From: Paracoccus aurantiacus
Lineage (GTDB): Bacteria; Pseudomonadota; Alphaproteobacteria; Rhodobacterales; Rhodobacteraceae
NCBI RefSeq assembly: GCF_007993065.1
Contig: NZ_VOPL01000010.1
Location: 1 to 64,000, forward strand
Direction: 5' to 3'
DNA: 64,000 nt
Every line of letters begins with the position of its first letter. Within the stretch, counting starts at the first letter, position 1. Positions 1 through 64,000 of the stretch are shown here, piece by piece. The translations under genes and the position numbers were made by a program. A model generated the notes under the pieces. It was not told the DNA's origin. It saw nothing but the letters and a program-made list of their open reading frames with translations, and searched no databases.

Positions 1-130
1 GTGAAAGGATCAAACGACAAACCCTCGAATATCGGCGCTTGCAGCACCGCAAGCTCGCTGCATAACATCATCCCAAAGACGAGGCCCGCTCTCCGCTAAT
101 CCACGCCCCGAGTTGCGCCAAATGTTCTGA

Positions 131-544
131 CGACGGACAGCCTCCTATCCGCGGCAGAACGAACTCGCGACGGCCCTGCGGGAAGTCGGCCGCGTAGAGC
201 GCACGTTATTCATGATCGACTGGATTCTGGATGCCGATCTGCAACGCCGCGCCCAGATCGGTCTCAACAAGGGTGAAGCGCATCATGCGCTGAAACGCGC
301 CATCAGCTTCCATCGCCGGGGCGAAATTCGCGACCGTTCCGCCGAAGGCCAGCACTACCGGATCGCCGGCATGAACCTGCTCGCCGCGATCATCATCTTC
401 TGGAACACCATGAAGCTCGGCGAAGTCGTCGCCAACCAGAAACGAGACGGAAAGCCGCTATCGCCCGATCTGCTGGCCCATGTCTCGCCGCTGGGATGGG
501 AGCACATCAATCTCACCGGTGAATATCGTTGGCCAAAGCCTTAG
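131..544 (+). pseudogene. Tn3-family transposase, C-terminal remnant
   Basis: The open frame begins right after a stop at 128-130 and reads ASYPRQNELATALRE, then VGRVERTLF, and later EVVANQKRDGKP and LLAHVSPLGWEHINLTGEY. These are the conserved end of the DDE domain of Tn3-family transposases, which are normally about 1000 residues long; only about 137 codons remain. The remnant ends at 544, exactly where the AttH-like remnant of the opposite strand ends, so this is a recombination junction. It marks the left edge of the carotenoid island. Nothing recognisable was seen in bases 1-130. Confidence 0.85.
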
Positions 545-974
545 CGTAGGATTCCGCCCCCTCCCGCAAACGACCCCATCAGGGCGATGTCGGCGCCGGT
601 CAGGGGCGTGGACTGCCCGTCCGCCCCGACCAGCGTGCCCGACAGATAGTCGGCGTCCCCGCGCAGCCGGAACGCCATCACCCGCCGCCCGTCGTCCAGG
701 AACAGCGAGAACCAGTCCCACCCGGTCTGGTCCGCGGCCAGCGGCTGGCTGGACCATTCGCGGTCCAGCCACGCCTGCCCCGTCACCGCCTGCGGTCCCT
801 GCCCCAGATCGACGGTCCCGGAGGCCGTGAAGAACGGCAGTCCATAGTCCGCAGCGGCACGACCAGCACGCGCAGCACGGCGATCAGCCGCGCCCGCTGC
901 GCCATCGCCAGCCCGATCGTGCCGTGCATGATGAGCGTCCCCATGACGAAGCACAGCACACCGCGCGGTCCCCT
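541..974 (-). pseudogene. AttH-like lipocalin fragment joined to an FtsX-like permease fragment
   Basis: From about 849 down to 541 the minus strand encodes a CrtC/AttH-type lipocalin segment (LPFFTASGTVDLG, TGQAWLDREWSSQPL, TGWDWFSLFLDDGRRVMAFRLRG). It breaks off at the Tn3 remnant about 60 residues before the usual C-terminus. In another frame, about 974-846, IGLAMAQRARLIAVLRVL resembles the last helix and tail of FtsX-type ABC permeases, the usual upstream partner of AttH. The two lie together with a deletion and frameshift between them. AttH-like identity is fairly clear; the permease part is a weak inference. No function is expected. Confidence 0.6.
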
Positions 975-987
975 TGCATCGACGACC

Positions 988-1932
988 TCAGCCCGGCCCG
1001 GGCGGATCGTCGGGCAGGATCGCGCCGACGTAGTCGCGCACACCCTGCGCGTCGAACCACAGCGACAAAAAATCGGTCTGCAACGCCATGCGGACTGCGC
1101 GATAGTGGTGCACGGCGCCCTCAACCCCAGTGGCTGCCAGCAGCCCCTTGTCCGGCCCCGACGCGCCGCGGTCGCGGCGCGCCGTCTTGCCGGTTCCTGC
1201 GCCGATCACGTCCAGAAGATCGTCATAGGATTGGAACGCCCGACCCAGACCGCGGCTCAGTACGCTCAGCTGCGCGATCTGCCCCTCGTCGCAGCCATTG
1301 ATCAGCGCGACGATCCGAAACGCCGCGTCGAACAGCTGGCCGGTCTTCAGATCCTGTTCGGTCGTGACCGAGGCCAGCGACTTGCCGTCATGCAGGTCAA
1401 GATCCTGACCGCCGCACAGCCCGGCCGGGCCGACCGCCTCTGCCAACACGGCGACCGCCTCGGCTCGTGTCGCCCCATAGACACCCGGCAGCGCCGACAA
1501 GATGCGGAAGGCTTCGGACATCAACGCGATGCCGGCCAGGATCGCGCGCGCCTCGCCGTGGGCGACGTGGGTGGTGGGCTGCGCGCGACGCAGCACGGCG
1601 CCGTCCATGGCTGGCAGGTCGTCGATCACCAGCGATGCGGTATGGATCAACTCGACCGCGCAGGCGGCATCGATCAGAGCGGGGGACGTCACGCCCAGCC
1701 GCGCGGACAGCATCGCCATCAGCACGCCGCGAAACCGCTTGCCCGGAGCGGTCACCGCATCGGTCATGGCCCGGCCCAGGGCCGGGACGCGGCACGAAAA
1801 CGCCGGGCACAGCTCTGCCAGCCGGGCGTCGATCGCATGGCGCCACGACCGCGCTTCGCTGGTCCAGTCGGTCAGACCGTTCTGCTGCAATTCATGCGAC
1901 CGGATGTTGATAAAGTCATTCATCTGGGACAC
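988..1932 (-). CDS. crtE: Geranylgeranyl diphosphate synthase CrtE
   Basis: 314-residue trans-isoprenyl diphosphate synthase that condenses isopentenyl diphosphate to geranylgeranyl diphosphate, the C20 precursor of carotenoids. Visible motifs: GKRFRG near residue 65, the first aspartate-rich motif DDLPAMD near 104, CGGQDLDLHDG, the DLKTG box, and the second aspartate-rich motif QSYDDLLD near 238. All Mg-diphosphate-binding aspartates are present. Length is slightly above the usual 290-300 residues because of a short N-terminal extension; a second start lies four codons in (1920). It is transcribed away from the rest of the crt genes, with a 77-bp shared regulatory gap to the TspO-like gene. 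The residue following the first motif is Gly-Ala rather than the more common Asp-Asp pair. Confidence 0.95.
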   Translation of the reverse strand: MSQMNDFINIRSHELQQNGLTDWTSEARSWRHAIDARLAELCPAFSCRVPALGRAMTDAVTAPGKRFRGVLMAMLSARLGVTSPALIDAACAVELIHTASLVIDDLPAMDGAVLRRAQPTTHVAHGEARAILAGIALMSEAFRILSALPGVYGATRAEAVAVLAEAVGPAGLCGGQDLDLHDGKSLASVTTEQDLKTGQLFDAAFRIVALINGCDEGQIAQLSVLSRGLGRAFQSYDDLLDVIGAGTGKTARRDRGASGPDKGLLAATGVEGAVHHYRAVRMALQTDFLSLWFDAQGVRDYVGAILPDDPPGPG

Positions 1933-2009
1933 AATATTCCCCCAGGCGGCTGACCGAAAGGCCCTAAATAACGCCTGGCCACCTCACGGGCCCTGACCGG
2001 AGACCGCGC
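1933..2009. promoter_or_regulatory. Divergent promoter region crtE / tspO-idi-crt operon
   Basis: This 77-bp gap separates two divergent transcription units and must hold the crtE promoter and perhaps that of the TspO-like/idi/crtW-B operon. A GGAG ribosome-binding sequence precedes the start at 2010. I see no clear sigma-70 pair or TGT-N12-ACA (PpsR/CrtJ) palindrome. The assignment rests on gene arrangement only. Confidence 0.4.
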
Positions 2010-2705
2010 ATGGCGATCCTGATCCTGCTGCTGACCGTTGCGTTCGTCCTGTCGCCGCTGGCCTCGGACGGATTCAGCGGTTTCACGGCAGGACAGTTTC
2101 CGGTCGTGCTGGAAGATTGGCCCATCGAGCCCGCCGGCTGGGCGTTTTCGATCTGGGGGGTGATCTATGCGTGGCTGATTGCCGGCGCAGTCTTCGGTCT
2201 GCTGCGTCGGCGCGCGGCCCCGGATTGGGCAGCGATGCGGCCTGCATTGGCCGTCAGCCTGGCCGTGGGGACGTTCTGGATCGCCGCCGCCAATGCCTCG
2301 CCTCCGCTGGCAACGGTGATGATCATGGTGATGCTGATCGGGGCCGTGATGGCGCTTGTGCAAGCGGGACCATCGGACCGGGTCTGGCTGCGCTGGCCGT
2401 TGGGGCTGTACGCCGGGTGGCTGACCGCGGCCACGGGGGTGGCGGCGGGCGTCCTGCTGGGCGGGTACGGCGTCACCGACGCGACAACGGCGGCCCTGAT
2501 CGTCCTGCCGGTCGTCCTAGTGATGGCGTTGGTGGTGGGCGCCCGGTGTGCCGACGCGCCGACCTATCACGCGGCTGTCGCCTGGGCGCTGCTAGGGATC
2601 GCGGTGGATAACGCCGCTTCCGGTCCTCGCTCTGTCGCAGGGCTGGAGCTTTTCGGGATCGCCCTGGTGCTGGCCGGTCCGCTCCGGCGTCTGACCCATG
2701 GCTGA
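2010..2705 (+). CDS. TspO/MBR-like tryptophan-rich membrane protein
   Basis: 231-residue very hydrophobic protein with about six to seven predicted membrane segments. The segment WPIEPAGWAFSIWGVIYAWL near residues 35-55 resembles the first helix pair of tryptophan-rich sensory/TspO-like proteins (pattern P-x-gWaFsiWgviY), and LAVSLAVGTFWIAAANASPPLA follows. TspO proteins bind tetrapyrroles and other lipids and affect pigment regulation in some phototrophs. Here it overlaps idi by 8 bp, so it is translationally tied to the carotenoid operon. A role in carotenoid handling or regulation is inference. It is longer than classic TspO (about 160 residues) and could belong to a sister family. Confidence 0.6.
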   Translation: MAILILLLTVAFVLSPLASDGFSGFTAGQFPVVLEDWPIEPAGWAFSIWGVIYAWLIAGAVFGLLRRRAAPDWAAMRPALAVSLAVGTFWIAAANASPPLATVMIMVMLIGAVMALVQAGPSDRVWLRWPLGLYAGWLTAATGVAAGVLLGGYGVTDATTAALIVLPVVLVMALVVGARCADAPTYHAAVAWALLGIAVDNAASGPRSVAGLELFGIALVLAGPLRRLTHG

Positions 2706-3774
2706 GCGTCCTGTTGCCGGGAGCGGACAACCCGACATCCTGACCCGAAAGTCCGATCACCTGACCATCATCACTGATGGCCGCGGTCGTCAGCAAAGCC
2801 GCACGACCGGCTTCGAGGCGGTTCACTTCGTGCATAATGCCCTGCCCGACCTGGACTTTGCCGCGATCGACACCGCCACGTCGCTGTTCGGCCGCCGGCT
2901 TGCCGCGCCGCTGCTGGTGTCGGCAATGACCGGGGGGCCGCCCGAGGCCCAGGCAATCAACGCAGCAATCGCCGAGGCTTGCCAAGCACTGCGCCTGCCC
3001 CTGGCCGTGGGCAGCCAACGCATCGCGCTGGAAGGGCGGGGTGACGCCGGCCTGCGCGGGCTGCGCCGGTGCGCGCCCGACGTGCCGATTCTTGCCAACC
3101 TTGGCGCGGTCCAGCTGAACTGTGACATGGGGATCGATGACTGCCGGCGCGCCGTCGACATGCTTCAGGCCGACGCGCTGATTCTGCACCTCAACCCGTT
3201 GCAGGAAGCGATCCAGCCTGCGGGCGACCGCAACTTTGCCGGCCTCCTGGACCGGATCGCCGCAGTCTGTTCCGCGCTGCCGGTGCCCGTCGGCGTCAAG
3301 GAGGTGGGCGCGGGGCTGTCGGCGCAGACGGGCCTGCGGCTGATCGAGGCGGGCGCGCGACTGATCGACGTCGCGGGCCTCGGCGGCACCAGCTGGGCAC
3401 GGGTCGAGGGCGAGCGGGGGGATCAGGCCTTGCGCGACCTTGCGGCTCCGTTCGCCGACTGGGGTATCCCAACGGCGCAGGCCGTGGCGGACATGGCTGC
3501 CGCCCTGCAGCCAGGCGTGACGCTTGTTGCATCGGGCGGGGTGCGGGACGGGCTGGACGTTGCCCGAGCAATCCGCCTTGGGGCAGACCTTGCCGGGCAG
3601 GCGGCCGGGGCGCTGCCCGCGGCGTGCGCCGGGGTCGAGGCCCTGTGCGCGCATCTGGAGCAAGTGATCGCGCAGCTGCGCATTGCGATGTTCTGCACCG
3701 GGTCGGCCGACCTTGCCGCGCTGCGGCAGGCGCCGCTGTTGCCCCCGCTGGAAATCAAACCAGGTGGCGCATAG
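2698..3774 (+). CDS. idi: Type 2 isopentenyl-diphosphate delta-isomerase
   Basis: 358-residue FMN- and NADPH-dependent isomerase (Idi-2/Fni) that interconverts IPP and DMAPP, feeding CrtE. Evidence: RKSDHL near the N-terminus, LVSAMTGG, the LHLNPLQE motif, [18 protein letters not shown] and the phosphate-binding [14 protein letters not shown], all in the order expected for a TIM-barrel type 2 enzyme. Its start overlaps the TspO-like gene and crtW begins 37 bp downstream. A type 2 idi inside a crt operon is known from Pantoea and Paracoccus clusters. The alternative reading, an alpha-hydroxyacid dehydrogenase family relative, is excluded by the RKxDHL and HLNPLQE motifs. Confidence 0.96.
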
Positions 3775-3811
3775 ATTGGCGCAGTCACACCAATTTTCCG
3801 TGGAGACCGGG

Positions 3812-4525
3812 ATGACACGCCTTTGCCGCCCCACCCTGACCAGCCTCGGGATCGCCGTCGGGGTGACCGCCGCTTGGCTGGCGTTGCATTTCGCCGCCGT
3901 GTGGCGGCTGGACGCGCCTGAGCATCCAGGGCAGGCCCTGCTGGCGCTGGCCGGACTGACATGGCTGTCGGTCGGGCTGTTCATCATCGCCCACGATGCG
4001 ATGCACGGGGCTCTGGTGCCGGGCTACCCGCGGGTCAACGCTGCCATCGGCCGGGTCGCGCTGACGCTGTATGCCGGGTTTTCCTGGCGCAAGCTGATCG
4101 TCAAGCACATGGCCCACCACCGCCACGCGGGGACCGCGGACGATCCCGACTTCGGCCACGGCCACCGGCCGATGGCGCTGTGGTACATCGACTTCGTGCG
4201 CACCTATTTCGGCTGGCGCGAGTTCTTCGTGCTGGGGGGCGCCACCATCGCCTACGCGCTGATCCTTGGCCCGCGCTGGCCCTATGTTGCCTTCTGGGCG
4301 ATCCCGTCGATCCTCGCTTCGATCCAGCTGTTCGTCTTCGGCACCTGGCTGCCGCACCGCGAGGCCGGGGCGCCTTTCACCGACCGCCACCGCGCCCGCT
4401 CCACCACGCTCAGCGTGCCGCTTTCGCTGCTGACCTGTTTCCACTTCGGTGGATTTCACCACGAACATCACCTGCACCCCGCCGTGCCGTGGTGGGCGCT
4501 GCCCAAGACGCGGGTCGCGCGATGA
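3812..4525 (+). CDS. crtW: Beta-carotene 4-ketolase CrtW
   Basis: 237-residue integral membrane di-iron oxygenase that introduces 4-keto groups on beta-ionone rings (beta-carotene to canthaxanthin, zeaxanthin to astaxanthin). The three histidine clusters are present: HDAMH near residue 60, HMAHHRHAG near 100, and FHHEHHLHP near the C-terminus. GFSWRKLIVKHMAHH and FGTWLPHR are diagnostic of bacterial CrtW. ATG 3812 gives about five residues fewer than characterised marine Paracoccus CrtW; an in-frame GTG at 3800 is possible. It overlaps crtZ by the ATGA tetranucleotide at 4522-4525. Confidence 0.96.
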   Translation: MTRLCRPTLTSLGIAVGVTAAWLALHFAAVWRLDAPEHPGQALLALAGLTWLSVGLFIIAHDAMHGALVPGYPRVNAAIGRVALTLYAGFSWRKLIVKHMAHHRHAGTADDPDFGHGHRPMALWYIDFVRTYFGWREFFVLGGATIAYALILGPRWPYVAFWAIPSILASIQLFVFGTWLPHREAGAPFTDRHRARSTTLSVPLSLLTCFHFGGFHHEHHLHPAVPWWALPKTRVAR

Positions 4526-5043
4526 GCGCTGTCCTGATCGTCCTGGCCACCGTCGCGATGATGGAGGGCGTCGCCTATGCCGTCCACCGCTGGGTGATGC
4601 ACGGGCCGCTCGGCTGGGGCTGGCACGCTTCGCACCACGATCCGGACCATCACGGGGTATTCGAGAAGAACGACCTCTACGCCATCGTGTTTTCAGCGTT
4701 CTCGATCGCGCTGTTCGCCCTGGGCAGCCGCTGGTGGCCGCCGCTGTGGTGGATCGCCGTGGGGATGAGCGTCTATGGCGTCATCTACTTCGTCGTCCAC
4801 GATGGCTTGGTCCATCAGCGCTGGCCGTTCCGGATGGTGCCGAAACGCGGCTATGCCCGTCGGCTGTATCAGGCGCACCGGCTGCATCACGCAGTCGAGG
4901 GGCGGGACGACTGCGTCAGCTTCGGCTTAGTCTATGCCCCGCCGGTGGACGATCTCAAGGCGCGGCTGCGCGCCTCGGGCGTGCTGGCGCGGCGGCAGTC
5001 GCAGCACCCGGACGCCTGGCGGCCCGACCGGGGCGAGGACTGA
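4522..5043 (+). CDS. crtZ: Beta-carotene 3-hydroxylase CrtZ
   Basis: 173-residue membrane-bound non-heme di-iron hydroxylase that adds 3-hydroxyl groups to beta-ionone rings, making zeaxanthin, or astaxanthin together with CrtW. Motifs seen: HRWVMHG, WHASHHDPDHHGVFEKND, VVHDGLVHQRWPF and YQAHRLHHAVEG, which carry the ten conserved histidines of the family. About four membrane helices are evident. The start overlaps crtW (ATGA), and the stop overlaps the crtX start (TGATG), a tightly coupled arrangement. Confidence 0.97.
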   Translation: MSAVLIVLATVAMMEGVAYAVHRWVMHGPLGWGWHASHHDPDHHGVFEKNDLYAIVFSAFSIALFALGSRWWPPLWWIAVGMSVYGVIYFVVHDGLVHQRWPFRMVPKRGYARRLYQAHRLHHAVEGRDDCVSFGLVYAPPVDDLKARLRASGVLARRQSQHPDAWRPDRGED

Positions 5044-6242
5044 TGGCCCGCATCGCCCTGTGCCTGCCGGCGCTGCCCAGCCACGCCGCCGTCCACGGCG
5101 CGTTGGGGCGGGCGCTGGCCGGGCGGGGCCACCGGGTGACGCTTGTCGGCGGGCAGCGGCTGGGACCGCTGGCGGCGCGCGAGTGCTTGACGTTCCACGC
5201 CCTGCCCGGAGCGGGCGCCGACCTGCGCGGCGCGGGGCTGGCGCGGACGCTGTGGGCGACGGCGCAGGACAGCGCGCTGTGGGTCCGGTCCGGGCCGGGG
5301 GCGCTGGCAGCCTTGGCGCCCGACCTGGTGATCGCCGATCAGGCTGAGCCGGGCGCCTCGCTGGCGGCCGAAGCCGCGGGGGTTCGCCGTGCCACGCTGG
5401 CGGCGGCCCTGCCGATGGACCGCGACGACGCCATTCCGCCGCCCTTCGTGGACTGGCCGTTTCTGGAAGGCGAGGCCGCGCGCCGGCGCAACCGGGGCGG
5501 CTGGCGTGTGACGGACGCGCTGCTGGTGCTGCAGCGCCGGGTGCTGCGGCGCGGCTGCCGCGACCACCGTCTGCCCTTGCGCGAGCGGATCGACGAATGG
5601 ATCGCGCCCGACCTGGACCTGCGCCAGCTGGTGCCGGGGCTGGATTACCCTCACCCCTTGCCCCGCGGCGCGGCGCAGGTCGGGCCGCTGCGCGACGCAT
5701 TCGCCCCCGAGCCGCTGGAGCTGGACGACCGGCCGCTGGTCTTTGCCTCGCTGGGGACGCTCGCCGGCGACCGGCGGCGACTGCTGGCGTCCATCGTCGC
5801 GGCGACCAAGGGGATGGGGGTTCAGGTGGCACTGGCCCATGCCGGAACGCTGACCGAGGCCGACGTCCGCGCCCTGCCCCCCCACGTCCATGCCCGCGCC
5901 TTGTGGCCGCAAGCGGCGGTGTTGGCGCGGGCGGCGGCATGCATCACCCATGCGGGGATGAACACGACGCTGGACTGCGTCGCGGCGCGGGTGCCGATGG
6001 TCGCGGTGCCGCTTGCCTTCGAGCAGCCTGCCACCGCCGCGCGGCTGGCCCATCACGGGCTGGCTGTCGTCGTCCCGCCCCGACGCGCCACGCCGGACCG
6101 CCTGCATGCCGCCCTGCGGGACGTGCTGGACGGTGCGGACTGCCGCGCTGCGCTGGCCGTGAAATCCGCCGAACTCGCCGCCGGCGGCGGCACCGCCCGC
6201 GCCGCCGACCGGGTCGAGGCGCTGATCGGGGCCGCCCCATGA
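5043..6242 (+). CDS. crtX: Zeaxanthin/astaxanthin glucosyltransferase CrtX
   Basis: 399-residue GT1-family (UGT-like) glycosyltransferase that transfers glucose from UDP-glucose to hydroxylated carotenoids. Evidence: an MGT/UGT fold with LPALPSHAAVHGALGRALAGRGH at the N-terminus, VFASLGTLAGDR at the start of the nucleotide-binding half, and the signature region ITHAGMNTTLDCVAARVPMVAVPLAFEQPATA near residues 300-330. It sits between crtZ and crtY with 1-bp and 4-bp overlaps. Other UDP-glycosyltransferases of similar sequence exist, but the operon position makes xanthophyll glucosylation by far the likeliest job. Its presence predicts carotenoid glucosides as end products. Confidence 0.9.
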   Translation: MARIALCLPALPSHAAVHGALGRALAGRGHRVTLVGGQRLGPLAARECLTFHALPGAGADLRGAGLARTLWATAQDSALWVRSGPGALAALAPDLVIADQAEPGASLAAEAAGVRRATLAAALPMDRDDAIPPPFVDWPFLEGEAARRRNRGGWRVTDALLVLQRRVLRRGCRDHRLPLRERIDEWIAPDLDLRQLVPGLDYPHPLPRGAAQVGPLRDAFAPEPLELDDRPLVFASLGTLAGDRRRLLASIVAATKGMGVQVALAHAGTLTEADVRALPPHVHARALWPQAAVLARAAACITHAGMNTTLDCVAARVPMVAVPLAFEQPATAARLAHHGLAVVVPPRRATPDRLHAALRDVLDGADCRAALAVKSAELAAGGGTARAADRVEALIGAAP

Positions 6243-7387
6243 GCGGCGTCCTGATCGTCGGCGCCGGGCTGGCCGGCTCGCTGGCCGCCCTCGCGCTGCG
6301 GGCGGCGCGGCCGGGCCTGCCGGTGACGCTGCTGGACGCGGCGCCCGGCCCGTCCGACCGGCACACCTGGTCGTTCCACCACCCCGACCTGACCCCCGTC
6401 TGGCGCGACCTCCTGACCCCCGGCCTGCGGGCCAGCTGGTCCTTGCAGGAGGTTCGCTTCCCGGACCACGGGCGGGTGCTGGAGGCCGGCTATGCCTCGC
6501 TGGACGGACATGGGTTGGCACAACTGGTCGCGGCGTCGGGGGCCACGGTACTGTGGGGCCGCACCGCCGCCGCTGTCGAGGCAAACGCCGTCACGCTGTC
6601 GGGCGGCACGCGGATGACGGCGGACGCCGTCCTCGACGCCCGCGGGCTGCGCGAGGGCCCGCATCTGGTCGCCGGCTATCAGAAGTTCGTCGGCGTGGAA
6701 TACGAGCTGGACGCCCCCCACGGCGTCATCTGCCCGCGCATCATGGACGCCACGGTGCCGCAACTGGACGGCTACCGCTTCGTCTATCTGCTGCCGTTCT
6801 CGCCCACCCGGCTGCTGATTGAGGACACCCGCTACAGCGACGGCGCCGGTCTGGCCGAGCCGGACCTGGTCGCCGCCATCACTGACTACGCTGCTGCGCA
6901 GGGCTGGCAGGGCCGCGAGGTCCGGCGCGAGCGGGGAGTGCTGCCGATCGCGCTGGCGCATGACGCCGCAGGCTTCTGGGCCGCGCAGGACGGGGCGGTG
7001 CCGATCGGGCTGCGCGCCGGGCTGTTCCACCCCGTCACCGGCTATTCCCTGCCCGTCGCCGTGCAGGTCGCGGACGTCATCGCGGCGGCAGACCCGACCA
7101 CCGCCGCAATCCGCGCCGCGGCGCGGGACTTCGCCCTGCGCAAGGCGCACGGCGACCGCTTCCTGCGCCTGCTGAACCGGATGCTGTTCCGCGGCTGCGC
7201 ACCCGACCAGCGCCGCCGCGTCCTGTCGCGCTTCTATCGCCTGCCCGAGCCGCTGATCGAACGCTTCTACGCCGGCCGCCTGACCACGCTCGACAAGCTG
7301 CGGATCGTGACCGGCAAGCCGCCCATCCCGATCCGCGACGCCCTGCCTTGCCTGCCCGAATCCCCCCTGCTGAAGGACGCCCGATGA
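6239..7387 (+). CDS. crtY: Lycopene beta-cyclase CrtY
   Basis: 382-residue FAD/NAD(P)-binding cyclase that converts lycopene to beta-carotene. It begins with the dinucleotide-binding motif GAGLAGSLAALALR, followed by TWSFHH, QKFVGVEY, MDATVPQLDGYRFVYLLPFSP, LLIEDTRYSD, RERGVLPIAL and LFHPVTGYSLP. All are in family order and the length is standard. ATGA overlaps join it to crtX upstream and crtI downstream. Confidence 0.97.
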   Translation: MSGVLIVGAGLAGSLAALALRAARPGLPVTLLDAAPGPSDRHTWSFHHPDLTPVWRDLLTPGLRASWSLQEVRFPDHGRVLEAGYASLDGHGLAQLVAASGATVLWGRTAAAVEANAVTLSGGTRMTADAVLDARGLREGPHLVAGYQKFVGVEYELDAPHGVICPRIMDATVPQLDGYRFVYLLPFSPTRLLIEDTRYSDGAGLAEPDLVAAITDYAAAQGWQGREVRRERGVLPIALAHDAAGFWAAQDGAVPIGLRAGLFHPVTGYSLPVAVQVADVIAAADPTTAAIRAAARDFALRKAHGDRFLRLLNRMLFRGCAPDQRRRVLSRFYRLPEPLIERFYAGRLTTLDKLRIVTGKPPIPIRDALPCLPESPLLKDAR

Positions 7388-8877
7388 GCCAGCCCCGCAC
7401 CGCCCTTGTCATCGGATCGGGCTTCGGCGGGCTGGCGCTCGCCATCCGCCTGCAGTCCGCCGGCATCGCCACGACGATCCTCGAGGCCCGCGACGGCCCC
7501 GGCGGCCGGGCCTACGTCTGGCACGACCAGGGCCACGTCTTTGACGCCGGCCCGACCGTCATCACCGACCCGGACAGCTTGCGCGAGCTGTGGGCGCTGT
7601 CGGGGCAGGACATGGCGCGCGACGTGACGCTGCTGCCGGTTTCGCCCTTCTATCGCCTGCTGTGGGAGGATGGGGCGCGCTTCGACTATGTCGGCGACAG
7701 CGCGGATCTGGAAGCCGAGATCGCAAAGCTGAACCCCGCCGACGTGGATGGCTATCGGCGCTTTCACGACTATGCCGAGGCGGTCTATCAGGAAGGCTAT
7801 CTGCGCCTCGGCACCGTGCCGTTCCTGAACTTCCGCCAGATGCTGTCGGCGGCCCCCGCGCTGGTGAAGCTGGAAGCCTATCGGTCGGTCCACAGCGTCG
7901 TCGCGCGGTTCATCCGAGACCCCCATTTGCGGCAGGCGTTTTCATTCCATACGCTGCTGGTCGGAGGAAACCCGTTCTCAACCTCGGCTATCTATGCGCT
8001 GATCCACGCGCTGGAACGCCGCGGCGGAGTGTGGTTCGCGCAGGGCGGCACCAACCGGCTGGTCGCGGGGATGCTGGCGCTGTTCCAGCGCCTGGGCGGC
8101 ACGCTGCGCCTGAACGCGCCCGTCGCGCAGATCGAGACCGAGGGCGCCCGCGCCACCGGCGTGCGGCTCGGCTCGGGCGAGCGGATCGCGGCGGACATGG
8201 TCGCCAGCAACGCCGACGTAATGCACACCTATCGCGACCTGCTGTCCGGCACCCGGCGCGGCAAGGTCAAGGCCGCGATCCTGGAACGTCAGCGCTGGTC
8301 GATGTCGCTGTTCGTCGTCCATTTCGGCCTCGACCGCCTGCCCGAGGGGCTGGCGCATCACACCGTCCTGTTCGGCCCCCGCTATCGCGAGCTGGTGACC
8401 GAGATCTTCCGCGGCCAGGCCCTGCCCGAGGACTTCTCGCTGTACCTGCACAGCCCCAGCGTGACCGACCCGACGCTGGCCCCCCCGGGCATGTCCACGC
8501 ATTACGCACTGGCCCCGGTCCCGCATCTGGGACGGGCCGAGGTCGACTGGGCGACCGAGGGCCCCGCCTATGCGGACCGCATCCTCGCCGCGCTGGAACG
8601 CCGGGTGATCCCGGACCTGCGCCGGCACCTGCGGGTGCAGCGCATCTTCACGCCCGCCGATTTCGCCCGGCAGCTGAACGCCCACCACGGCAGCGCCTTC
8701 TCGGTCGAGCCGATCCTGGCCCAGTCGGCCTGGTTCCGCCCCCACAACCGCGACCGGGCGATCCGCAACCTCTATATCGTCGGGGCCGGCACCCATCCCG
8801 GCGCGGGCATCCCCGGCGTGGTCGGGTCGGCCAAGGCGACCGCCGGCGTCATGCTGGCCGACGCGGGCGCGGCATGA
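7384..8877 (+). CDS. crtI: Phytoene desaturase CrtI
   Basis: 497-residue FAD-dependent desaturase taking phytoene through four dehydrogenations to lycopene. Visible: N-terminal Rossmann motif IGSGFGGLALAIRLQ, then GGRAYVW, FDAGPTVITDP, HTLLVGGNPFSTSAIY, WFAQGGTNRLVAGM and the C-terminal bacterial phytoene dehydrogenase signature NLYIVGAGTHPGAGIPGVVG. Length is standard for proteobacterial CrtI. Overlaps of 4 bp on both sides place it inside the crt operon. Confidence 0.98.
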   Translation: MSQPRTALVIGSGFGGLALAIRLQSAGIATTILEARDGPGGRAYVWHDQGHVFDAGPTVITDPDSLRELWALSGQDMARDVTLLPVSPFYRLLWEDGARFDYVGDSADLEAEIAKLNPADVDGYRRFHDYAEAVYQEGYLRLGTVPFLNFRQMLSAAPALVKLEAYRSVHSVVARFIRDPHLRQAFSFHTLLVGGNPFSTSAIYALIHALERRGGVWFAQGGTNRLVAGMLALFQRLGGTLRLNAPVAQIETEGARATGVRLGSGERIAADMVASNADVMHTYRDLLSGTRRGKVKAAILERQRWSMSLFVVHFGLDRLPEGLAHHTVLFGPRYRELVTEIFRGQALPEDFSLYLHSPSVTDPTLAPPGMSTHYALAPVPHLGRAEVDWATEGPAYADRILAALERRVIPDLRRHLRVQRIFTPADFARQLNAHHGSAFSVEPILAQSAWFRPHNRDRAIRNLYIVGAGTHPGAGIPGVVGSAKATAGVMLADAGAA

Positions 8878-9785
8878 GCGAGCTGGTCACCGCATCCGAG
8901 CAGGCCATCGCCAAGGGCTCGACCAGCTTCGCCGCGGCCGCGCGGCTGCTGCCGCGGGCGGTGCGGGACGACACGGTGATGCTGTATGCGTGGTGCCGCC
9001 ATGCCGACGACGTGGTGGACGGGCAGGTGTCGGGTGCCGCCCCGGCCGAGGGGCACGACGCCGCCGCGGCGGTCGCCGCGCTGCGGGCCGAGACGCTGGG
9101 GGCGCTACATGGCGACGGGCCGATGGCGCCGCCCTTTGCCGCCCTGGGGACGGTGGCGCGGCGGCACGATTTTCCGGACGCCTGGCCACTGGCGCTGATC
9201 GACGGCTTCACGATGGACGCCGAGGGTCGGCGCTATGCGACACTGACCGACACGCTGGACTATGCCTATCACGTCGCCGGCGTCGTCGGCGTCATGATGG
9301 CCCGTGTAATGGGTGTGCGGGACGAGGACGTGCTGGACCGCGCCTGCGACCTGGGGCTGGCATTCCAGATGACCAACATCGCCCGCGACGTGCAGGACGA
9401 CGCCGCCATCGGGCGGGTCTATCTGCCTCAGGACTGGCTGGACGCAGCCGGGGCGCGGGTGGATGCGCCCGGCACGCCTGCGCTCAACGGCGTGATCGCC
9501 CGGCTAGTGTCCGAGGCCGAGCCCTATTACGCCTCGGCCCGCGGAGGGCTGGCGGGGCTGCCGCTGCAGGCGGCCTGGTCCATCGCGGCGGCGCTGCGCG
9601 TCTATCGCGCCATCGGGCGCAAGATCCTTCGCGCCGGACCGGGCTTCGACGGCCTGCGGGTCAGCACCTCGGGGGTGGAAAAGGCGGCGCTGATTGCGGC
9701 GGCTGCAGCGGATGCAGCAGCGTCGCGCTGGCGCCCGCCACCACCACGGCCCGCCAAGCTGTGGACGCGGCCCAGAACGCCGTGA
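8874..9785 (+). CDS. crtB: Phytoene synthase CrtB
   Basis: 303-residue head-to-head prenyl synthase that joins two geranylgeranyl diphosphates to phytoene, the first committed carotenoid step. Substrate-Mg binding motifs DDVVD (near 45) and DVQDD (near 170) are intact, with GSTSFAAAARLLP, YAYHVAGVVGVMMARVMG, QMTNIARDVQDD and GRVYLPQDW as family signatures. It is the last gene of the operon. The alanine- and proline-rich C-terminal tail (last 30 residues) is not conserved in the family. Confidence 0.97.
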   Translation: MSELVTASEQAIAKGSTSFAAAARLLPRAVRDDTVMLYAWCRHADDVVDGQVSGAAPAEGHDAAAAVAALRAETLGALHGDGPMAPPFAALGTVARRHDFPDAWPLALIDGFTMDAEGRRYATLTDTLDYAYHVAGVVGVMMARVMGVRDEDVLDRACDLGLAFQMTNIARDVQDDAAIGRVYLPQDWLDAAGARVDAPGTPALNGVIARLVSEAEPYYASARGGLAGLPLQAAWSIAAALRVYRAIGRKILRAGPGFDGLRVSTSGVEKAALIAAAAADAAASRWRPPPPRPAKLWTRPRTP

Positions 9786-9843
9786 CCGGTTGGCTGTAAT
9801 TCTTTCCTGGCCACGAGGCCACGGGACGGTCAAATCCTGCGGC

Positions 9844-9966
9844 TTATCGCGTCAGCATTAGGGTGATCGTCTCCACGATTTCGGCCGACATCGGCTCAGT
9901 TGGCGAACCCCACGTCGTGACCAACTGACCCTCGCCGTCCAGCAGAACCTTGTTGAACGGGTCGTT
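9844..9966 (-). pseudogene. Glutathione-peroxidase-like C-terminal remnant
   Basis: The minus strand ends with a 40-codon stretch, NKVLLDGEGQLVTTWGSPTEP followed by MSAEIVETI, closed by TAA at 9844-9846. This resembles the last strand and helix of glutathione peroxidase/thioredoxin-fold proteins (pattern N-K-x-L-x-D-x-x-G-x-x-V). Upstream of about 9966 the frame loses the similarity, so only a tail is left. Identity is tentative. It shows that the right side of the crt island is also a broken gene. Confidence 0.4.
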
Positions 9967-10567
9967 TGCGGGAGAGTGTGAAATCCTACTCTAAGCTGAC
10001 AGCGGTCGTTCGTGCAGCGCGCGGCGGCGTTTGGCAAAATGGGCTCGAAGCGGTCATGCGGCGGTGCGGCGAGGTCTTTCCCTTGGTCGACCTTGGCTCG
10101 ACGTCGCTCCCGGCCCTTTGTCGACATTCGAGCCTGGCGCGGCGTACGTCCGGTCCCAGCCCGTCCTGCGACATTCGTGCCGGGCGAAGCTTGACACCAG
10201 GCGCCGACAAGAGGACGAGGGAACGTTCGTTGGCTGCGGTTTCGTCAAGGCCCGCTGCGGATGTGCAGGAGAGTCTTGGAACGTGTGTGAACCGCTAGTT
10301 GCAGCGCCCTAGCGATGCGCTAGCGGGCACATTGGATGGCTCGTGACCGCTACAAATCCGCCGGGAGGGTGTTGACTTTCTCAGTCGTAATCTCAACCAC
10401 TGCGTGGCCGATGGAGCATATGTTTAGGCTGTTGTGAATGAACTGCAAACCTTTCCTTAGAAGACGGTCATGTTGTCGACGTAGTATCGGCGAGAACATT
10501 ACGCTTTCATCGACGCCTTGTTCGTTGGCCCAACGAGCACACGCCCTGAAGAATATTGGTAAGAAAC
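9967..10567. other. Intergenic, no gene recognised
   Basis: About 600 bp between the peroxidase remnant and the DGQHR operon. Short open frames occur on both strands but show no family motifs or ribosome-binding sites. Base composition drops from GC-rich to nearer even at about 10,370, marking the border of the inserted DGQHR/methyltransferase module. Its promoter should lie within the last 150 bp. Confidence 0.5.
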
Positions 10568-12058
10568 ATGTGCTCAGCTAAGAACGCGTCACCCGCGATA
10601 AACGCTCTGAAGTTTACCCAGTGGCTCGATATCTGGGACGGGTTTGAATATTCGACAAACCCGCCTGACAGGAAGCCGAAACCTTCAATGTTCATTTTTT
10701 CCATGAATGCTTCGACGCTGCGTAGCTATAGCGACGTTTATAAGCGTGAACGAAGCAGTGTTGAATCCGAGGGCATTCAAAGAAAAAGAGACGAGAAGCG
10801 GACGGAACGGATCCAAGAGTATGTCCAGTACGGTTATCCGTACGGCGACCTGAAGGAGAGCCAACGCACATCGGAAAAGGTAGTCCTTAGAAAACCAGGT
10901 TGGCTGCCAACCGCTATCGTAGTGAACATCCTCGAACCCGGCGACGTGCGTCGGGGCAAACAAGCATCTCAAGGTCTGACGGCAAACGTTATTGAAAATT
11001 CAGGGCAATATCAGATCCAACTGCCTCACCTAAACGAGTTCACTCAAGATGATGTTAGACCTTTCGAAGTTATAGATGGCCAGCACCGGCTGTGGGCGTT
11101 TGAAGAGCAGTTGGATGGCGATTATGAGCTACCAGTCGTCGCATTTCATGGGCTCGACATTGCTTGGCAGGCCTATCTTTTCTGGTCGATCAATGTCTCC
11201 CCCAAACGGATCAACCCTAGTCACGCTTTCGATCTTTATCCATTGCTTAGGAACCAAGCTTGGCTTGAGCAAACAGGCGATCTGACCGTCTATCGGGAAG
11301 CTAGGGCGCAGGAAATCACTGAGTGGTTATATAAACACCCGGATTCTGTATGGAAAAACAGGATCAATATGCTTGGCGAAAGTGGCGCTGGTTGGGTGAG
11401 TCAGGCAGCATTCGTGCGATCGTTGACTGCTGCATTTTTCGGAACCGGCCGTGGTAAGGCCGGCCGATACGGTTTGTTTCAAGCAGCCACCCCCGGGCAA
11501 GAAGAGCCCTTGCCGTGGACAAGATCGCAACAGGTAGCTCTTGTACTCGAGTTTTGGCGGTTGGTCAAAGAAGCCATCGATGACGGCGAAGCTGGAGATT
11601 GGGCGGACGCCTTTAAAGGTGCGAAGCCCGAAAGAGATCCTTTCGACGACCGAAGCTCCATGTTGAATCAGGATATGGGTGTCCGTGCGGCTCATGCCGT
11701 CGTGAACGATTTCCTGTATCGTTCCGTTGACCAATGGCAACTTGCAGATTGGGTTGCAGAGGAGTTTGACGAGACCGATACGAACGAAGAAGATGTCTCA
11801 CGATCTCTGGAAACTTTGCGAAATCAGGACTTCTACGAGCCCTTCAAAGAGTTGGCGCTCGCGCTGACACGTTTTGATTGGCGATCCTTGGATGGGCCGG
11901 GAGTTCGAGACAATCGAGATTTAGAGCTTACACGTCGTGCGTATCGCGGGAGCGGCGGTTACACCCTCCTGACAAACGACATCATACGAGAGTTAAGTAA
12001 ATCTCAATCAGCGAGCGTCGCAAAAATCGCCCGAACCATTTCTACCGGCGGTGAGTAA
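10568..12058 (+). CDS. DGQHR-domain (DndB/DpdB-like) protein
   Basis: About 496 residues. Near residue 175 it carries PFEVIDGQHRLWAFEE, the defining motif of the DGQHR family, which includes DndB (DNA phosphorothioation) and DpdB (7-deazaguanine DNA modification). A second family-like block is LPVVAFHGLDIAWQAYLFWSI. The N-terminal part (YSDVYKRERS, RKPGWLPTAIVVNILEP) also fits. The start is uncertain: ATG 10568 or TTG 10556; an internal ATG at 10688 begins MFIFSMNAS. It overlaps the next gene by one base (TAATG). No dndCDE or dpdA is in the window, so its partners are the two downstream genes. Composition is more AT-rich than the flanks, pointing to transfer. A role in DNA modification or phage defence is inferred from the domain and context. 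Confidence 0.75.
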   Translation: MCSAKNASPAINALKFTQWLDIWDGFEYSTNPPDRKPKPSMFIFSMNASTLRSYSDVYKRERSSVESEGIQRKRDEKRTERIQEYVQYGYPYGDLKESQRTSEKVVLRKPGWLPTAIVVNILEPGDVRRGKQASQGLTANVIENSGQYQIQLPHLNEFTQDDVRPFEVIDGQHRLWAFEEQLDGDYELPVVAFHGLDIAWQAYLFWSINVSPKRINPSHAFDLYPLLRNQAWLEQTGDLTVYREARAQEITEWLYKHPDSVWKNRINMLGESGAGWVSQAAFVRSLTAAFFGTGRGKAGRYGLFQAATPGQEEPLPWTRSQQVALVLEFWRLVKEAIDDGEAGDWADAFKGAKPERDPFDDRSSMLNQDMGVRAAHAVVNDFLYRSVDQWQLADWVAEEFDETDTNEEDVSRSLETLRNQDFYEPFKELALALTRFDWRSLDGPGVRDNRDLELTRRAYRGSGGYTLLTNDIIRELSKSQSASVAKIARTISTGGE

Positions 12059-13413
12059 TGGCGGACCCACTTGTAAACAGTCAGATTGGGCTGGCGAACC
12101 CTATATCTATTGTGTCCGAAATTACGACCTTCGGCAGTAAGGCAATAAGAAATTGGCTGCCCTTGGGACATCCGGCTCGCAACTGCCAAATTATGGATCC
12201 TGCAACCAACAGGGGCATTAGACGACTCGACCAGGCGCGTCAGCAACTAACTGACGCTCAGATGATCTCTTTGGTTTCCGCTTGTGGCCCCAATCACTGC
12301 CTAGATGGCTGGAGCTACCTGTCTCGTAGCGTTAGCGCACTTGTTGCTAGGGACGGCCATTCCGCGAAGCATATGGCATACTACGCTCAACTACGGGCAG
12401 CGATGAGTATGCTTGCGGTCTCCGGAGTGGGAATTTTTAACGGCCTAAACATCTGCGTCGACGCAAATGGTGCGGTGCACAAACTGGAGGACAACCGTGA
12501 GAATAAGGGCGGTCACAATACACATAGTATTGTATGGCCTGCACTGGACGCTTGGCTAAGAATTGACACCAATGCTGCTAGATTCCTGTCTGCAATAAAA
12601 CTGCATGGGTCGAACCTTAAAGACGCCCTGGACTCGATCTGGCCGAACCGACAACCTGTATCAATCGTCGTCCCGATGATAGACGCTTGGGCATTCGATT
12701 TAAATGTTGCCACCCAGCACCATGAACAAAGGAATATCTCAAGCTATACACCACATGATCTCAACGAGATACCCTGTTCATTCCAAGATGAAATGGACTT
12801 CTTGTCGGAGACGTGGAATGCCTTGGAGCCCTCGATGCCCAGTGGGTTTACTCAGCTCGACAACCATTTGTTGCGGCGCATGTTTCAGATGGTCCACCAG
12901 CAAGACAATTCTGTATTGGACCCAGAAGACAGAGTGCCGTTGGCTAATAGCTCAGTGGTAACCAGATACAGCGAGCTTGAGCCCACACTTCAGCAGGCTG
13001 TTCCTCAACCTTTCCTTGTAGACGAGGCGGGAGCAAGCGAACCTCAGATATTTCAACTGGCGTCTACGGACGGGTCTACCCCTCGCGCAATGATCTCGCG
13101 TGCCGTACTTCTGCTTAGAGCTGCGACGGCACTGAATGTTCTAACTCTAAACGAGGCTGGGTTCTCTCAACACGGGACAGAGATTAGACCATGGATCGAT
13201 CCCTTGCTTGTTCATCGTGGCATCGTTGCCGCAGATGCGTTGCCAGATAGAATGGCTGATCTGTGGGATAGTACCAAGTTCGCAGTCGAAGACTTCCAAG
13301 CATCGTTGGCCGCCTGCTCATATGATCCGCAAGCTTTCTTTACCGCAAACGACAACGGGACTCCTGCCGTCACGCAACTTGAGCGCGCTGCAATGTGGGG
13401 AATCTGCCCGTGA
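12058..13413 (+). CDS. Unrecognised protein, middle gene of DGQHR-methyltransferase operon
   Basis: 451 residues and no family that I can name. Most distinctive is a helical-looking block around residues 85-125, HCLDGWSYLSRSVSALVARD followed by HSAKHMAYYAQLRAAMSMLA and SGVGIFNG, which has the look of a paired-helix (HEPN-like) module. HEPN membership is a guess, because no clear R-x4-6-H nuclease motif is seen. Next comes KLEDNRENKGGHNTHSIVWPA. No transmembrane segment or signal peptide is apparent. It overlaps the DGQHR gene by 1 bp and the methyltransferase by 4 bp (GTGA), so all three are probably made together. Composition matches its partners, not the flanks. Confidence 0.7.
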   Translation: MADPLVNSQIGLANPISIVSEITTFGSKAIRNWLPLGHPARNCQIMDPATNRGIRRLDQARQQLTDAQMISLVSACGPNHCLDGWSYLSRSVSALVARDGHSAKHMAYYAQLRAAMSMLAVSGVGIFNGLNICVDANGAVHKLEDNRENKGGHNTHSIVWPALDAWLRIDTNAARFLSAIKLHGSNLKDALDSIWPNRQPVSIVVPMIDAWAFDLNVATQHHEQRNISSYTPHDLNEIPCSFQDEMDFLSETWNALEPSMPSGFTQLDNHLLRRMFQMVHQQDNSVLDPEDRVPLANSSVVTRYSELEPTLQQAVPQPFLVDEAGASEPQIFQLASTDGSTPRAMISRAVLLLRAATALNVLTLNEAGFSQHGTEIRPWIDPLLVHRGIVAADALPDRMADLWDSTKFAVEDFQASLAACSYDPQAFFTANDNGTPAVTQLERAAMWGICP

Positions 13414-14540
13414 AATATATGGGCTCAAAAAGGTCCATGCTGACCAACGGGCTTGGGGACGCTCTCAGCCAATCGGTAGCGGAATGCAATCGTGTATTCG
13501 ACCTATTCACAGGGTCTGGAGCCGTTGCGTGGCATGTCGCTCAGAAATACGACCGCGAAGTAATTGCTTCCGACCTCCAATCCTACGCGGTCGCATTAGC
13601 AGCCGGGGTAATTGAAAGAACCGAGTCTATAGCTGATCATCGTTGGGTAGACACCTGGTTCGACAGTGCTAGAGCGATGCAGCCAGATAGCTTTTTTCAA
13701 GAGGCTACAGTCCTTCAAGAGAAACTGGAGATTGACCAAATTTCGGCATCTGCGATTGACGCACAGGAACTCTGCGCGGACGTCAACTTACCCGTCTGCT
13801 TTGCTTACGGAGGCTACTACTTCTCTCCGCTCCAAGCGCTTTGGCTGGATACACTGCGCATTACTCTTCCCAACAATGCCAATCAGCGTAGGATAGGCCT
13901 AGCGTCTCTTATTATCGCTGCGAGCCAATCCGCAGCCGCGCCAGGCCACACAGCACAGCCGTTCAAACCAAATGAAACAGCTGGGCGTTTCCTAAGAGAA
14001 GCTTGGATGAGGGATATCCAATTCCTGGTTAAACGGGCGGTCATTTCTGTATCGGAGAAGTGCGCCAGAAAAGCAGGAAGAGCAGTTGTCGCAGATGCAA
14101 ACGAACTGGCCAAACAAGTTGGTGAAGGTGATCTGGTGTTTCTGGATCCACCTTACTCTGGAGTGCACTATAGCCGCTTCTATCACGTCCTAGAGACTAT
14201 TGCAGTCGGGAAGGTCGGAGAAATATCGGGTATCGGTCGATATCCCTCTCCAAGTGATCGACCCCGGTCAGATTACAGCTTGCGAACCAAGTCTAAGCTG
14301 GTTTTTGAAGGGCTACTAAAAGTCATATCAGAAAAGGGTGCATCAGGAATTGTAACGTTTCCAGCTGGTGAAGCAAGCAACGGAATGAGTGGTCAAGATG
14401 TGACTGAAATATCCGAAAGACATTTTTCGATACTTGAAAGAAAGGTGTCATCTAGGTTTTCGACTCTCGGCGGCGACAAGATACACCGCGATGCCCGTCA
14501 GGTTACAGAAGAATTGATACTGATATTGTCTCCGCGGTAA
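13410..14540 (+). CDS. D12-class N6-adenine DNA methyltransferase
   Basis: 376 residues. It opens with VKYMGSKRSM, typical of Dam/D12-class methyltransferases, has the SAM-binding motif FDLFTGSGAVAWHVA near residue 30, and the catalytic motif IV DPPYSGVHYSRFYHVLE near 250. I prefer GTG 13410, which gives a GTGA overlap with the upstream stop and follows GGGGAA; GTG 13395 would add five residues. No restriction endonuclease gene is adjacent, so this is either an orphan methylase or the modification arm of an unusual system with the DGQHR protein and its unknown partner. Target sequence cannot be read from the gene. Confidence 0.85.
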   Translation: MKYMGSKRSMLTNGLGDALSQSVAECNRVFDLFTGSGAVAWHVAQKYDREVIASDLQSYAVALAAGVIERTESIADHRWVDTWFDSARAMQPDSFFQEATVLQEKLEIDQISASAIDAQELCADVNLPVCFAYGGYYFSPLQALWLDTLRITLPNNANQRRIGLASLIIAASQSAAAPGHTAQPFKPNETAGRFLREAWMRDIQFLVKRAVISVSEKCARKAGRAVVADANELAKQVGEGDLVFLDPPYSGVHYSRFYHVLETIAVGKVGEISGIGRYPSPSDRPRSDYSLRTKSKLVFEGLLKVISEKGASGIVTFPAGEASNGMSGQDVTEISERHFSILERKVSSRFSTLGGDKIHRDARQVTEELILILSPR

Positions 14541-15155
14541 TCGCTTGGCCTTAAAATCGGTGCGTCTGTCTCTTGGAAGCCAAGGTCAGCCCTATCTTTA
14601 CCTGTTGGCCTCCAAGGTGCACCCGATAATTGATCTCCGCCATTTGGCATAACGCGCTTTATGGCTTTGAGCCGGAAGCACGGGGAAACCGCTGTAGGGA
14701 TGCAATCAGATCCGCTCGCGGCGCAGCACGGTCATTCGACCGTAGCGCGGCGAAAGGCTGCTTCCCGCCCGACATGTTGATCGCAGCACAACCGCGAAGG
14801 CAAGAATCGCTGCGATATTTGAGGTCTTCGCGCTTCCCGCCTTCGCTACCACTGCAGTCGCGATCTCTTTTGTCGGTGTCGAAGGGCGTGCACGTGGGTG
14901 CCGAAGCTTAATGCAAGCGGGTGCCGATCTGAGTGAGAACCAGCACCAGGGGATATGCAGCCCAATTCAAGAACGGTGGTGGCCCGTTGAACTGACACAG
15001 AAAGCCTGGTCAGCAGCGCCATGGGCGGGGTGTCGTTCCGAAATGCGCCGTTGCGACTCTGCGGGTGTTCGCAATATGTTCCAACCATGCCCGCGCGATC
15101 ACCATCAGGAAATCCATTCAGAAACCCGCGCCTTAGCGATCAGGCGAGGAGCGGG
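14541..15155. other. Intergenic, no gene recognised
   Basis: About 615 bp. One open frame at 14,630-14,911 has no recognisable motif, no good ribosome-binding site, and a composition suggesting non-coding DNA. GC rises again across this stretch, so the right border of the DGQHR/methyltransferase module probably lies here. No repeat or tRNA was noticed. Confidence 0.5.
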
Positions 15156-15404
15156 ATGCTGCTGACGGTGAAGTGTACGCGCTGCGGGCGCGTTGCTCGG
15201 TTTTGGGCGAAGGACCTGATTGAGGTGATCGGGCCCGACCACCAGGCCCATATCCCGCCGTTTCCCTGCGCGCGCTGCCGGACGAAGGAATGGATCAATT
15301 GGTCCTGGTCCGTCCCGTCAGCAACAGAACTGGCCGCAGGCTTGACCACAAGGCGTCCGGTCAGGAAGGTGACGCGGTGGATCTGGCGAAACGAGGACGC
15401 GTGA
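15156..15404 (+). CDS. Small zinc-ribbon-like protein
   Basis: 82 residues with two Cys-x2-Cys pairs, KCTRCGR and PCARCR, separated by about 25 residues, which would suit one structural zinc. The C-terminal half is rich in Trp, Arg and Lys (TKEWINWSWS, RKVTRWIWRNE). The family is not known to me. The stop codon directly abuts the start of the SRAP gene at 15405, so both are probably co-transcribed, suggesting nucleic-acid binding connected with DNA repair (inference). An earlier in-frame start at 15021 would add 45 residues without recognisable content. Confidence 0.6.
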   Translation: MLLTVKCTRCGRVARFWAKDLIEVIGPDHQAHIPPFPCARCRTKEWINWSWSVPSATELAAGLTTRRPVRKVTRWIWRNEDA

Positions 15405-16085
15405 ATGTGCAATCTGTACGCGAATACGACGGCGCAGGAGGCAATGCGGGGACTGTTCAAGGTCGCGACAGAGCGCGACCGACTCGGCAATGAACAGCCT
15501 CGCCCAGCCATCTGGCCGAAATATGATGCGCCGGTCGTGCGCATTGACGGAGACGGTGAACGTGAGCTGGTGCTGATGAAATGGGGCTTTCTGACGCCGA
15601 AGACCTCGGCGAAGACGGGAAAGCCCCTGAAGCCGGACGCCTGGAACAATGCCCGAGACGACAAGGTGGCCAGCTCGGGCCTGTGGAAGTCGTCATTTGC
15701 TGGCCGGCGGTGCCTGGTGCCGGTTTCGGCGTTCCGCGAGGCCAAGGGCAGAAATCCAGCAACGGATTTCTGGTTCGGCCTCGCAGCCGAAGCCGATGAC
15801 GACCGCCCGCCCTTCGCCTTCGCTGGTCTCTGGAGCGACGGCCAGCCAGGCGTCGACGGCGAAGAGGGTGACTGGCTGACCCATACGGTTGTGACGACGG
15901 TGGCAAACGAGCTTGTCAAGCCAGTCCACCCGACGCGGATGCCGGTGATCCTCGATCCCGGCGATTACGATGCCTGGCTCGACGGATCCGAATCCGAGGC
16001 CGGAAAACTGCTTCGACCCTATCCAGCCGAAAAAATGCGGATCGTGCGACAGGGCGTCGGCATTACATCTGACAAGGATCAGTGA
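15405..16085 (+). CDS. SRAP/YedK-like abasic-site DNA-protein crosslink protein
   Basis: 226-residue SOS-response-associated peptidase family protein (HMCES/YedK). The catalytic Cys is residue 2 (MCNLYANTT), which after Met removal forms a thiazolidine with abasic sites in single-stranded DNA. Also seen: the conserved Asn in WNNARDDK, the RRCLVPVSAFREAKG block, and HPTRMPVILDP, which contains the conserved histidine. Length and motif order are normal. It forms a transcription unit with the zinc-ribbon gene and overlaps the convergent DUF1173 gene by 7 bp. Confidence 0.92.
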   Translation: MCNLYANTTAQEAMRGLFKVATERDRLGNEQPRPAIWPKYDAPVVRIDGDGERELVLMKWGFLTPKTSAKTGKPLKPDAWNNARDDKVASSGLWKSSFAGRRCLVPVSAFREAKGRNPATDFWFGLAAEADDDRPPFAFAGLWSDGQPGVDGEEGDWLTHTVVTTVANELVKPVHPTRMPVILDPGDYDAWLDGSESEAGKLLRPYPAEKMRIVRQGVGITSDKDQ

Positions 16086-17206
16086 CCGCCGCCAGCCGGG
16101 GCCGGCAAGGCGGGCATCTCGATTTCATCGGCCGGCCAGAACCACGGCTGATAAACGCCGTCCTCGGCAATATCATGCAGGGTTTCCTCGTCGTCGGCCG
16201 ACAGCCCGTCTGGCGGGACATAGAGCGCGATTGGCGCGCCGGTGTCGAGCAAGAGGGCATTCGCGACCGGCGCCGACGATTGGAGATTGTATTTCAGCGA
16301 CTTGGCATAGGCGCGGTCCTTCAGTGCCTCGACGAGCTGATGCTCGCGGTCGCCGTCGAACGGGATCCAGTGTTCATTGACCGTCATGCCGGCAATCTCC
16401 CGGATCTCGGCATAGTTATTGCGGATGCTGAACGTCGCAATCAGGATCAGATGCCCGTCGCCTGCAGCTTCTATGGCATGGATCTTGTCCGCAAAAAGCC
16501 TGTCGAAGCGCGCCGCCAGGTCATCGTCCATAAAAAAGGCAAAATCCGGCAGATGCTTCATCTTCAGCTTTCGGCCATATTGTGACGGCTCGATCGACTT
16601 GAACTCTGCGACGACAATACCAAGCGGGACAGGCTTGCCGCGCTGCGGGGCCAGCCCGCGCAACCAGCTGCGCCGCTCCAGGGCCAGTTCATCTCGGCGT
16701 TCGTGATTGTAGACTGGCGGCACCATAAGGACCGACGCGAAGGGCTGCGCCTTGGTCCCGGTATTCTGTGCCACCCCGGTCAACTCGCGATGGATAATCC
16801 ACCAGTTCCGGCGCTGCCATTGCGGACGCCACTTTGTGAGGCCGGCGGCATCCCAGAGATAGTGAAGCGTGCCGAGCAAAGAGAGTTTCTTGGGGTTGGC
16901 GACGGCAGAGGATGCCTCAGTGTCGCCGGCGTCGTCGGTGACGATTGCGGCCCCGGCGACGTGTCCGAGTCCGGACAGCTCGGGCGGCGGATCGAACGAC
17001 GCGCAGCCAGGGTCGTGGGCATGGCCGGTTCCTGGCATCCGCTTCAGGTAATATTCGCCGCCAATCAGGGCGACATACATTTTCGGGTGTGCGGGGCAGC
17101 ACAGGCACGAGGGCCGAAGCTTCTGGCTGTGAGCCTGTTCGAGAATGGTCTGAAAGTTCGGAGCGTCTGCAGAAAATTCAAAGTCGTTAATGCGATACGA
17201 TGACAC
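16079..17206 (-). CDS. DUF1173 family protein
   Basis: 375 residues. The N-terminal block PSCLCCPAHPKMYVALIGGEYYLKRMPGTG-H-HDPGCASF (around residues 30-70) is the cysteine-rich hallmark of DUF1173, a family encoded mainly on plasmids and integrative elements of alpha- and betaproteobacteria. Its function is unknown. The GTG start at 17206 is preceded by GAGGAA. The C-terminus is acidic and proline-rich. It is convergent with the SRAP gene and divergent from the VapBC-like pair. The family habit supports an accessory-element setting. Confidence 0.8.
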   Translation of the reverse strand: MSSYRINDFEFSADAPNFQTILEQAHSQKLRPSCLCCPAHPKMYVALIGGEYYLKRMPGTGHAHDPGCASFDPPPELSGLGHVAGAAIVTDDAGDTEASSAVANPKKLSLLGTLHYLWDAAGLTKWRPQWQRRNWWIIHRELTGVAQNTGTKAQPFASVLMVPPVYNHERRDELALERRSWLRGLAPQRGKPVPLGIVVAEFKSIEPSQYGRKLKMKHLPDFAFFMDDDLAARFDRLFADKIHAIEAAGDGHLILIATFSIRNNYAEIREIAGMTVNEHWIPFDGDREHQLVEALKDRAYAKSLKYNLQSSAPVANALLLDTGAPIALYVPPDGLSADDEETLHDIAEDGVYQPWFWPADEIEMPALPAPAGGGH

Positions 17207-17281
17207 TTTGTGGGTTCCTCCGGCAGCCTGTTGCCGCCGTTCTAATCAATCATCAAGCAAGTCCTGGTTGACATTCTAACG

Positions 17282-17330
17282 TCTGGATATACATTATCGA
17301 ATATCTGGATATACCACAAGAGATATACAC
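17282..17330 (+). promoter_or_regulatory. Phased direct repeats, probable vapBC operator/promoter
   Basis: The 11-mer TCTGGATATAC occurs at 17282-17292 and again at 17304-17314, exactly 22 bp apart (two helical turns). A partial third copy, GATATACAC, occurs at 17322-17330, just before the vapB start at 17333. Such phased repeats upstream of an antitoxin gene are typical autoregulatory operators; the AT-rich core could also serve as a -10 region. Confidence 0.65.
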
Positions 17331-17332
17331 CA

Positions 17333-17581
17333 ATGCCGGGACTTTTCATCAGGGATGAAGCGGTTAACGCGCTTGCTGTGGAGGCTATGAGGCTGACCGG
17401 CGCAGATAATAAAACAGAGGCTGTTCGATCTGCCTTGAAGGCTGCCATCAACGCGGCCAAGGATCAAGTTCCTTTGCTGGAACGTCTTGAATCTGCGAGA
17501 GCTATTGCTGACAAGATCGGACCAGTGAACCCTGACTACGATGCGAAGGCAGATGCTGACGCCATGTGGGGCGAATACTGA
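17333..17581 (+). CDS. VapB-type antitoxin
   Basis: 82 residues. The N-terminal part (LFIRDEAVNALAVEAMRLTGADNKTEAVRSAL) matches the ribbon-helix-helix/PSK-like DNA-binding domain of VapB antitoxins. The C-terminal tail, ending MWGEY, would wrap the toxin. Its stop overlaps the toxin start by one base (TGATG). It probably represses its own promoter through the phased repeats at 17282-17330. Confidence 0.8.
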   Translation: MPGLFIRDEAVNALAVEAMRLTGADNKTEAVRSALKAAINAAKDQVPLLERLESARAIADKIGPVNPDYDAKADADAMWGEY

Positions 17582-18000
17582 TGTTCATAGATGCGTCAGC
17601 GGTGGTGGCGATACTGAACCGCGAGCCTGGATCCGACGAATTGGCAAAACGGCTTGCTGCCAGTGACAAGCCTCCGCTGTTTTCTCCGCTCGCGCGATAT
17701 GAGGCGGTTGTAAGCTTGGCCAGATCGCGTTCTGGAAAGCACAAGGCACCTGACAGCGACCAGTTCAAGGCAGCAAAGGCTGCTGTCGATCTGTTTTTTC
17801 AGGAAGCCCGCGCTAAGAGCGTGATGATCTCAGATACTCTCGGTGCAGGCGCGCTTGCGGTGGCGCAATCCTACGGGAAGGCCGTTGGGCACGAGGCCGA
17901 TCTGAATTTCGGAGACTGCTTCTCCTACGCCTGTGCAAAAGGTTATCGGGTCGCGCTTCTCTACAAAGGCAATGATTTTGCAAAGACTGATCTGGCCTGA
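17581..18000 (+). CDS. VapC-type PIN-domain ribonuclease toxin
   Basis: 139 residues. PIN-domain acidic residues are visible at MFIDASAVVAIL (first Asp), SPLARYEAVVSLAR (Glu) and NFGDCFSYACAK (Asp), ending in LYKGNDFAKTDL, the last conserved acidic region. VapC toxins cleave tRNA or rRNA when freed from the antitoxin. The ATG at 17581 overlaps the antitoxin stop; an upstream GTG at 17566 is less likely. Such pairs stabilise plasmids after segregation. All motifs are intact, so the gene is probably active. Confidence 0.85.
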   Translation: MFIDASAVVAILNREPGSDELAKRLAASDKPPLFSPLARYEAVVSLARSRSGKHKAPDSDQFKAAKAAVDLFFQEARAKSVMISDTLGAGALAVAQSYGKAVGHEADLNFGDCFSYACAKGYRVALLYKGNDFAKTDLA

Positions 18001-18050
18001 AAGGACCATGCGGCGATGAAATCTCAACCGACTGATAGCGCTCCTTCAGA

Positions 18051-18212
18051 ATGATCGCAGATAAACCAACGGACCGGGATCAGGCCGCTGCAGATCAAGC
18101 GGACCTTTGGGCCAACTGGTATGGCTTCGACAGGGCGTCCGAGATGAAGAAATGGGCCGAGCAGGCTGAGCGCGAAAGGCTGGCAGATCTCGCCGGTAAG
18201 AGGGATGAATGA
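18051..18212 (+). CDS. Small hypothetical protein (53 aa)
   Basis: A 53-codon frame rich in Ala, Asp, Glu and Lys (DQAADQADLWANWYGFDRAS, MKKWAEQAERERLADL), likely one or two helices. It overlaps the next gene by 4 bp, and a GTAAGAGGG sequence inside it serves as ribosome-binding site for that gene. No family recognised. The overlap and amphipathic composition make it more likely real than chance. Confidence 0.4.
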   Translation: MIADKPTDRDQAAADQADLWANWYGFDRASEMKKWAEQAERERLADLAGKRDE

Positions 18213-18427
18213 TGCGTGAACTGACGCCACATATCAAATGCGATGTCGAGCTGAACGTGTCTGGCCCGGCCGAGAGGACAGTAGCCTCGTGGACGGCGGC
18301 GGCCTTGCGCCGGATAGCCGACAAACTGGATCAGGGCGAGTACGAAGATGGCCATCACGAAGTGACTGATGGATCTGGCCGCCCGATTGGCAGCGTCTAT
18401 TTCGACTTCTCTGAAGGTGTCCGCTAA
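18209..18427 (+). CDS. Small hypothetical protein (72 aa)
   Basis: A 72-codon frame starting at ATGATG after AGAGGG spacing. The sequence HIKCDVELNVSGPAERTVASW, then ALRRIADKLDQGEYEDGHHEV and GSVYFDFSEG, suggests a small alpha/beta protein. Proteins of this size and style are often found near plasmid resolvases, but I cannot name the family. It lies upstream of the resolvase with a putative res region between. Confidence 0.5.
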   Translation: MMRELTPHIKCDVELNVSGPAERTVASWTAAALRRIADKLDQGEYEDGHHEVTDGSGRPIGSVYFDFSEGVR

Positions 18428-18436
18428 TCGTGTTTT

Positions 18437-18523
18437 TTGTGGACACCCTCTGAACCTGTCCGTAAACCTTCGCCGCAACGCGTAATCGGACAACTTGATT
18501 TTCGGACGGGTTTGCGGACAACT
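18437..18523. promoter_or_regulatory. Putative res site of the serine recombinase
   Basis: An inverted pair, TGTCCGTAAACC at 18456-18467 and GGTTTGCGGACA at 18508-18519, matches in 11 of 12 positions. Further half sites, GTGGACA and TCGGACA, lie within the same 90 bp just upstream of the recombinase gene. Tn3-type resolvases bind such repeated half sites. This is pattern recognition only. Confidence 0.45.
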
Positions 18524-18569
18524 GGCGAGACTTGGCGCGTTTCTCGCGCTTCTTTGTAATCGGAATGCC

Positions 18570-19148
18570 ATGCCACTCATAGGATACGCCCGCGTTTCGA
18601 CTGTCGGTCAGGATCTGGCCCTTCAGCTCGATGCCCTCCAAGGGGCTGGTGCGACCAGGATTTTTGACGATCATGGCGTATCCGGCTCCAAGACAGAACG
18701 TCCTGGCCTGACGGAAGCACTCCGCTTCCTCCGCGAAGGCGACACGCTCATCGTCTGGAAGCTCGATCGACTTGGCCGCTCGATGACGCATCTGCTGCAA
18801 ACCGTTGCCGATCTGGAAAAGCGCGGTGTCGGCTTCAGGTCCCTTACCGAGAACATCGACACGACCACGCCTACTGGCCGCCTGGTTTTCCACATCTTCG
18901 GCGCCCTTGGCGAGTTCGAACGGGATCTTATCCGGGAAAGGACGAATGCGGGCTTGGTCGCCGCGGCGGCCAGGGGACGAAAAGGCGGCCGGCCTCCGGT
19001 TGTCACACCAGAACGGATCGCACGCGCCCGACAGCTTATCGCCTCTGGTCTGACGGTTCGTGAGGCGGCAGCGCGGGTAAAGATCGGGAAAACCGCCCTC
19101 TATGAGGCACTGAAGGAAAAGACCAACGTTGCCGGCAGCACGGGCTGA
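18570..19148 (+). CDS. Serine recombinase (Tn3 resolvase/invertase family)
   Basis: 192 residues. The catalytic domain starts MPLIGYARVSTVGQDLALQ, with the nucleophile Ser in ARVST; next come GVSGSKTERPGL, LIVWKLDRLGRSMTHLL, the helix TPTGRLVFHIFGALGEFERDLIRERT, and a C-terminal helix-turn-helix (LTVREAAARVKIGKTALYEAL). All parts are intact, so it is probably active. ATG 18570 gives the canonical N-terminus; an upstream start at 18495 would add 25 unrelated residues. It likely resolved cointegrates of a transposon now lost. Confidence 0.93.
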   Translation: MPLIGYARVSTVGQDLALQLDALQGAGATRIFDDHGVSGSKTERPGLTEALRFLREGDTLIVWKLDRLGRSMTHLLQTVADLEKRGVGFRSLTENIDTTTPTGRLVFHIFGALGEFERDLIRERTNAGLVAAAARGRKGGRPPVVTPERIARARQLIASGLTVREAAARVKIGKTALYEALKEKTNVAGSTG

Positions 19149-19205
19149 ATGTTTGATCCCACGGTTTGATGGTGCGATCCATTCGTCGGAATGGAAAGAA
19201 GCACT

Positions 19206-19666
19206 ATGGGACAAGTTCGTCACGGCTGCGCCACGACCACGCACGCCATCCGAGCAGCAATACAGCGGTCGCAAGCTTCGATCGCGGCACTGAGCCAGGA
19301 GTTTGGGATCAATCCCAAGACCGTGGCGAAATGGCGTAAGCGCGAGACGGTCGAGGATCTGAAGACTGGGCCCAAGGAGCCCCGATCCTCCGTGCTCAGC
19401 GAGGCTGAGGAAGCAATGGTCGTTGCCTTTCGGCGTCACACGCTCTTGCCGCTGGACGACTGTCTCTATGCCCTACAGCCTTCGATCCCTCACCTGACAC
19501 GGTCAGCGCTGCATCGGTGCCTTCAGCGGCACGGCATCTCGCGCCTGCCTGAGATCGGCGGCGACAAGCCGAAGCGTCAGCGGTTCAAGCGCTATCCCAT
19601 CGGTTTCTTTCACATGGATATCGCCGAAGTGCAGACGGCCGAGGGCAAGCTCTATCTCTTCGTGGC
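19206..19666 (+). pseudogene. IS481-family transposase, truncated by IS6
   Basis: About 154 codons starting MGQVRHGCATTTHAIRAAIQ, with an HTH (LSQEFGINPKTVAKWRKRE) and the start of the integrase core (GFFHMDIAEVQTAEGKLYLFVA). Similarity stops at the IS6 left end at 19667, where intact relatives continue with the IDRTSK-type motif of the DDE domain. The catalytic C-terminal half is absent and does not reappear elsewhere in the window, so the element is dead. Confidence 0.9.
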
Positions 19667-20475
19667 GCATTGCCAAGTCATTTTCACCTGGTGTGTTGCA
19701 GTCTGTGTGAAGCCGGTCACGCGGTCATCTCGCGGGCATAGTCGTCCCAGAGGCTGGACGCATCTGCCCCTGCATGACGATAGGAGTTGGCGGTGAGGCG
19801 ATAGCGGCGGGGTTTGAAGATAGCGTTGATCTGGTCATGGGCGGCTAGAAACCTCTGCGCCTGTCGTCGAGATTCGAAGCGCCCCATTATCTTCTCGCGC
19901 TTTCGGGTTGGACGGTGTGAGCCCTCGATGCGGTTGTTCAGGCCCTTGTGCGCCCGATAGTCGGCGCCGGGAGCCAGGTTCCGGAGCGGCGCAAAATAGC
20001 TGCGCAGCTTGTCGGTGATCACAACGCGAGACCGCCCGAAACGCGCGATAAGCCTTGCCAGAAAGCGCTTTGCCGCCTTGGCATTCCTGGGGGTTTGCAC
20101 GAGGATGTCGAGCGTGTCGCCATTGGCGTCAACCGCCCGCCAGAGCCAGTGCTTCCTACCACAAATTGGAATGACGACCTCGTCCAGATGCCACTTGTCC
20201 GACGGCGCGGGCCTGTCACGCCGGATACAATTGGCGAAATGCGCGCCAAACCGGTTGACCCACAGCCGGACGGTTTTGCGGCTGACGATCACGCCGCGCT
20301 CTGCCAGAAGGTCCTCGACGTCGGCCGAGCTCAGAGCGAAGCGATGATAGGCCCAGACGGCATAAGCGATGATCTCGCGGGGAAAGCGGAGGCCCTTCAG
20401 GCGCGCCAGGGATGATGGCATTTTCATTCGAAATCCTGTAGCAGGGGCTTCACGACACAACAACTTGGCAATGCC
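19667..20475. mobile_element. IS6-family (IS26-like) insertion sequence
   Basis: About 808 bp bounded by inverted repeats GCATTGCCAAGT (19667-19678) and ACTTGGCAATGC (20463-20474), with a single transposase on the minus strand. The flanks show no matching 8-bp target duplication (TCGTGGC side versus CTCTCATA), so it was probably left by recombination or cointegrate formation rather than simple insertion. It splits an IS481 gene on the left and parE on the right. A 70-bp copy of its right end occurs again at 24995-25064. Confidence 0.85.
19717..20427 (-). CDS. IS6-family transposase
   Basis: About 236 residues (MKMPSSLARLKGLRFPREII...). DDE motifs: DKWHLDEVVIPICGRKHWLWRAVD (first Asp), RVVITDKLRSY (second Asp) and the C-terminal Glu in LNNRIEGSHRPTRKREKIMGRF. 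The HTH region DVEDLLAERGVIVSRKTVRLWVNRFG precedes the core. I chose the internal ATG at 20427 because the 18 residues upstream are encoded by the terminal repeat and parE. Intact and probably active. Confidence 0.92.
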   Translation of the reverse strand: MKMPSSLARLKGLRFPREIIAYAVWAYHRFALSSADVEDLLAERGVIVSRKTVRLWVNRFGAHFANCIRRDRPAPSDKWHLDEVVIPICGRKHWLWRAVDANGDTLDILVQTPRNAKAAKRFLARLIARFGRSRVVITDKLRSYFAPLRNLAPGADYRAHKGLNNRIEGSHRPTRKREKIMGRFESRRQAQRFLAAHDQINAIFKPRRYRLTANSYRHAGADASSLWDDYAREMTA

Positions 20476-20581
20476 TCTCATAGAGTTCAGCCTGCTTGAG
20501 CCCGAATTTCTCGATCGTCCACTTGGCGATTTCGACGAGGCTCGCCTCAGCGCGGCGCGTCAGCCGAAGAGATCGGTTCAT
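20475..20581 (-). pseudogene. ParE-type toxin, N-terminal stub cut by IS6
   Basis: Starting at the ATG overlapping the parD stop (ATGA), 36 codons read MNRSLRLTRRAEASLVEIAK then WTIEKFGLKQAELYER. This is the N-terminal half of a ParE/RelE-fold gyrase toxin (pattern L-T-x-x-A-x-x-D-L-x-x-I). Immediately afterwards the frame runs into the IS6 terminal repeat and stops. The toxin is therefore inactive while the antitoxin gene remains whole. Confidence 0.8.
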
Positions 20582-20835
20582 GAAGTTGCGCGGGCTTGTC
20601 GAAAGGCCCGCCGGATTACGTCTTCTCCGCTGCCTTCGGCGAGCTCACCCGCCTTTGCTTGCGTCAATCCCTCGAATAAGCGCTGCCGGATACTGGCGAG
20701 CTGCGCTTCTTCCTGCTCCAGCAGACAAAGCCCCGCGCGCATCGCTTCGCTGACGTTCTGGTAACGCCCAGACGCCACCAATGCCTGCACCAGCTGGTCC
20801 TGGGTTTCGGTCAGAACAACATTACGCGTAACCAT
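20578..20835 (-). CDS. ParD-type antitoxin
   Basis: 85 residues, ribbon-helix-helix family: NVVLTETQDQLVQALVASGR, YQNVSEAMRAGLCLLEQEE, and a C-terminal toxin-binding segment (GLTQAKAGELAEGSGEDVIRRAF). GGAGAG lies 8 bp upstream of the ATG, and a palindromic operator precedes it. Its partner parE is truncated by IS6, so this is an orphan antitoxin that could still repress its own promoter or neutralise a homologous toxin in trans. Confidence 0.85.
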   Translation of the reverse strand: MVTRNVVLTETQDQLVQALVASGRYQNVSEAMRAGLCLLEQEEAQLASIRQRLFEGLTQAKAGELAEGSGEDVIRRAFRQARATS

Positions 20836-20852
20836 CTATCGGCTCTCCTTTG

Positions 20853-20869
20853 TTGGCAATATATGCCAA
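20853..20869 (-). promoter_or_regulatory. parD operator palindrome
   Basis: TTGGCAATATATGCCAA is an inverted repeat (TTGGCA/TGCCAA) 18 bp upstream of parD, overlapping an AT-rich -10-like sequence. It is the likely binding site for ParD autorepression. Confidence 0.55.
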
Positions 20870-20890
20870 TGATCCCTGTTGAGCAACAAC

Positions 20891-22171
20891 TCACGCGGCT
20901 TGGCCACTGAGCCTGCCATAGAAGCTGCGTTCGAGGTGCAGCTCCCCTGCCCCGGCCTTTTCGACCATGCCACGCAGATAGCCGCCCGGCGAGGAAACTT
21001 CGCCGGCGCAATGCTTCTCGAAGACAAGCGCGAGCGCCGCTGTCGCCACCTGTTTGCCCAAACGGTCCTGCGCCACGTTCCAGGCATGTTCAGAAATGCC
21101 GATCATCGGCCTGAGTTGACCAGCGACTCGGTGCAGATCGCCCCAATCCTTCAGGAACCCGCCCAAATTGCGCGCCCAGGATGCGAATTCCGGGCAGGCC
21201 TGTATCACAGTCGGAAGATCCAGCGCGGCGCGCTTCTTGCGCACCTCGGCAACCCACTCTTCCAGCTCCCTGTCAACCTGATCCTCGGGCTGAGCGTTGG
21301 GCACCACGGCCGCGACTTCCTCTTTTTCTGAGGAATTACGAGTTACAGGATTAAGTTGGTTTGTAATTAGTATATGAGGGTCAAAAATGACCTCCCTGGG
21401 GTTCATTTCTTGAATTTTCTTAGAACCTTGTTCCTTGGTTTCAGGGGTGTTTTCCACAGGCTGAACGACCTCGGTTGCCTTGAGATAGGCCGCTTCGACG
21501 CGCTCCTGAAGCTCCTTGAACCAGGTTAGCAGCCGCTCAAGCTGTTCTGAAGCTTCATGGCGGCGAGGAAGCCGGTCCAGAAGCTCCTCGAAGAGACCTA
21601 TGAATTGCGTCCAGGGTCCTCGCAGCGCGCTGCTGACGGCCGCTTCGATCCGAGCGCGGATCATACGGCGTGCAACCGTGATCTGGCGCTTCAGGCGCTG
21701 ACAGAGCTCGCGCTCGGCTTGCAATTCGGCATGAAGCTCCTCGAACTCCTCGACGCGCGCCGACAGCGGCGACAGATCGAAGCCATAGGCCTCGACGATG
21801 CGCCCCTCGGCGTCCCTGCGGCCCCACCGCTTGCCGTTCGGGCTGTCCTGGAAGGAAATCACGCCGATCTCGGCCAGCCGCCGTGCATGGCGCTTGAGCG
21901 TAGAGAGCGAGAAACCCGTCTGCTCCATCAGATAGGCATTCGATGCCCAGACGATCGGACGCTGCCCCTCCTCCCAATCCAGGGCCTGTGTAAAGGCCCC
22001 GAGCGTATCGAGGAGCATCACATCTCCTGCCTTAAGGCCAATGTAGGCCCCCACCCGCTTCACAGCCACGAAGGCCCGCGTTTTGGGTACAGCTACCTGT
22101 TCACCGGCTTGGGCAAGCTGCTCTGCAATGCCAAGACCCGGTGTCGGCTTGCGCCAACCTGTATGTTTCAT
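20891..22171 (-). CDS. repC: RepC replication initiator (repABC)
   Basis: 426 residues. The winged-helix N-terminal half is recognisable in MLLDTLGAFTQALDW, RPIVWASNAYLMEQTGFSLS and LKRHARRLAEIGVISFQDSPNGKRWGRRD, followed by YGFDLSPLSARVEEFEEL and a long coiled segment. The C-terminal domain carries ISEHAWNVAQDRLGKQVATAAL and SSPGGYLRGMVEKA. RepC starts replication, normally at an origin inside its own gene. It follows repA and repB in the canonical order, with a 219-bp repB-repC gap that holds an antisense RNA. The SD sequence lies in a hairpin. It appears intact. Confidence 0.93.
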   Translation of the reverse strand: MKHTGWRKPTPGLGIAEQLAQAGEQVAVPKTRAFVAVKRVGAYIGLKAGDVMLLDTLGAFTQALDWEEGQRPIVWASNAYLMEQTGFSLSTLKRHARRLAEIGVISFQDSPNGKRWGRRDAEGRIVEAYGFDLSPLSARVEEFEELHAELQAERELCQRLKRQITVARRMIRARIEAAVSSALRGPWTQFIGLFEELLDRLPRRHEASEQLERLLTWFKELQERVEAAYLKATEVVQPVENTPETKEQGSKKIQEMNPREVIFDPHILITNQLNPVTRNSSEKEEVAAVVPNAQPEDQVDRELEEWVAEVRKKRAALDLPTVIQACPEFASWARNLGGFLKDWGDLHRVAGQLRPMIGISEHAWNVAQDRLGKQVATAALALVFEKHCAGEVSSPGGYLRGMVEKAGAGELHLERSFYGRLSGQAA

Positions 22172-22183
22172 GCCTGTTTCTCA

Positions 22184-22201
22184 CCTCCAGTTATGTGGAG
22201 G
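22184..22201 (-). promoter_or_regulatory. Hairpin sequestering the repC ribosome-binding site
   Basis: CCTCCA (22184-22189) and TGGAGG (22196-22201) form a 6-bp stem with a 6-nt loop. On the repC mRNA one arm contains the GGAGG Shine-Dalgarno core upstream of the ATG at 22171. This fits the repABC model, in which antisense RNA binding favours a structure hiding the repC start signals. Confidence 0.6.
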
Positions 22202-22234
22202 CAAAAGAAAGCCGTTCGCTCAGAAGCGTTCTTG

Positions 22235-22325
22235 TTGACAGTGATTCGAGAGAGACTTATCTTCAAGGCGACCAAACCAATAAGATCAGCTCTCAGGCCC
22301 TCAGCTTGGGGGCTTTTCTTTTGCC
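22235..22325 (+). ncRNA. repABC antisense RNA (ctRNA) with promoter and terminator
   Basis: On the strand opposite repABC, TTGACA (22235-22240) is followed after exactly 17 bp by TATCTT (22258-22263), a strong sigma-70 promoter. Transcription from about 22,270 would end at a hairpin GCCCTC-AGCTT-GGGGGC (22298-22313) followed by TTTTCTTTT. The roughly 50-nt RNA lies in the repB-repC gap, as the incompatibility RNA does in other repABC plasmids, and would control RepC level and plasmid incompatibility. Exact ends are estimates. Confidence 0.8.
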
Positions 22326-22390
22326 TTTAGATCACATTCTTCCTTCTTGCTCGTTGTCTCAATGTATGGAGATGCACCGGTATTCAGGCT

Positions 22391-23407
22391 CTAGCCCGTC
22401 GGTGGAACCTCCTTATTCTTTGCCAAGAAGTCCGCGATCAGATCGCTCAACTCCTCAAGCTTCTCTTGGCTCAGCGGTACGCTTGCTGCTTTGATCGAGA
22501 GATTGCCGTTCGCTGACGTGAGCGAGAGATTACGACCCCCTACCTTGCGCTTGGCGGTGATCTTCTGAGCGGACTTTCTGACTTGCTTCTTCGGCTTGCC
22601 CTCAAGGCTGGCCAGCGCTTTTTGCAGATCCTGGAAGCTCATGTCGTAAGCGTTCTTGAACGCGTTCAAGATTTGATCTCGAGCCCCGAAAACTGCGCGA
22701 GCGCGCGACACGATACTCTCGTGGACTCCAATACGTGCTGCAAACGCTACCGCAGTCGTCTTCCCGCCAGACACACGAAGCGTCTCGTACATCTCTCCGA
22801 TAGCCAGTAGGCGCTCGAATGCGCCAAGGTTCTCCCTTTCCTCGTTTTCCCGGAAACGGAGGAACAGCATCTCGAACTGCGCGTTCTCCGCGCCTCGCTT
22901 CTCTGGGGGCGCCACGATTGCTCGAAGCTTAAGCCCCAAGGTTTTCGCTGCAGCATGACGACGTCTGCCGGTCAGCATGATAAAGCGAGCATCCGCGACA
23001 TCTGTTGGGCTCAACGGGTCGGGCTTCCAATACGGATCCTCTGGCCAAACAAGGATGGGCGTGTCTTGGCCGTTGATTTCGATGCTCTTAAGAAGCGTTT
23101 GAAAGGCCTCTTGTGCCAGCCAGTCATCACGACGATCTGAACCTAACGGATCCTGCACTTGTTCCGGTGAAATCTGAAGTTCGTGACGGCCGTTCAGAAT
23201 GTCATCGACGAGCTGCGTACGTCCCTGCTCTATCGCTGCCTGCGATTGGGCAAGTGCGCCGGCCTTCCATGCACTACCTGCTCCCTTGAAAGGTGCAGTA
23301 GTAGAAGACGGTGCAGTGTCGACTTTTGCCTCGTCGCCATTGCCACTCGGCTCAGCTGATTGGTTCAACGCTTTCGAAACCAGCGACCTCGGGATAGTTC
23401 GCTTCAT
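22391..23407 (-). CDS. repB: RepB (ParB-like) plasmid partition protein
   Basis: 338 residues. ParB/Spo0J-type features: LLKSIEINGQDTPILVWPE, then FIMLTGRRRHAAAKTLGLKLRAIV (ParB nuclease-fold motif), FRENEERENLGAFERLLAIGEMYE, and an HTH (GGKTTAVAFAARIGVHESIVSRARAVF). RepB binds parS-like sites and works with RepA in segregation. It overlaps repA by 4 bp. A parS-like palindrome lies within its own coding region (22654-22671). Confidence 0.93.
   Translation of the reverse strand: MKRTIPRSLVSKALNQSAEPSGNGDEAKVDTAPSSTTAPFKGAGSAWKAGALAQSQAAIEQGRTQLVDDILNGRHELQISPEQVQDPLGSDRRDDWLAQEAFQTLLKSIEINGQDTPILVWPEDPYWKPDPLSPTDVADARFIMLTGRRRHAAAKTLGLKLRAIVAPPEKRGAENAQFEMLFLRFRENEERENLGAFERLLAIGEMYETLRVSGGKTTAVAFAARIGVHESIVSRARAVFGARDQILNAFKNAYDMSFQDLQKALASLEGKPKKQVRKSAQKITAKRKVGGRNLSLTSANGNLSIKAASVPLSQEKLEELSDLIADFLAKNKEVPPTG
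22654..22671. promoter_or_regulatory. parS-like palindrome inside repB
   Basis: TCTTGAACGCGTTCAAGA is a perfect 18-bp palindrome. The same core occurs upstream of repA at 24906-24925. Repeated perfect palindromes of 14-16 bp around repABC genes are the known RepB-binding parS sites. This copy lies within the repB coding sequence. Confidence 0.7.
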
Positions 23408-24762
23408 GCTGCGGTCTCCCCGTCATCGTCATCATAGAACGTGTCCATCCATGCATTCGCATAACCACGTTCGAGGCCTGGCCACAGACGGCTGACGATT
23501 GCATCGTTCACCGCGTCTGCGTTCTCAATAAATCTGTTGATACCTTTTCGTTTGCCAGGCGTGTCAGGCTCGTATTCGTAGACCGACTGATAAACGTCTG
23601 AAGCGTTCGAAATCGCGTCTGACCGAAGATAGAACACGGGCAAGATCTCCGTGGGGCAGTGCTCGAGAAGGTTGCCGATGTGGTTGAGATCCTGACCATT
23701 GGAACGCTGCACAATGGTTGGCAAAAGCATGTTGGCACCCGAGCCAATATCGATACGCTCATGTGCTAAGATGTGCTGCAGCATACCTAGCAGGCCGGTG
23801 ACAAAGGTCGACAGAGTTGCGATGTCGAACCCCTTCATGGTCTGAGGAATGACGAGGGATGAAGAGGCTATCACATTGTTGAGCTGGAAAAGCGTCAGCG
23901 CCGGTTGATAATCAATAATGATGCAATCCAGCGTTTCGTTCAGCGCATGCTCAAGTCGGACAGGATCGACCTTTCCATCCGTAACAAGTTCATTGGGAGC
24001 AGTTGCCGGAGGGTGCGCTTCTTTCCAGCGATCAATCGCGTCCCGAAGGTAGCGGTAGAAACTCTTGCCTGCAGGAGCTTCGCGAACCAAGCGGGCGATC
24101 TGAATTTCGCCCTCAGAGGTCTCTCCGTGCGCTGGAACCAAACGAAGCCCTGGCCAAGAAGTCTTCAAAAAGAAGCTATCCAGCGTCTCGGCAGAGTGAT
24201 CCGTGTACGGCGCCTCCTCAGACTGGAAGAGGCCCGCGAAGTCCACCATCGATGGCGTTTCTTCAGTAGGCATTTGAGACAACCCCTCACCGCCTACAAA
24301 GTAAAGTGTGATCGTGCTCTGCGGGTCCGCATCCATCACGCCAACACGCATTCCGTAATGTAGGCTCAGGTACTGTGCGAAATGTGCAGCGCTAAGGCTC
24401 TTGGCCGTGCCGCCCTTTTGGCTGGCGAATGAAATGACTGGAAGCGGATCGCCGGGCTTGCGCCACGAAAGATAGTCAAAAGGACGCTTTGCAGACGCCG
24501 CCATCAAAGCGCGCATATGCATCAGTTCATGAAGGTTGAAGACACGCTCGCGTCCAACGTACTCACCCTTTGGAAAGTCGTCGTTACCATTCGCGAACTT
24601 GGTCAAGTATTGGATGCTGACGTTCAAGAAGCGAGCGCACTGTCGCATCGACCATGTGCGCTTGATACGATGGCGCAGCGTCAACTCTTTGTTGACGGCG
24701 ACCATTGTGCGCTCCAGACCTCGTGACAGATCGGTCAAAAACTGTTCTAGACTTCCGCTCAT
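23404..24762 (-). CDS. repA: RepA (ParA-like) partition ATPase
   Basis: About 452 residues. The N-terminal HTH-like region (TWSMRQCARFLNVSIQYLTKF) is followed by the deviant Walker A motif SFASQKGGTAKSLSAAHFAQYL, Walker B MDADPQSTITLYF and IIDYQPALTLFQLNNVIASS. RepA segregates the plasmid and represses the repABC promoter. I chose ATG 24762; a GTG at 24810 would add 16 residues. repA, repB and repC run in that order on the minus strand. Replication control probably includes RepA autorepression plus the antisense RNA. Confidence 0.93.
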   Translation of the reverse strand: MSGSLEQFLTDLSRGLERTMVAVNKELTLRHRIKRTWSMRQCARFLNVSIQYLTKFANGNDDFPKGEYVGRERVFNLHELMHMRALMAASAKRPFDYLSWRKPGDPLPVISFASQKGGTAKSLSAAHFAQYLSLHYGMRVGVMDADPQSTITLYFVGGEGLSQMPTEETPSMVDFAGLFQSEEAPYTDHSAETLDSFFLKTSWPGLRLVPAHGETSEGEIQIARLVREAPAGKSFYRYLRDAIDRWKEAHPPATAPNELVTDGKVDPVRLEHALNETLDCIIIDYQPALTLFQLNNVIASSSLVIPQTMKGFDIATLSTFVTGLLGMLQHILAHERIDIGSGANMLLPTIVQRSNGQDLNHIGNLLEHCPTEILPVFYLRSDAISNASDVYQSVYEYEPDTPGKRKGINRFIENADAVNDAIVSRLWPGLERGYANAWMDTFYDDDDGETAA

Positions 24763-24905
24763 ATCGCTGCCCCGACTTCGGTTGATTCCGAGTTCGACTC
24801 GTTTCGCCACTCATAGTAGCACTATTGTGGGCGCAATTGGAAGATACCACGCGCCTACCTGAATTCACGAGTATGATTAAAGGCGGTGAGGTGCAAAACG
24901 ATCTA

Positions 24906-24925
24906 ATCTTGAACGCGTTCAAGAT
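24906..24925. promoter_or_regulatory. parS-like palindrome upstream of repA
   Basis: ATCTTGAACGCGTTCAAGAT is a perfect 20-bp palindrome 144 bp upstream of the repA start. It shares the 16-bp core CTTGAACGCGTTCAAG with the site in repB. Likely RepB-binding partition site. Confidence 0.72.
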
Positions 24926-24994
24926 CGACGTGCGGGTGCTGGGCCAGAACGATGTCGGCCCCAATTATTGAGATCAAGCGGCGTCTTTGGGACC

Positions 24995-25064
24995 CCAGGG
25001 ATGATGGCATTTTCATTCGAAATCCTGTACCAGGGGCTTCACGACACAACAACTTGGCAATGCC
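24995..25064. repeat. IS6 right-end fragment (70 bp), second copy
   Basis: This stretch matches 20406-20475 (the 5' end of the IS6 transposase gene plus terminal repeat) in 69 of 70 positions, in the same orientation. The left neighbour is repA upstream DNA and the right neighbour a beheaded PIN-toxin gene. It is a scar of an IS6-mediated event at the far end of the repABC segment. Confidence 0.9.
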
Positions 25065-25353
25065 GTGCCGCGAGGTTTTGGTGGAACTGGTCTGGGTGCT
25101 CGAGCGCGCCTATGGGCTGTCGCGATCCGAGATCGCGGGTGAGGTCGACGGGCTTTTCTCAGCGCGCGAGATCGTCGTCGAAGCGGCAGAGCGCGTCGGA
25201 CGGGCGGTCGAGCGCTACCGGCAAGGCGGAGCGGGGTTTTCGGATCACATGATTGCGCTTGCGGGCCATGAGGCAGGTTTTGGCGAGGTCTTCAGCTTTG
25301 ACCGAAAGGCGACCGCACAGGCGCGTATGAGCGTCGTACCCAAGCAATTCTAG
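25065..25353 (+). pseudogene. PIN-domain (VapC-like) toxin, N-terminus lost
   Basis: About 96 codons: REVLVELVWVLERAYGLSRS, then VVEAAERVGRAVERYRQGGAGFSDHMIALAGHEAGF and FSFDRKA. These match the central and C-terminal PIN regions, including the conserved Glu, the D of FSDHMI and the final FDRK, but the first Asp-bearing strand is replaced by the IS6 fragment. The reading frame still opens inside the IS end at about 24,952, giving a chimeric frame; toxin activity is unlikely. Its stop overlaps the convergent recombinase end. Confidence 0.75.
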
Positions 25354-26399
25354 TCCCCCAGCAGGTTCGCGGCGGGGTTATTGGTGATTTCGACATCGGC
25401 ATAATAGGCCTGTGCCTGGCCGGGATCGCGGTGCAGCGACAGCTGCATGGCGGCGGCGAGCGGCGCGCCATCCAGCGCCGCCTGCGTCAGGAATCCCGCG
25501 CGCAAACCGTGCGGGCTGGCAAAGTCCCGTGGATAGCCGGCCAGTTCCAGCCGATGGGCGACGATCTCACGGAACCCGCCCGGCGTCAGGCGACGTTTCA
25601 GCACCCGGTCGGCTTGGCTGACCGGACGGAAGAGCGGCCCACCGGTGATTCCGGCGGCCTCGATCCAGGCCAGCACCGAGCGTGCCGGAAACTCTTTCAG
25701 CGGCAGCCAGGGAGCCTGATCGGGCGTGGTAGTCTTGGTGTGCAAGAGGCGAATGCGGATCAGCCCGCGCTCCGCCATTGGCCGGGCGTCGATATCGTCG
25801 AGATTCAGCGCCGTGACCTCGGAGCGCCGGCGCCCGCCGCTGGCCCAGGCCAGCGCCAGGGCGGCGTGATCTCGCAGGTCGCGCCTCGCGCCGGTGCGGC
25901 AGGTCGCCAGCATCGCCCTCAGCACCTCGCGAGTGATCGGGTTTTCGGATTTGCGCTGGCGCGGCCGGGCCGCGGCCCGCCGCGCCTTGATGCGGGCTTC
26001 CTTGATCAGCGGCGCGTCAAAGGGAGAGCGAAGGTTCTTCATCCGGTGGAAGGCACGCCAGCTTGCGATGCGGCGATCCATTGTCGACGGGGCAGGGGCG
26101 GCGTATCCGCGCCTCAGTCCCGCGGTCACCAGGGCCTCGGCTGCCTCACGGGCCGGCCCGGTCGCATCGCGCAAATCCCGCGCATGATCGAGGATGAAGC
26201 GCAGCGCCACCGCTTCTTCCTCGGGCCAGGCGAGTGCGGCACCGAACGCAGCAGCCTTCCAGGCCCCGATATAGGCCAGATCCTGTTCATAGGCGCGGAG
26301 CGTGTTCTCGGCCGTGCCCCGGCGGAAGAGATCCGTCAGCGCGTCCTGGTCGGCGGGCGTGAGCGACGACGGGAGGGGCAGGGGTTGAAGTTGTGACAT
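25350..26399 (-). CDS. Tyrosine recombinase/integrase
   Basis: 349 residues from ATG 26399. The SAM-like N-terminal domain shows LFRRGTAENTLRAYEQDLAYIGAWK; the catalytic domain has SGGRRRSEVTALNLDDID (first Arg), HTKTT (Lys region), SPHGLRAGFLTQAALDG (H-x-x-R) and the nucleophile region PGQAQAYYADVE. The architecture resembles plasmid- or transposon-borne XerD-like integrases. A longer frame upstream of 26399 overlaps the divergent antitoxin gene and is not believed. It is divergent from the VapBC pair with a 41-bp gap. Confidence 0.88.
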   Translation of the reverse strand: MSQLQPLPLPSSLTPADQDALTDLFRRGTAENTLRAYEQDLAYIGAWKAAAFGAALAWPEEEAVALRFILDHARDLRDATGPAREAAEALVTAGLRRGYAAPAPSTMDRRIASWRAFHRMKNLRSPFDAPLIKEARIKARRAAARPRQRKSENPITREVLRAMLATCRTGARRDLRDHAALALAWASGGRRRSEVTALNLDDIDARPMAERGLIRIRLLHTKTTTPDQAPWLPLKEFPARSVLAWIEAAGITGGPLFRPVSQADRVLKRRLTPGGFREIVAHRLELAGYPRDFASPHGLRAGFLTQAALDGAPLAAAMQLSLHRDPGQAQAYYADVEITNNPAANLLGD

Positions 26400-26440
26400 C
26401 AGGTTGCTATCATTGATAACGGATTGATGGAGAACGAGCC

Positions 26441-26677
26441 ATGGCACAGCTGATCGTGCGGGATGTCGACGAGACCACGGCGCAGGCCCTGCGGCTGCGG
26501 GCGGCAGCCAATGGCCGCTCGGTCGAGGCCGAACACCGGATGCTCTTGCGCGAGGTGCTGGGCACGCCCGGCCAGTCCGAGGACTTCGCAGCGGCGGCGG
26601 CCCGGTTGCGGGCCCGCCTCGATCGCGGCACCGACAGCGCCGCGCTGGTGCGCGCGGGACGGGACGCGCGCGCGTGA
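26441..26677 (+). CDS. FitA/VapB-type antitoxin
   Basis: 78 residues. AQLIVRDVDETTAQALRLRAAANGRSVEAEHRMLLREVL is the ribbon-helix-helix DNA-binding part typical of FitA-like antitoxins, followed by an Ala/Arg-rich toxin-binding tail. Its last codons overlap the toxin start by 4 bp (GTGA). The 41-bp gap to the divergent recombinase probably contains the shared promoter/operator. Confidence 0.82.
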   Translation: MAQLIVRDVDETTAQALRLRAAANGRSVEAEHRMLLREVLGTPGQSEDFAAAAARLRARLDRGTDSAALVRAGRDARA

Positions 26678-27132
26678 GCGTCGCCGTCGCCGGGCCAAGC
26701 TCCGGACCCTGTGTGGTCGATGCCAGCACCGCGCTGAAATGGGTCCTGCAGGAAGACGGCAGTGAAGCTGCCGTCACGCTGCTCGACGGACGGCCACTTT
26801 ATGCCCCGGCTCTGATCTACATCGAGGTCGCGAATGCGCTGTGGTCGGCCGTACGGCGGCAGCGACTGCTGCCGGAAGAGGCGGCCGATGCCCTCGACCT
26901 GATCACCCGGGCGCCGCTGCGCCAGGGAGCAGAGGATGCCTCGCTGGCACAGCGGGCGCTGCAGCTGTCGCTGCTCCTGGATCATCCGGTCTATGACTGC
27001 AGCTATCTCGCCCTGGCGATGCGGCACAAGGTGCCTGTGGTGACCGCGGATCGCCGCTTTGTCCGGGCCGCGGCGGCGGTACCCGAGGCCGCGGCCTTCG
27101 TTCGCCAGTTGGGCGATTCTGCGGCGCATTGA
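26674..27132 (+). CDS. PIN-domain toxin (FitB/VapC-like)
   Basis: 152 residues from GTG 26674. PIN acidic residues: CVVDASTALKWVLQE, LIYIEVANALWSAV, VYDCSYLALAMRHKVPVVTADRRFV. All four expected acidic positions are present, so an RNase is likely. About 13 extra N-terminal residues precede the domain. It is the second complete toxin-antitoxin pair within 10 kb, unrelated in sequence to the first. Confidence 0.85.
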   Translation: MSVAVAGPSSGPCVVDASTALKWVLQEDGSEAAVTLLDGRPLYAPALIYIEVANALWSAVRRQRLLPEEAADALDLITRAPLRQGAEDASLAQRALQLSLLLDHPVYDCSYLALAMRHKVPVVTADRRFVRAAAAVPEAAAFVRQLGDSAAH

Positions 27133-27189
27133 GGCTCTCCCTGACCGGTTTCCCCTCCCATGATAGCGGAATGTTAGTCCTTCTTCAAC

Positions 27190-27218
27190 ACTATCGATAA
27201 TGGCATCTTATCGACAGT
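27190..27218. promoter_or_regulatory. Inverted repeat upstream of the HTH gene
   Basis: ACTATCGATAA (27190-27200) and TTATCGACAGT (27208-27218) are complementary in 10 of 11 positions with a 7-bp spacer. The site lies 58 bp before the HTH-protein gene, a good place for an autoregulatory operator. Confidence 0.5.
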
Positions 27219-27275
27219 AATTACGACATCAGAGACATACTTCAGTGATCCGCATTTATCATCTATTCTGCGGAT

Positions 27276-28292
27276 ATGAGCGATTTGGACGAATACTGGT
27301 TTGATCCATTGTACGATGCTGATCCGGCCGATCCGCCCCTGCCGCGGGCGGATCGGCGCGCTTTGCTCGATCCCGCTGCCTGGCGCGCGGCCGAGGCGGC
27401 TTGCGCCGTGGACCTGGCGCGGGCCGCGCAGGCCATCGGCCGGTTGGACGGGCTGCTGGCAAGTCTGGACGAAAAAACGCGCCGCGGTCTGATTGCCCGG
27501 CTGGCATTCAGTGAGGTCGTGTCCATGCTCTGGGCCGCGGGGACACCGATCCCGCAAGACGTGCTGATCCGCGACCTGGCCGATGCGCCGTCCTCGGTCG
27601 ACCTGGAAGCGCTGGCTCTGGCCCGGTGGGCCATCGGGCGGTTGCAGGGCAGGGGGCGTCTGGAGGCGTTGCGGGATTTCCTCGGGCTGCACCGGGGGGG
27701 GCAGGGGCGGGGCGACAGCGACCTGCTGCGCCCGACCGGAGCCGATTTTGACTCCGAGACCGAGGGGTTTGCGGCGGGACTTGCCGCACTGGAGGGGTGC
27801 CATGCGATCACCCGGTCAGCGTTCGGATGCCGGCTCTGGCGGCTTACCGATCTGTCGCCGGACGGGCACCAGCTGGAAGCGATGTGCTGGGCGGCACGGG
27901 CCATGGCGGACAGCGCGGGGCCGCTGGTGATGGTGCCGATGGGACAGGCCGGGCGGCGAGTTTGGACGATAGGTGGTGATGCGGAAGAATTTCTGAGGGC
28001 GTGGTGCGGGGCCATTGCGGCCGGCTGCGAGGCGGGGTTCCGCGTGATCCGGCAGCTGATGGACTGGGCAGATCGGGCCAGGCGGACGACGGCGCGGATC
28101 AAGGGCAGCAATGCGGAATTGGTGATCGATGCGCTGGTGGTGCATCCAGTGGTTTCCGCCGCTGCGCTGGAAGCCGAAGCGGCGATCAGCCGCGATACCG
28201 CCGAGCGGCTGCTGGCGCGCTTGCAGGGACTAGGGCTGCTGCGCGAGATCACGGGCGGAACGCGGTTCCGGCTGTGGACGGCGGTGCTGTGA
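27276..28292 (+). CDS. DUF1612/HTH-like DNA-binding protein
   Basis: 338 residues. The segment ARAAQAIGRLDGLLASLDEKTRRGLIARLAFSEVVSMLWAAG resembles the N-terminal part of the DUF1612 plus C-terminal-HTH proteins found on rhizobial and Paracoccus plasmids. The C-terminal 75 residues (IDALVVHPVVSAAALEAEAA, ISRDTAERLLARLQGLGLLREITG) form a winged-helix-like unit. The family's role is unknown; DNA-binding regulation is inferred. A palindrome lies just upstream. The stop overlaps a Hint-domain remnant. Family assignment is moderate. Confidence 0.55.
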   Translation: MSDLDEYWFDPLYDADPADPPLPRADRRALLDPAAWRAAEAACAVDLARAAQAIGRLDGLLASLDEKTRRGLIARLAFSEVVSMLWAAGTPIPQDVLIRDLADAPSSVDLEALALARWAIGRLQGRGRLEALRDFLGLHRGGQGRGDSDLLRPTGADFDSETEGFAAGLAALEGCHAITRSAFGCRLWRLTDLSPDGHQLEAMCWAARAMADSAGPLVMVPMGQAGRRVWTIGGDAEEFLRAWCGAIAAGCEAGFRVIRQLMDWADRARRTTARIKGSNAELVIDALVVHPVVSAAALEAEAAISRDTAERLLARLQGLGLLREITGGTRFRLWTAVL

Positions 28293-28702
28293 CCACGAGC
28301 CCGGCCGTCGTCTCGCCCCAGCACCGGATCCTGGTGCGCTCGCGCATCGCCCGGACCATGTTCGGTGCGGACGAGGTGCTGGTTGCCGCCAAGCAGCTGT
28401 GCCAGATCGAGGGCATCGACGTGGCGCAGGATCTGGACGAGGTGACCTATGTCCATTTTCTCTTCGATACCCACCAGACCGTCCTGGCCAATGGCGCGGA
28501 AACGGAATCGCTCTTCACCGGCGACGAGGCGCTGAAATCGGTTGGTCCGGCGGCGTTGGAGGAGATCTTCACGATATTCCCTGAACTTCGAGCTCCTGAG
28601 CATGCTCATGTCCCGGCGCGGGAACTGGTCTCGGGCGGGCAGGGCCGCAAGCTGGCGATGCGTCACCTGCAGAACCGTAAGCCGCTGGTGGGAGAGGTCT
28701 GA
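28289..28702 (+). pseudogene. Hint-domain protein, C-terminal fragment
   Basis: From about 28,310 the frame reads SPQHRILVRSRIARTMFGAD, VLVAAKQL, VTYVHFLFDTHQTVLANGAETESLF, TGDEALKSVGPAALEEI and FPEL. This is the second half of the Hint (Hedgehog/intein-like) domain proteins common in Rhodobacterales. The catalytic N-terminal Cys block and any preceding domains are missing. A GTG at 28289 overlapping the HTH gene stop could still allow translation, but the protein would be only a fragment. Confidence 0.75.
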
Positions 28703-29129
28703 GGAGAGGGCTAGACTGTGTGACCAGTCGCAAGGCGGTGGAGGACGTCTCACGGCCCGGGCGTGATCTCGGCAGAGAATTTGGCCCCGGAGTCTGCGAA
28801 CAGACGCGGGGGCTAACTGGCCGCGCGGTGATTGCAGGAACCGGGAAACCGAACTTTTGGGTAGCCGTTGCCTGGCCCCGGCAAACCTTTCCACGTCCAA
28901 TGTCAGGCATCTGCTACTCACAACCGCCCAACTGGACCGTTGAAAACAAAAATGCCCCGCCAAAACAGGCGGGGCATACTCTTTCCTCGGGGGGGGGACA
29001 GAACTATATCGCCACAATATGGCTTCGATAACAGCTTAGGTAAACTTACCTGTCTGGACAGGCCATGTGTCAATTTGCCTCGTCTCGTCTGTTGAGGTTT
29101 ACCGCGTCGCGCACCTGTATTCTACCGGA
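28703..29129. other. Intergenic with one terminator
   Basis: 427 bp without a convincing gene. It contains the hairpin listed at 28942-28977 and a G9 run at about 28,990. Short frames on both strands show no motifs. Confidence 0.5.
28942..28977 (-). terminator. Rho-independent terminator (minus strand)
   Basis: ATGCCCCGCC (28952-28961) and GGCGGGGCAT (28968-28977) form a perfect 10-bp stem with loop AAAACA. On the minus strand it is followed by TTTTGTTTTC (28942-28951), a typical U-tract. It would end transcription of the minus-strand gene at 29,130-29,618. Confidence 0.8.
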
Positions 29130-29618
29130 TCATAGACGCGGATCGACAAGGACGACGAGCCCGTTACCTGCCATGCCCGAAGCGGCCGCAGAAACCGGTC
29201 TTAACCGTGGCGAGATTTTCGTGGCTCTTGCCCGCCATCGCTCTCTGGGCCAGCCTGAACTTGCCGCGCGGGCCAAGCCCGCCTCTGGCGAGGCGGTCAC
29301 ACCGCAGGCGACGAAATAGGCTCGCAGTTCGTCATCGCTTGCCAGCGCCGCCCAGTTTTCCGCCTCTTGGTCTACGCCGCTAGAATCAGGCGCAGGCTCT
29401 CCGGCGCAAATGTCTTCCAGCACCGCCGACAGGATGAACCGCAGATCACCTTCCGGGCAATCGGCGATGGCGACGACCAGCCGTTCAAACATCGTCATCC
29501 TCCGCTGCCTCTCGGCGGGCTGCTGACGCGCCAGCGTCATCTGTCGGCCGCGCAGCGAGTTCCATGGTCGCCCGAGCGTGCGCGTGAGTTCGGCGATTGT
29601 TGCGCCACTCAGATCCAT
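29130..29618 (-). CDS. Hypothetical protein, probably 5'-truncated
   Basis: From ATG 29618 about 162 codons; similarity to a regular protein seems to begin slightly upstream (VWRFSPVEDATILAMDLSGA, TIAELTRTLGRPWNSLRGR), which looks like a SANT/Myb-like or HTH repeat. The centre (FERLVVAIADCPEGDLRFIL, EDICAGEPAPD) and tail have no known motif. The frame runs upstream into IS21 sequence at about 29,740, so the original N-terminus is probably lost. A terminator lies about 150 bp downstream. Family not recognised. Confidence 0.4.
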   Translation of the reverse strand: MDLSGATIAELTRTLGRPWNSLRGRQMTLARQQPAERQRRMTMFERLVVAIADCPEGDLRFILSAVLEDICAGEPAPDSSGVDQEAENWAALASDDELRAYFVACGVTASPEAGLARAASSGWPRERWRARATKISPRLRPVSAAASGMAGNGLVVLVDPRL

Positions 29619-29739
29619 CGCGAGGATTGTGGCATCCTCGACCGGGGAAAACCGCCAGACGCTAACAGGTTGCTGAAATAGTCGCCCCTCGACGCGGTTT
29701 GAAGAACATGATTTGTCGATTTCCACCAAGAAGTGAGCC

Positions 29740-30490
29740 GGATACGAGAACATGCGCACGGCGGTGGACCGTGTCGGCCGCGGCAGAGAGCGGCAGGTCA
29801 ACATCCGCTTCCTCGCCATGGCCAACCACTATGTCTTCGAGCAGGAGTTTTGCTATCCGGCCGCAGGCTGGGGCGAGCCATCGTGGCGCCATCGGTTCAA
29901 GCCCGATGGCGAGCGGACAGGTCGACAAGAACGTGCAGGACTCCCGCCGCCAAGTCTTGCAGGGGATGCCGGGCTTTTGCGACCTTGCCACGATGAACGC
30001 CTGGCTGGAGCAGCGCTGCCTGAAGGTGTGGCAAGAGACCCCGCACGGCACGCTGCCGGGCACCATCGCCGATGTCTGGGCCGAGGAGCGGGCCGCACTG
30101 ATGCCCCTGCCGCCCGCCTTTGACGGATTCATCGAACCCAGCAGCGCGTCTCGCCCACCTGCCTGATCAGCTTCGAGCGCAATCGCTACAGCGTGCCGGC
30201 GTCTTTCGCAAACCGGCCTGTCAGCCTGCGGATCTATCCGGACCGGCTGGTCGTGGCGGCCGAGGGCAACATCCTGTGCGAGCATCGCCGCGTGTTCCAG
30301 GGCAATCACCAGGTGCCGCCGCGGACCATCTATGACTGGCGGCACTATCTTGCCGTTCTTCAGCGCAAGCCCGGTGCATTGCGCAATGGCGCGACCTTTG
30401 CCGAGTTCCCGCCTGCCTTCCGGCAACTGCAGGAGCAGATGCTCCGCAAGCCCGGCGGTGATCGCGAGATGGTCGATGTCCTCGCCCTGG
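29740..30490 (+). pseudogene. IS21-family IstA transposase, degraded
   Basis: Three frames together give an IstA C-terminal half: YENMRTAVDRVGRGRERQV, FEQEFCYPAAGW; then QVDKNVQDSRRQVLQGMPGF, WAEERAALMPLPPAFDGFIE; then RVSPTCLISFERNRYSVPAS and PPAFRQLQEQMLRKPGGDREMVDVLALV. Frameshifts lie near 29,872-29,913 (replaced by a hairpin-forming stretch) and near 30,140. No istB is present. The right end abuts the Crp-like gene fragment, which it truncates. Another IS21-type end occurs at 51,380-51,451. Confidence 0.85.
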
Positions 30491-30500
30491 TTCCCCGCCA

Positions 30501-30749
30501 CGCCGTGGTCAACACGCAGCTTTCCCCTGCGTGAACCCGATAGAGCACGATCTCTCGCCCATTCTCAGTGATCTGCTGCACGCGGACCCGGCCCTCCAAC
30601 AGCAAGAGCAGATTCTCGGGCGGGTGCCCAGGGCCGAAGATGACCATGCCGCTCGGCAGTTGGACAACCTTTGCCGCCGCAATCAGACGGTCCCGAAGTG
30701 ATGCCTCAAGGGTCGTAAGACCGGGAAAACGGTCAAGCCAAGGGGTCAT
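30501..30749 (-). pseudogene. Crp/Fnr-family regulator, N-terminal fragment
   Basis: 83 codons from ATG 30749: a cyclic-nucleotide-binding-like fold with LPSGMVIFGPGHPPENLLLLLEGRVRV and GREIVLYRVHAGESCVLTTA. After this the frame enters the IS21 remnant; the HTH domain is missing. Its start overlaps the Rrf2-family gene (ATGA), so it was the second gene of a regulator operon next to peroxiredoxin and bd-oxidase genes. Loss of this regulator may alter control of those genes (inference). Confidence 0.8.
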
Positions 30750-31207
30750 CGTGGCGCGTCCTGTGGCAAGGCCAAGGCATCGTCGATACGGCCCATCAAT
30801 GCCCCCTTGTTGGCCGCGATGTCGGCAATCGTCAGATCGTCGAGGACTGCCATGAAGGCGCGTGTTGCCTCCTGAAACGCACGTGACAAGCGGCAGACGC
30901 CGATCAGAGGGCAGGTGTTGGTGTCGGGGTTGAAGCACTCGACGATGTCCAGATCACCCTCGGTCAGGCGCACGACATCACCCACGCGAATTTCTGTCGC
31001 AGGGCGGGCAAGCTGGAACCCGCCACCCCGGCCCCGTTTCGTCACGAGATACCCTTCGCGGCCAAGTTCGTGCACAGCCTTGACGATGTTCGGTTTTTTC
31101 AGCCCGTGTATCTTCACAACTTCCTCGATCCTGACCAAATCCGGCTCTTTCAATGCAGCGAGCTGCAAGGTGCGAAGGGCGTAGTTCGTGTAAGCCGTCA
31201 GCCGCAT
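30746..31207 (-). CDS. Rrf2-family Fe-S transcriptional regulator
   Basis: 153 residues. MRLTAYTNYALRTLQLAALKE, EEVVKIHGLKKPNIVKAVHELGREGYLVTKRGRGGGFQLARP is the Rrf2 winged-helix domain. Three cysteines in ECFNPDTNTCPLIGVCRL (near 95-110) would bind an Fe-S cluster as in NsrR/IscR. The subgroup is closest to NsrR-like nitric-oxide or redox sensors, by eye. I chose ATG 31207; 31228 adds seven unlikely residues. It is divergent from the peroxiredoxin/bd-oxidase operon, with an imperfect palindrome in between as the likely operator. Confidence 0.88.
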   Translation of the reverse strand: MRLTAYTNYALRTLQLAALKEPDLVRIEEVVKIHGLKKPNIVKAVHELGREGYLVTKRGRGGGFQLARPATEIRVGDVVRLTEGDLDIVECFNPDTNTCPLIGVCRLSRAFQEATRAFMAVLDDLTIADIAANKGALMGRIDDALALPQDAPR

Positions 31208-31220
31208 TTTTCTCCCAAAG

Positions 31221-31256
31221 ACATACACTTAATATTGCTTTATTTGAAGTATATGT
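31221..31256. promoter_or_regulatory. Putative Rrf2-regulator operator
   Basis: ACATACACTT (31221-31230) and AAGTATATGT (31247-31256) form an imperfect inverted repeat (9 of 10) with a 16-bp AT-rich centre, in the divergent promoter region between the Rrf2 gene and the peroxiredoxin operon. Position and AT-richness fit an NsrR/IscR-type operator. Confidence 0.55.
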
Positions 31257-31292
31257 TATCTACCCCATAAAGCAATGAAATTGGAGCGACTC

Positions 31293-31934
31293 ATGGGCGT
31301 CAGGATCGGCGAAACCGCCCCCGACTTTGAAGCGGATACGACAACCGGTCCGATCAGGTTCCATGATTGGGCGGGCGGCGACTGGGTATTCTTCTTCAGC
31401 CACCCGGCGGATTTCACGCCGGTCTGCACGACCGAGATGGGGCGCACCGCGCAACTGGCCGATCAGTTTGCCGCGCGCAACGTGAAGCCCCTTGGTCTCA
31501 GCACCGACGATGTGGACGAACACCTGAAATGGGTCGAGGACGTCAATGAGACACAGTCCACGACCCTGACCTTCCCCATCGTCGCGGACCCCGACCTGAA
31601 GATCGCGAAACTCTACGAGATGATCCATCCTGCCCAGAGCGAGACGGAGGCGGTTCGCTCCGTCTTCATCATCGACCCGGAAAAGAGGGTCCGCTTGACG
31701 ATGACCTATCCGATGAGCGTTGGGCGCAATTTCGATGAGATTCTGCGCGTCATTGACGCCTTGCAGGCCGGCGATCGCAACCGCATCGCGACGCCCGCCG
31801 ACTGGTGGCCGGGCGGGGATGTCATCATCCCGCCGTCCATTCCCGACGATGAGGCAAAGACCCTGTTCCCGCAGGGCTGGACCACGATCAAACCCTATCT
31901 CCGCACCACCCGGATCGAGAGCGCAAAAGATTAA
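31293..31934 (+). CDS. 1-Cys peroxiredoxin (Prx6/AhpC-TSA family)
   Basis: 213 residues. The peroxidatic motif is HPADFTPVCTTEMG (Thr-x2-Cys) near residue 42. MGVRIGETAPDFEAD starts the thioredoxin fold, and FIIDPEKRVRLTMTYPMSVGRNFDEILRVIDAL plus PADWWPGGDVIIPPSI are characteristic of the long-tailed Prx6 group. It reduces peroxides in the cytoplasm. ATG 31293 has GGAG nearby; an ATG at 31275 would add six residues without an SD. It lies 42 bp before the bd-oxidase genes, probably in one redox-stress operon controlled by the Rrf2 regulator. Confidence 0.93.
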   Translation: MGVRIGETAPDFEADTTTGPIRFHDWAGGDWVFFFSHPADFTPVCTTEMGRTAQLADQFAARNVKPLGLSTDDVDEHLKWVEDVNETQSTTLTFPIVADPDLKIAKLYEMIHPAQSETEAVRSVFIIDPEKRVRLTMTYPMSVGRNFDEILRVIDALQAGDRNRIATPADWWPGGDVIIPPSIPDDEAKTLFPQGWTTIKPYLRTTRIESAKD

Positions 31935-31976
31935 CGACATGACCGGCCCCGCCGCCTGAACTGAAAAGGCACCCCC

Positions 31977-33425
31977 ATGCTTGAATCCTTCGACGCTGTT
32001 CTCCTCGCCCGCATCCAGTTCGCATTCACGGTGAGCTTCCACTTCCTGTTTCCGGCCTTCACCATCGGGCTGGCGAGCTATCTGGCGGTGCTGAACAGCC
32101 TGTGGCTCTGGACGAAGGATCACAAGTATCTCGATCTGTTCCGCTACTGGGTGAAAATCTTTGCGCTGGCCTTCGCAATGGGCGTCGTGTCAGGCATCGT
32201 CATGTCCTACCAGTTCGGCACCAACTGGTCGGTCTTCTCGGATCGCGCGGGACCGGTGATCGGCGCGCCTATGGCCTATGAGGTGCTCAGCGCGTTTTTC
32301 CTCGAAGCCGGATTCCTAGGCATCATGCTCTTCGGGCGCGAACGGGTCGGACCGGGGCTACACATGGTCGCCACAGCGATGGTGGCCCTCGGCACCTTCT
32401 TCTCGGCCTTCTGGATTTTGTCCGTCAACAGTTGGATGCAGACGCCTGCGGGCTACTCCATCGACCCGGACACCGGCCAATTCCTGCCGGAGAACTTCTG
32501 GGAGATCATCTTCAACCCGTCTTTCCCCTATCGCCTGATGCACACGGTGACGGCGGCCTATCTGACCACGGCTTTCATCGTTGGCGGTGTGGCGGCATAC
32601 CACCTGCTGCGCCGCCGGCGCAGACGTGAGCAACCGTCCGAAGCCACGAAAACCATGTTCTCGATGGCGATGTGGATGGCCGCCATTGTCGCGCCCGTGC
32701 AAATCTTCCTCGGCGATCTGCACGGCCTCAACACGCTGGAGCACCAATCGGTCAAGGTGATGGCGATGGAGGGGCACTATGAGTCTCATCCCAATGGCGC
32801 GCCGCTTTACCTTTTCGGTATTCCCAACGACGAGACACAAACGCTGGACTATGCCATAGGCATTCCGAACCTCAGCTCGTTGATCCTGAAACACCATTGG
32901 GATGCACCGCTGGACGGGCTCGACACGATCCCGGACGAGGATCAACCGCCGGTGGGCATCGTCTTCTGGTCTTTCCGCATCATGGTGGCCCTTGGTTTTG
33001 CGATGATGGGGGTCGGTCTCTGGTCGCTCTGGGCGCGGTGGCGGGGGCGGCTGTTCGAAGCCCCGTGGCTGCACCGCGCGGCGCTGGCGATGTCGCCATC
33101 GGGCCTCATCGCGGTGCTGGCCGGGTGGGTCACGACCGAGGTGGGCCGCCAGCCCTATACGGTATATGGCCTGCTGCGCACGTCCGAAAGCGCGGCCCCG
33201 CTGGATGCCGCCGCTGTAGGTACGTCACTCGTGGCGTTCATCGTGATCTATTTTGCCGTCTTCGGCGCGGGCACATTCTACATTCTGCGCCTGATGGGTC
33301 ATCCGCCTGTCTTCGGCGAGCCAAAACTGGGTGAAGTCGTCAAGGGTCCGATCCGCACCGCGGGCATCACCCCCGCCCCGGAAGAAGCCGTGCGTCGCCC
33401 CAATGCCGTAAATCCGGGAGAATGA
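31977..33425 (+). CDS. cydA: Cytochrome bd-type (cyanide-insensitive) quinol oxidase subunit I
   Basis: 482 residues with about nine membrane helices. The N-terminal haem-ligand region is RIQFAFTVSFHFLFPAFTIG; GRQPYTVYGLLRT and VKVMAMEGHYE are strongly conserved in subunit I. The quinol loop between helices 6 and 7 is short, the pattern of the CIO/bd-II-like branch. The enzyme oxidises quinol and reduces oxygen to water in the cytoplasmic membrane. It works with cydB (3 bp downstream) and a DUF2474 mini-subunit. Co-transcription with a peroxiredoxin suggests use under oxidative or nitrosative stress. Confidence 0.95.
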   Translation: MLESFDAVLLARIQFAFTVSFHFLFPAFTIGLASYLAVLNSLWLWTKDHKYLDLFRYWVKIFALAFAMGVVSGIVMSYQFGTNWSVFSDRAGPVIGAPMAYEVLSAFFLEAGFLGIMLFGRERVGPGLHMVATAMVALGTFFSAFWILSVNSWMQTPAGYSIDPDTGQFLPENFWEIIFNPSFPYRLMHTVTAAYLTTAFIVGGVAAYHLLRRRRRREQPSEATKTMFSMAMWMAAIVAPVQIFLGDLHGLNTLEHQSVKVMAMEGHYESHPNGAPLYLFGIPNDETQTLDYAIGIPNLSSLILKHHWDAPLDGLDTIPDEDQPPVGIVFWSFRIMVALGFAMMGVGLWSLWARWRGRLFEAPWLHRAALAMSPSGLIAVLAGWVTTEVGRQPYTVYGLLRTSESAAPLDAAAVGTSLVAFIVIYFAVFGAGTFYILRLMGHPPVFGEPKLGEVVKGPIRTAGITPAPEEAVRRPNAVNPGE

Positions 33426-33428
33426 TCC

Positions 33429-34460
33429 ATGCCTATCGTTGACGGAATCTCCTTTGATCTGACGTTCATCTGGGCCTTCCTGATTGCCCTCGCCGTGCTG
33501 ATCTACGTAGTCCTCGACGGGTTCGATCTGGGTCTTGGCATGCTGTTTGCCGCGGAACGCAAACGGGGCGACCGGGACGTGATGATGAACTCGGTCGCAC
33601 CCGTCTGGGACGGCAACGAGACCTGGCTGGTCCTGGGCGGCGGCGGGTTGTTCGCCGCCTTCCCGCTGGCCTATGCGCTGATCCTGCCCGCGCTCTATGC
33701 GCCGATTATTGCCATGCTTCTGGCGCTGATTTTTCGCGGCGTCGCGTTCGAATTCCGCTGGCGGACCGAACGCTGGCGCGGTGTGTGGGACATCGCCTTC
33801 ATCGGCGGGTCCGCCGTTGCGGCCCTCAGCCAGGGCATCGCGCTTGGCGGGCTGTTGCAGGGGATCGAGATCGACATGACGGCCCGTGCCTATGCGGGCG
33901 GTTGGTGGGATTGGCTAACCCCCTTCTCGGTGACGGTCGGCGTCGCGGTCATGGTGGGCTATATGCTGCTAGGCGCGACATGGCTGGTGATGAAGACCAC
34001 GGGCGACTTGCAGGATCGCATGCGCCGCCGCGCGTGGTTTCTTGGTGTGGTGACTGTTGGCTTCATCGGTGTCGTCAGCCTGTGGACGCCGTTCCTGCAG
34101 GAAGGGTATTACAGCCGCTGGTTCTCCAGCTGGGGGATCGGCCTCGCGACCCTGGTAGGACTGGCTGTGCTAACGCTTGCCGGACTGATGTTTCGCGCTC
34201 TGTACGTGCACCGGCATGACTACTGGCCCTTCATCCTGGCACTTGCGATGTTCGCGCTTTGCTTCGTGGGGCTCGGCATGTCGATGTTCCCCTACATCGT
34301 GCCCACGGAAGTTACAATCTACGAGGCCGCCGCTCCGCGCAACGCCCAGATATTCATGCTGGTGGGTGCGGGCATTCTGCTGCCAATAATCTTGGCCTAC
34401 ACCGCTTATGCCTACTGGGTGTTCCGCGGAAAGGTCGATCCGGAAGCGGGGTATCACTGA
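33429..34460 (+). CDS. cydB: Cytochrome bd-type quinol oxidase subunit II
   Basis: 343 residues with eight to nine membrane helices. Family motifs: VVLDGFDLGLGMLF, SVAPVWDGNETWLVLGGGGLFAAFPLAYA, and PYIVPTEVTIYEAAAP. It pairs with subunit I. Its stop overlaps the next small gene (TGATG). Length is normal for the CioB/CydB family. Confidence 0.95.
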   Translation: MPIVDGISFDLTFIWAFLIALAVLIYVVLDGFDLGLGMLFAAERKRGDRDVMMNSVAPVWDGNETWLVLGGGGLFAAFPLAYALILPALYAPIIAMLLALIFRGVAFEFRWRTERWRGVWDIAFIGGSAVAALSQGIALGGLLQGIEIDMTARAYAGGWWDWLTPFSVTVGVAVMVGYMLLGATWLVMKTTGDLQDRMRRRAWFLGVVTVGFIGVVSLWTPFLQEGYYSRWFSSWGIGLATLVGLAVLTLAGLMFRALYVHRHDYWPFILALAMFALCFVGLGMSMFPYIVPTEVTIYEAAAPRNAQIFMLVGAGILLPIILAYTAYAYWVFRGKVDPEAGYH

Positions 34461-34588
34461 TGGGATCAGTCGAGGGAACTCCTCCACGAACATGGCTGCG
34501 CCGCCTCGGTTGGTTCATCCTGCTGTGGTTTGCCGGGGTCGGCGCAGTCGGCGCGGTCGCATACATCCTGCGGCTCTGGATAGCCTAG
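34460..34588 (+). CDS. DUF2474/CydX-like small subunit of bd oxidase
   Basis: 42 residues: a charged N-terminus (PPRTWLRRLGW) and one transmembrane helix (FILLWFAGVGAVGAVAYIL). Such single-helix proteins follow cydAB and help assemble or stabilise the oxidase. The start overlaps the cydB stop. Small, but both position and helix support it. Confidence 0.8.
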   Translation: MGSVEGTPPRTWLRRLGWFILLWFAGVGAVGAVAYILRLWIA

Positions 34589-34803
34589 GATAGAAAATAA
34601 TCATATCGACGGAGATGGGTCGCCTACTGAATAGGCTCGACGGAACAACCGCCGATAGGTCTCGGCGGCACCTTTGAACGAAAGCTTCTATCCCCGGTCG
34701 CCACTGTAATGCGCCTTTCCCTTGTTTGTAGGACCGTGGGTTAATGACTAGAAGCGATTTTACATAGGCTCGCTTGCTGTTCACTGGCTCTGCCTGCGTT
34801 TTT
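34589..34803. other. Intergenic, nothing recognised
   Basis: About 215 bp between convergent genes (the bd-oxidase operon and a minus-strand unit). No clear hairpin-plus-T terminator or open frame was seen. Confidence 0.4.
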
Positions 34804-34923
34804 TCAAGGAGCAAGGCCGATACGGCGGCAGAAGTTTGGAAGTTGGGGCGCTGAAACCTCACGCCACAGCACCTCTGCACACTGATCGCGCAGTGCCTCC
34901 CAATCAACAGACCGTACCGTCAT
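34804..34923 (-). CDS. Small hypothetical protein (39 aa)
   Basis: Reads MTVRSVDWEALRDQCAEVLW, then REVSAPQLPNFCRR and IGLAP. It starts 7 bp after the HNH-like gene stop, with GAACAGG as SD. The frame is short and its family unknown; the coupling to the upstream gene is the main support. Part of a phage- or plasmid-like minus-strand unit. Confidence 0.35.
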   Translation of the reverse strand: MTVRSVDWEALRDQCAEVLWREVSAPQLPNFCRRIGLAP

Positions 34924-34930
34924 CCTGTTC

Positions 34931-35239
34931 TCACTCGCCCTCTAATCCCGCCTGCTGTCGGCCAATGGGAAACATATCCTCGCCGTAATGGTGCAGCTTG
35001 ACGTGATGGCTGCGGCATAGCCAACGCACGTTCAAGGGTTCGTCGTATCGGTCGTGGTGGGCATCGACCTTGGCTGCGCCGCAGACCTCGCAGCCCTGCT
35101 TTTCAAGGGCGCCGGACATAAGCGCCCGTTGAACGGCAAGGTGGGCCTGATACTTCGGCAGGTTCGTGCGGCGCCAGTTAGTTTGGCGGGTCTCGCTTTT
35201 CAGCGAGGGCGGACGTGGAGGCTTTGGATCATCTGACAT
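34931..35239 (-). CDS. HNH-like zinc-finger protein
   Basis: About 102 residues. The C-terminal half has CEVCGAAKVDAHHDRYDEPL followed by NVRWLCRSHHVKLHH, a zinc-binding Cys2/His HNH-like fold as in small phage and plasmid HNH proteins. The N-terminus is basic (PKPPRPPSLKSETRQTNWRR). Whether it cleaves DNA is unclear. ATG 35239 overlaps the stop of the broken recombinase gene by one base. Confidence 0.6.
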   Translation of the reverse strand: MSDDPKPPRPPSLKSETRQTNWRRTNLPKYQAHLAVQRALMSGALEKQGCEVCGAAKVDAHHDRYDEPLNVRWLCRSHHVKLHHYGEDMFPIGRQQAGLEGE

Positions 35240-35818
35240 CACGCCGCCGTCGGCGCCTGACGGCCTAAAGTGCGATACACGGTCGGCCGCGGAATCGAGA
35301 ACACTTCTGCTAAATCACTGATGGAATACTCCCCGGTGTCATAGATGCGCCGCAGCTGCTGCTGGCGCTCTGACAGCTTCGGCTTTTTGCCGCGCAGCTT
35401 GCCCTTGGTTCGGGCCACAGCCATGCCCTCGCGGGTCCGCATTCGGATCAGGTCGGCCTGGAACTCGGCAAAGGTTGCCAGGATGTTGAAAAACAGCTTG
35501 CCCATCGGGACGGTCGGGTCATAGATGGCGCTGCAAAGCTGAAGCTTGATCCCGCGCGCGGCCAGCTTGTCGGCAATGTCGCGGGCGTCGGGAACGGAAC
35601 GCGCCAGCCGGTCCAGCTTCGGCACCAAGCGTGTCACCTTCCCGCAAAGCTGCAAGCGCCTGATCCAGACCAGGGCGGGCGCGGTTCGTGCCGGTATAGC
35701 CGTGGTCGGTGTAGATGCGATCGGAGGCAACTCCGAAGCTGACAAGGATGCCCTTCTGCGCAGCAAGGTCTTGTTTGTCGGTGGAACAGCGGGCGTAGCC
35801 GATCAAAATCTGTGTCAT
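35239..35818 (-). pseudogene. Serine recombinase (resolvase/invertase) with frameshift
   Basis: The first frame gives MTQILIGYARCSTDKQDLAAQ, DHGYTGTNRARPGLDQALAALREGDTL; the second frame continues VPKLDRLARSVPDARDIADK, YDPTVPMGKLFFNILATFAEFQADLIRMRTREGMAVART and a C-terminal HTH (YSISDLAEVFSIPRPTVYRTL). The switch occurs near 35,630 and needs one extra or two lost bases. All domains exist, so the damage may be recent or a sequencing error. Confidence 0.85.
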
Positions 35819-35979
35819 GTCCTGATCTGTAACAGTAGCCGCCCCCTCATTGCAAAAATTATCGGACCATTCATCTGAGATTTTGGCCTGCCAGCATTTG
35901 CTGGCCTTCAACTGGCCGGTTCAGGGGCAACCTGGCCGTCCCTTCAACGATCCCCTTACGGACAGGTTGGAGAAACAGA

Positions 35980-36138
35980 ATGGGTGAAGCGATGCGCCGG
36001 TTCGCCGCTCTGCTGTCTCATCTGGAAGAGGGAGTTTCTCTGGTCGCTGCCACCCGCGCGGCCGATGTGCCGATCCCGACGGCGCAACGCTGGCTGTCGC
36101 GCTACAGGCTGGAAGGTCTAGACGGGCTAAAATGTTGA
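35980..36138 (+). pseudogene. Transposase N-terminal HTH fragment
   Basis: 52 codons: MGEAMRRFAALLSHLEEGVS, LVAATRAADVPIPTAQRWLSRYRLEGLDGL. This is the helix-turn-helix start of a Mu/TniA-like integrase-type transposase. Translation ends at TGA 36136-36138, and no DDE domain follows. Confidence 0.55.
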
Positions 36139-36146
36139 TTTACAAC

Positions 36147-36299
36147 CAGAAGTGTGGCGAACGAGCGAATCCCGCGATCCGCGCCAAGGCGCGTGCGCTG
36201 GTGTCGCTGGCCTATGGCGCAACGCTTATGCGCAAATCAGGCATGGACAAGGCAGAAGCCGGTACGCTGCTGAAGACCAGCGAAGCCTTGCTCGACTGA
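36147..36299 (+). pseudogene. TetR-family regulator, C-terminal fragment (tentative)
   Basis: About 50 codons: ERANPAIRAKARALVSLAYG, ATLMRKSGMDKAEAGTLLKT, SEALLD and stop. The style fits the last helices of a TetR/AcrR ligand-binding domain. No N-terminal HTH precedes it. Low certainty. Confidence 0.3.
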
Positions 36300-36437
36300 T
36301 TTTTTCCGCCCGTTCGGAACCAGAGCAATATCGACACGGTTCTATATTTGGAACGATCATTTTGATACTGCGACACCGACGCCCCGTGCGGTGTGGATGT
36401 CAGAATCACGTATCGAAACCGAACGGAGAAATTCGAC

Positions 36438-36998
36438 ATGACCGATATCAAAGACGCAAAAATTGCAATTCTGTCCACCAATGGGTTCGAGCAGTCAGAA
36501 CTGTTCGAACCGAAACGGCAGCTGGAAGAGGCGGGCGCGACGATCACCGTAATTTCCCCCGAAAGCGGCTCCATCAGGGGATGGGACGAAGACGACTGGG
36601 GCGAAAGCATCGACGTCGATCTTGCCCTCGACGATGCGCGGGTCGAGGATTTCGACGCGCTTGTACTACCGGGCGGACAGATTAACCCCGACATCCTGCG
36701 CACCAATAAGAAGGCCGTTGGCTTCGTGCGCGACTTTTTCAACAGCGGCAAGACGCTGGCCGCGATTTGCCATGCGCCCTGGCTGCTGGTCGAGGCGGGT
36801 GTGATCGAGGGTCGTAATGTAACTTCCTACACGTCGATCCAGACCGATGTGAAAAACGCGGGCGGCAACTGGGAAGACAGTGAGGTCGTCACCGATCAGG
36901 CGCTCATCACGTCGCGCAATCCCGGCGATCTCGATGCCTTTTGCGCCAAGATCATCGAGGAAGTGAAAGAGGGCCGCCACGAGCGCAGTTCCGCCTGA
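36438..36998 (+). CDS. PfpI/DJ-1-family protein
   Basis: 186 residues. The nucleophile elbow AAICHAPWLLVEAGVIEGR holds the conserved Cys-His pair; IAILSTNGFEQSELFEP and DALVLPGGQINPDILR are further family motifs, and Glu18 of FEQSEL is the conserved acid. Members act as glyoxalase-like deglycases or stress proteins; an exact reaction cannot be read from sequence. ATG 36438 gives the canonical N-terminus. It is the one intact gene in an otherwise decayed stretch (35.2-39 kb). Confidence 0.9.
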   Translation: MTDIKDAKIAILSTNGFEQSELFEPKRQLEEAGATITVISPESGSIRGWDEDDWGESIDVDLALDDARVEDFDALVLPGGQINPDILRTNKKAVGFVRDFFNSGKTLAAICHAPWLLVEAGVIEGRNVTSYTSIQTDVKNAGGNWEDSEVVTDQALITSRNPGDLDAFCAKIIEEVKEGRHERSSA

Positions 36999-37113
36999 TA
37001 TCCGGAGCTACAGTCCGTTCGCACGACCACGGGCGTTCTACCGCGGTTTTCCATGGTGCGATGACCGAACTCACGCCCGAGTGACCCTGCAGACAGGAAC
37101 AGGAAGATGTCCG

Positions 37114-37425
37114 ATGTCCCACACTACCGTAGCTGACGGAACGGAGCTCCACATTCACGTCGAAGGCGAAGGCACGGACGTGGTGATGCAGGGTCGGCCA
37201 CTGGGACATAACATCTAGAAATAGCAGACAGCCGCGCTGACTGAGGCGGGTTTTCGCATGATCGCCCCGTGTCGCCGGAGCTTCGGTTATTTCGAACATG
37301 CGGGCGGGTGCTATGATTATGACACCATGACAGATAATCTTGTTGCAGCAATGACGGGAACGGACGCGACGGATGCGGCGCTGGTCATGCGACAGAAATG
37401 GCTGCGCGAAAGGCTGCCCAGATAG
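37114..37425 (+). pseudogene. Alpha/beta-hydrolase, broken by stops and truncation
   Basis: In one frame: MSHTTVADGTELHIHVEGEG, a GRPLGH oxyanion-like stretch, then two TAG stops, then AALTEAGFRMIAPCRRSFG, YDTMTDNLVAAM. This follows the chloroperoxidase/arylesterase layout, but it stops before the nucleophile GFSMGG-type elbow. Clearly dead. Confidence 0.65.
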
Positions 37426-37444
37426 TTGGCAATGAACTGAAACT

Positions 37445-37720
37445 TCACGGCTTTTGAGCCGCGAAGAACTGAGCCGCCTTTTTTAGCACCTCCCTCTCCT
37501 CGCGCAGTATACGGTTCTCTTTCCGAAGCCGTTCATTCTCGCGGAGAAGATCGCCGTCAGGTTCTGGCGTCTTCGCCTCATCGGAAATCGCCCGGATCCA
37601 CTTGCCGAGCGTCGAAAGCCCAACCCCTAGATCAGATGCAACCTGATGCCGTGTCAAGCCGCTGGTGAGTGCAATGCGAACCGCATCCCGTTTGAATTCC
37701 GCGCTGTGTGTCGCTGCCAT
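37445..37720 (-). CDS. IS3-family transposase OrfA
   Basis: 91 residues: HSAEFKRDAVRIALTSGLTR, HQVASDLGVGLSTLGKWIRA (HTH) and a leucine-zipper stretch (LLRENERLRKENRILREEREVLKKA). This is the OrfA of an IS3 element. The orfB that should follow by -1 frameshifting is missing; the downstream DNA is the hydrolase remnant. The element is therefore incomplete although orfA is whole. Confidence 0.88.
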   Translation of the reverse strand: MAATHSAEFKRDAVRIALTSGLTRHQVASDLGVGLSTLGKWIRAISDEAKTPEPDGDLLRENERLRKENRILREEREVLKKAAQFFAAQKP

Positions 37721-37789
37721 ATCCTGTCTCCTTTGGTGAGAGCATCGCTCTCAGAAGACCGGAACAGAACCGATGCAGGCCCAGTCAGG

Positions 37790-37869
37790 TTGCCGAACTC
37801 CAGGTCCGCATCGCCCTCCTGAACGGCTACACCGCGCTCGGCACAACCGTCACGGAAGCCGCGGGATAA
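37790..37869 (+). pseudogene. Outer-membrane efflux (TolC/NodT-like) C-terminal scrap
   Basis: A short frame, AELQVRIALLNGYTALGTTV then TEAAG and stop, resembles the final coiled-coil helix of RND outer-membrane factor lipoproteins. Only about 26 codons remain. Low certainty. Confidence 0.35.
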
Positions 37870-38133
37870 GTCCGTCCGGGGAAAGGGGAGCCTTGGCCAT
37901 CAGCCGAATTGTGCAACAGAGCCTAAGGAATCCCATAATGGGCGGAGGTTTCAGGCGAGAAGCGCGCAGCGCGCCCTCTCCTGAAGCCTTGCCAGGCGGC
38001 GAACCGGGTCGGTGAATTTCCAAGGGCGGCGCAGCTGGGACCGGAGCCACGCGCAGCAGCACGGAACCAAACCGTCAGCGCACGCCAAAGGGCGGGGGCT
38101 GCGCATGGCCAGAGGCCCATGCTGAGGCGCCGG
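37870..38133. other. Non-coding debris with a long imperfect hairpin
   Basis: No gene seen. TGTGCAACAGAGCC near 37,910 looks like an IS end. A long imperfect hairpin at about 37,949-37,982 (TCAGG-GAG-GCGCGC against GCGCGC-CTC-CCTGA) is visible. Confidence 0.4.
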
Positions 38134-38206
38134 TGGAGGAAGCGAGCATTGCGAGGACCCACCCCTTGGAAAGAGGGCCGGAACAGGCCCTCTTTCCAGG
38201 ACGCGG
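38134..38206. repeat. 73-bp hairpin repeat, copy 1
   Basis: Identical over 73 bp to 57954-58026. It contains a perfect 12-bp stem, GGAAAGAGGGCC and GGCCCTCTTTCC, around a 6-nt loop GGAACA. Flanks of the two copies differ, so this is a duplicated small element: a REP/MITE-like cassette or a carried terminator. Confidence 0.85.
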
Positions 38207-38308
38207 CTCTCGTCATCTATTGGTTATGAACCCTGACCCTAATTTTAAGCATTGGTGAAGCCGAGCTTTGCGATACTCAGCAAAAAGCGCGTCATCAATC
38301 ACGCTGAG

Positions 38309-38650
38309 ATGACGAAGCCGGACGGCGCATATTATACCGCAGGGCGTGCGGGAGGTTTCTCTTTGTCTCGGGACACGCCGAGATTGTTCCAGCGACCAGA
38401 GAAAAGGCTGGAGACCACCAATCCATTCATGCCTTGGAAAATTTCGAGTCTTGTCTTCATTGTGCAAATGGTAGGATAGAAGGTGTAGTCAGAGTTGTGA
38501 CCTATCTGGCCGATGGGTCTCAGCGCAGCGCGCTCAACGCGCTGTTCGACGAAGATTATCCGAAAAATCCACCGCCCCGATTGACGCCGATCGTGGTCCT
38601 GCCCATGGGTTTGCTTCTGTCGATTGTGGCGAAAGCGATCTACCGTGGCG
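38309..38650 (+). pseudogene. RidA/YjgF-family protein with frameshift and lost end
   Basis: The first frame reads MTKPDGAYYTAGRAGG. After a +1 slip near 38,363 the next frame gives FVSGHAEIVPATREKAGDHQ, ALENFESCLHCANGRIEGVVRVVTYLAD and NALFDEDYPKNPPPRLTPIVVLPMG. These are successive RidA motifs (enamine/imine deaminase family). The C-terminal arginine-bearing strand is replaced by recombinase debris. Confidence 0.7.
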
Positions 38651-38689
38651 TAGCGCCTTCGCAGGACGGTAACCATCCGACTCAGTTCT

Positions 38690-38929
38690 TTTTTTCCACG
38701 AGTTTCGACAGCTTTCCCCGGAGTTTGCCCTGGGCACGGGCGATGGCCATACATTAGCGGGTGCGGATGAGGTCAGTCTCGAACTCGCCGAAGGTGGCAG
38801 GAATGTTGAAGAACATCTTTCCCATCGGGATGGTGCCGTCTTTATCAACAAGCCGTTCGGCGCAGAGGTTGTGATCGCGCATTTGAAGAAGACCCTTCCC
38901 GAGCCGCACCAACCGGACAAGCTGCTCCA
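38690..38929 (-). pseudogene. Serine recombinase, internal fragment
   Basis: The minus strand reads MEQLVRLVRLGKGLLQMRDH, DGTIPMGKMFFNIPATFGEFETDLIRTR, an in-frame TAA, then CMAIARAQGKLRGKLSKLVEKKN. This is the middle of a resolvase/invertase; the Ser-containing N-terminus is lacking. It is related to, but distinct from, the frameshifted recombinase at 35.2 kb. Confidence 0.75.
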
Positions 38930-39025
38930 TGGTTAGCTGCGTTTGACGCGCCCGTCAGCGGATATGCTTGACGAATACGGGTTGTGGACCACCTAAGATG
39001 AGCGTCGGCATCAGGGCCGGACGGG

Positions 39026-39877
39026 CTATCCGGTCGCCTGAGAGAACGCCGCCTCGGCCCGCTCTGCGACCCGTCGCAGTGGATGTCGTAGCAGGCGCGA
39101 TGGCACGGTCAGGGTGCCGCCCGGCCCGTATCCCCACTCAGCCATCGCCTGCAACTGCGACGGGTTGGGGTCCACGGGATAGGCGTAGTCGCGATTGCCG
39201 TCGCGGATATCGTAATCGACGCTGCGGTCCTCGACATCCAGAAACGCCGCGAGCGCAGAGAGATGGGCTTGCGGGGCGCGGACGAGATCCTCGTAGCGCA
39301 GCACCATCACCGCATGAAGACGGTCCAGATCCTTGCGCAACTGCCGGTGCGCCGCGATCCAGTGATCGATCAGAACCGCCTGCGGCGCATCCACCCATTT
39401 CGACACCGCCGCCGCCACAGCCTGGGGATGGCGGATCACCACGACGAACTGGCTCAGCGGGAAAAGCTGTTGGTAGAGCCGCATCCGGGTCAGGTTGACC
39501 GGCGATTTCTCGACCCTCCAGCGGCCCTTGCCGAACCAGGGGGCCCAGTCGGCCTCGATCCGCTGGCGGGTCTCCAGCCGGTCCCAGCGGCAGCCCTCAG
39601 TCAGATGCTGTCGGGGATCGGTCGCGAAATGCATCGGGCGACCGTGCAGCGCGGTGTGGGGGATCGCGCCCTGCAGATAGACGCCTTCGTTCTCGGGCAC
39701 CGGGGCATCACTGATGGCCGCCACATCGTGCAGGCCCGCGATCATACGCGCCGTCAGCGACGTGCCGGAACGGTGAAGACCGCCAACGAAAACATAGCGT
39801 TGGATTGCAGTTTCGGATGCGTTCACGGCGGTGTTAGCTTTTATCAAGTGGGGCGGCGGGGAACTGCGATGCGGCAT
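39026..39877 (-). CDS. Sulfotransferase family protein
   Basis: About 283 residues from ATG 39877 (longer starts up to 39952 would cross the divergent gene). The PAPS 5'-phosphosulfate loop is VFVGGLHRSGTSLTARMIAG; the 3'-phosphate region is FVVVIRHPQAVAAAVSKW; RYEDLVRAP follows. Such enzymes sulfate sugars, lipids or proteins using PAPS. It is divergent from the glycosyltransferase operon with a gap of about 64 bp, suggesting a sulfated glycoside product (inference). The C-terminal 60 residues are variable. Confidence 0.82.
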   Translation of the reverse strand: MPHRSSPPPHLIKANTAVNASETAIQRYVFVGGLHRSGTSLTARMIAGLHDVAAISDAPVPENEGVYLQGAIPHTALHGRPMHFATDPRQHLTEGCRWDRLETRQRIEADWAPWFGKGRWRVEKSPVNLTRMRLYQQLFPLSQFVVVIRHPQAVAAAVSKWVDAPQAVLIDHWIAAHRQLRKDLDRLHAVMVLRYEDLVRAPQAHLSALAAFLDVEDRSVDYDIRDGNRDYAYPVDPNPSQLQAMAEWGYGPGGTLTVPSRLLRHPLRRVAERAEAAFSQATG

Positions 39878-39941
39878 GGGCGCGTTATCACGTGAATGGA
39901 AGACATTTCGCGCACGCTCTTTAAATCGATTGGAAAAGTCC

Positions 39942-41969
39942 ATGCGTATCATGCATGTCGCATTGGGTGGCTGCCTGAAGGCGCCGCCTGTCCGCTATGG
40001 CGTGACCGAGGATACGGGCGGCCATATCGCCTATGTTCTGGGCGCGGCGCTGGCTCAGGCGGCGCGCGAGGATGTCGATCAGGTCGATATCGTAACGCGG
40101 GCCTTTTCCGGTCACGGGCTGGACCCGATCCACGCCCGGACTGCCGAAATTGTGGCCCCGCGCTGCGTCATCCGCCGCCTGAGGACAGCCAATCTGGCCT
40201 ATCTGTCGAAAGAGGCGCTGGAGGCCGAGATACCCGCCCTGAACGACGCCTTTCTGGACCTCTTGGCGGGAACTGACACCCTTCCGGATGTAATCCACGC
40301 GCATTTCTCGGACGCGGCGGAACTCGCCGCCGCTGCGCGGGTCCGATTCGGGATTCCTTGGGTTTTCTCCAGTCATTCTCTGGCCTTGGACAAGGCCCCG
40401 GACCCGCAAAGCGCGGCCTTGCAGCGGCGTATCGCGCGCGAGGGAAGGGCGATCCAAAATGCCACGGCCATCGTCGCCTCATCCCGGGACGAGGCCGAGC
40501 GTCAGATCCCCGCCCATGATCCGACCGCCGAGGGCCGGACCCATCGCATCGGTCCGGGCGTCCTTGCGGTGCGCACAGACGACCTGCGCCCGGCGCGGCG
40601 ACTGATCGCTCCCTTTCTGCGCTATCCCGAAAAGCCCATCCTGCTGGCTATCGCGCGCCCGATCCGCAAGAAGAACCTTGCGGCGCTGGTGCGGGCCTAT
40701 GCGAACGACCCCGACCTGCAGCACCGCGCAAATCTGGTGATCGTGGCCGGGTTGCGAGACGGTCTGCGCCCTGACGAGACCGAGACAGCACAGACAGTGG
40801 CCGAGCTGTTCGATCTTGTCGACCGCTTCGATCTGTGGGGCCGTGTCGCGCTGCCGCGTCACCACGATCAGGCCGATATCGCCTCGCTCTATGCACTGGC
40901 GGCAAGGGGTGGGGTCTTCGTCAACCCGGCGCTGCACGAGCCCTTCGGGCTGACCGTGATCGAGGCGGCGCAGGCCGGGGTTCCGGTGGTGGCGACGCAG
41001 AACGGGGGCCCGGGCGATATCGTCGATCGTCTGGGCTATGGCGCGCTGGTCGATCCGCGCGATACGCACGCCATCGCCGATGCGATCCGCAGCATTCTGG
41101 ACGACCCGCAGCGCGATTCCCGCGTGGTCGAGGCCGCCGAACGGGCAGGGCGTCTCTATAGTTGGTCGCGGTGGGCCGAGGGCGTCGCTGCCGTTTATGC
41201 CGATCTGCGCCGCCACCGCCCGCAACCGTCGCGCTCCCACACGATCCTTGCCAGCGATATCGACGGCACCCTGACCGGCTGCGCGCGCGGTGCGCAGCGT
41301 TTCGCGGAATGGAGCGCCAGCCGCGATCCGCATATCCTGTTCGCCGTCGCCACCGGACGGTCCGTCACCGAGGCGCGGCAAGTTCTTGCGGCGTGGAACC
41401 TGCCTGCGCCCGATCTGTTCATCGCCTCTGTCGGAAGCGAGATCTGGCGGTGGGGCGAGCACGGCCAGCTGCAGCCCTGCAAGGCCTATGCCGATTTCAT
41501 CTCGGACGGATGGAACCGCTCGGCGATCCTGCGGACGCTTGACCGTCTGGCATTGACCGCACAGCCGCGTCACGATCAGCGCCCGTGGAAGCTCAGCTAT
41601 TTCGGCACGGCCAGCGACCGCCACCGCATCCGCGAGGCCTTGGCCGAGGCGGCGCTGCCCGCGCAGGTGATCCTGTCGCATGACCGGCTGATCGACATTC
41701 TGCCGGCGCGGGCGGGCAAGGCTGCGGCGATCCGGTTCGAGGCGCGCAGGCTGGGGCTGGATCACAATCACTGTGTCGTAGCGGGCGACAGCGGCAACGA
41801 TCTGGACATGCTGACGGCCTTCCGTCGCGCGATCGTCCCTGCGAATGCGCTGCCCGAGGTCGCGCCCGCGCGGCTGGCCTATCGCAGCGCGCAGGATCAT
41901 GCCTTGGGCGTTCTGGACGGGATGCAACGCTTCGGCCTGACCCGCCACCATCCCATCGCGGCGGAATAG
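39942..41969 (+). CDS. Sucrose-phosphate synthase-like GT4 fused to HAD phosphatase
   Basis: 675 residues. The N-terminal GT4 domain (about 1-430) has TGGHIAYVLGAALAQAAR, VIHAHFSDAAELAA, HSLALDK, RPIRKKNLAALVRAYAND, LPRHHDQADIASLYALAARGGVFVNPALHEPFG and EAAQAGVPVVATQNGGPGDI, the pattern of sucrose-phosphate synthases. The C-terminal HAD-IIB domain (about 430-675) shows ASDIDGTLTG (nucleophile), ATGRSVTEA and VVAGDSGNDLDML, as in sucrose-6-phosphate phosphatase. The fusion would make and dephosphorylate a disaccharide phosphate from UDP-glucose; sucrose is the best guess. First gene of a four-gene operon. Confidence 0.85.
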   Translation: MRIMHVALGGCLKAPPVRYGVTEDTGGHIAYVLGAALAQAAREDVDQVDIVTRAFSGHGLDPIHARTAEIVAPRCVIRRLRTANLAYLSKEALEAEIPALNDAFLDLLAGTDTLPDVIHAHFSDAAELAAAARVRFGIPWVFSSHSLALDKAPDPQSAALQRRIAREGRAIQNATAIVASSRDEAERQIPAHDPTAEGRTHRIGPGVLAVRTDDLRPARRLIAPFLRYPEKPILLAIARPIRKKNLAALVRAYANDPDLQHRANLVIVAGLRDGLRPDETETAQTVAELFDLVDRFDLWGRVALPRHHDQADIASLYALAARGGVFVNPALHEPFGLTVIEAAQAGVPVVATQNGGPGDIVDRLGYGALVDPRDTHAIADAIRSILDDPQRDSRVVEAAERAGRLYSWSRWAEGVAAVYADLRRHRPQPSRSHTILASDIDGTLTGCARGAQRFAEWSASRDPHILFAVATGRSVTEARQVLAAWNLPAPDLFIASVGSEIWRWGEHGQLQPCKAYADFISDGWNRSAILRTLDRLALTAQPRHDQRPWKLSYFGTASDRHRIREALAEAALPAQVILSHDRLIDILPARAGKAAAIRFEARRLGLDHNHCVVAGDSGNDLDMLTAFRRAIVPANALPEVAPARLAYRSAQDHALGVLDGMQRFGLTRHHPIAAE

Positions 41970-41970
41970 G

Positions 41971-43206
41971 ATGGTGAGCCCGCGCCCCATCGGATATTTC
42001 GTTCACCATCAGGGACGGGGCCATGCGGAACGCTGTGCGGCCATCGTCAATGCTCTGCCGCAGGACCGGCCCGTCACCATCTTCTGCGCCCGCGACGACA
42101 TCTTCCCGCCCCTCGGACCGGGGGTCGAGATCGTCACCATCTCGTCGCTGTTCGAACCGCCCGCGGGACCGCTGCCCCAGACCGACTGGATCGCCACGCC
42201 AGACACGATGCATTGCGCGCCGGTCGGCTGGCCCACGATCCGTCAGGCGATGGCAACCATGACGCGCTGGTTTCACGAGGCCGATCCCGCGCTGATGATC
42301 AGCGATGTCAGCGCCGAGGTTGCGCAACTGGCGCGGCTGTGCTCTGTGCCGCATGTGAAGATCCTGCAACATGGCGACCGCAGCGATCCCGGCCATATGG
42401 CCGCCTACCGCGGTGCCGCCGGTCTGCTGGCGCCGTTCCATGCCGATCTGGACAACCCGGACCGCCCCGACTGGATGCGCGCGCTGACCTTTCACGCGCC
42501 GGGCATCGGGGTGAATGCGGCGCTGCCCGCCCGCGATGCCGCACGCCGCGCGCTTGGTATCGGGCCGGGTCGCAAGCTGGCCGTGGTGGTGTCGGGCGGG
42601 GGCGGCGATGGCTGGGCCGATGCCGCCTTTGGCGTCGCTGCCCGCGCCTTCCCGGATATGGACTGGATCGTTATCGGCAAGATCCAGCGCGACTGGCACG
42701 CCACGCTGCCCGCCAATCTGCATCTGGCGGGTTGGGTCGATAACGCGGCGGACCATATCGCCGCCGCCGATCTGATCGTCTCTTCCGCAGGTAACACCAC
42801 CTGCCATCAGGTGCTGGCCGCCGCGCGCCCTTGGATCGTCGTGCCCGAGTGGCGCTATTTCGACGAACAGCAGGACAAGGCGCGGGCGCTTGGCCGTGCT
42901 GGGGCGGCGCTGCATCTGCCCTATCTGCCTGCCTCGGCCCATGCCTGGCAGGCCGCGCTGGCCGAGGCCCAACGAACGCACGACACCGCCATCCAGCGGC
43001 GATTGGCAGGAGAGGACGCCGCGCCAGCGACCGCCCGGTGGCTGGCGCGCCTGTGCGACCGCATCTGGGGCCAGACCCCATCGACCGACAGCAGGAAAGG
43101 AACATCTCATGTCCACGATCTCGGCCCTGACCATTGCCGCAGGGCGCGCCGACCATCTGGCGAACGTCATTCGCGGGTTTCACGCGCAAGCGACGCCGCC
43201 GGATGA
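41971..43206 (+). CDS. Glycosyltransferase, MurG/GT28-like
   Basis: 411 residues. IGYFVHHQGRGHAERCAAIVNAL resembles the N-terminal glycine-rich nucleotide-sugar fold, and the C-terminal half has VVSGGGGDGW, AGWVDNAADHIAAADLIVSSAGNTTCHQVLAAARPWIVVPE, a GT28/undecaprenyl-type donor site. It starts 1 bp after the SPS-like gene. The last 32 codons overlap the start of the next gene by 98 bp and read like out-of-frame DNA, so the natural stop may have been lost. The sugar is unknown. Confidence 0.75.
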   Translation: MVSPRPIGYFVHHQGRGHAERCAAIVNALPQDRPVTIFCARDDIFPPLGPGVEIVTISSLFEPPAGPLPQTDWIATPDTMHCAPVGWPTIRQAMATMTRWFHEADPALMISDVSAEVAQLARLCSVPHVKILQHGDRSDPGHMAAYRGAAGLLAPFHADLDNPDRPDWMRALTFHAPGIGVNAALPARDAARRALGIGPGRKLAVVVSGGGGDGWADAAFGVAARAFPDMDWIVIGKIQRDWHATLPANLHLAGWVDNAADHIAAADLIVSSAGNTTCHQVLAAARPWIVVPEWRYFDEQQDKARALGRAGAALHLPYLPASAHAWQAALAEAQRTHDTAIQRRLAGEDAAPATARWLARLCDRIWGQTPSTDSRKGTSHVHDLGPDHCRRARRPSGERHSRVSRASDAAG

Positions 43207-44092
43207 ACTGATCGTGGCGGTGATGCAGGCCGAGCCCTACGAGCACCTGCCCGAAACCGACTTCCCGCTGCGCCAGATCCCGATCGATGCCACAGATGGC
43301 GCGCTGCCGCTTTCGGCGGCTCGCAATGCGGCGGCACGGGCGGCCTTGGGCGATGTGCTGGTCTTCGTGGATGTCGATTGCATCCCCGCGCCCCGGTTGA
43401 TCGCGGATTACGCTGCCGCCGCGCAATCGGGGCGGGGCCTTCTGATGGGCGAGGTGCAGTATCTGCCCGACGGGGCCGAGGCGGCGGGGCTGGATTTCGC
43501 CCTTTTCGACAGGCTGGGCGTGCGGCATTCGGACCGGCAGGCCCCGCCCGAATCCGGGCTGCGCGAATGTCAGGATTACCGCTGCTTCTGGTCGCTGAAC
43601 TTCGCCATCCATCGCGACGACTGGAACGCCTCGGGCGGGTTCGACGAGGGTTATCTGGGCTATGGCGGCGAGGATACGGATTTCGGTCGCACCCTTGCCG
43701 AACGCGGGATCGGTATCTGGTGGCTGAAGGGCGCGCGGGTCTATCACCAATATCACCCTCATTGCATGCCGCCGATCCACCAGATCCCCTCGGTGATCCG
43801 GAATGCGGAATATTTCGCCTCGAAATGGGGGCATCGCACGATGGAGCATTGGCTCTACGCCTTCCGCCTGATGGGCCTGATCGAGAACGGCCCGGACGGG
43901 CTGATCGTGTTGCGAGAGCCTGACGAACGCGATTTCGCGCTGTGCCGGCAGGAACCCCACATGCCCTATGCCAACACCCGTCGGGTGATCGACCGGCTGC
44001 AGGCGATCGCCCCTGCGCAGCGGTCGGGCGAGGCCCGTCGCCTGCAGGTCGAGGCGGCGCAGGCGGAATTTCTTGTCGCGAAGGCGGTCTGA
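43109..44092 (+). CDS. Family 2 glycosyltransferase (galactosyltransferase-like C-terminus)
   Basis: 327 residues. Signature ALTIAAGRADHLANVIRGFH, then DALPLSAARNAAARAALGDVLVFVDVDCIPAP (the DxD site). NFAIHRDDWNASGGFDEGYLGYGGEDTDFGRTLAERG is the galactosyltransferase-type acceptor region. AGGAAAGGA lies 7 bp upstream of the ATG. It overlaps the preceding gene by 98 bp and ends on the TGATG start of the following one. It works with its neighbours in building a glycoside of unknown structure. Confidence 0.88.
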   Translation: MSTISALTIAAGRADHLANVIRGFHAQATPPDELIVAVMQAEPYEHLPETDFPLRQIPIDATDGALPLSAARNAAARAALGDVLVFVDVDCIPAPRLIADYAAAAQSGRGLLMGEVQYLPDGAEAAGLDFALFDRLGVRHSDRQAPPESGLRECQDYRCFWSLNFAIHRDDWNASGGFDEGYLGYGGEDTDFGRTLAERGIGIWWLKGARVYHQYHPHCMPPIHQIPSVIRNAEYFASKWGHRTMEHWLYAFRLMGLIENGPDGLIVLREPDERDFALCRQEPHMPYANTRRVIDRLQAIAPAQRSGEARRLQVEAAQAEFLVAKAV

Positions 44093-45222
44093 TGCGGATC
44101 GCCGTCGTCGCCCATATCCGCCACCCCATCGCGCCCCCGTTTATGGGCGGGATGGAGGCTCATGCCTGGCATCTGACGCGCGGGCTGATGGCGCGCGGAC
44201 ATGACGTGACGCTGTTCGCATCGGGTGACAGCGATCCGGGCTTGCCGGTCCATCCGATCATCGTGCGCCATTACGACGCGGATTACCCGTGGCACGATTG
44301 TCATGGCACGGATGCGCTGAATGCGGTCATCGACCGGGCCTTCGCGGGTTGTATCGAGGCCATCCGCGAGGGCGGCTTCGATCTGGTCCACAACAACAGC
44401 CTGCACCGCTATCCCCCGCGATATGCACGGGTGGCGCGGCAGGCCACGGTCACCTCGCTGCACGTTCCGCCCTTCGGCGCGCTGCAACGCGCGGTCCATG
44501 CCTCGGTCGCCCCGTGGAACCTGTTCACCGTCTGCTCATCCTCGCAGGCGGCGCTGTGGTGGCCCGAGGGCGCGCCGCCGCAGGCTGCGGTGGTCGGCAA
44601 CGGCATCGACATGGCCGACTGGCCCTTTCGTGCAGAGGGCGATGGCAGCGCGGTCTGGGCGGGGCGGATCACACCCAACAAGGCCCCGCATCTGGCCGCC
44701 GAGGCGGCGCGCATCGCGGGCGTTCCGCTGACGCTGTTCGGGACCATCGAACATCGCGATTATTTCGAAACCCGGCTGCGCCCGCTGCTGGGAGAGAGCA
44801 TCCGCTATGGCGGTCATCTGTCGGGGCACGATCTGGCAGACAGGATCGGCGCGGCCTCGGCCATGCTGTTCACGCCGCAATGGCAGGAACCTTTCGGGCT
44901 GGTGGCGATCGAGGCGATGTCCTGCGGCCTGCCGGTCGCCAGCACCCGTATCGGCGCGACCGAAGAGGTGATCGGCGATTGCGGCGCATTCGCCGCCCCC
45001 GAGGATGCCAAGGGGCTGGCACGGGCGCTGCTGACTGCAATGGCGATCTCGCGCCACCGCCCGCATAACCGCGTCCGCCGCCTGTTCAGCCGGGACAGAA
45101 TGCTGGATGGTTACGAGAGCCTCTATACCCGCGCGACCCGGGCCCGCAAAAGCCCCGCGCCCGACATTACCTTCGAGCCGGTCGAATTGCCGCCCGCCGT
45201 GTCCGCCATGGTCACGATCTGA
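44092..45222 (+). CDS. Family 4 glycosyltransferase
   Basis: 376 residues. MRIAVVAHIRHPIAPPFMGG begins the GT4 fold; VVGNGIDMADWPF, WAGRITPNKAPHLAAEAA and FTPQWQEPFGLVAIEAMSCGLPVASTRIGA form the nucleotide-sugar-binding half, with the E-x7-E motif. Translationally coupled (TGATG) to the GT2 gene. Last gene of the operon; downstream is Tn3 debris. Confidence 0.9.
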   Translation: MRIAVVAHIRHPIAPPFMGGMEAHAWHLTRGLMARGHDVTLFASGDSDPGLPVHPIIVRHYDADYPWHDCHGTDALNAVIDRAFAGCIEAIREGGFDLVHNNSLHRYPPRYARVARQATVTSLHVPPFGALQRAVHASVAPWNLFTVCSSSQAALWWPEGAPPQAAVVGNGIDMADWPFRAEGDGSAVWAGRITPNKAPHLAAEAARIAGVPLTLFGTIEHRDYFETRLRPLLGESIRYGGHLSGHDLADRIGAASAMLFTPQWQEPFGLVAIEAMSCGLPVASTRIGATEEVIGDCGAFAAPEDAKGLARALLTAMAISRHRPHNRVRRLFSRDRMLDGYESLYTRATRARKSPAPDITFEPVELPPAVSAMVTI

Positions 45223-45290
45223 CCCCGCCGCGATCGCGGGCGAGGCCCGAGGGTTCGGGGTACTCCGCCCCCCAGATCGCAGGTAGGTCA

Positions 45291-45471
45291 CGCGGCTGCG
45301 TCCGATCTCGAGCTGACGCAGCCAGACGAACCGCGTGACCGAGCCGCCCGCATCTTCGGCCAGAAGTCCATCGAGCCACCTTCGCATGTCATCGTCCAGC
45401 CGACCGACGATCCAGGCATCGACACGCCGTTCTGCCGCTACGAGCGCATTCGCGCAAAGGCGCTCTGCCAT
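45291..45471 (-). pseudogene. Tn3-family transposase, internal fragment
   Basis: The minus strand reads AERLCANALVAAERRVDAWI, DDDMRRWLDGLLAEDAGGSVTRFVWLRQLEIGRS, typical of the N-terminal/central domain of Tn3 transposases. About 60 codons remain. Together with the Tn3 tail at 131-544 it shows that Tn3-type elements passed through this replicon. Confidence 0.75.
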
Positions 45472-45522
45472 GCAAACACCAAACCATCGAGTATCATCAC
45501 GACCTTGGCCGTGTTTTCAGCG

Positions 45523-46638
45523 CTAGCGAGAACTGATCTCACTACGTGCAACATCAATTTCGACCACTTGCGTAAAGAATCGCAGCATCTCGCCCGTGGC
45601 GTCGGGCCCGAGCGGATCGGTATAGGAGCCTGCGGGATCGCCGCCGAACCACGCATGGCCGGCCTGCTCGACGCGCCAAAGTTCCGAGCCATCGCTAGCG
45701 ATTAGGCGCGACCAGGTGCGGCCATTGCCCTCGTGCCGGGTCTCGATGCCTGCTCCGCTGACCAGCCGGTCGCCATTTACAGGGGCGACGGTCGTATCCG
45801 CCAAGCCGTGGAAGACGATCATCGGCCTCCGCTGCGACCGCGGTCCGTCTCGGCCCTCGCCGCGCATGGCCGCGAAGGCCGAGACGATATCGTTGGCCGC
45901 GCCAGCGGGAAGGCCGGAATGCACGCCCGCCGCGGCAAAGAGATCCGGATAGGCTTCGGCCAAGATCGCGGCCATCGCGCCGCCAGCGGATAGGCCGGCG
46001 ACAAAGGCCCGATCGCTCGGCAGATCGAACTCGGCCAGCAAGGCGCGCGCAATTCCGGCGAGAATCCCCGGCTCGCCCCGGTCCCGCGCCTGATCCTCCG
46101 GGCGGAACCAGTTCCAGCAGGACTGGATGTTGTGGGCGCGCGACTGCTCGGGATAGGCGACGATGAGGCCGGCCTTCTCGGCCGCCTCGTTCATTCGCGT
46201 GCCGCGCGCGAAATCGTCGGGCGTCTGCGTGCAGCCATGCAGCATCAGCACGACACCACGAAACCCTTCGGGGCGGCTGGTCGGGATATAGAGCGTATAG
46301 CCGCGCGATCCGGCGGAGCCGGAGTGGATGCGGGTTTCATAGCGGGCGCCCTCCGGCACCTCGATCTTTCCGCCAGTTGGCAGGCGCGGCAGGGCCAAGC
46401 CCTGCATCAAACCGCCACCGGCGCAGGGCCGGCATCCATCGCGCATCAGGCTGCCGAACGGGTTTTCGAACGGGGCCGGCGGTTTCAGCCTTTCGAGGCC
46501 GCCCGGAAGCGCCAGCCGGCTGTCCGCCAGCCCTTTGTCCACAAGGGCTTCCTGGATCAGCGCGGTCGCAGCCGCGGGATCGCTGGCGCGCGTCTTCTCA
46601 AGCGCCCGGCGCATGGCCGTCTCGAAATCAGTGTTCAT
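45523..46638 (-). CDS. PHB-depolymerase-type esterase (LpqC family)
   Basis: 371 residues. The alpha/beta-hydrolase core has YTLYIPTSRPEGFRGVVLMLHGCTQTPDDFARGT, the nucleophile elbow AGLSAGGAMAAILAE, MIVFHGLADTTVAPVNGD and the His region EQAGHAWFGGDPAGSYTDP. Such proteins cleave polyhydroxybutyrate oligomers, feruloyl or other esters. No signal peptide is seen with ATG 46638, so an intracellular role is likely. Co-directional with a ribbon-helix-helix gene 31 bp upstream. Confidence 0.85.
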   Translation of the reverse strand: MNTDFETAMRRALEKTRASDPAAATALIQEALVDKGLADSRLALPGGLERLKPPAPFENPFGSLMRDGCRPCAGGGLMQGLALPRLPTGGKIEVPEGARYETRIHSGSAGSRGYTLYIPTSRPEGFRGVVLMLHGCTQTPDDFARGTRMNEAAEKAGLIVAYPEQSRAHNIQSCWNWFRPEDQARDRGEPGILAGIARALLAEFDLPSDRAFVAGLSAGGAMAAILAEAYPDLFAAAGVHSGLPAGAANDIVSAFAAMRGEGRDGPRSQRRPMIVFHGLADTTVAPVNGDRLVSGAGIETRHEGNGRTWSRLIASDGSELWRVEQAGHAWFGGDPAGSYTDPLGPDATGEMLRFFTQVVEIDVARSEISSR

Positions 46639-46669
46639 CGGCTTCTTCCTTGTGGCGAGGCGCAGAGCC

Positions 46670-47086
46670 TCAGGTGATGCGGTCCTTGAGGGCGGCCTTG
46701 ACGGGTTTCGATGCCTGAAGCGAGCCGAGCACATTCAGCGAGCCGATCGTCGACAGGGCCAGCGCCGGCGATACATCCGCCGCGATCCGCGCCAGTCCGA
46801 CGACCTTGAGGTGCAGTTTTTCCCCGGCCGTCGCGATGGCCTCCAGATCGGCTCGGGTGATGTCGAACATTCCCAGTTCAAGCTGGTGCCGGTCGATCGA
46901 TTGCGCGACCGAACGGCCCTCGCTGGTCAACTGGTTGCGGATCGCCGTGCGGATGAAATCCGTCCGGTTGGCATAGAAGCCCTCGCGCACGAGCAGGTCC
47001 ATGCGGCCGAGATCGACATGGCCAAGATTAATGGTGATCTTTACAGGTTCGGCCTGTCTTTCCGGAAGGCGAGTGATGCTCTCCAT
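46670..47086 (-). CDS. CopG-like ribbon-helix-helix regulator
   Basis: 138 residues. PVKITINLGHVDLGRMDLLV, REGFYANRTDFIRTAIRNQL is a CopG/ParD-type DNA-binding domain. The rest (MFDITRADLEAIATAGEKLH onward) is a helical tail. GGAG lies 8 bp before ATG 47086; starts at 47098 or 47170 are possible. It is likely the regulator of the downstream esterase gene (31-bp gap). Confidence 0.72.
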   Translation of the reverse strand: MESITRLPERQAEPVKITINLGHVDLGRMDLLVREGFYANRTDFIRTAIRNQLTSEGRSVAQSIDRHQLELGMFDITRADLEAIATAGEKLHLKVVGLARIAADVSPALALSTIGSLNVLGSLQASKPVKAALKDRIT

Positions 47087-47271
47087 GATAATCTCCATCT
47101 GTATGGATGGTATATGGAATGCTCGCGGCGTTCCTGCAAGAGTGCTTGGACCGGGACTTGCAAAAATCAACCCGTCTGCCCTAGTAGCTGTGGCGTCTTT
47201 CCGGTGATTGCGCGGAACGTTTCGTTTCGCGGTGCATTGGCAGATGCCAATCGCCCCATTCGGAGAGAGAG

Positions 47272-48501
47272 ATGCCAGATCGCGACGCCGAGACCCGCAA
47301 GGATGACCTCAGGACAGGCACCCCGTTCTGGGTCAAGACTCCGCATTCGACCGTGACGGCCGAGCGCGAGGCGGAGGCCGGTCATGTGGATGTCATCGTC
47401 GTCGGCGCAGGGATCAGCGGCGCCCTGATGGCCGAGTCGCTGAGCAGGGCGGGGCGTTCGGTGCTGATTCTCGACCGCCGCTCGCCGGTGCGCGGCTCGA
47501 CGCCGGCCTCGACGGCGATGATCCAGCACGAGATCGACGTGCCGCTGACACAGTTGCAAAAGCAGATCGGCCCAAAGAAAGCCAATGCGGCCTGGCTCCG
47601 CTCGGTCAAGGCGACGAATGATCTGGTGGAGCTGGTCAAGGAGCTACGGATCGACTGCTCGATGGAGCGCAAGCCGGCGCTGTATCTGGCGGGCAACCAA
47701 TTGGGCAAGCGCGCCCTGCAGGCCGAGGCCGAGGCGCGGGCCAAGATCGGCATTGCCGCCGAATATCTCAGCCGTGCTGATCTGATGGAGCGGTTCGGCA
47801 TCGATCGCCAGGCGGCGATCCTGTCGCCGGATTCGGCCTCGGCCAATCCGGCGCAATTGACGGCGGGGCTGTTGGCCTGTGCGATGGGCCGCGGGGCGCG
47901 GGTGATCTCGCCGGTCGAGATCACCGATCTGGCCGAACTGCCCGGGGGGATCGCGCTGGCGACGCGGCAGGGCGAGGTGCTGACCGCGGATCACGCGGTC
48001 TTCTGCACCGGCTATGAACATCTGCCGCAGATGCGAAGCCCGTCCCACCGCGTCACCTCGACTTGGGCGCTGGCGTCGCGGCCGATTAAGACCCTTCCGG
48101 ACTGGATGCGGGCCACCATCGTCTGGGAGGCTGCCGAGCCTTATCTCTACTTCAGGACCGATGCGTCGGGCCGGATCATCGCGGGCGGAGAGGACGAGGA
48201 TGCGGCAAGCACCAACTCGGACCCCGCGAAGCTGGCGCGGAAGGCAAAGGTCATCGCCGAGAAACTGCGCGACGTGACGGGGGTGGACATCGGCAAGCCG
48301 GCCTACACCTGGTCGGCCCCGTTCAGCGTGACAAAGGACGGGCTGCCAATCATTGACACGGTGCCCGGATACAGCCGCATCCACACGATCATGGGCTTTG
48401 GTGGCAATGGCATCACCTTCTCGGTGATCGGCGCCCAGATCATCGCTGCGAAGATCGCAGGGCGCACCGACCCGGACGAGGCGGTTTTCGCTTTCAGATA
48501 A
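47272..48501 (+). CDS. FAD-dependent oxidoreductase (DAO family)
   Basis: 409 residues. VDVIVVGAGISGALMAESLSRAG is the FAD-binding Rossmann motif (near residue 40), VLILDRRSPVRGSTPASTAM follows, and the C-terminal FSVTKDGLPIIDTVPGYSRI, GFGGNGITFSVIGAQII closes the DAO fold. The substrate, probably an amino acid or amine, is unknown. It precedes the large catalase gene by 100 bp, a sensible neighbour for an H2O2-producing enzyme (inference). A weak hairpin follows the stop. Confidence 0.85.
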   Translation: MPDRDAETRKDDLRTGTPFWVKTPHSTVTAEREAEAGHVDVIVVGAGISGALMAESLSRAGRSVLILDRRSPVRGSTPASTAMIQHEIDVPLTQLQKQIGPKKANAAWLRSVKATNDLVELVKELRIDCSMERKPALYLAGNQLGKRALQAEAEARAKIGIAAEYLSRADLMERFGIDRQAAILSPDSASANPAQLTAGLLACAMGRGARVISPVEITDLAELPGGIALATRQGEVLTADHAVFCTGYEHLPQMRSPSHRVTSTWALASRPIKTLPDWMRATIVWEAAEPYLYFRTDASGRIIAGGEDEDAASTNSDPAKLARKAKVIAEKLRDVTGVDIGKPAYTWSAPFSVTKDGLPIIDTVPGYSRIHTIMGFGGNGITFSVIGAQIIAAKIAGRTDPDEAVFAFR

Positions 48502-48513
48502 GTTAATCGGTGG

Positions 48514-48540
48514 AACCGCTTGTGACCTCAGCGGTTTTGC
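48514..48540 (+). terminator. Weak hairpin after the FAD oxidoreductase
   Basis: AACCGCT (48514-48520) pairs with AGCGGTT (48530-48536), followed by a short T-run (TTTTGCTC). It could partly terminate transcription before the catalase gene. The stem is short and the T-run poor. Confidence 0.4.
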
Positions 48541-48601
48541 TCACGCGACGTGCCTAGCGCGCGGCGCCCAAGCTTTAGTCCACCTCTGAAAGGCAGGATC
48601 G

Positions 48602-50662
48602 ATGGCCGACGACAAAGATTTCACAACCGAAACGGGCAATGCGGGCGAGATGCAGCAGATCGCTGCTGGCGATACGCCTGCCATGACCACGAATTTCGGT
48701 GTTCCCATTTCGGACAACGAGAACAGCCTGAAGGCCGGATCGCGCGGGCCAACCCTGCTGGAAGATTTCGTGCTGCGCGAGAAGATCTTCCACTTCGACC
48801 ACGAGCGGATTCCCGAGCGGATTGTGCACGCGCGCGGCTCGGCCGCGCATGGCTATTTCGAATGCACCGATCCGATTCCCGAACTCAGCCGGGCCAGCCT
48901 GTTCGCGAAGAAGGGCAAGAAGACGGCGGTCTTCACCCGGTTCTCGACGGTGGCGGGCGGCGCCGGCTCGGTCGACACGCCGCGCGACGTGCGCGGCTTT
49001 GCAGTGAAGTTCTATACCGACGAGGGCAACTGGGATCTGGTCGGCAACAATATCCCGGTCTTCTTCATACAGGACGCGATCAAGTTTCCCGACCTGATCC
49101 ATTCGGTGAAGATGGAGGCCGACCGCGCCTATCCGCAGGCGGCCTCGGCCCATGACACGTTCTGGGATTTCATCTCGCTGATGCCCGAGACTTTTCACAC
49201 GCTGATGTGGGCGATGTCGGATCGCGGCATCCCGCGCAGTCTGCGGATGATCGAGGGCTTCGGCGTCCACACCTTCAAGCTGGTGAACGAGGCGGGCGAG
49301 GAGAGCTTCTGCAAGTTCCATTGGCGGCCCAAGCTGGGCACGCAGTCTGTGATCTGGGACGAATCGGCCAAGACACAGGGGGCAGATAACGACTTCCACC
49401 GTCGCGACCTGTGGGAAGCGATCGACCGTGGCGACTACCCGGAATGGGAGTTCGCGGTGCAGGTCTTTGATCGGGAGCTGGCCGACTCGCTGCCTTATGA
49501 CGTGCTGGATGCCACCAAGCTGATCCCCGAGGAGGTCGTGCCGCTGCGCGTGATCGGCCGCATGGTGCTGGACCGCAATCCCGACAATTTCTTTGCCGAG
49601 ACCGAACAGGCGGCTTTCCTTCCCTCGAATGTGGTGCCGGGAATCGACTTCACCGATGATCCACTTCTTCAGGGCCGGCTGTTTTCCTATCTCGACACGC
49701 AGAAATCGCGGCTGGGGACGACGAATTTCCACCAGATCCCGATCAACGCGCCGAAATGCCCCTTCGCCAACATGCAGCGCGACGGGCTGATGCAGACCCA
49801 TGTGCCGAAAGGCCGCGCGAATTACGAACCGAACAGCCTGAACGAGGCGGGCGAGGATCCCGGTCCGCGCCCTGTCAGCACCGGGTTCCGCACCGCCGAA
49901 CAGCCGGTCGAGGGCGAGAAGCTGAGGATCCGCGCGGAAAGCTTCGGTGATTTCTACAGCCAGCCGCGGATGTACTGGAACTCGCTGACCGAGAACGAAC
50001 AGGCGCATGTTGCCTCGGCCATCGTGTTCGAGCTGTCCAAGGTCTCTCTGGACCATATCCGCGAACGGATGCTGAGCCATCTTCAGGTGGTCCATCCCGA
50101 TCTCGGCAAGCGTGTCGCCAAGGGTTTGGGTATGGATCTGCCGAAGCCAGTCAAGCCGTTCAAGGAACCGGTCGATCTTGACCCGTCCGACGCGCTGTCG
50201 ATCCAGAAGAACTGGAACAGGTCGCTGGAAGGCCGTCAGGTCGCGATACTTTTCGACGAGGGATCGAGCAAGTCCGACGTCGAGGCGCTGAAAAAGGCGG
50301 TCGAATCCGCCAAGGGCACCGTCTTCACCGTTGCGCCCAAGGTCGGCGGCCTGCCGCTGGATGGCGGCACGATGAAGGCAGACGGTCAACTGGCCGGCTC
50401 GCCCTCGGTGCTGTTTGACGCGGTGGCACTGGTGCTGACGACCGAGGCGGCGGCCAAGCTGGCCAAGGATAGTGCGGCTGTGGCGTTCGTGTCTGATGCC
50501 TTCGCGCATCTCAAGGCCATCGGCGCGACCGAAGGGGCCAAGGCGCTGATGGACCGCGCCGGTGTCGAGCCGGATGAGGGCGTCACCGACCTGGCCGGTC
50601 TGCCTGAGGCGGCCAAGCTGCGCTACTGGGATCGCGAGCCGAAGGTCCGTGATCTGGCCTGA
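48602..50662 (+). CDS. katE: Large-subunit catalase (HPII/KatE type)
   Basis: 686 residues, the size of clade 2 catalases. Catalytic His in [21 protein letters not shown], then [44 protein letters not shown], and the haem-ligand Tyr region [15 protein letters not shown]. The last 150 residues ([43 protein letters not shown]) form the flavodoxin/DJ-1-like C-terminal domain of HPII enzymes. It dismutates H2O2 in the cytoplasm. The next gene is a YciF-like protein, often a stress-regulon partner. Confidence 0.96.
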
Positions 50663-50752
50663 TCGCGGAGGTGCCGTGACAGTCCGGAAGGCGCCTGGAT
50701 AACGTTCCAGGCGCCGGTTCAACAACGTCTACACAACCAGGGAGAATATCTG

Positions 50753-51244
50753 ATGAAGACGCTGAACGACGCATTCGAACATACGCTGGAGGATATCTAT
50801 TGGGCCGAGAACGCGCTGTCCAAGGCGCTGCCCAAGGTTTCCAAGGCGGTCAGCAGCGCCGACCTGAAAAAGGCGATGGACGATCATCTCAAGGAGACGA
50901 AGGGGCACATCAAGACGCTCGAAGCCGTTTTCAAGTCGATCGGCAAGGAAGCCAAGGGCGAGAAATGTGATGCCATGGATGGCCTTCTGAAAGAGGCTGA
51001 CGGCCTGATCGAGGAAGCCAGCGGACACGCGCTGGATGTCGCGCTGATCGGTGCCGCGCAGGCGGTTGAGCATTACGAGATCGCCCGCTATGGCACGCTG
51101 CGCGAATGGGCCAAGGTTCTGGGGAATGAGGAAGCGCATTCGCTTTTGACCTCCATCCTCGACGAGGAGAAGGCCGCTAACAACAAGCTCACCGCGCTCG
51201 CGGTGACGGTCATCAACGCCTCCGGCAAGGCTTCGAAGAAGTAA
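50753..51244 (+). CDS. YciE/YciF-like ferritin-fold protein (DUF892)
   Basis: 163 residues, all helical: LNDAFEHTLEDIYWAENALSK, AMDDHLKETKGHIKTLEAVF, ALIGAAQAVEHYEIARYGTL, NEEAHSLLTSILDEEKAANN. Conserved E/H residues across four helices suit a di-iron ferritin-like site. DUF892 proteins are general-stress proteins of unknown activity. A perfect terminator follows, so this ends the katE transcription unit. Confidence 0.9.
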   Translation: MKTLNDAFEHTLEDIYWAENALSKALPKVSKAVSSADLKKAMDDHLKETKGHIKTLEAVFKSIGKEAKGEKCDAMDGLLKEADGLIEEASGHALDVALIGAAQAVEHYEIARYGTLREWAKVLGNEEAHSLLTSILDEEKAANNKLTALAVTVINASGKASKK

Positions 51245-51267
51245 CCGGTTGCCGGAAGCCACTTTCA

Positions 51268-51298
51268 GAAGCCCGCCCCTGCAGGCGGGCTTCTTTTC
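51268..51298 (+). terminator. Rho-independent terminator after yciF-like gene
   Basis: GAAGCCCGCC (51268-51277) and GGCGGGCTTC (51284-51293) form a perfect 10-bp stem with loop CCTGCA, followed by TTTTC. It lies 24 bp after the stop codon. Confidence 0.92.
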
Positions 51299-51379
51299 AT
51301 GTCGGGTGACCGAACTCGCCATATCGCCGCCGCCCTGACCAACACGATGAGAATGGTGATTGCGGGCCATCGATCTGCA

Positions 51380-51451
51380 TGCCGAAGAGCGGCATAAGGG
51401 GGTCATTTTTGGACGCCGATCACCCCGCTACGGGGTCAATTTTGCATGCCG
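51380..51451. mobile_element. IS21-type element end (remnant)
   Basis: Two similar direct units, GGGGGTCATTTTTGGACGCC and GGGGTCAATTTTGCATGCCG, lie within 55 bp beside a truncated ParB-like gene. Multiple terminal repeats of this form are typical of IS21-family ends. No transposase is adjacent; the degraded IstA is 21 kb away. Confidence 0.6.
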
Positions 51452-51453
51452 GT

Positions 51454-51681
51454 TCACACGCCAGCGGGGATTTCGAACTTACCCGTCTCGGACCCATCAT
51501 CCGCCAGAACGGGCCGAACGCTCAGGCCCTGCAGCAACCCGCGGCGGACGATGTCATCGGCCAGTTCCTCGACCGAGATGCCGGCGTTGATGCGCCGGAC
51601 CTTGGACTGACTCAGCACGAGCTTGTCGAAGGGAATGTCCCGGGACGGGGACAGGGTGACTTTCTGGGCAGATTTCGCCAT
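51454..51681 (-). pseudogene. ParB/RepB-like partition protein, N-terminal fragment
   Basis: 76 codons: MAKSAQKVTLSPSRDIPFDK, LVLSQSKVRRINAGISVEEL, ADDIVRRGLLQGLSVRPVLA, TGKFEIPAG. This is the N-terminus of plasmid ParB-like nuclease-domain proteins. It stops at the IS21-type end, just before the usual GRRR motif. Confidence 0.78.
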
Positions 51682-51793
51682 CAGATCTTCTCCGCGACGG
51701 ACGCCGGAAGCCACTCTTCCGATCTCACTTCCCGTCACCCCTCAAACCAACAAACCTGTCCCTCTCCTGTTCTGGCGCTCCCGAGACAGGACC

Positions 51794-51865
51794 TTAACAG
51801 CTGTTAAATCGTCAGTCCCGAGGTGGCGGAACAGTACGCAGTCTCTTAACGTTAACAGCTGCTAA
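51794..51865. repeat. Repeated TTAACAGCTG motifs
   Basis: TTAACAGCTGTTAA (51794-51807) is a perfect palindrome. TTAACAGCTG recurs at 51852-51861, within TTAACGTTAACAGCTGCTAA. The pair lies between the parB remnant and the broken repC, and may be an old regulator- or initiator-binding site. Confidence 0.45.
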
Positions 51866-52969
51866 GCTGCAGATCGTCGTCCAATCAATGCCATGACCAT
51901 CGGCCCACAGGAAAACTCACCGACCGCAACTTTGGCAGTCAGAGCTCTCAAGTATCCACCAGGCGATCTGATGTACTCAACGCGTTCCAGCATGGCAGAA
52001 ACGACGATCGACGCTTGCTCCGGACCCATGAACCGCTGCGCGTCTTCCCATGCTGACGCACTAATCCCCATCGCTGGTCGCACATGGCATGCCGCATCGA
52101 AAAGCTGGTGCCAATGACGAATTTCCCCTTGGTAGACGGTCTTGAGCGAGGGACATGCCGCGATCACCAGGTGCAGCGGGATCTTTGGCGGGCGTCTTGT
52201 GCCCTGTTCCATCGACGTCAGCCGCGGGCTCATCCCTGTGCACATCTGGCACGCCGGGCGCCGCCCCGCTTTTTTCTAAAGCAGGTTCATGATCTATAGA
52301 TTCTTTATTTGAATTATGATGGTGACGCTCAGATCGGGCATCATTGGTGTTCATTTCTTCTGTTTCAGAGCCATCAATGATGTTTCGTGGCTGGTCTCGG
52401 AGAGCTTCAAGATCGTCTCGATAGGCCGCGAGGACCTCAATTGAAAGTTTGCGGCGAAGCGCGCGCGCTGTGAGGATAGCCTTGTCATGAAGCTGGTCCC
52501 AGATACCTAGGCTTGGCTGCATCTCGTCTCCGAACGCCGCGAGGGCCGCGAGATCACGCCGCATGAGGCTTACAACCTCTCTCAGACGCCTGACGCGCTC
52601 CTCAGCCTCACGTACGGCCTCTGCGGCCCGTGCTATCTCCTCGGACTGGCAGTAGAGCGGGGAGAGATCGAAGCCAAAGGCGACGCTCTCTTCGCCGTGC
52701 TTGCGGACGTAGCGCTTTCCATTGGGGCTATCACGCCTCTGAAGCAAACTAGCCTCGACAAGACGCGCGAGGTGACGACGCATCGTTGAGCACGGCATCC
52801 CATTCAGGCGCTCACAGATCGTCTTGTTCGAGGGGAAGACTACCATCTCGGCGTTCCCGCCAAGTCCATCGTCTGGAAAGAAGCTGAGGAGCCCCTGCAA
52901 AACGGTCAAATCACGTTCTGACACGCCAAAGGCCGCTTGCGCCTTGGAGAGCTCGCGCAAGGGGTTCTG
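51862..52969 (-). pseudogene. Second RepC-type initiator, truncated and frameshifted
   Basis: The first frame (from about 52,969) gives SSQNPLRELSKAQAAFGVSE, RDLTVLQGLLSFFPDDGLGG, NKTICERLNGMPCSTMRRHLARLVEASLLQRRDSPNGKRYVRK and AFGFDLSPLYCQSEEIA. Near 52,200 the frame changes and continues CPSLKTVYQGEIRHWHQLFD, MGISASAWEDAQRFMGPEQA and YIRSPGGYLRALTAK. Both RepC halves are recognisable. The N-terminal 40 or so residues are replaced by an SDR fragment. It probably belonged to a former second replicon. Confidence 0.85.
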
Positions 52970-52973
52970 CGAA

Positions 52974-53228
52974 GAAGCGGTAAGCCGGACCCTCGACAGG
53001 TTCGGCAGGTTTGACGTGTTGATCTGCAACGCCGCCGAACAGCATGCGCGGGAAGAGGTCATAGAGATATCCGAAGAGCAGCGTTTCCGCACGTGCCAGA
53101 CGAACATCGGCGGTCATTTCTACATGGTGCAGGCGGCATTGCGCATCTTGAGAAGGGTGCATCCATCATCTGCACGACCTCCGTCACCGCCTATCGCGGG
53201 CAGGACCTGCTGATCGACTATGCGTCGG
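52974..53228 (+). pseudogene. Short-chain dehydrogenase (YghA-like) fragment
   Basis: The plus strand reads TLDRFGRFDVLICNAAEQHA, ISEEQRFRTCQTNIGGHFYM, with a frameshift near 53,140 and then EKGASIICTTSVTAYRGQDL, LIDYAS. These are the NAG-like and Ser/Tyr regions of the SDR fold without both ends. Confidence 0.72.
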
Positions 53229-53232
53229 TGCC

Positions 53233-53580
53233 GTGCCGGCATCTCCGACACAGGATGCGCTTAGAGAGTGGCAACTCGACCCGCACGAGGACGAGGACGG
53301 CTTTCGCCACGCCCCGACCAATTACTTCCGCGATCACGATGCGGTATTCGAGCTGAAGGTCCAGCTCTGGGCGAACGCGGAGACGCAGCCGATCGAGGAC
53401 GCCTTGGTCGAGTGGCCGTCACAGGGCAAACAGCATCGCACCGCGGCCAAGATTCGCAGCCCCGCGCAGGAAGCCTACAGCTTGGCGCGCGCCAGCTATT
53501 TCCGATGACGTGATGACCTGCCGCCCAGCCCACAGCCTGGCCGCCCATCCGTCGCTCGGGTGGGTGATGCGCGCACGGCT
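53233..53580 (+). pseudogene. Catalase-related peroxidase, C-terminal fragment
   Basis: LREWQLDPHEDEDGFRHAPT, NYFRDHDAVFELKVQLWANA, then a frameshift near 53,503 and DVMTCRPAHSLAAHPSLGWV, MRARLQVY. This resembles the end of catalase-family (srpA-like) haem peroxidases. The haem-ligand part is missing. Assignment is moderate. Confidence 0.55.
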
Positions 53581-53691
53581 TCAGGTCTATCATGGCTGTC
53601 CCCTTTCGCCACCGCGAGAACGGTGTTACTGAAGAAAATACCGCTGACATCACAGCCATCCCGGCCTAAGCCGAAGCAAGAGGCACCGATC

Positions 53692-54204
53692 ATGTCGACA
53701 GCCGTCAATTCCGCCACGTACGCTGCCATGCCGATCGGCAGGGTGCCAACCACGCTGACGATCAACGGTCAGACACGCACCCGCGCGATCGAGCCTTGGA
53801 CGACGCTGCTCGACCTGCTGCGGGAGGGCGAAGACCTGATCGGCACCAAGAAAGGCTGCGATCATGGCCAGTGCGGCGCGTGCACCGTGCTGGTCGACGG
53901 GCGCCGCATCAACTCGTGTCTCAAGCTGGCGGTGACGCTGGACGGGGCGGAAATCACGACGATCGAAGGGCTCGGTCAGCCAGGCAACCTCCATCCGCTG
54001 CAATCCGCTTTCTGCGACCACGACGCCTTCCAGTGCGGCTATTGCACACCCGGCCAGATTTGTTCGGCGCAGGGCCTCATCAATGAAGGCAAGGCTAGGA
54101 CCCGTGACGAGGTCCGCGAGCTGATGAGCGGAAACCTGTGCCGGTGCGGCGCCTATACGAACATAATCGATGCGGTGCTCGACGTGATCGGAGAGCAGGC
54201 ATGA
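53692..54204 (+). CDS. paoA: Aldehyde oxidoreductase 2Fe-2S subunit (PaoA-like)
   Basis: 170 residues. The plant-type 2Fe-2S motif is GCDHGQCGACTVLVDGRRINSC (near 60-80). The second cluster is QCGYCTPGQICSAQGLI and LCRCGAYTNI. It passes electrons from the Mo centre to FAD in xanthine-oxidase-family enzymes. E. coli PaoA has a twin-arginine signal; here the N-terminus (MSTAVNSATYAAMPIGRVPT) has no RR motif, so this enzyme is probably cytoplasmic. It overlaps the next subunit by 4 bp. Confidence 0.93.
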   Translation: MSTAVNSATYAAMPIGRVPTTLTINGQTRTRAIEPWTTLLDLLREGEDLIGTKKGCDHGQCGACTVLVDGRRINSCLKLAVTLDGAEITTIEGLGQPGNLHPLQSAFCDHDAFQCGYCTPGQICSAQGLINEGKARTRDEVRELMSGNLCRCGAYTNIIDAVLDVIGEQA

Positions 54205-55214
54205 ACCGCTTCGACTATGCCCGTCCGGCCAGCGTTGCCGAAGCAGTACAGGCAGGCACGGGAGAGCAGGTCCGCTACCTGGCGGGCGGCACGAACCTGA
54301 TCGACCTGATGAAGGAAAACGTCGATCAGCCGACGACGGTAATCGACATCAATCGCCTGCCGCTGAACGCGATCGAGGAGCTGGACGGCGGAGGGCTGCG
54401 GTTAGGCGCGCTCGTGCCGAACTCTGACACGGCGTGGGACGCGCGGGTCGAGCAGCGCTATCCCTTGCTGTCTTCCGCGATCCTCGCCGGCGCCAGCCCT
54501 CAGTTGCGCAATGCCGCGACCAACGGCGGCAACCTCAACCAGCGCACGCGCTGCTATTACTTCTATGATGTCGCAACGCCGTGCAACAAGCGTAAGCCGG
54601 GCTCCGGCTGCGGTGCAATCGGCGGGGTCAATCGTATCCACGCCATCCTGGGCGCGAGTGACCAATGCATCGCCACACATCCCTCGGATATGTGCGTCGC
54701 TCTGGCAGTGCTCGACGCGATTGTTCAGGTGACCGGGCCGGAAGGTGACCGCGCGATCCCGATCGCCGATTATCATCGGCTGCCCGGCGACGAGCCGTGG
54801 CGCGACAACACGCTGCGTCCGGGCGAGTTGGTGACGGGCATCGACCTACCCGCCGAGGACTTCACCAAGAACTACACCTATCTGAAGCTGCGCGATCGTC
54901 TGTCCTATGCCTTCGCGCTGGTGTCGATAGCCGTCGCGATGCGGATCGAAGGCAGCACGATCGCGGAAGCGCAGGTGGCGCTCGGCGGCGTCGCGCACAA
55001 GCCATGGCGCAGCACCGAAGCCGAGAAGCTGCTGAAAGGCCAGCAGCCGTCGCCGCAGACATTCAGCGCCTTCGCCGATGCCCTCCTCGCCGGAGCGGTC
55101 GGTCAGGGCAAGAACGACTTCAAAATCCCGCTCGCGCGCAAGGGGATCGTCCGTGCGCTGAAGCAGGCCGCCGAGGCCACCCCGCAATCGCAGACCGACA
55201 AGCGCATCGCTTAA
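54201..55214 (+). CDS. paoB: Aldehyde oxidoreductase FAD subunit (PaoB-like)
   Basis: 337 residues. FAD-binding [20 protein letters not shown] and [20 protein letters not shown]. The loop [27 protein letters not shown] supplies the cysteines for the extra 4Fe-4S cluster seen in PaoB and 4-hydroxybenzoyl-CoA-reductase-type subunits. It overlaps paoA, and paoC starts 12 bp after its stop. Confidence 0.93.
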   Translation: [337 protein letters not shown]

Positions 55215-55226
55215 GGAGCAGACATC

Positions 55227-57473
55227 ATGGCTACCGCAGCGAAGATCGGAATCGGCAGCGCGATCAACCGCGTCGATGGCGTCGAGAAGGTCACTGGCAC
55301 GGCGCGCTACGCCGCCGAGCATCCGGTGGAGAACCTGCTGTACGGCTACATCGTCGAGGCCGCGATCGCCAAAGGCCGCGTGCTTAGCGTCGATGAGGAC
55401 GCGGCGCGCGCTGTTCCTGGCGTTGTCGAGGTCATTACACATCTCAACCGGCCGCACGTCGCCTGGACAGACCACAGCTACCAGGACGAGATGAAGATTC
55501 CTGGCTCTCCGTTCCGGCCACTCTACGATGACCGCATCCATTTCAGCCAGCAACCGATCGCGCTGGTGCTGGCCGAGACGTTCGAGGCAGCGCGCTACGC
55601 CGCCAGCCTGATCGAGATCGCCTACGAGACGGAGGCGCATAACACCGACTTCGACGTCGCACTCGACGATGAGTATGTGCCGAAGAAAAAGCGCAGCGGC
55701 TACGTGCCACCCAAGGACCGTGGGGACGCGGCGCAGGCGTTCGCGGACGCCCCGCTCAGGGTGGCCGGCGACTACCGGCTCGCGCCGGAACACCACAATG
55801 CCATGGAAATGTTCGGCTCCACCGTCGAATGGCACGGCGACGGCAGCATCACCGTGTGGGATAAGACCCAAGGTTCGCAGGGGGTGCATGCCTACCTTGC
55901 CAGCGTCTTCGGCTTTTCGAAAAAGAAGGTACGCGTGCTCAACCCCTATGTCGGCGGCGCCTTCGGCTCCGGACTCCGACCGCAGCATCAGGTGTTTCTC
56001 GCGGTGCTAGCCGCAAAGATGCTTGAACGCTCCGTACGGGTGACGATGACACGCCAGCAGATGTTCAGCCACGCCTACCGCCCGCAGGCAGTACAAAGTA
56101 TCGCCTTGGGCGCGGAGACGACCGGCAAGCTCACCGCGATCCGGAACGCGGCGACCACCTCCACCTCGCGTTACGAGGACAACATGGAGAATGTCGTCAC
56201 ATGGGGATTGATGAATTACGACTGCCCGAACGCCGACGCTGAATACACCCTCGCTCAGATCGACACACCAACATCAGCAGACATGCGCGCGCCGGGGGCG
56301 GCAACCGGCATGACGCTGTTCGAGATAGCAATCGACGAGATGGCCTATGCCGCCAAGGTCGACCCCCTCGAGTTTCGGCTCATCAATTACTCACCCATCG
56401 ATGCAATGAACGGCACGCCCTATACCAGCAAGGCGCTGCGGGAGGCGTTCCGCGAGGGGGCCGAGGCATTCAAATGGAGTGAGCGGTCGGCCGAACCGCG
56501 GTCGATGCGCGAGGGCAACGAGCTGATCGGCTGGGGCTGCGCGACCGGCATGTGGGACGCACAATTCTCCAAGACGTCCGCCAGCGCCAAACTCAGCGCC
56601 AACGGCCATCTGGAAGTAGCATGCGCGACTTCAGACATCGGCACCGGCAGCTACACTGTGATGACCTTGGTCGCCGCCGACACGCTGGGCCTGCCCCCTG
56701 AGCAGATCACTGCCAAGCTGGGCGACTCCGACCTCCCGGCTGCCCCGGTCGAAGGCGGGTCATGGGGGGCGGCATCGTCTGGGGCAGCGGTCCAGCTCGC
56801 GTGCCAAGCGGTTGGCAAGAAGCTCCTGAAGGCGGCCGGGAAGATCGCCGGCGAACCGCTGGACGGAGCGAAAATAGAAGATGTGCTGTTTGAGGACGGA
56901 TGCATCGTGTTGAAGGACACGCCGACGGTCCGCGTGCCATTCGGCGATGCGATGCGTGCCGCCGATCTGACGGAGATCGAAGAGGAAGCAACCGCTGCTC
57001 CCGGGTTCGGCGACATGTGGAAAGGCCTCCACAAGTCAAAGAACACCCATAGCGCAATCTTCGCGGAAGTGAGGGTGGATGAGGAGTTGGGCGTTGTACG
57101 CGTCACCCGCATCGTCGACGCCGTCGCTGCTGGCCGCATCATCAACCCGAAGACTGCGCGCAGCCAGATCCTCGGCGGCGTGGTTATGGGCATTGGTATG
57201 GCGCTTCACGAGGAGACGTTCTCCGATCACCGGCTGGGTCGTTGGATGAATCACAATTTCGGCGAATACCATGTGCCCGTGCACGCCGACATCCATGATA
57301 TTCAAGTCATCTTCGTCGATGAATCCGATCCTGAGGTGACTCCGCTCGGGGTGAAAGGCTTAGGCGAGATTGGCATTGTCGGCACCGCTGCGGCGATCGC
57401 CAACGCAATTTATCATGCGACTGGCAAGCGGGTCCGGTCCCTGCCGATCACGATCGACAAGATTCTGGAATGA
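55227..57473 (+). CDS. paoC: Aldehyde oxidoreductase molybdenum subunit (PaoC-like)
   Basis: 748 residues. AINRVDGVEKVTGTARYAAE begins the a/b hammerhead domain; GGAFGSGLRPQHQVFLAVLA, MRAPGAATGMTLFEIAIDEM, EGGSWGAASSGAA and VKGLGEIGIVGTAAAIANAI (active-site Glu) are Mo-cofactor contacts. The enzyme oxidises aldehydes to acids. The cofactor-insertion chaperone (PaoD/XdhC) normally encoded next to it is absent from this window. Confidence 0.95.
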   Translation: MATAAKIGIGSAINRVDGVEKVTGTARYAAEHPVENLLYGYIVEAAIAKGRVLSVDEDAARAVPGVVEVITHLNRPHVAWTDHSYQDEMKIPGSPFRPLYDDRIHFSQQPIALVLAETFEAARYAASLIEIAYETEAHNTDFDVALDDEYVPKKKRSGYVPPKDRGDAAQAFADAPLRVAGDYRLAPEHHNAMEMFGSTVEWHGDGSITVWDKTQGSQGVHAYLASVFGFSKKKVRVLNPYVGGAFGSGLRPQHQVFLAVLAAKMLERSVRVTMTRQQMFSHAYRPQAVQSIALGAETTGKLTAIRNAATTSTSRYEDNMENVVTWGLMNYDCPNADAEYTLAQIDTPTSADMRAPGAATGMTLFEIAIDEMAYAAKVDPLEFRLINYSPIDAMNGTPYTSKALREAFREGAEAFKWSERSAEPRSMREGNELIGWGCATGMWDAQFSKTSASAKLSANGHLEVACATSDIGTGSYTVMTLVAADTLGLPPEQITAKLGDSDLPAAPVEGGSWGAASSGAAVQLACQAVGKKLLKAAGKIAGEPLDGAKIEDVLFEDGCIVLKDTPTVRVPFGDAMRAADLTEIEEEATAAPGFGDMWKGLHKSKNTHSAIFAEVRVDEELGVVRVTRIVDAVAAGRIINPKTARSQILGGVVMGIGMALHEETFSDHRLGRWMNHNFGEYHVPVHADIHDIQVIFVDESDPEVTPLGVKGLGEIGIVGTAAAIANAIYHATGKRVRSLPITIDKILE

Positions 57474-57626
57474 TGCACTGTTTCACGCGGGCAGCTAGCT
57501 GCCTTCGCTACACTATTGCGTCTTCCATCGCTGCGTTATCGAGCGCGTGACCGCTGGGAACGCTTCCACGGTCTCGTTCGTTATCGTGCAAACTAAGACT
57601 TGGTCATTTATGTTGAGGAGTTGATG

Positions 57627-57920
57627 ATGCCCAAACTTGCGCTGTACGTGCCACTGAAGGCCAAGGCCGGAAAAGAGAGCGATGTCGCGGATTTCTTGAC
57701 CTCGGCGCTACCGCTCGTTCAAGCCGAGCCCGGTACCCTGACCTGGTATGCGATCCAGGAAGGCCCCGGTGCGTACGCGATCTTTGATACGTTCGACACA
57801 GAGGAAGATCGGCAGGCGCATCTTGACGGCAAGGTTGCCGCCGCACTGATGGACAAGGCGGATGAGCTGTTTTCCGAACCGCCACAGATTCATAAGTTCA
57901 CCCTACTGGCAGCTAAATAG
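57627..57920 (+). CDS. Antibiotic biosynthesis monooxygenase-domain protein
   Basis: 97 residues, ferredoxin-like ABM fold: PKLALYVPLKAKAGKESDVA, LPLVQAEPGTLTWYAIQEGP, YAIFDTFDTEEDRQAHLDGK. AGGAG precedes the ATG 57627 by 6 bp (57624 is also possible). Members act as cofactor-free monooxygenases or quinol/haem-interacting proteins; the role here is unknown. It follows the Pao genes by 153 bp and precedes the 73-bp repeat. Confidence 0.85.
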   Translation: MPKLALYVPLKAKAGKESDVADFLTSALPLVQAEPGTLTWYAIQEGPGAYAIFDTFDTEEDRQAHLDGKVAAALMDKADELFSEPPQIHKFTLLAAK

Positions 57921-57953
57921 CATAGTGCTCGACACCATTCCGTCGGGCTTGGC

Positions 57954-58026
57954 TGGAGGAAGCGAGCATTGCGAGGACCCACCCCTTGGAAAGAGGGCCG
58001 GAACAGGCCCTCTTTCCAGGACGCGG
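57954..58026. repeat. 73-bp hairpin repeat, copy 2
   Basis: Identical to 38134-38206, with the perfect 12-bp stem at its centre. Here it lies 34 bp after the ABM gene stop, where it could act as a terminator, although the run after the stem is not T-rich (AGGACGCGG). Same orientation as copy 1. Confidence 0.85.
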
Positions 58027-58138
58027 AACGAGACTGTCCGACAAACGTGGTGAAGCAGTACATGCGGGGACGCCGATGGCTGCGAAGGTGAGGGCGGGCG
58101 CTTAGGCGTCCGCTCGTCTGTTTTGAGGCCGGCGGCTA

Positions 58139-59365
58139 TCATGCGGTCGTCATGTCCCGACGTCTTTCGGACAGACCAATGAGGCTGCCAACGAGGTTTA
58201 GCTTATCGGCACTTCGGGCCCGCACCATGGCGCGCAGATAACCTCCTGGGCTGGCGATGCGGATCGTCGGATCTGAGCATTTGGCGTCGATGATCAGAAC
58301 GCAGATCATGGCCTCGTCCTCGGACATGAGTTCCATTGCCTCGATCCAGGCGGAGTGATTTATGCCTCTATCCCTCATGACATGATGAGCCGCGACAACA
58401 AAATCGTGGAATGTAAGCTGTTCTCGGTCACTGCGGGCGTCGAGATACATCTGGAAACCATCGCCGGCCAGTTCATAAAGACGCTGCGGTCCAAGCCGGG
58501 CGAGAAACTCGCTCTTGCAAGCGGCGCTGCGACCCACATCATCTTTTTCTTTGCATTGCGGCGCGTCGGCAGACGCGTCGCTATCAAGATTGTCTTGCGC
58601 GGGCTTGCCCGCGTTCCTTTTTATGTGCGGTGCACTACAGGACAAAGATTCTTCTTGCGTTGTATCTTGTATATAGGGCCGCTCAAAATTGAGCGGTCGA
58701 ACGCTTGAATTTTCAATATTTTCTACGATTCTGACCGCTTCTCTGCTGGAGTTATCCGCAGCCTCGACATGCGCCGCCAGCTCAGAAATATCCATCCGGT
58801 GCAGCTGCCCGGCGTCGGGCCATTCGTCAATTACTTGGGCGTAATGACTGGCTGAGGGGTGGCCAACGGCTGCCATGGCCGCAATCGCCCCGTTCAGATG
58901 CCGCTTGTGGATCGAGCGAAGCCCTCGCAGTGAGGCGTGCTGATGGCGCACTGCTTCAAGATCGTCCAGACGGCTTTGAAACTTGGCAGCGCGGCGAATC
59001 GTCGGCCCGAAAAAGATGCCGCATCCGTGCCGACTGGAACGGCTGCCGTTGGCGGCGACGCGCTTTCCAACAAGCCCGGCGGCGACGAGCCCGGCTTCGT
59101 GGCGACGTAAGGTCGCAGTTGAAACGCCCGCCACCCGCGCCAACTCGACCTGGGCAGCGTAACAGCACGGATCGCCGCCTGCGGTTGTCCAGTCTCGCGG
59201 CTTGGTCAAAGAGGCCATGATACGAAAGATGTGGGTAGCGCCGTGGGACAGGCCAAGCATGGGGGCCACACGCTCAACCAGTGAAATCAGATGGTCCCTG
59301 CAAAGGCGTGGACCTGCGCGTTCGGGGGATTGATGCCGCTCTAGGGCGACGGATGTGGTGATCAT
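58139..59365 (-). CDS. Solo RepC-type replication initiator
   Basis: 408 residues. RepC features: LVERVAPMLGLSHGATHIFRIMASLTKPRDW, QVELARVAGVSTATLRRHEAGLVAAGLVGKRVAANGSRS (wHTH), CGIFFGPTIRRAAKFQSRLD, and the C-terminal ASPGGYLRAMVRARSADKLN. GGAG lies upstream of ATG 59365. It has no repA or repB next to it and a different sequence from the 20.9-kb RepC, so it likely drives a separate replicon. A plus-strand antisense RNA is predicted just upstream. It appears intact. Confidence 0.88.
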   Translation of the reverse strand: MITTSVALERHQSPERAGPRLCRDHLISLVERVAPMLGLSHGATHIFRIMASLTKPRDWTTAGGDPCCYAAQVELARVAGVSTATLRRHEAGLVAAGLVGKRVAANGSRSSRHGCGIFFGPTIRRAAKFQSRLDDLEAVRHQHASLRGLRSIHKRHLNGAIAAMAAVGHPSASHYAQVIDEWPDAGQLHRMDISELAAHVEAADNSSREAVRIVENIENSSVRPLNFERPYIQDTTQEESLSCSAPHIKRNAGKPAQDNLDSDASADAPQCKEKDDVGRSAACKSEFLARLGPQRLYELAGDGFQMYLDARSDREQLTFHDFVVAAHHVMRDRGINHSAWIEAMELMSEDEAMICVLIIDAKCSDPTIRIASPGGYLRAMVRARSADKLNLVGSLIGLSERRRDMTTA

Positions 59366-59438
59366 TGTCTGCTCCGTTCTTTTTGAAAGACGAGGCTTCC
59401 GGGCAAGACCTTATTGTTCGCGCAAGCGCGTTTTTTCG

Positions 59439-59554
59439 TTGATCTCGATGTTCGGAGAGGCTAGAACAGACCTAAGATGTCAAGTGCTGAGGTTTGGTAG
59501 ACCTTGGTTCTAAGCCCCCCCGCCGGATTGCCCCGCGCGGGGGTTTTGCTTTTT
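59439..59554 (+). ncRNA. Predicted antisense RNA upstream of solo repC
   Basis: TTGATC (59439-59444), 17 bp, TAGAAC (59462-59467) make a plausible promoter on the strand opposite the repC leader. About 50 bp further a stem CCCCCGC (59517-59523)/GCGGGGG (59537-59543) is followed by TTTTGCTTTTT. Promoter, size and position match the ctRNA of repABC plasmids. The -35 and -10 boxes match consensus only partly. Confidence 0.6.
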
Positions 59555-59661
59555 ATGCTGCTGGTTCTGCTGCGCCTTCTGTTTTTGTTGTTCTGTCGGG
59601 AATACACCGTGTTACGATTCCCCGCAAATTTTAGTGTTGCGGCCTAGGCGGCCATTAACAC

Positions 59662-60360
59662 TTAGTAGCTGACGAACTCGGCGTGTTCGTTGCCCTGATA
59701 GTCCAGATATCGGATCGCCACCCCGCGAAGGCGGTTCGGCGTCCAGGAAGTGGGGGCACCAGTAAAGCCGCCAATACCAGTTGAGCCATAGACGTTGGTA
59801 TAGCCGACCGTTTCGTAACGACGACAGGTGCCGTCGCTGCTGGTGCTGACGCATTTCTCAACCGGCTCGCGCCTGCCGCCGACCGCGCCCGCGAGCCAGG
59901 CCGGGCCATGCCCGAAGCTGGCGCGTGACCAATAGAAATCGCCCTCTGAATCATATGCGCCAGACTCGGCAATATCCTGTACGTTGTAGGATCCGTCCTG
60001 GTTGCGCGTGCGGCTGTAGTATTTGATGTGATAAAGTTCGATGCCGTCACGGTATTGGCGCACTTCCGGGGTCAGGCCATCGGGGCCGAAGGAAGCCAAG
60101 CCGGCGATGGCCGCGCCGCCTGAGCCGCCGCCCATGGGGCAGTTCCACAGCTGCAGGGGTGGTTCAATCGGAAACGGCGTGATCCTGCGGATCATCTCAA
60201 CCTTGGCGGCAGCACACTCCGCTGACGCGGGAAAGCCGCCTGCAAGGCACAGCAGAATGGCGCAATCAATCGGATAGGCGTCGGCGGGTTCTGCTGTCAC
60301 AACGAGAGTTGTCGCGGCAACAGATAGGCAGAGTGCTGATATTGAGCCTTGAATGTTCAT
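59662..60360 (-). CDS. Secreted plasmid-type protein of unknown function
   Basis: About 232 residues with a signal peptide (MNIQGSISALCLSVAATTLV, cleavage after ADA) and a conserved-looking block CAILLCLAGGFPASAECAAA, KVEMIRRITPFPIEPPLQLWNCP, then a long mature region (YGSTGIGGFTGAPTSWTPNR). Proteins with this Cys-rich signature accompany VirB/Trb conjugation loci in alphaproteobacterial plasmids as I recall it; the function is unknown. A longer start at 60414 is unlikely. The LuxR-operator-like palindrome upstream suggests quorum control together with the small gene before it. Confidence 0.7.
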   Translation of the reverse strand: MNIQGSISALCLSVAATTLVVTAEPADAYPIDCAILLCLAGGFPASAECAAAKVEMIRRITPFPIEPPLQLWNCPMGGGSGGAAIAGLASFGPDGLTPEVRQYRDGIELYHIKYYSRTRNQDGSYNVQDIAESGAYDSEGDFYWSRASFGHGPAWLAGAVGGRREPVEKCVSTSSDGTCRRYETVGYTNVYGSTGIGGFTGAPTSWTPNRLRGVAIRYLDYQGNEHAEFVSY

Positions 60361-60421
60361 GAGGTGACCTGCACACAATTGCAATTTCATACGTATATTG
60401 CAATTTTGTAGCACATCAGGT

Positions 60422-60622
60422 TCAGGCTGAACAGTGGCGGCTTAGCTCTGCCGCTGGCAGCGGCTGGCAGAGAAGCGGCGTCGCCCGGCGGATCGCGTCA
60501 TCCCAAAAAATGGAAGCATCGCCATTATTCCAGACGTAGAGCCAACCGGAGCGCTCGCCGTCGTTGACCCGCAATGTCGGCACGGCCGACAGTCGAGGAG
60601 CTTCCATTGCACGTCGTGTCAT
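60422..60622 (-). CDS. Small hypothetical protein (66 aa)
   Basis: MTRRAMEAPRLSAVPTLRVN, SGWLYVWNNGDASIFWDDAI, RRATPLLCQPLP. AGAGAG lies upstream of ATG 60622; a GTG at 60667 is possible. Trp-rich beta-strands suggest a compact domain; no family recognised. It lies between the palindrome at 60,706-60,740 and the secreted protein gene. Confidence 0.5.
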   Translation of the reverse strand: MTRRAMEAPRLSAVPTLRVNDGERSGWLYVWNNGDASIFWDDAIRRATPLLCQPLPAAELSRHCSA

Positions 60623-60705
60623 CAGTTTCTCTCTGACCAATTGATATAGGTTATCGCCAATCCGCACTGCCTATTGATCGGCGAACCGGTAACCGGTCAA
60701 GTATG

Positions 60706-60740
60706 ATACCCGATTAGCTTACCCATTCGGGTATGCTAAT
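60706..60740. promoter_or_regulatory. Lux-box-like palindrome downstream of luxR
   Basis: TACCCATTCGGGTA (60720-60733) is flanked by GATTAGC and GCTAATC arms (60712-60718 and 60734-60740), with ATACCCG and CGGGTAT also paired. The TACCC-N4-GGGTA core recurs in the luxR-luxI gap. It lies upstream of the minus-strand small gene at 60,622 and overlaps the luxR stop region. Confidence 0.6.
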
Positions 60741-61356
60741 CGAAATAGTGTCGTGCCATGGCTATAGCGACGGCATTGGTCGCGCTTGCAGCGTCGAGCT
60801 TCGTTTTTGACCTTTCAAGACGAACCTTCACGGTTGCTGGCGAAATGCCGAGCGCTCGGGCCGCCTCCTTGTAGCTCATTCCGTCCCGCTGTGCCTTGAG
60901 AACGTCCAACTCACCGGGCGTCAGTGTGGCAAAGTTATAGAGTATATCCAGCCAGGACGAAAACTTGACGTTTAGCGTGGCGAGTTCCGCGTCTGTCAAC
61001 TCGCGGTCGTTTCGGGCAACAGTAAGGAATGAGCGCCTGCCGTTGACCTTCTTGGCGAGGACCCCTCCATAGGTAAGGCCATAAGCTCTTGCGGCCTCAA
61101 ACAGCCCGCCGATGTCATCGATTGGAACCTCTGACCAGCGAAGGGCGCCTTCACGCGACGAAGCCCAGGCTACAATTGGGTCACGGAAGATATAATTATG
61201 CTCGACGTAAATCTTGTTCCAACTTTCTGGAAATCGGTTCAGCAAATGCTCTGCATTGATGAAGTCGACGTTGAGTCCGAGGATCCAACCCGTTGACCCG
61301 ACACTGTAGAGGTAGTCCTGTACTTCCCGGAAATTGGGTATCAGTTGTTCAAGCAT
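60736..61356 (-). CDS. LuxR-family quorum-sensing regulator
   Basis: 206 residues. The autoinducer-binding domain (VGSTGWILGLNVDFINAEHL, IYVEHNYIFRDPIVAWASSR, residues 20-150) retains Trp/Tyr/Asp positions. The C-terminal LuxR HTH is LTPGELDVLKAQRDGMSYKEAARALGISPATVKVRLERSKTKL. Divergent from luxI through a 341-bp region with an extended palindrome. It probably binds AHL and controls the neighbouring operators. Confidence 0.9.
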   Translation of the reverse strand: MLEQLIPNFREVQDYLYSVGSTGWILGLNVDFINAEHLLNRFPESWNKIYVEHNYIFRDPIVAWASSREGALRWSEVPIDDIGGLFEAARAYGLTYGGVLAKKVNGRRSFLTVARNDRELTDAELATLNVKFSSWLDILYNFATLTPGELDVLKAQRDGMSYKEAARALGISPATVKVRLERSKTKLDAASATNAVAIAMARHYFD

Positions 61357-61365
61357 AATACGACA

Positions 61366-61407
61366 TTACCCATTTGGCTTACCCGAATGGCTATACCAAA
61401 TGGGTAA
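61366..61407. promoter_or_regulatory. Large inverted repeat, luxR-luxI control region
   Basis: TTACCCATTTGG (61366-61377) and CCAAATGGGTAA (61396-61407) are perfect 12-bp inverted repeats around TTACCCGAATGGCTA, itself a relative of the TACCC-N4-GGGTA core seen at 60,720. It starts 10 bp from the luxR start codon, so it can control luxR and the divergent unit. Confidence 0.72.
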
Positions 61408-61476
61408 GCTGGTCGAAGTGTCAATGACAATGAGATACGCGCCGTCTATCAAGAGGTGAGCTTTGGATGGTGCAGC

Positions 61477-61686
61477 ATGATACGGAACACGAAAGTTGTT
61501 GGTGTAGCAGAGTTTACACGGGATATGGCGCAGACGCTGACCGACTATTTCGACACATATGCCGTTGAAGGTATCGTGAGCATTGAGCTTGGAGATGATG
61601 GAACGCTGTGGCTTCCCAACAAGCGGCGCGGCGGCCGGCAGTTCTTGGGCATGGCAAAGTTACCTGCTGAGACAAAGATTTTTTGA
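61477..61686 (+). CDS. Small hypothetical protein upstream of luxI
   Basis: 69 residues: MIRNTKVVGVAEFTRDMAQT, LTDYFDTYAVEGIVSIELGD, DGTLWLPNKRRGGRQFLGM. GGATGG precedes the ATG; a GTG at 61456 is possible. The family is not recognised. It ends 11 bp before luxI, so both are probably in one AHL-controlled operon. Confidence 0.6.
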   Translation: MIRNTKVVGVAEFTRDMAQTLTDYFDTYAVEGIVSIELGDDGTLWLPNKRRGGRQFLGMAKLPAETKIF

Positions 61687-61697
61687 GCGAGACCAGC

Positions 61698-62366
61698 ATG
61701 AATAACGATCTTCAGACAGCCGTCCTGCGGCTGCCACAAACAGTTCGTGATTGGGACCTGGTGGCGAAGTTCCTTGCTTTCCGGAAAGAAATTTTCGTTG
61801 ACCACAAAGGCTGGCCGATCTTTCACACCGACGAGCTTGAGTTCGACAACTATGATGGTGGCTTTGATCCAGTCTATATCGTCGCCCACCGTGGCCGTGA
61901 TGTTGTTGGTGGACTGCGGCTGAAACGGACCGACGGGCGCTTTGGCTCGGGGTCGGTGACGTATTCATACATGATCCGGGATGCGTGGCTTGGATTATTG
62001 CCGGGGCTACCCCAAAACCTTTGCGCGGTCGAGCCACCAGTAAGCACTAGCGTTTGGGAGATGACGCGCTTTGTTGCTGCCCGCGAACCCGAGGTCGTCG
62101 AAGCCCTGCTCCTGGCTGCTAACGACTTTCTGTTTACCGAATCTGCGGACGAATGCCTGTTTCTAGGCTCCCGAGCCTTTCCCCGTCTGGCACGCATGCT
62201 TGGTTGGGACGTGCAGCTCATGGGGGAAGTCGTCGGTAACGACGACGGCAGGTTTGTAGCGTTTCGGTGCCCGGTTATGGACCCGGCAACGGCTCTGACG
62301 AAATGTCGGGGGCTGGATCGCCTACTTGGGCGCGAAATGCCCGGTAGGCTTCCCATCCTGTCTTAG
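61698..62366 (+). CDS. Acyl-homoserine-lactone synthase (LuxI family)
   Basis: 222 residues. FLAFRKEIFVDHKGWPIFHTDELEFDNYD contains the conserved R-x8-W and the D/E-x-D-x-Y-D block; GLRLKRTDGRFGSGSVTYSY, STSVWEMTRFVA (conserved E and R) and VQLMGEVV follow. It would make an AHL signal from SAM and acyl-ACP. A TTG at 61683 is an alternative start. Its last 92 bp overlap a minus-strand gene. Confidence 0.88.
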   Translation: MNNDLQTAVLRLPQTVRDWDLVAKFLAFRKEIFVDHKGWPIFHTDELEFDNYDGGFDPVYIVAHRGRDVVGGLRLKRTDGRFGSGSVTYSYMIRDAWLGLLPGLPQNLCAVEPPVSTSVWEMTRFVAAREPEVVEALLLAANDFLFTESADECLFLGSRAFPRLARMLGWDVQLMGEVVGNDDGRFVAFRCPVMDPATALTKCRGLDRLLGREMPGRLPILS

Positions 62367-62616
62367 CCTCCGAAAAGGCCGTGCTCTGCGCGGCCGAAAG
62401 GCAGGCGGAATAGTCGGTGACCTCTGCGAAGTATCGCTGAAACTCTGCCTCGATCTCATCCCTATACTTCATTGCGAGATCTTCACCGATTGGAAGCAGA
62501 GGCGGGATAGGCTCGGTACATTGGTAGCCGTAGGTCTCTGCGCTGACGACGGGTGAGAAGAGCATTGTAAGGATGAAGGCGCCCTGCCAGGCAGATGTTT
62601 GATCTAAAAGAGACAT
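62275..62616 (-). CDS. Small secreted protein
   Basis: 113 residues. Hydrophobic N-terminus (AFILTMLFSPVVSAETYGYQ) is a signal peptide; the mature part is helical (AMKYRDEIEAEFQRYFAEVT, YSACLSAAQSTAFSEAKTGW) with two Cys. No family recognised. The final part overlaps luxI on the opposite strand by 92 bp. Confidence 0.6.
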   Translation of the reverse strand: MSLLDQTSAWQGAFILTMLFSPVVSAETYGYQCTEPIPPLLPIGEDLAMKYRDEIEAEFQRYFAEVTDYSACLSAAQSTAFSEAKTGWEAYRAFRAQVGDPAPDISSEPLPGP

Positions 62617-62772
62617 TTTTTCCTAGTGCTTGCTGGTCAACTTGATGATAACTGCTGCACGAAATAAAGTGTGCGTCGGTACGATATTACAACTTGCGCG
62701 CAATCTTGCAATATTGTATCCATCTCGTAGCCTTGTGGCTGCGGTTGGTGCCGACTAATGGGATCACTCGCT

Positions 62773-63099
62773 ATGGCAATCATCCGAAACGAAGTTCCGA
62801 ATGTGCTCAGCGAAGACGATATTCCAAACCGGCTTGCCGAAGGGTGGCGCATCGTCGTCATTAGTCTACAAGACGCGGAAAAGCGCCAATCCTATTGGTA
62901 TGGACAGTGGGGCATCAAAGCCGTCTCAGGAGACGGTAAATACGAACAAACCCTGGTCACCGCCCGCAAAGGCATGGAGGCGAGGGTTTTCAGATCGATC
63001 AACGGATTGGTCTCATTCCTTGATCAGTTCGGGATCACGATCCACTCCATTCCCACCAAAGAGTCGCAGATCGCCTGGCAGTCGTTGGAATCGCAGTAG
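62773..63099 (+). CDS. Hypothetical protein upstream of virB1
   Basis: 108 residues from ATG 62773 (62758 adds five). [80 protein letters not shown]. Alpha/beta character; I recall no family. It is co-directional with the T4SS genes, 70 bp before the virB1 region, and may be under the same quorum control. Confidence 0.6.
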
Positions 63100-63169
63100 T
63101 AAACGGTGGTTCCGCGCAGCAATTCACCGGTGGACTAGCCGGCTACTCTCAGCAGCACTTTCCTCCCTG

Positions 63170-63823
63170 TTGCTGGCGGCGGTGGCTCAGGCGGATGTGA
63201 TCCGTTTCAGGTCCTCGTCCGGAAGCGAACAGGTGTCCGCGGATTCGCGACCGCGCGCCGTCTTTCGATACGATCAGCGCGGAAAGCTGGTCGTGCCTCC
63301 GAAGCTCGAAGAAGCATCTGCCGACGAGCTTGAGCCTGCGGGCGTTTCAACATCGGATCAGATGAATTTCATCGCGACGCGCGGGGCGGTCGGCGACTAT
63401 TCGACGCCGCTGGAAGGGGTGCGTGCGACCGCGGCGAGATATCAGAACCACCCGGCGATTTCCGCTGCCGGTCTGACCCGCGCGGAATGGATGGCCCTGT
63501 TCCAAGCGATGATCTGGCAGGAATCGCGGTTCAACCCGAGGGCGGTCAGTCCGAAGGGTGCGCGCGGTCTGGCGCAGCTGATGCCCGGAACGGCGGCAAC
63601 ACTCGGCGTCGATCCGGGCGATCCGATGCAGAACCTGGATGGGGGCGCCCGCTATCTGCTGATTCAGCTTCAGACCTTCAAGTCACCGATGTTGGCGCTT
63701 GCCGCCTATAATGCCGGTCCCGGCGCCGTCCAGAAATACGGCGGCGTCCCACCTTATCGCGAAACAAGGAATTACGTGGTGACGATCCTGTCGCACCATG
63801 AACGACTGATGGCAGCACAATGA
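63170..63823 (+). CDS. virB1: VirB1-like lytic transglycosylase
   Basis: SLT-type domain: [20 protein letters not shown] (catalytic Glu), [70 protein letters not shown]. It opens peptidoglycan for T4SS assembly. The open frame extends upstream ([19 protein letters not shown] would be a fine signal peptide, from about 63,103), but no ATG or GTG precedes that segment; TTG 63170 is the first standard start and leaves a short signal. The true start is uncertain. The stop overlaps the virB2 region. Confidence 0.8.
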
Positions 63824-63834
63824 AAGGATTTGCC

Positions 63835-64000
63835 ATGACGAAAGTGAATTACTCGCAATTGACGCTGTGCTTGCTGATGGTGGCGCTTGTCGGACTGGCA
63901 GCGACGGATGCCATGGCTCAGCAGGTCCAGTTCAGCAAGATCGACACGCTCGGCACGAGCTTCCTGACCTGGCTCAAGGGCAACCCGATCACGATCTTCT
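63835..64000 (+). CDS. virB2: VirB2-like pilin (cut by window end)
   Basis: The first 55 codons: MTKVNYSQLTLCLLMVALVG, LAATDAMAQQVQFSKIDTLG, then TSFLTWLKGNPITIF. The signal peptide with AMA-Q cleavage and the start of the hydrophobic helix match VirB2/TrbC major pilins of conjugative T4SS. AAAGGA lies before ATG 63835; an in-frame ATG at 63820 overlapping the virB1 stop is possible. Continuation lies outside the window. Confidence 0.8.
   Translation, partial: MTKVNYSQLTLCLLMVALVGLAATDAMAQQVQFSKIDTLGTSFLTWLKGNPITIF

Follow-up and report, generated by a model that had tools for sequence, protein, structure and literature searches.

Three overlapping genes of Paracoccus aurantiacus raise the question of what a protein with a DGQHR motif, a protein without a family name and an adenine methyltransferase could do together. 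They lie in the window analysed here, a stretch of 64,000 nucleotides (contig NZ_VOPL01000010.1, positions 1 to 64,000), and had been proposed in a first-pass annotation as a self-contained system for DNA modification or phage defence. By its appearance the trio would be a DNA-marking system of a novel type, either defensive or selfish. Our preferred reading, held with moderate confidence, is a self-contained module that moves horizontally and combines modification with an effector, and in which the DGQHR protein and the middle protein (MID) would read a DNA mark.

The three genes and their surroundings

All three ORFs are intact (Table 1), and the overlaps were as annotated, i.e., 1 bp between genes 1 and 2 and 4 bp between genes 2 and 3; gene 3 starts with GTG. 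The trio had been described as more AT-rich than its GC-rich flanks. This holds for the low GC content of the trio region (0.51-0.53 over 11-15 kb) and for the GC-rich left flank (0.69-0.77 over 5-10 kb), whereas the right flank is not uniform, with 0.61-0.63 over 15-17 kb and dips to 0.54 at 17-18 kb and to 0.53-0.55 at 22-25 kb. The plasmid functions described on one side are present: the stretch from 20.9 to 24.8 kb has RepC and a ParA-type gene, and a second RepC is found at 52.1-53.1 kb. However, the description of the other side as broken genes can stand only in part, as three upstream genes at 5.6-9.8 kb (a lycopene cyclase, an FAD amine-oxidoreductase-type gene and a phytoene synthase) gave near full-length domain matches. 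If the DGQHR and methylase matches of the trio itself are set aside, no dnd, dpd or restriction genes were found among the scanned ORFs of the window (sets of 7, 10 and 7, with 4 of the first 7 also compared with NCBIfam and PADLOC), in agreement with the first-pass annotation. Between 9.8 and 10.5 kb the window contains short ORFs only.

Table 1. Positions in the window of the three genes and of their main domains and motifs
Feature	Position	Strand	Remark
Gene 1 (DGQHR protein), 496 aa	10568..12058	+	ParB/sulfiredoxin-type domain, then helical C-terminal half
Part of gene 1 with the ParB/Srx fold, residues 38-214	10679..11209	+	Predicted from the model with VIA-align
DGQHR motif of gene 1, residues 170-174	11075..11089	+	Invariant in 40/40 aligned sequences
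Gene 2 (MID), 451 aa	12058..13413	+	No named family in the libraries tried; effector/adaptor candidate
RNxSSY of MID, R225-N226-x-x-S229-Y230	12730..12747	+	Predicted helix; part of the invariant polar set
Gene 3, 376 aa	13410..14540	+	D12-class N6-adenine DNA methyltransferase of a long, apparently module-specific subfamily
DPPY catalytic motif of gene 3, residues 246-249	14145..14156	+	

Gene 1 carries the DGQHR motif, the hallmark of DndB and DpdB, as had been noticed before, and it belongs to the DGQHR/DndB superfamily by models over cut-off (TIGR03187 DGQHR, 77.2 bits, cut-off 58.85; PF14072 DndB, 30.3 bits, cut-off 29.1) and by motifs. The motif set given for this domain in one report, i.e., DGQHR, a QR pair and FxxxN (PMC4619093), is conserved in the alignment of the module DGQHR proteins. 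Gene 1 falls short of the equivalog models of DndB proper (dnd_1, 49.2 vs 450 bits) and DpdB (NF041060, 35 vs 300 bits), and a weak DpdB match was its only match in PADLOC (PADLOC-DB of 2023). The structural model indicates a ParB/sulfiredoxin-type fold, as in SspE and GmrSD. Rows 1-14 in VIA-align were PadC, ParB, Noc, KorB and Srx (Z 4.5-6.5, all below 8 and middling on the tool's scale), rows 1-7 and 12 being PadC/ParB/Noc/KorB chains aligned over residues 38-214 or 215 (Z 4.7-6.5), while SspE 6jiv and BrxU 7p9k scored Z 3.7 and 3.5. Foldseek gave nothing at E <= 0.001, with PadC in the top row (E 1.4).

The assignment of gene 3 to the D12-class N6-adenine methyltransferases was confirmed by PF02086 (60.3 bits, cut-off 22) and the DPPY motif. 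In PADLOC-DB of 2023 it matched generic methylase models and, weakly, mad2. None of the endonuclease (REase) models in Pfam, NCBIfam and PADLOC matched gene 1 or gene 2, although a nuclease of a new type may be among them.

A constant pair with exchanged modification enzymes

Searches with MID yielded 46 loci, the window included, from about 12 phyla, archaea among them. In 45 of these the same DGQHR subfamily was directly upstream of MID, and the sole remaining locus is interrupted by a contig end; the finding that would have spoken against a module, homologues that never occur together, was thus not obtained. The two genes occurred together in every locus where this was testable, normally with an adjoining DNA-modification enzyme. 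When the window was compared by blastn with a Roseobacteraceae locus (L005), the trio alone aligned, and this, together with the pairing in 45/46 loci, strongly supports a self-contained module. Reverse searches gave similar pictures. From DGQHR, all nine viral-contig loci (two being the contigs of L044 and L045) contained MID and a D12 methylase. From the long methylase, all eight close relatives (489-578 bits; five on contigs known from the MID and DGQHR searches, three new) had both partners, and none of the four distant relatives (82-154 bits) had either. The DGQHR gene is split in L009, L042 and L057, in the last of which it lies about 2 kb ahead of MID. A conserved fourth gene was not found among the neighbour clusters, the most recurrent being recombinases (5 loci), MT-A70 (4), and the dnd set and some others (3 each). 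The trio is rare: among 385 genomes of the class to which the window belongs, two carry it, one of them being the window's own genome.

The DGQHR-MID pair is constant and the modification enzyme beside it has been exchanged repeatedly. In the 46 MID loci the partner was a long D12 methylase (24), a short Dam-like D12 methylase (11), an MT-A70 methylase (4) or a phosphorothioation (dnd) cluster (3); in L021 and L023 no modification enzyme was found within the sequence examined. On one tree there were at least 10 exchanges among long D12, short D12, MT-A70 and dnd, and 5 between the classes D12, MT-A70 and dnd. The view of the first-pass annotation that DNA modification is involved is supported by these swaps and by the DPPY motif, kept in 44/44 D12 partners. 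Since the pair occurs with D12, MT-A70 and Dnd genes, the reading step should not need one fixed methylation sequence. Tentatively, and with more doubt than confidence, we extend this to a mark-agnostic reader-effector core, in which one DGQHR-MID unit with an undescribed effector fold would serve unrelated self-marks (D12 m6A, MT-A70 m6A and phosphorothioate) in bacteria and archaea. Such a core, if real, would place modification-gated immunity of a new class beside R-M, BREX, DISARM, Dnd/Ssp and Dpd. For Z. mobilis ZM4, one study gives three m6A motifs; mutants allowed two of these to be assigned, and the third is presumed to be that of CcrM (PMC8432527). If ZM4 carries pZZM405, which has a Zymomonas version of the trio, the module methylase would be there without a detectable mark of its own, and this would count against the modification-plus-effector reading.

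The exchanges also bear on two other readings. DGQHR-MID could be a DndB-like control unit, i.e., an epigenetic or plasmid-maintenance switch, which limits or times DNA modification and does not attack invaders. This would agree with the family searches, in which no nuclease was recognised in the trio, and with the three dnd loci; because these already have the restriction-type helicase dnd_restrict_1, DGQHR-MID may be regulatory there. However, a control unit tied to a single enzyme should be replaced along with it, and the pair stays through all the exchanges; moreover, partner genes are on the opposite strand in L002, L037, L042, L045 and L054. We regard pure regulation as unlikely. Alternatively, DGQHR and MID might help the enzyme to place its modification, the trio being a composite modification machine. 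The tight overlaps within the trio and the precedent of DpdB for DpdA are in line with this, DpdB being a ParB-like ATPase that reportedly powers the insertion of dPreQ0 (PMC12839542). However, the D12 partners retain their own catalytic motif throughout, unrelated enzymes are swapped beside the pair and gene 1 scores far below the DpdB model. We regard such a helper role as highly improbable.

MID and the possible mode of action

As the first-pass annotation had it, the middle gene could be placed in no family that can be named. It had no match in Pfam, PADLOC (PADLOC-DB of 2023) and PHROGs up to E 1, and noise only in NCBIfam (E 0.11 and 0.15). Among PDB chains, phmmer found none up to E 1 and the MID profile three at E 0.4-0.64 only; in the fold and sequence libraries tried there was no significant match. 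MID may represent a new family of effectors or adaptors. Its invariant polar set comprises RNxSSY together with H80, H105, Y108, Y109, R113, H156, D214 and R348. Several other origins were rejected. A housekeeping family, the other outcome that would have argued against the module, was not found, as each Pfam family matched at most one of 43 homologues (best E 0.0045). Similarly, a viral origin was dismissed, with no BFVD match at E <= 0.001, none in 50,697 phage records and zero matches on viral contigs with MID as the single query. The dNTPase 7w1f was in Foldseek row 1 (E 0.49), but an invariant HD pair is absent from MID, and an HD hydrolase was not accepted.

The model of MID is all-helical and suggests a HEPN-like fold. 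The top two rows in VIA were proteins that contain HEPN domains, Roquin (4qik; Z 5.0 and rmsd 4.3 over 133 aligned positions) and Csm6 (8jh1; Z 4.7 and rmsd 5.1 over 139). On the tool's own scale, scores of this size are uninformative when the model is helical, and they tie with rows such as a designed GPCR-like fold (Z 4.1). The invariant RNxSSY is similar to a motif of the RxxADY type that occurs in several members of PF05168, and a YYA helix aligns between MID and HEPN proteins in hhalign. Compared with HEPN alignments made from PF05168 members, MID reached an hhalign probability of 6% when 4 rows were used (P 0.0062, in a run without controls). With 18 rows the probability was 2.4% (P 0.019). 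This last P value is below those of all controls (DGQHR 0.093, reversed MID 0.06, long methylase 0.56, eight column shuffles 0.21-0.88), yet not significant; against a single YaaC protein the probability was 1.1%. The catalytic HEPN motif is Rx4-6H, and MID has instead an invariant R225...Y230, with Tyr at the His position.

These likenesses, and the occurrence of the trio on plasmid, transposon-like and IMG/VR contigs, could point to abortive infection or addiction, MID being a HEPN-like RNase or other toxin that is restrained by DGQHR and methylated DNA and released by infection or by loss of the element. However, the uninformative and tied VIA scores, the hhalign probabilities of 2-6% and the Tyr in place of the catalytic His speak against it, and we consider such a toxin unlikely.

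As a modification-plus-effector module, the trio would work like SspABCD-SspE or R-M, with a mark, NTP-gated reading and an effector outside the known nuclease families. The methyltransferase would mark host DNA. The DndB-like DGQHR protein, with its ParB/Srx fold, would bind and probably hydrolyse NTP and detect whether DNA bears the mark or lacks it. MID would form a complex with this protein and execute the response, either cutting invader DNA that is unmarked or, if HEPN-like, attacking RNA in infected cells. In the analogue SspE, GTP hydrolysis licenses the nuclease, and the defence depends on a DNA mark (PMC13251355). Several findings count against this reading: the lack of a significant sequence or fold match for MID, L021 and L023 with no modification enzyme found, the helicase already present in the dnd loci, the few PADLOC matches among nearby genes, the split DGQHR genes and the middling VIA scores. 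SspE and BrxU share the ParB/Srx fold and a DGQxR motif with gene 1; unlike the trio, SspE and GmrSD have an HNH nuclease, for which no match was found in gene 1 or MID or in the listed family matches of the 43 MID homologues, and the trio has a separate helical partner and modification enzymes other than those of SspABCD. DndB shares the PF14072 match and the three motifs with gene 1, and in the dnd loci (3/46) the pair lies among dnd genes and the helicase; however, gene 1 has its own C-terminal half and is below the dnd_1 equivalog, MID is additional and methylases replace dnd in most loci. DpdB has the DGQHR domain in common with gene 1, which differs in scoring below the DpdB equivalog, and no dpd gene was present among the genes scanned. 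Type II R-M with a D12 methyltransferase resembles the trio in the stand-alone adenine methylase beside a candidate effector; it differs from the trio's two partner genes, exchangeable methylase and absence of a recognised endonuclease. The HEPN superfamily is like MID in the helical fold hinted at by the model and in the RNxSSY/YYA motifs, and unlike it in the missing significant profile or fold match and the Tyr for His.

No published description of the trio was found in the literature searched, a scope outside which most subscription journals and bioRxiv lie. The trio addresses how ParB/Srx 'DGQ' proteins (DndB, DpdB and kin) couple a DNA mark to an effector. A fixed reader-effector pair with a changing marking enzyme is a natural series in which this coupling is directly testable; the trio is compact enough for whole cloning, and MID, as a new effector or adaptor family, would offer a clear residue set for mutation.

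Mobility and neighbouring genes

GC content was under that of the flanks in 42 of 43 module loci. The trio of the window is on a repC-bearing contig, further copies are on IMG/VR contigs, and the Rhizobium copy adjoins a recombinase and genes with Mu-transposase C-terminal, TniB and TniQ domains. From this mobility, the patchiness, the low GC content and the company of the loci, we infer a possible role in phage defence. Because the neighbour count has no background control, no defence-island enrichment is claimed. Of the 148 neighbours listed, 116 were scanned, leaving aside some very large genes, the MT-A70 genes of L037 and L042, the neighbours of L035, L038, L043 and L045, and others; 72 families were matched at E <= 1e-15. 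Few of the scanned genes had PADLOC defence matches among the 25 of these 72 families that were listed, with two members each for the type I REase models and C3a156, and one neighbour each for type III methylase and REase, DarG, AbiEii, PDC-S05, PDC-S57 and type II methylase models.

The trio and its setting in the window

The three genes were found in the window as the first-pass annotation had described them. Gene 1 scored over the cut-offs of PF14072 (DndB) and TIGR03187 (DGQHR) and under those of the dnd and dpd equivalogs, and gene 3 scored over that of PF02086. The absence of a known family for the middle gene, here called MID, also held, with no match up to E 1 in Pfam, PADLOC or PHROGs, only noise in NCBIfam and no matching model in PADLOC-DB 2023.

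The trio is most likely plasmid-borne, since the same contig (77 kb, in a genome of 42 contigs) carries two separate RepC genes, one of them with a ParA-type gene; the contig is possibly a co-integrate or a two-replicon plasmid. Carotenoid genes with near full-length matches also lie on this apparent plasmid, and the FAD oxidoreductase-type gene among them is presumably, from its position, phytoene desaturase. Three long minus-strand ORFs may be antisense frames.

Features of the window and of loci (L numbers) with a split DGQHR gene
Feature	Location	Position	Remarks
Lycopene cyclase, FAD oxidoreductase-type gene, phytoene synthase	Window	5597-9785	Upstream of trio
Gene 1, DGQHR	Window	10568-12058	+; 496 aa
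Gene 2, MID	Window	12058-13413	+; 451 aa
Gene 3, D12 methylase	Window	13410-14540	+; 376 aa
SRAP peptidase, DUF1173 protein (other strand), VapB-type antitoxin/PIN pair	Window	15405-18000	Downstream of trio
RepC, ParA-type ATPase	Window	20894-24810	repABC-like order; gene between them without Pfam match
ORF, 584 aa	Window	27266-29017	Minus; no Pfam match at E 1e-5
ORF, 429 aa	Window	42674-43960	Minus; no Pfam match at E 1e-5
ORF, 716 aa	Window	48578-50725	Minus; no Pfam match at E 1e-5
Second RepC	Window	52064-53107	
DGQHR in two ORFs	L009	2401-3929	MID open
DGQHR in two ORFs	L042	8289-9808	MID open
DGQHR in two ORFs	L057	6599-8117	MID open

Co-occurrence and spread of the module

The trio is a real module. 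In tblastn searches of 72,556 plasmid records, gene 2 had five matches: one was on a Rhizobium tumorigenes plasmid, the others on four Zymomonas plasmids of equal length. Both plasmids inspected (two of the five) carried the whole trio with its gene order unchanged. When genomes of 84,980 species were searched with an alignment of four MIDs, 64 pattern matches yielded 38 loci; in IMG/VR, 30 pattern matches yielded four. The window itself, the two plasmid loci and a further genome locus brought the MID loci to 46. Phyla on the tree were Pseudomonadota, Chloroflexota, Binatota, Actinomycetota, Verrucomicrobiota, Poribacteria, Nitrospinota, Cyanobacteriota, Planctomycetota, Campylobacterota and Methanobacteriota, with KSB1 as an additional phylum among the loci, many of the genomes being MAGs in which binning errors are possible. 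DGQHR lay directly upstream of MID on the same strand in 45/46 loci, the remaining one (L025) being cut by a contig end.

Reverse searches gave the same picture. A DGQHR alignment (40 rows) yielded nine viral-contig loci among at least 600 pattern matches, two of them on contigs already known, and MID and a D12 methylase were present in all nine among the matches listed; in one (L057) the split DGQHR lay about 2 kb ahead of MID. Among 385 alphaproteobacterial genomes, DGQHR (E <= 1e-20) and MID (E <= 0.001) both occurred in the same two, the window's own and one other. The methylase subfamily of gene 3 (long D12; alignment of 19 rows) gave 12 viral-contig loci from 39 pattern matches: all eight at 489-578 bits had DGQHR and MID just upstream, and the four at 82-154 bits had neither. 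For this subfamily, 372 genomes of the class gave three matches at E <= 1e-30: that in the window's own genome scored 561 bits and the other two 112 and 121 bits, and beside these two DGQHR and MID were absent from the short loci examined. With tblastn, gene 3 matched one plasmid, that of Rhizobium (E <= 1e-20), and none of the phages (E <= 1e-10). On these results, the long methylase looks module-specific. Counted by contig, there were 56 module loci, among which IMG/VR and genome loci may share strains: the 46, seven from the DGQHR viral-contig search and three from the long-methylase search.

The module also showed signs of mobility. In blastn against the Tateyamaria omphalii locus (L005), three pieces aligned, all within the trio (window 10598-14501 with 8541-12444, 73-74% identity), and the flanks compared gave no alignment. 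The GC content of DGQHR-MID was under that of its flanks in 42 of the 43 loci with enough flank (all except L012) by a mean of 8 points, a few differences being <1 point. The Rhizobium trio adjoins a recombinase and genes with Mu-transposase C-terminal, TniB and TniQ domains, which we take to be a Tn5053-like set. DUF4433 and macro-domain genes, presumably a DarTG pair, adjoin the Zymomonas trio, and DarG was matched by one of the neighbours scanned.

Exchange of the partner enzyme

The enzyme beside the pair varied. A long D12 methylase was directly downstream in 24/46 loci, and a short, Dam-like one was present in 11/46 (ten downstream, one on the other strand in L045). On the long profile, 27 long enzymes scored 438-595 bits whereas 16 short ones scored 12-24 bits and that of L013 gave no reported score; judged by these scores, the two are separate subfamilies. 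An MT-A70 methylase, confirmed by PF05063 in each case, was the partner in four loci, as the next, convergent gene (L002, L037, L042) or upstream (L009). Three loci had a dnd cluster (L017, L035, L038), one (L029) a desulfurase fragment only, at a contig end, and one (L034) a contig end at the partner position; no marking enzyme was seen in two (L021, L023).

Cut-offs were passed in both L017 and L035 by the DndC, DndD and dnd restriction enzyme models, and in L035 also by dnd_assoc_4 and DndE. In L038, DndD was over its cut-off, the restriction enzyme (460 vs 600) and DndA (437 vs 480) were under, and dndC and dndE were assigned through BLAST clustering only. In the two Pseudanabaena loci (L017, L035) the pair is embedded among the dnd genes, with dndC following it and a dnd_assoc_4 gene preceding it; the latter was identified by model scan in L035 and by BLAST kinship in L017. 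A 111-aa protein, presumably XisI-like, stands between the pair and the flanking dnd genes in both, with two further genes in L017. The second SMC-type ATPase and PLD-helicase in the dnd locus L038 are similar to CxC/Pbe systems, as described in PMC10853773.

A DGQHR+MID tree was built from 51 rows by a quick method, with SH-aLRT as its only support measure. Across the 47 rows given an enzyme label, at least 10 changes were required, five with both D12 types merged and 12 with two "none seen" rows added. Well-supported branches force at least four separate placements of MT-A70 and at least two of dnd.

Possible roles of DGQHR and MID

The D12 and dnd partners would mark DNA, presumably without help from the pair, since the D12 enzymes keep their catalytic motif (DPPY in 44/44) and the dnd genes come as sets. 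A fixed pair beside unrelated marking enzymes is best explained, by analogy with SspE, as a putative mark-reading protein together with an effector; in SspE, mark recognition triggers GTP hydrolysis, which licenses the nuclease (PMC13251355). DGQHR would likely be the NTP switch, a candidacy based on its relatives: CTP, ATP or GTP is bound by ParB-fold proteins, and one DndB-like protein takes both ATP and GTP as ligands (PMC12704722). MID would likely be the effector or adaptor. Rival readings make the pair a regulator, an addiction system or a co-enzyme. Against the reader-effector reading count the two loci without a visible marking enzyme, the restriction-type helicase already in dnd loci, and the few scanned neighbours that match known defence models (among the matches listed). 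The published methylome of Z. mobilis ZM4 (PMC8432527) also weighs against it if the methylome strain carries pZZM405, the Zymomonas plasmid with the trio: of the three m6A motifs listed there, mutants served to assign two, and the third is presumed to be that of CcrM. The DGQHR-MID pair was undescribed in the literature searched, including the available parts of PMC10853773, PMC12839542, PMC12704722 and PMC4619093; later or subscription-only work may describe it.

For the DGQHR model (pLDDT 86, pTM 0.76), no match reached E <= 0.001 in Foldseek. In the structure alignment VIA, where Z below 8 is called middling, rows 1-14 for its N-terminal domain all went to PadC, ParB, Noc, KorB or sulfiredoxin, at Z 4.5-6.5, with SspE and BrxU next at Z 3.5-3.7; this domain has a predicted ParB/Srx fold, and the C-terminal half gave no clear match. 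Residues 170-174 (DGQHR) and F205/N209 of gene 1 were invariant in the alignment, as was Q71-R72 among rows with letters there.

The MID model (pLDDT 90, pTM 0.92) was mainly helical with few short strands and had no Foldseek match in PDB or BFVD at E <= 0.001. Its best two VIA rows were Roquin and Csm6, which we take to be HEPN proteins, at Z 4.7-5.0, a range rated by the tool as uninformative when models are helical; against HEPN families, profile comparison gave no significant match. H80, H105, Y108, Y109, R113, H156, D214, R225, N226, S229, Y230 and R348 were invariant in 43/43 MIDs, as expected of a candidate active or binding site.

The split DGQHR genes, two of the three with an MT-A70 partner, may reflect decay, phase switching or assembly error. 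Gene 1 also had weak DGQHR/ParB-like matches in the first 3 kb of the Arthrobacter phages Atuin, Racecar and Talia1610 (30-32% over 21% of the protein, at two places per ~194-kb genome).
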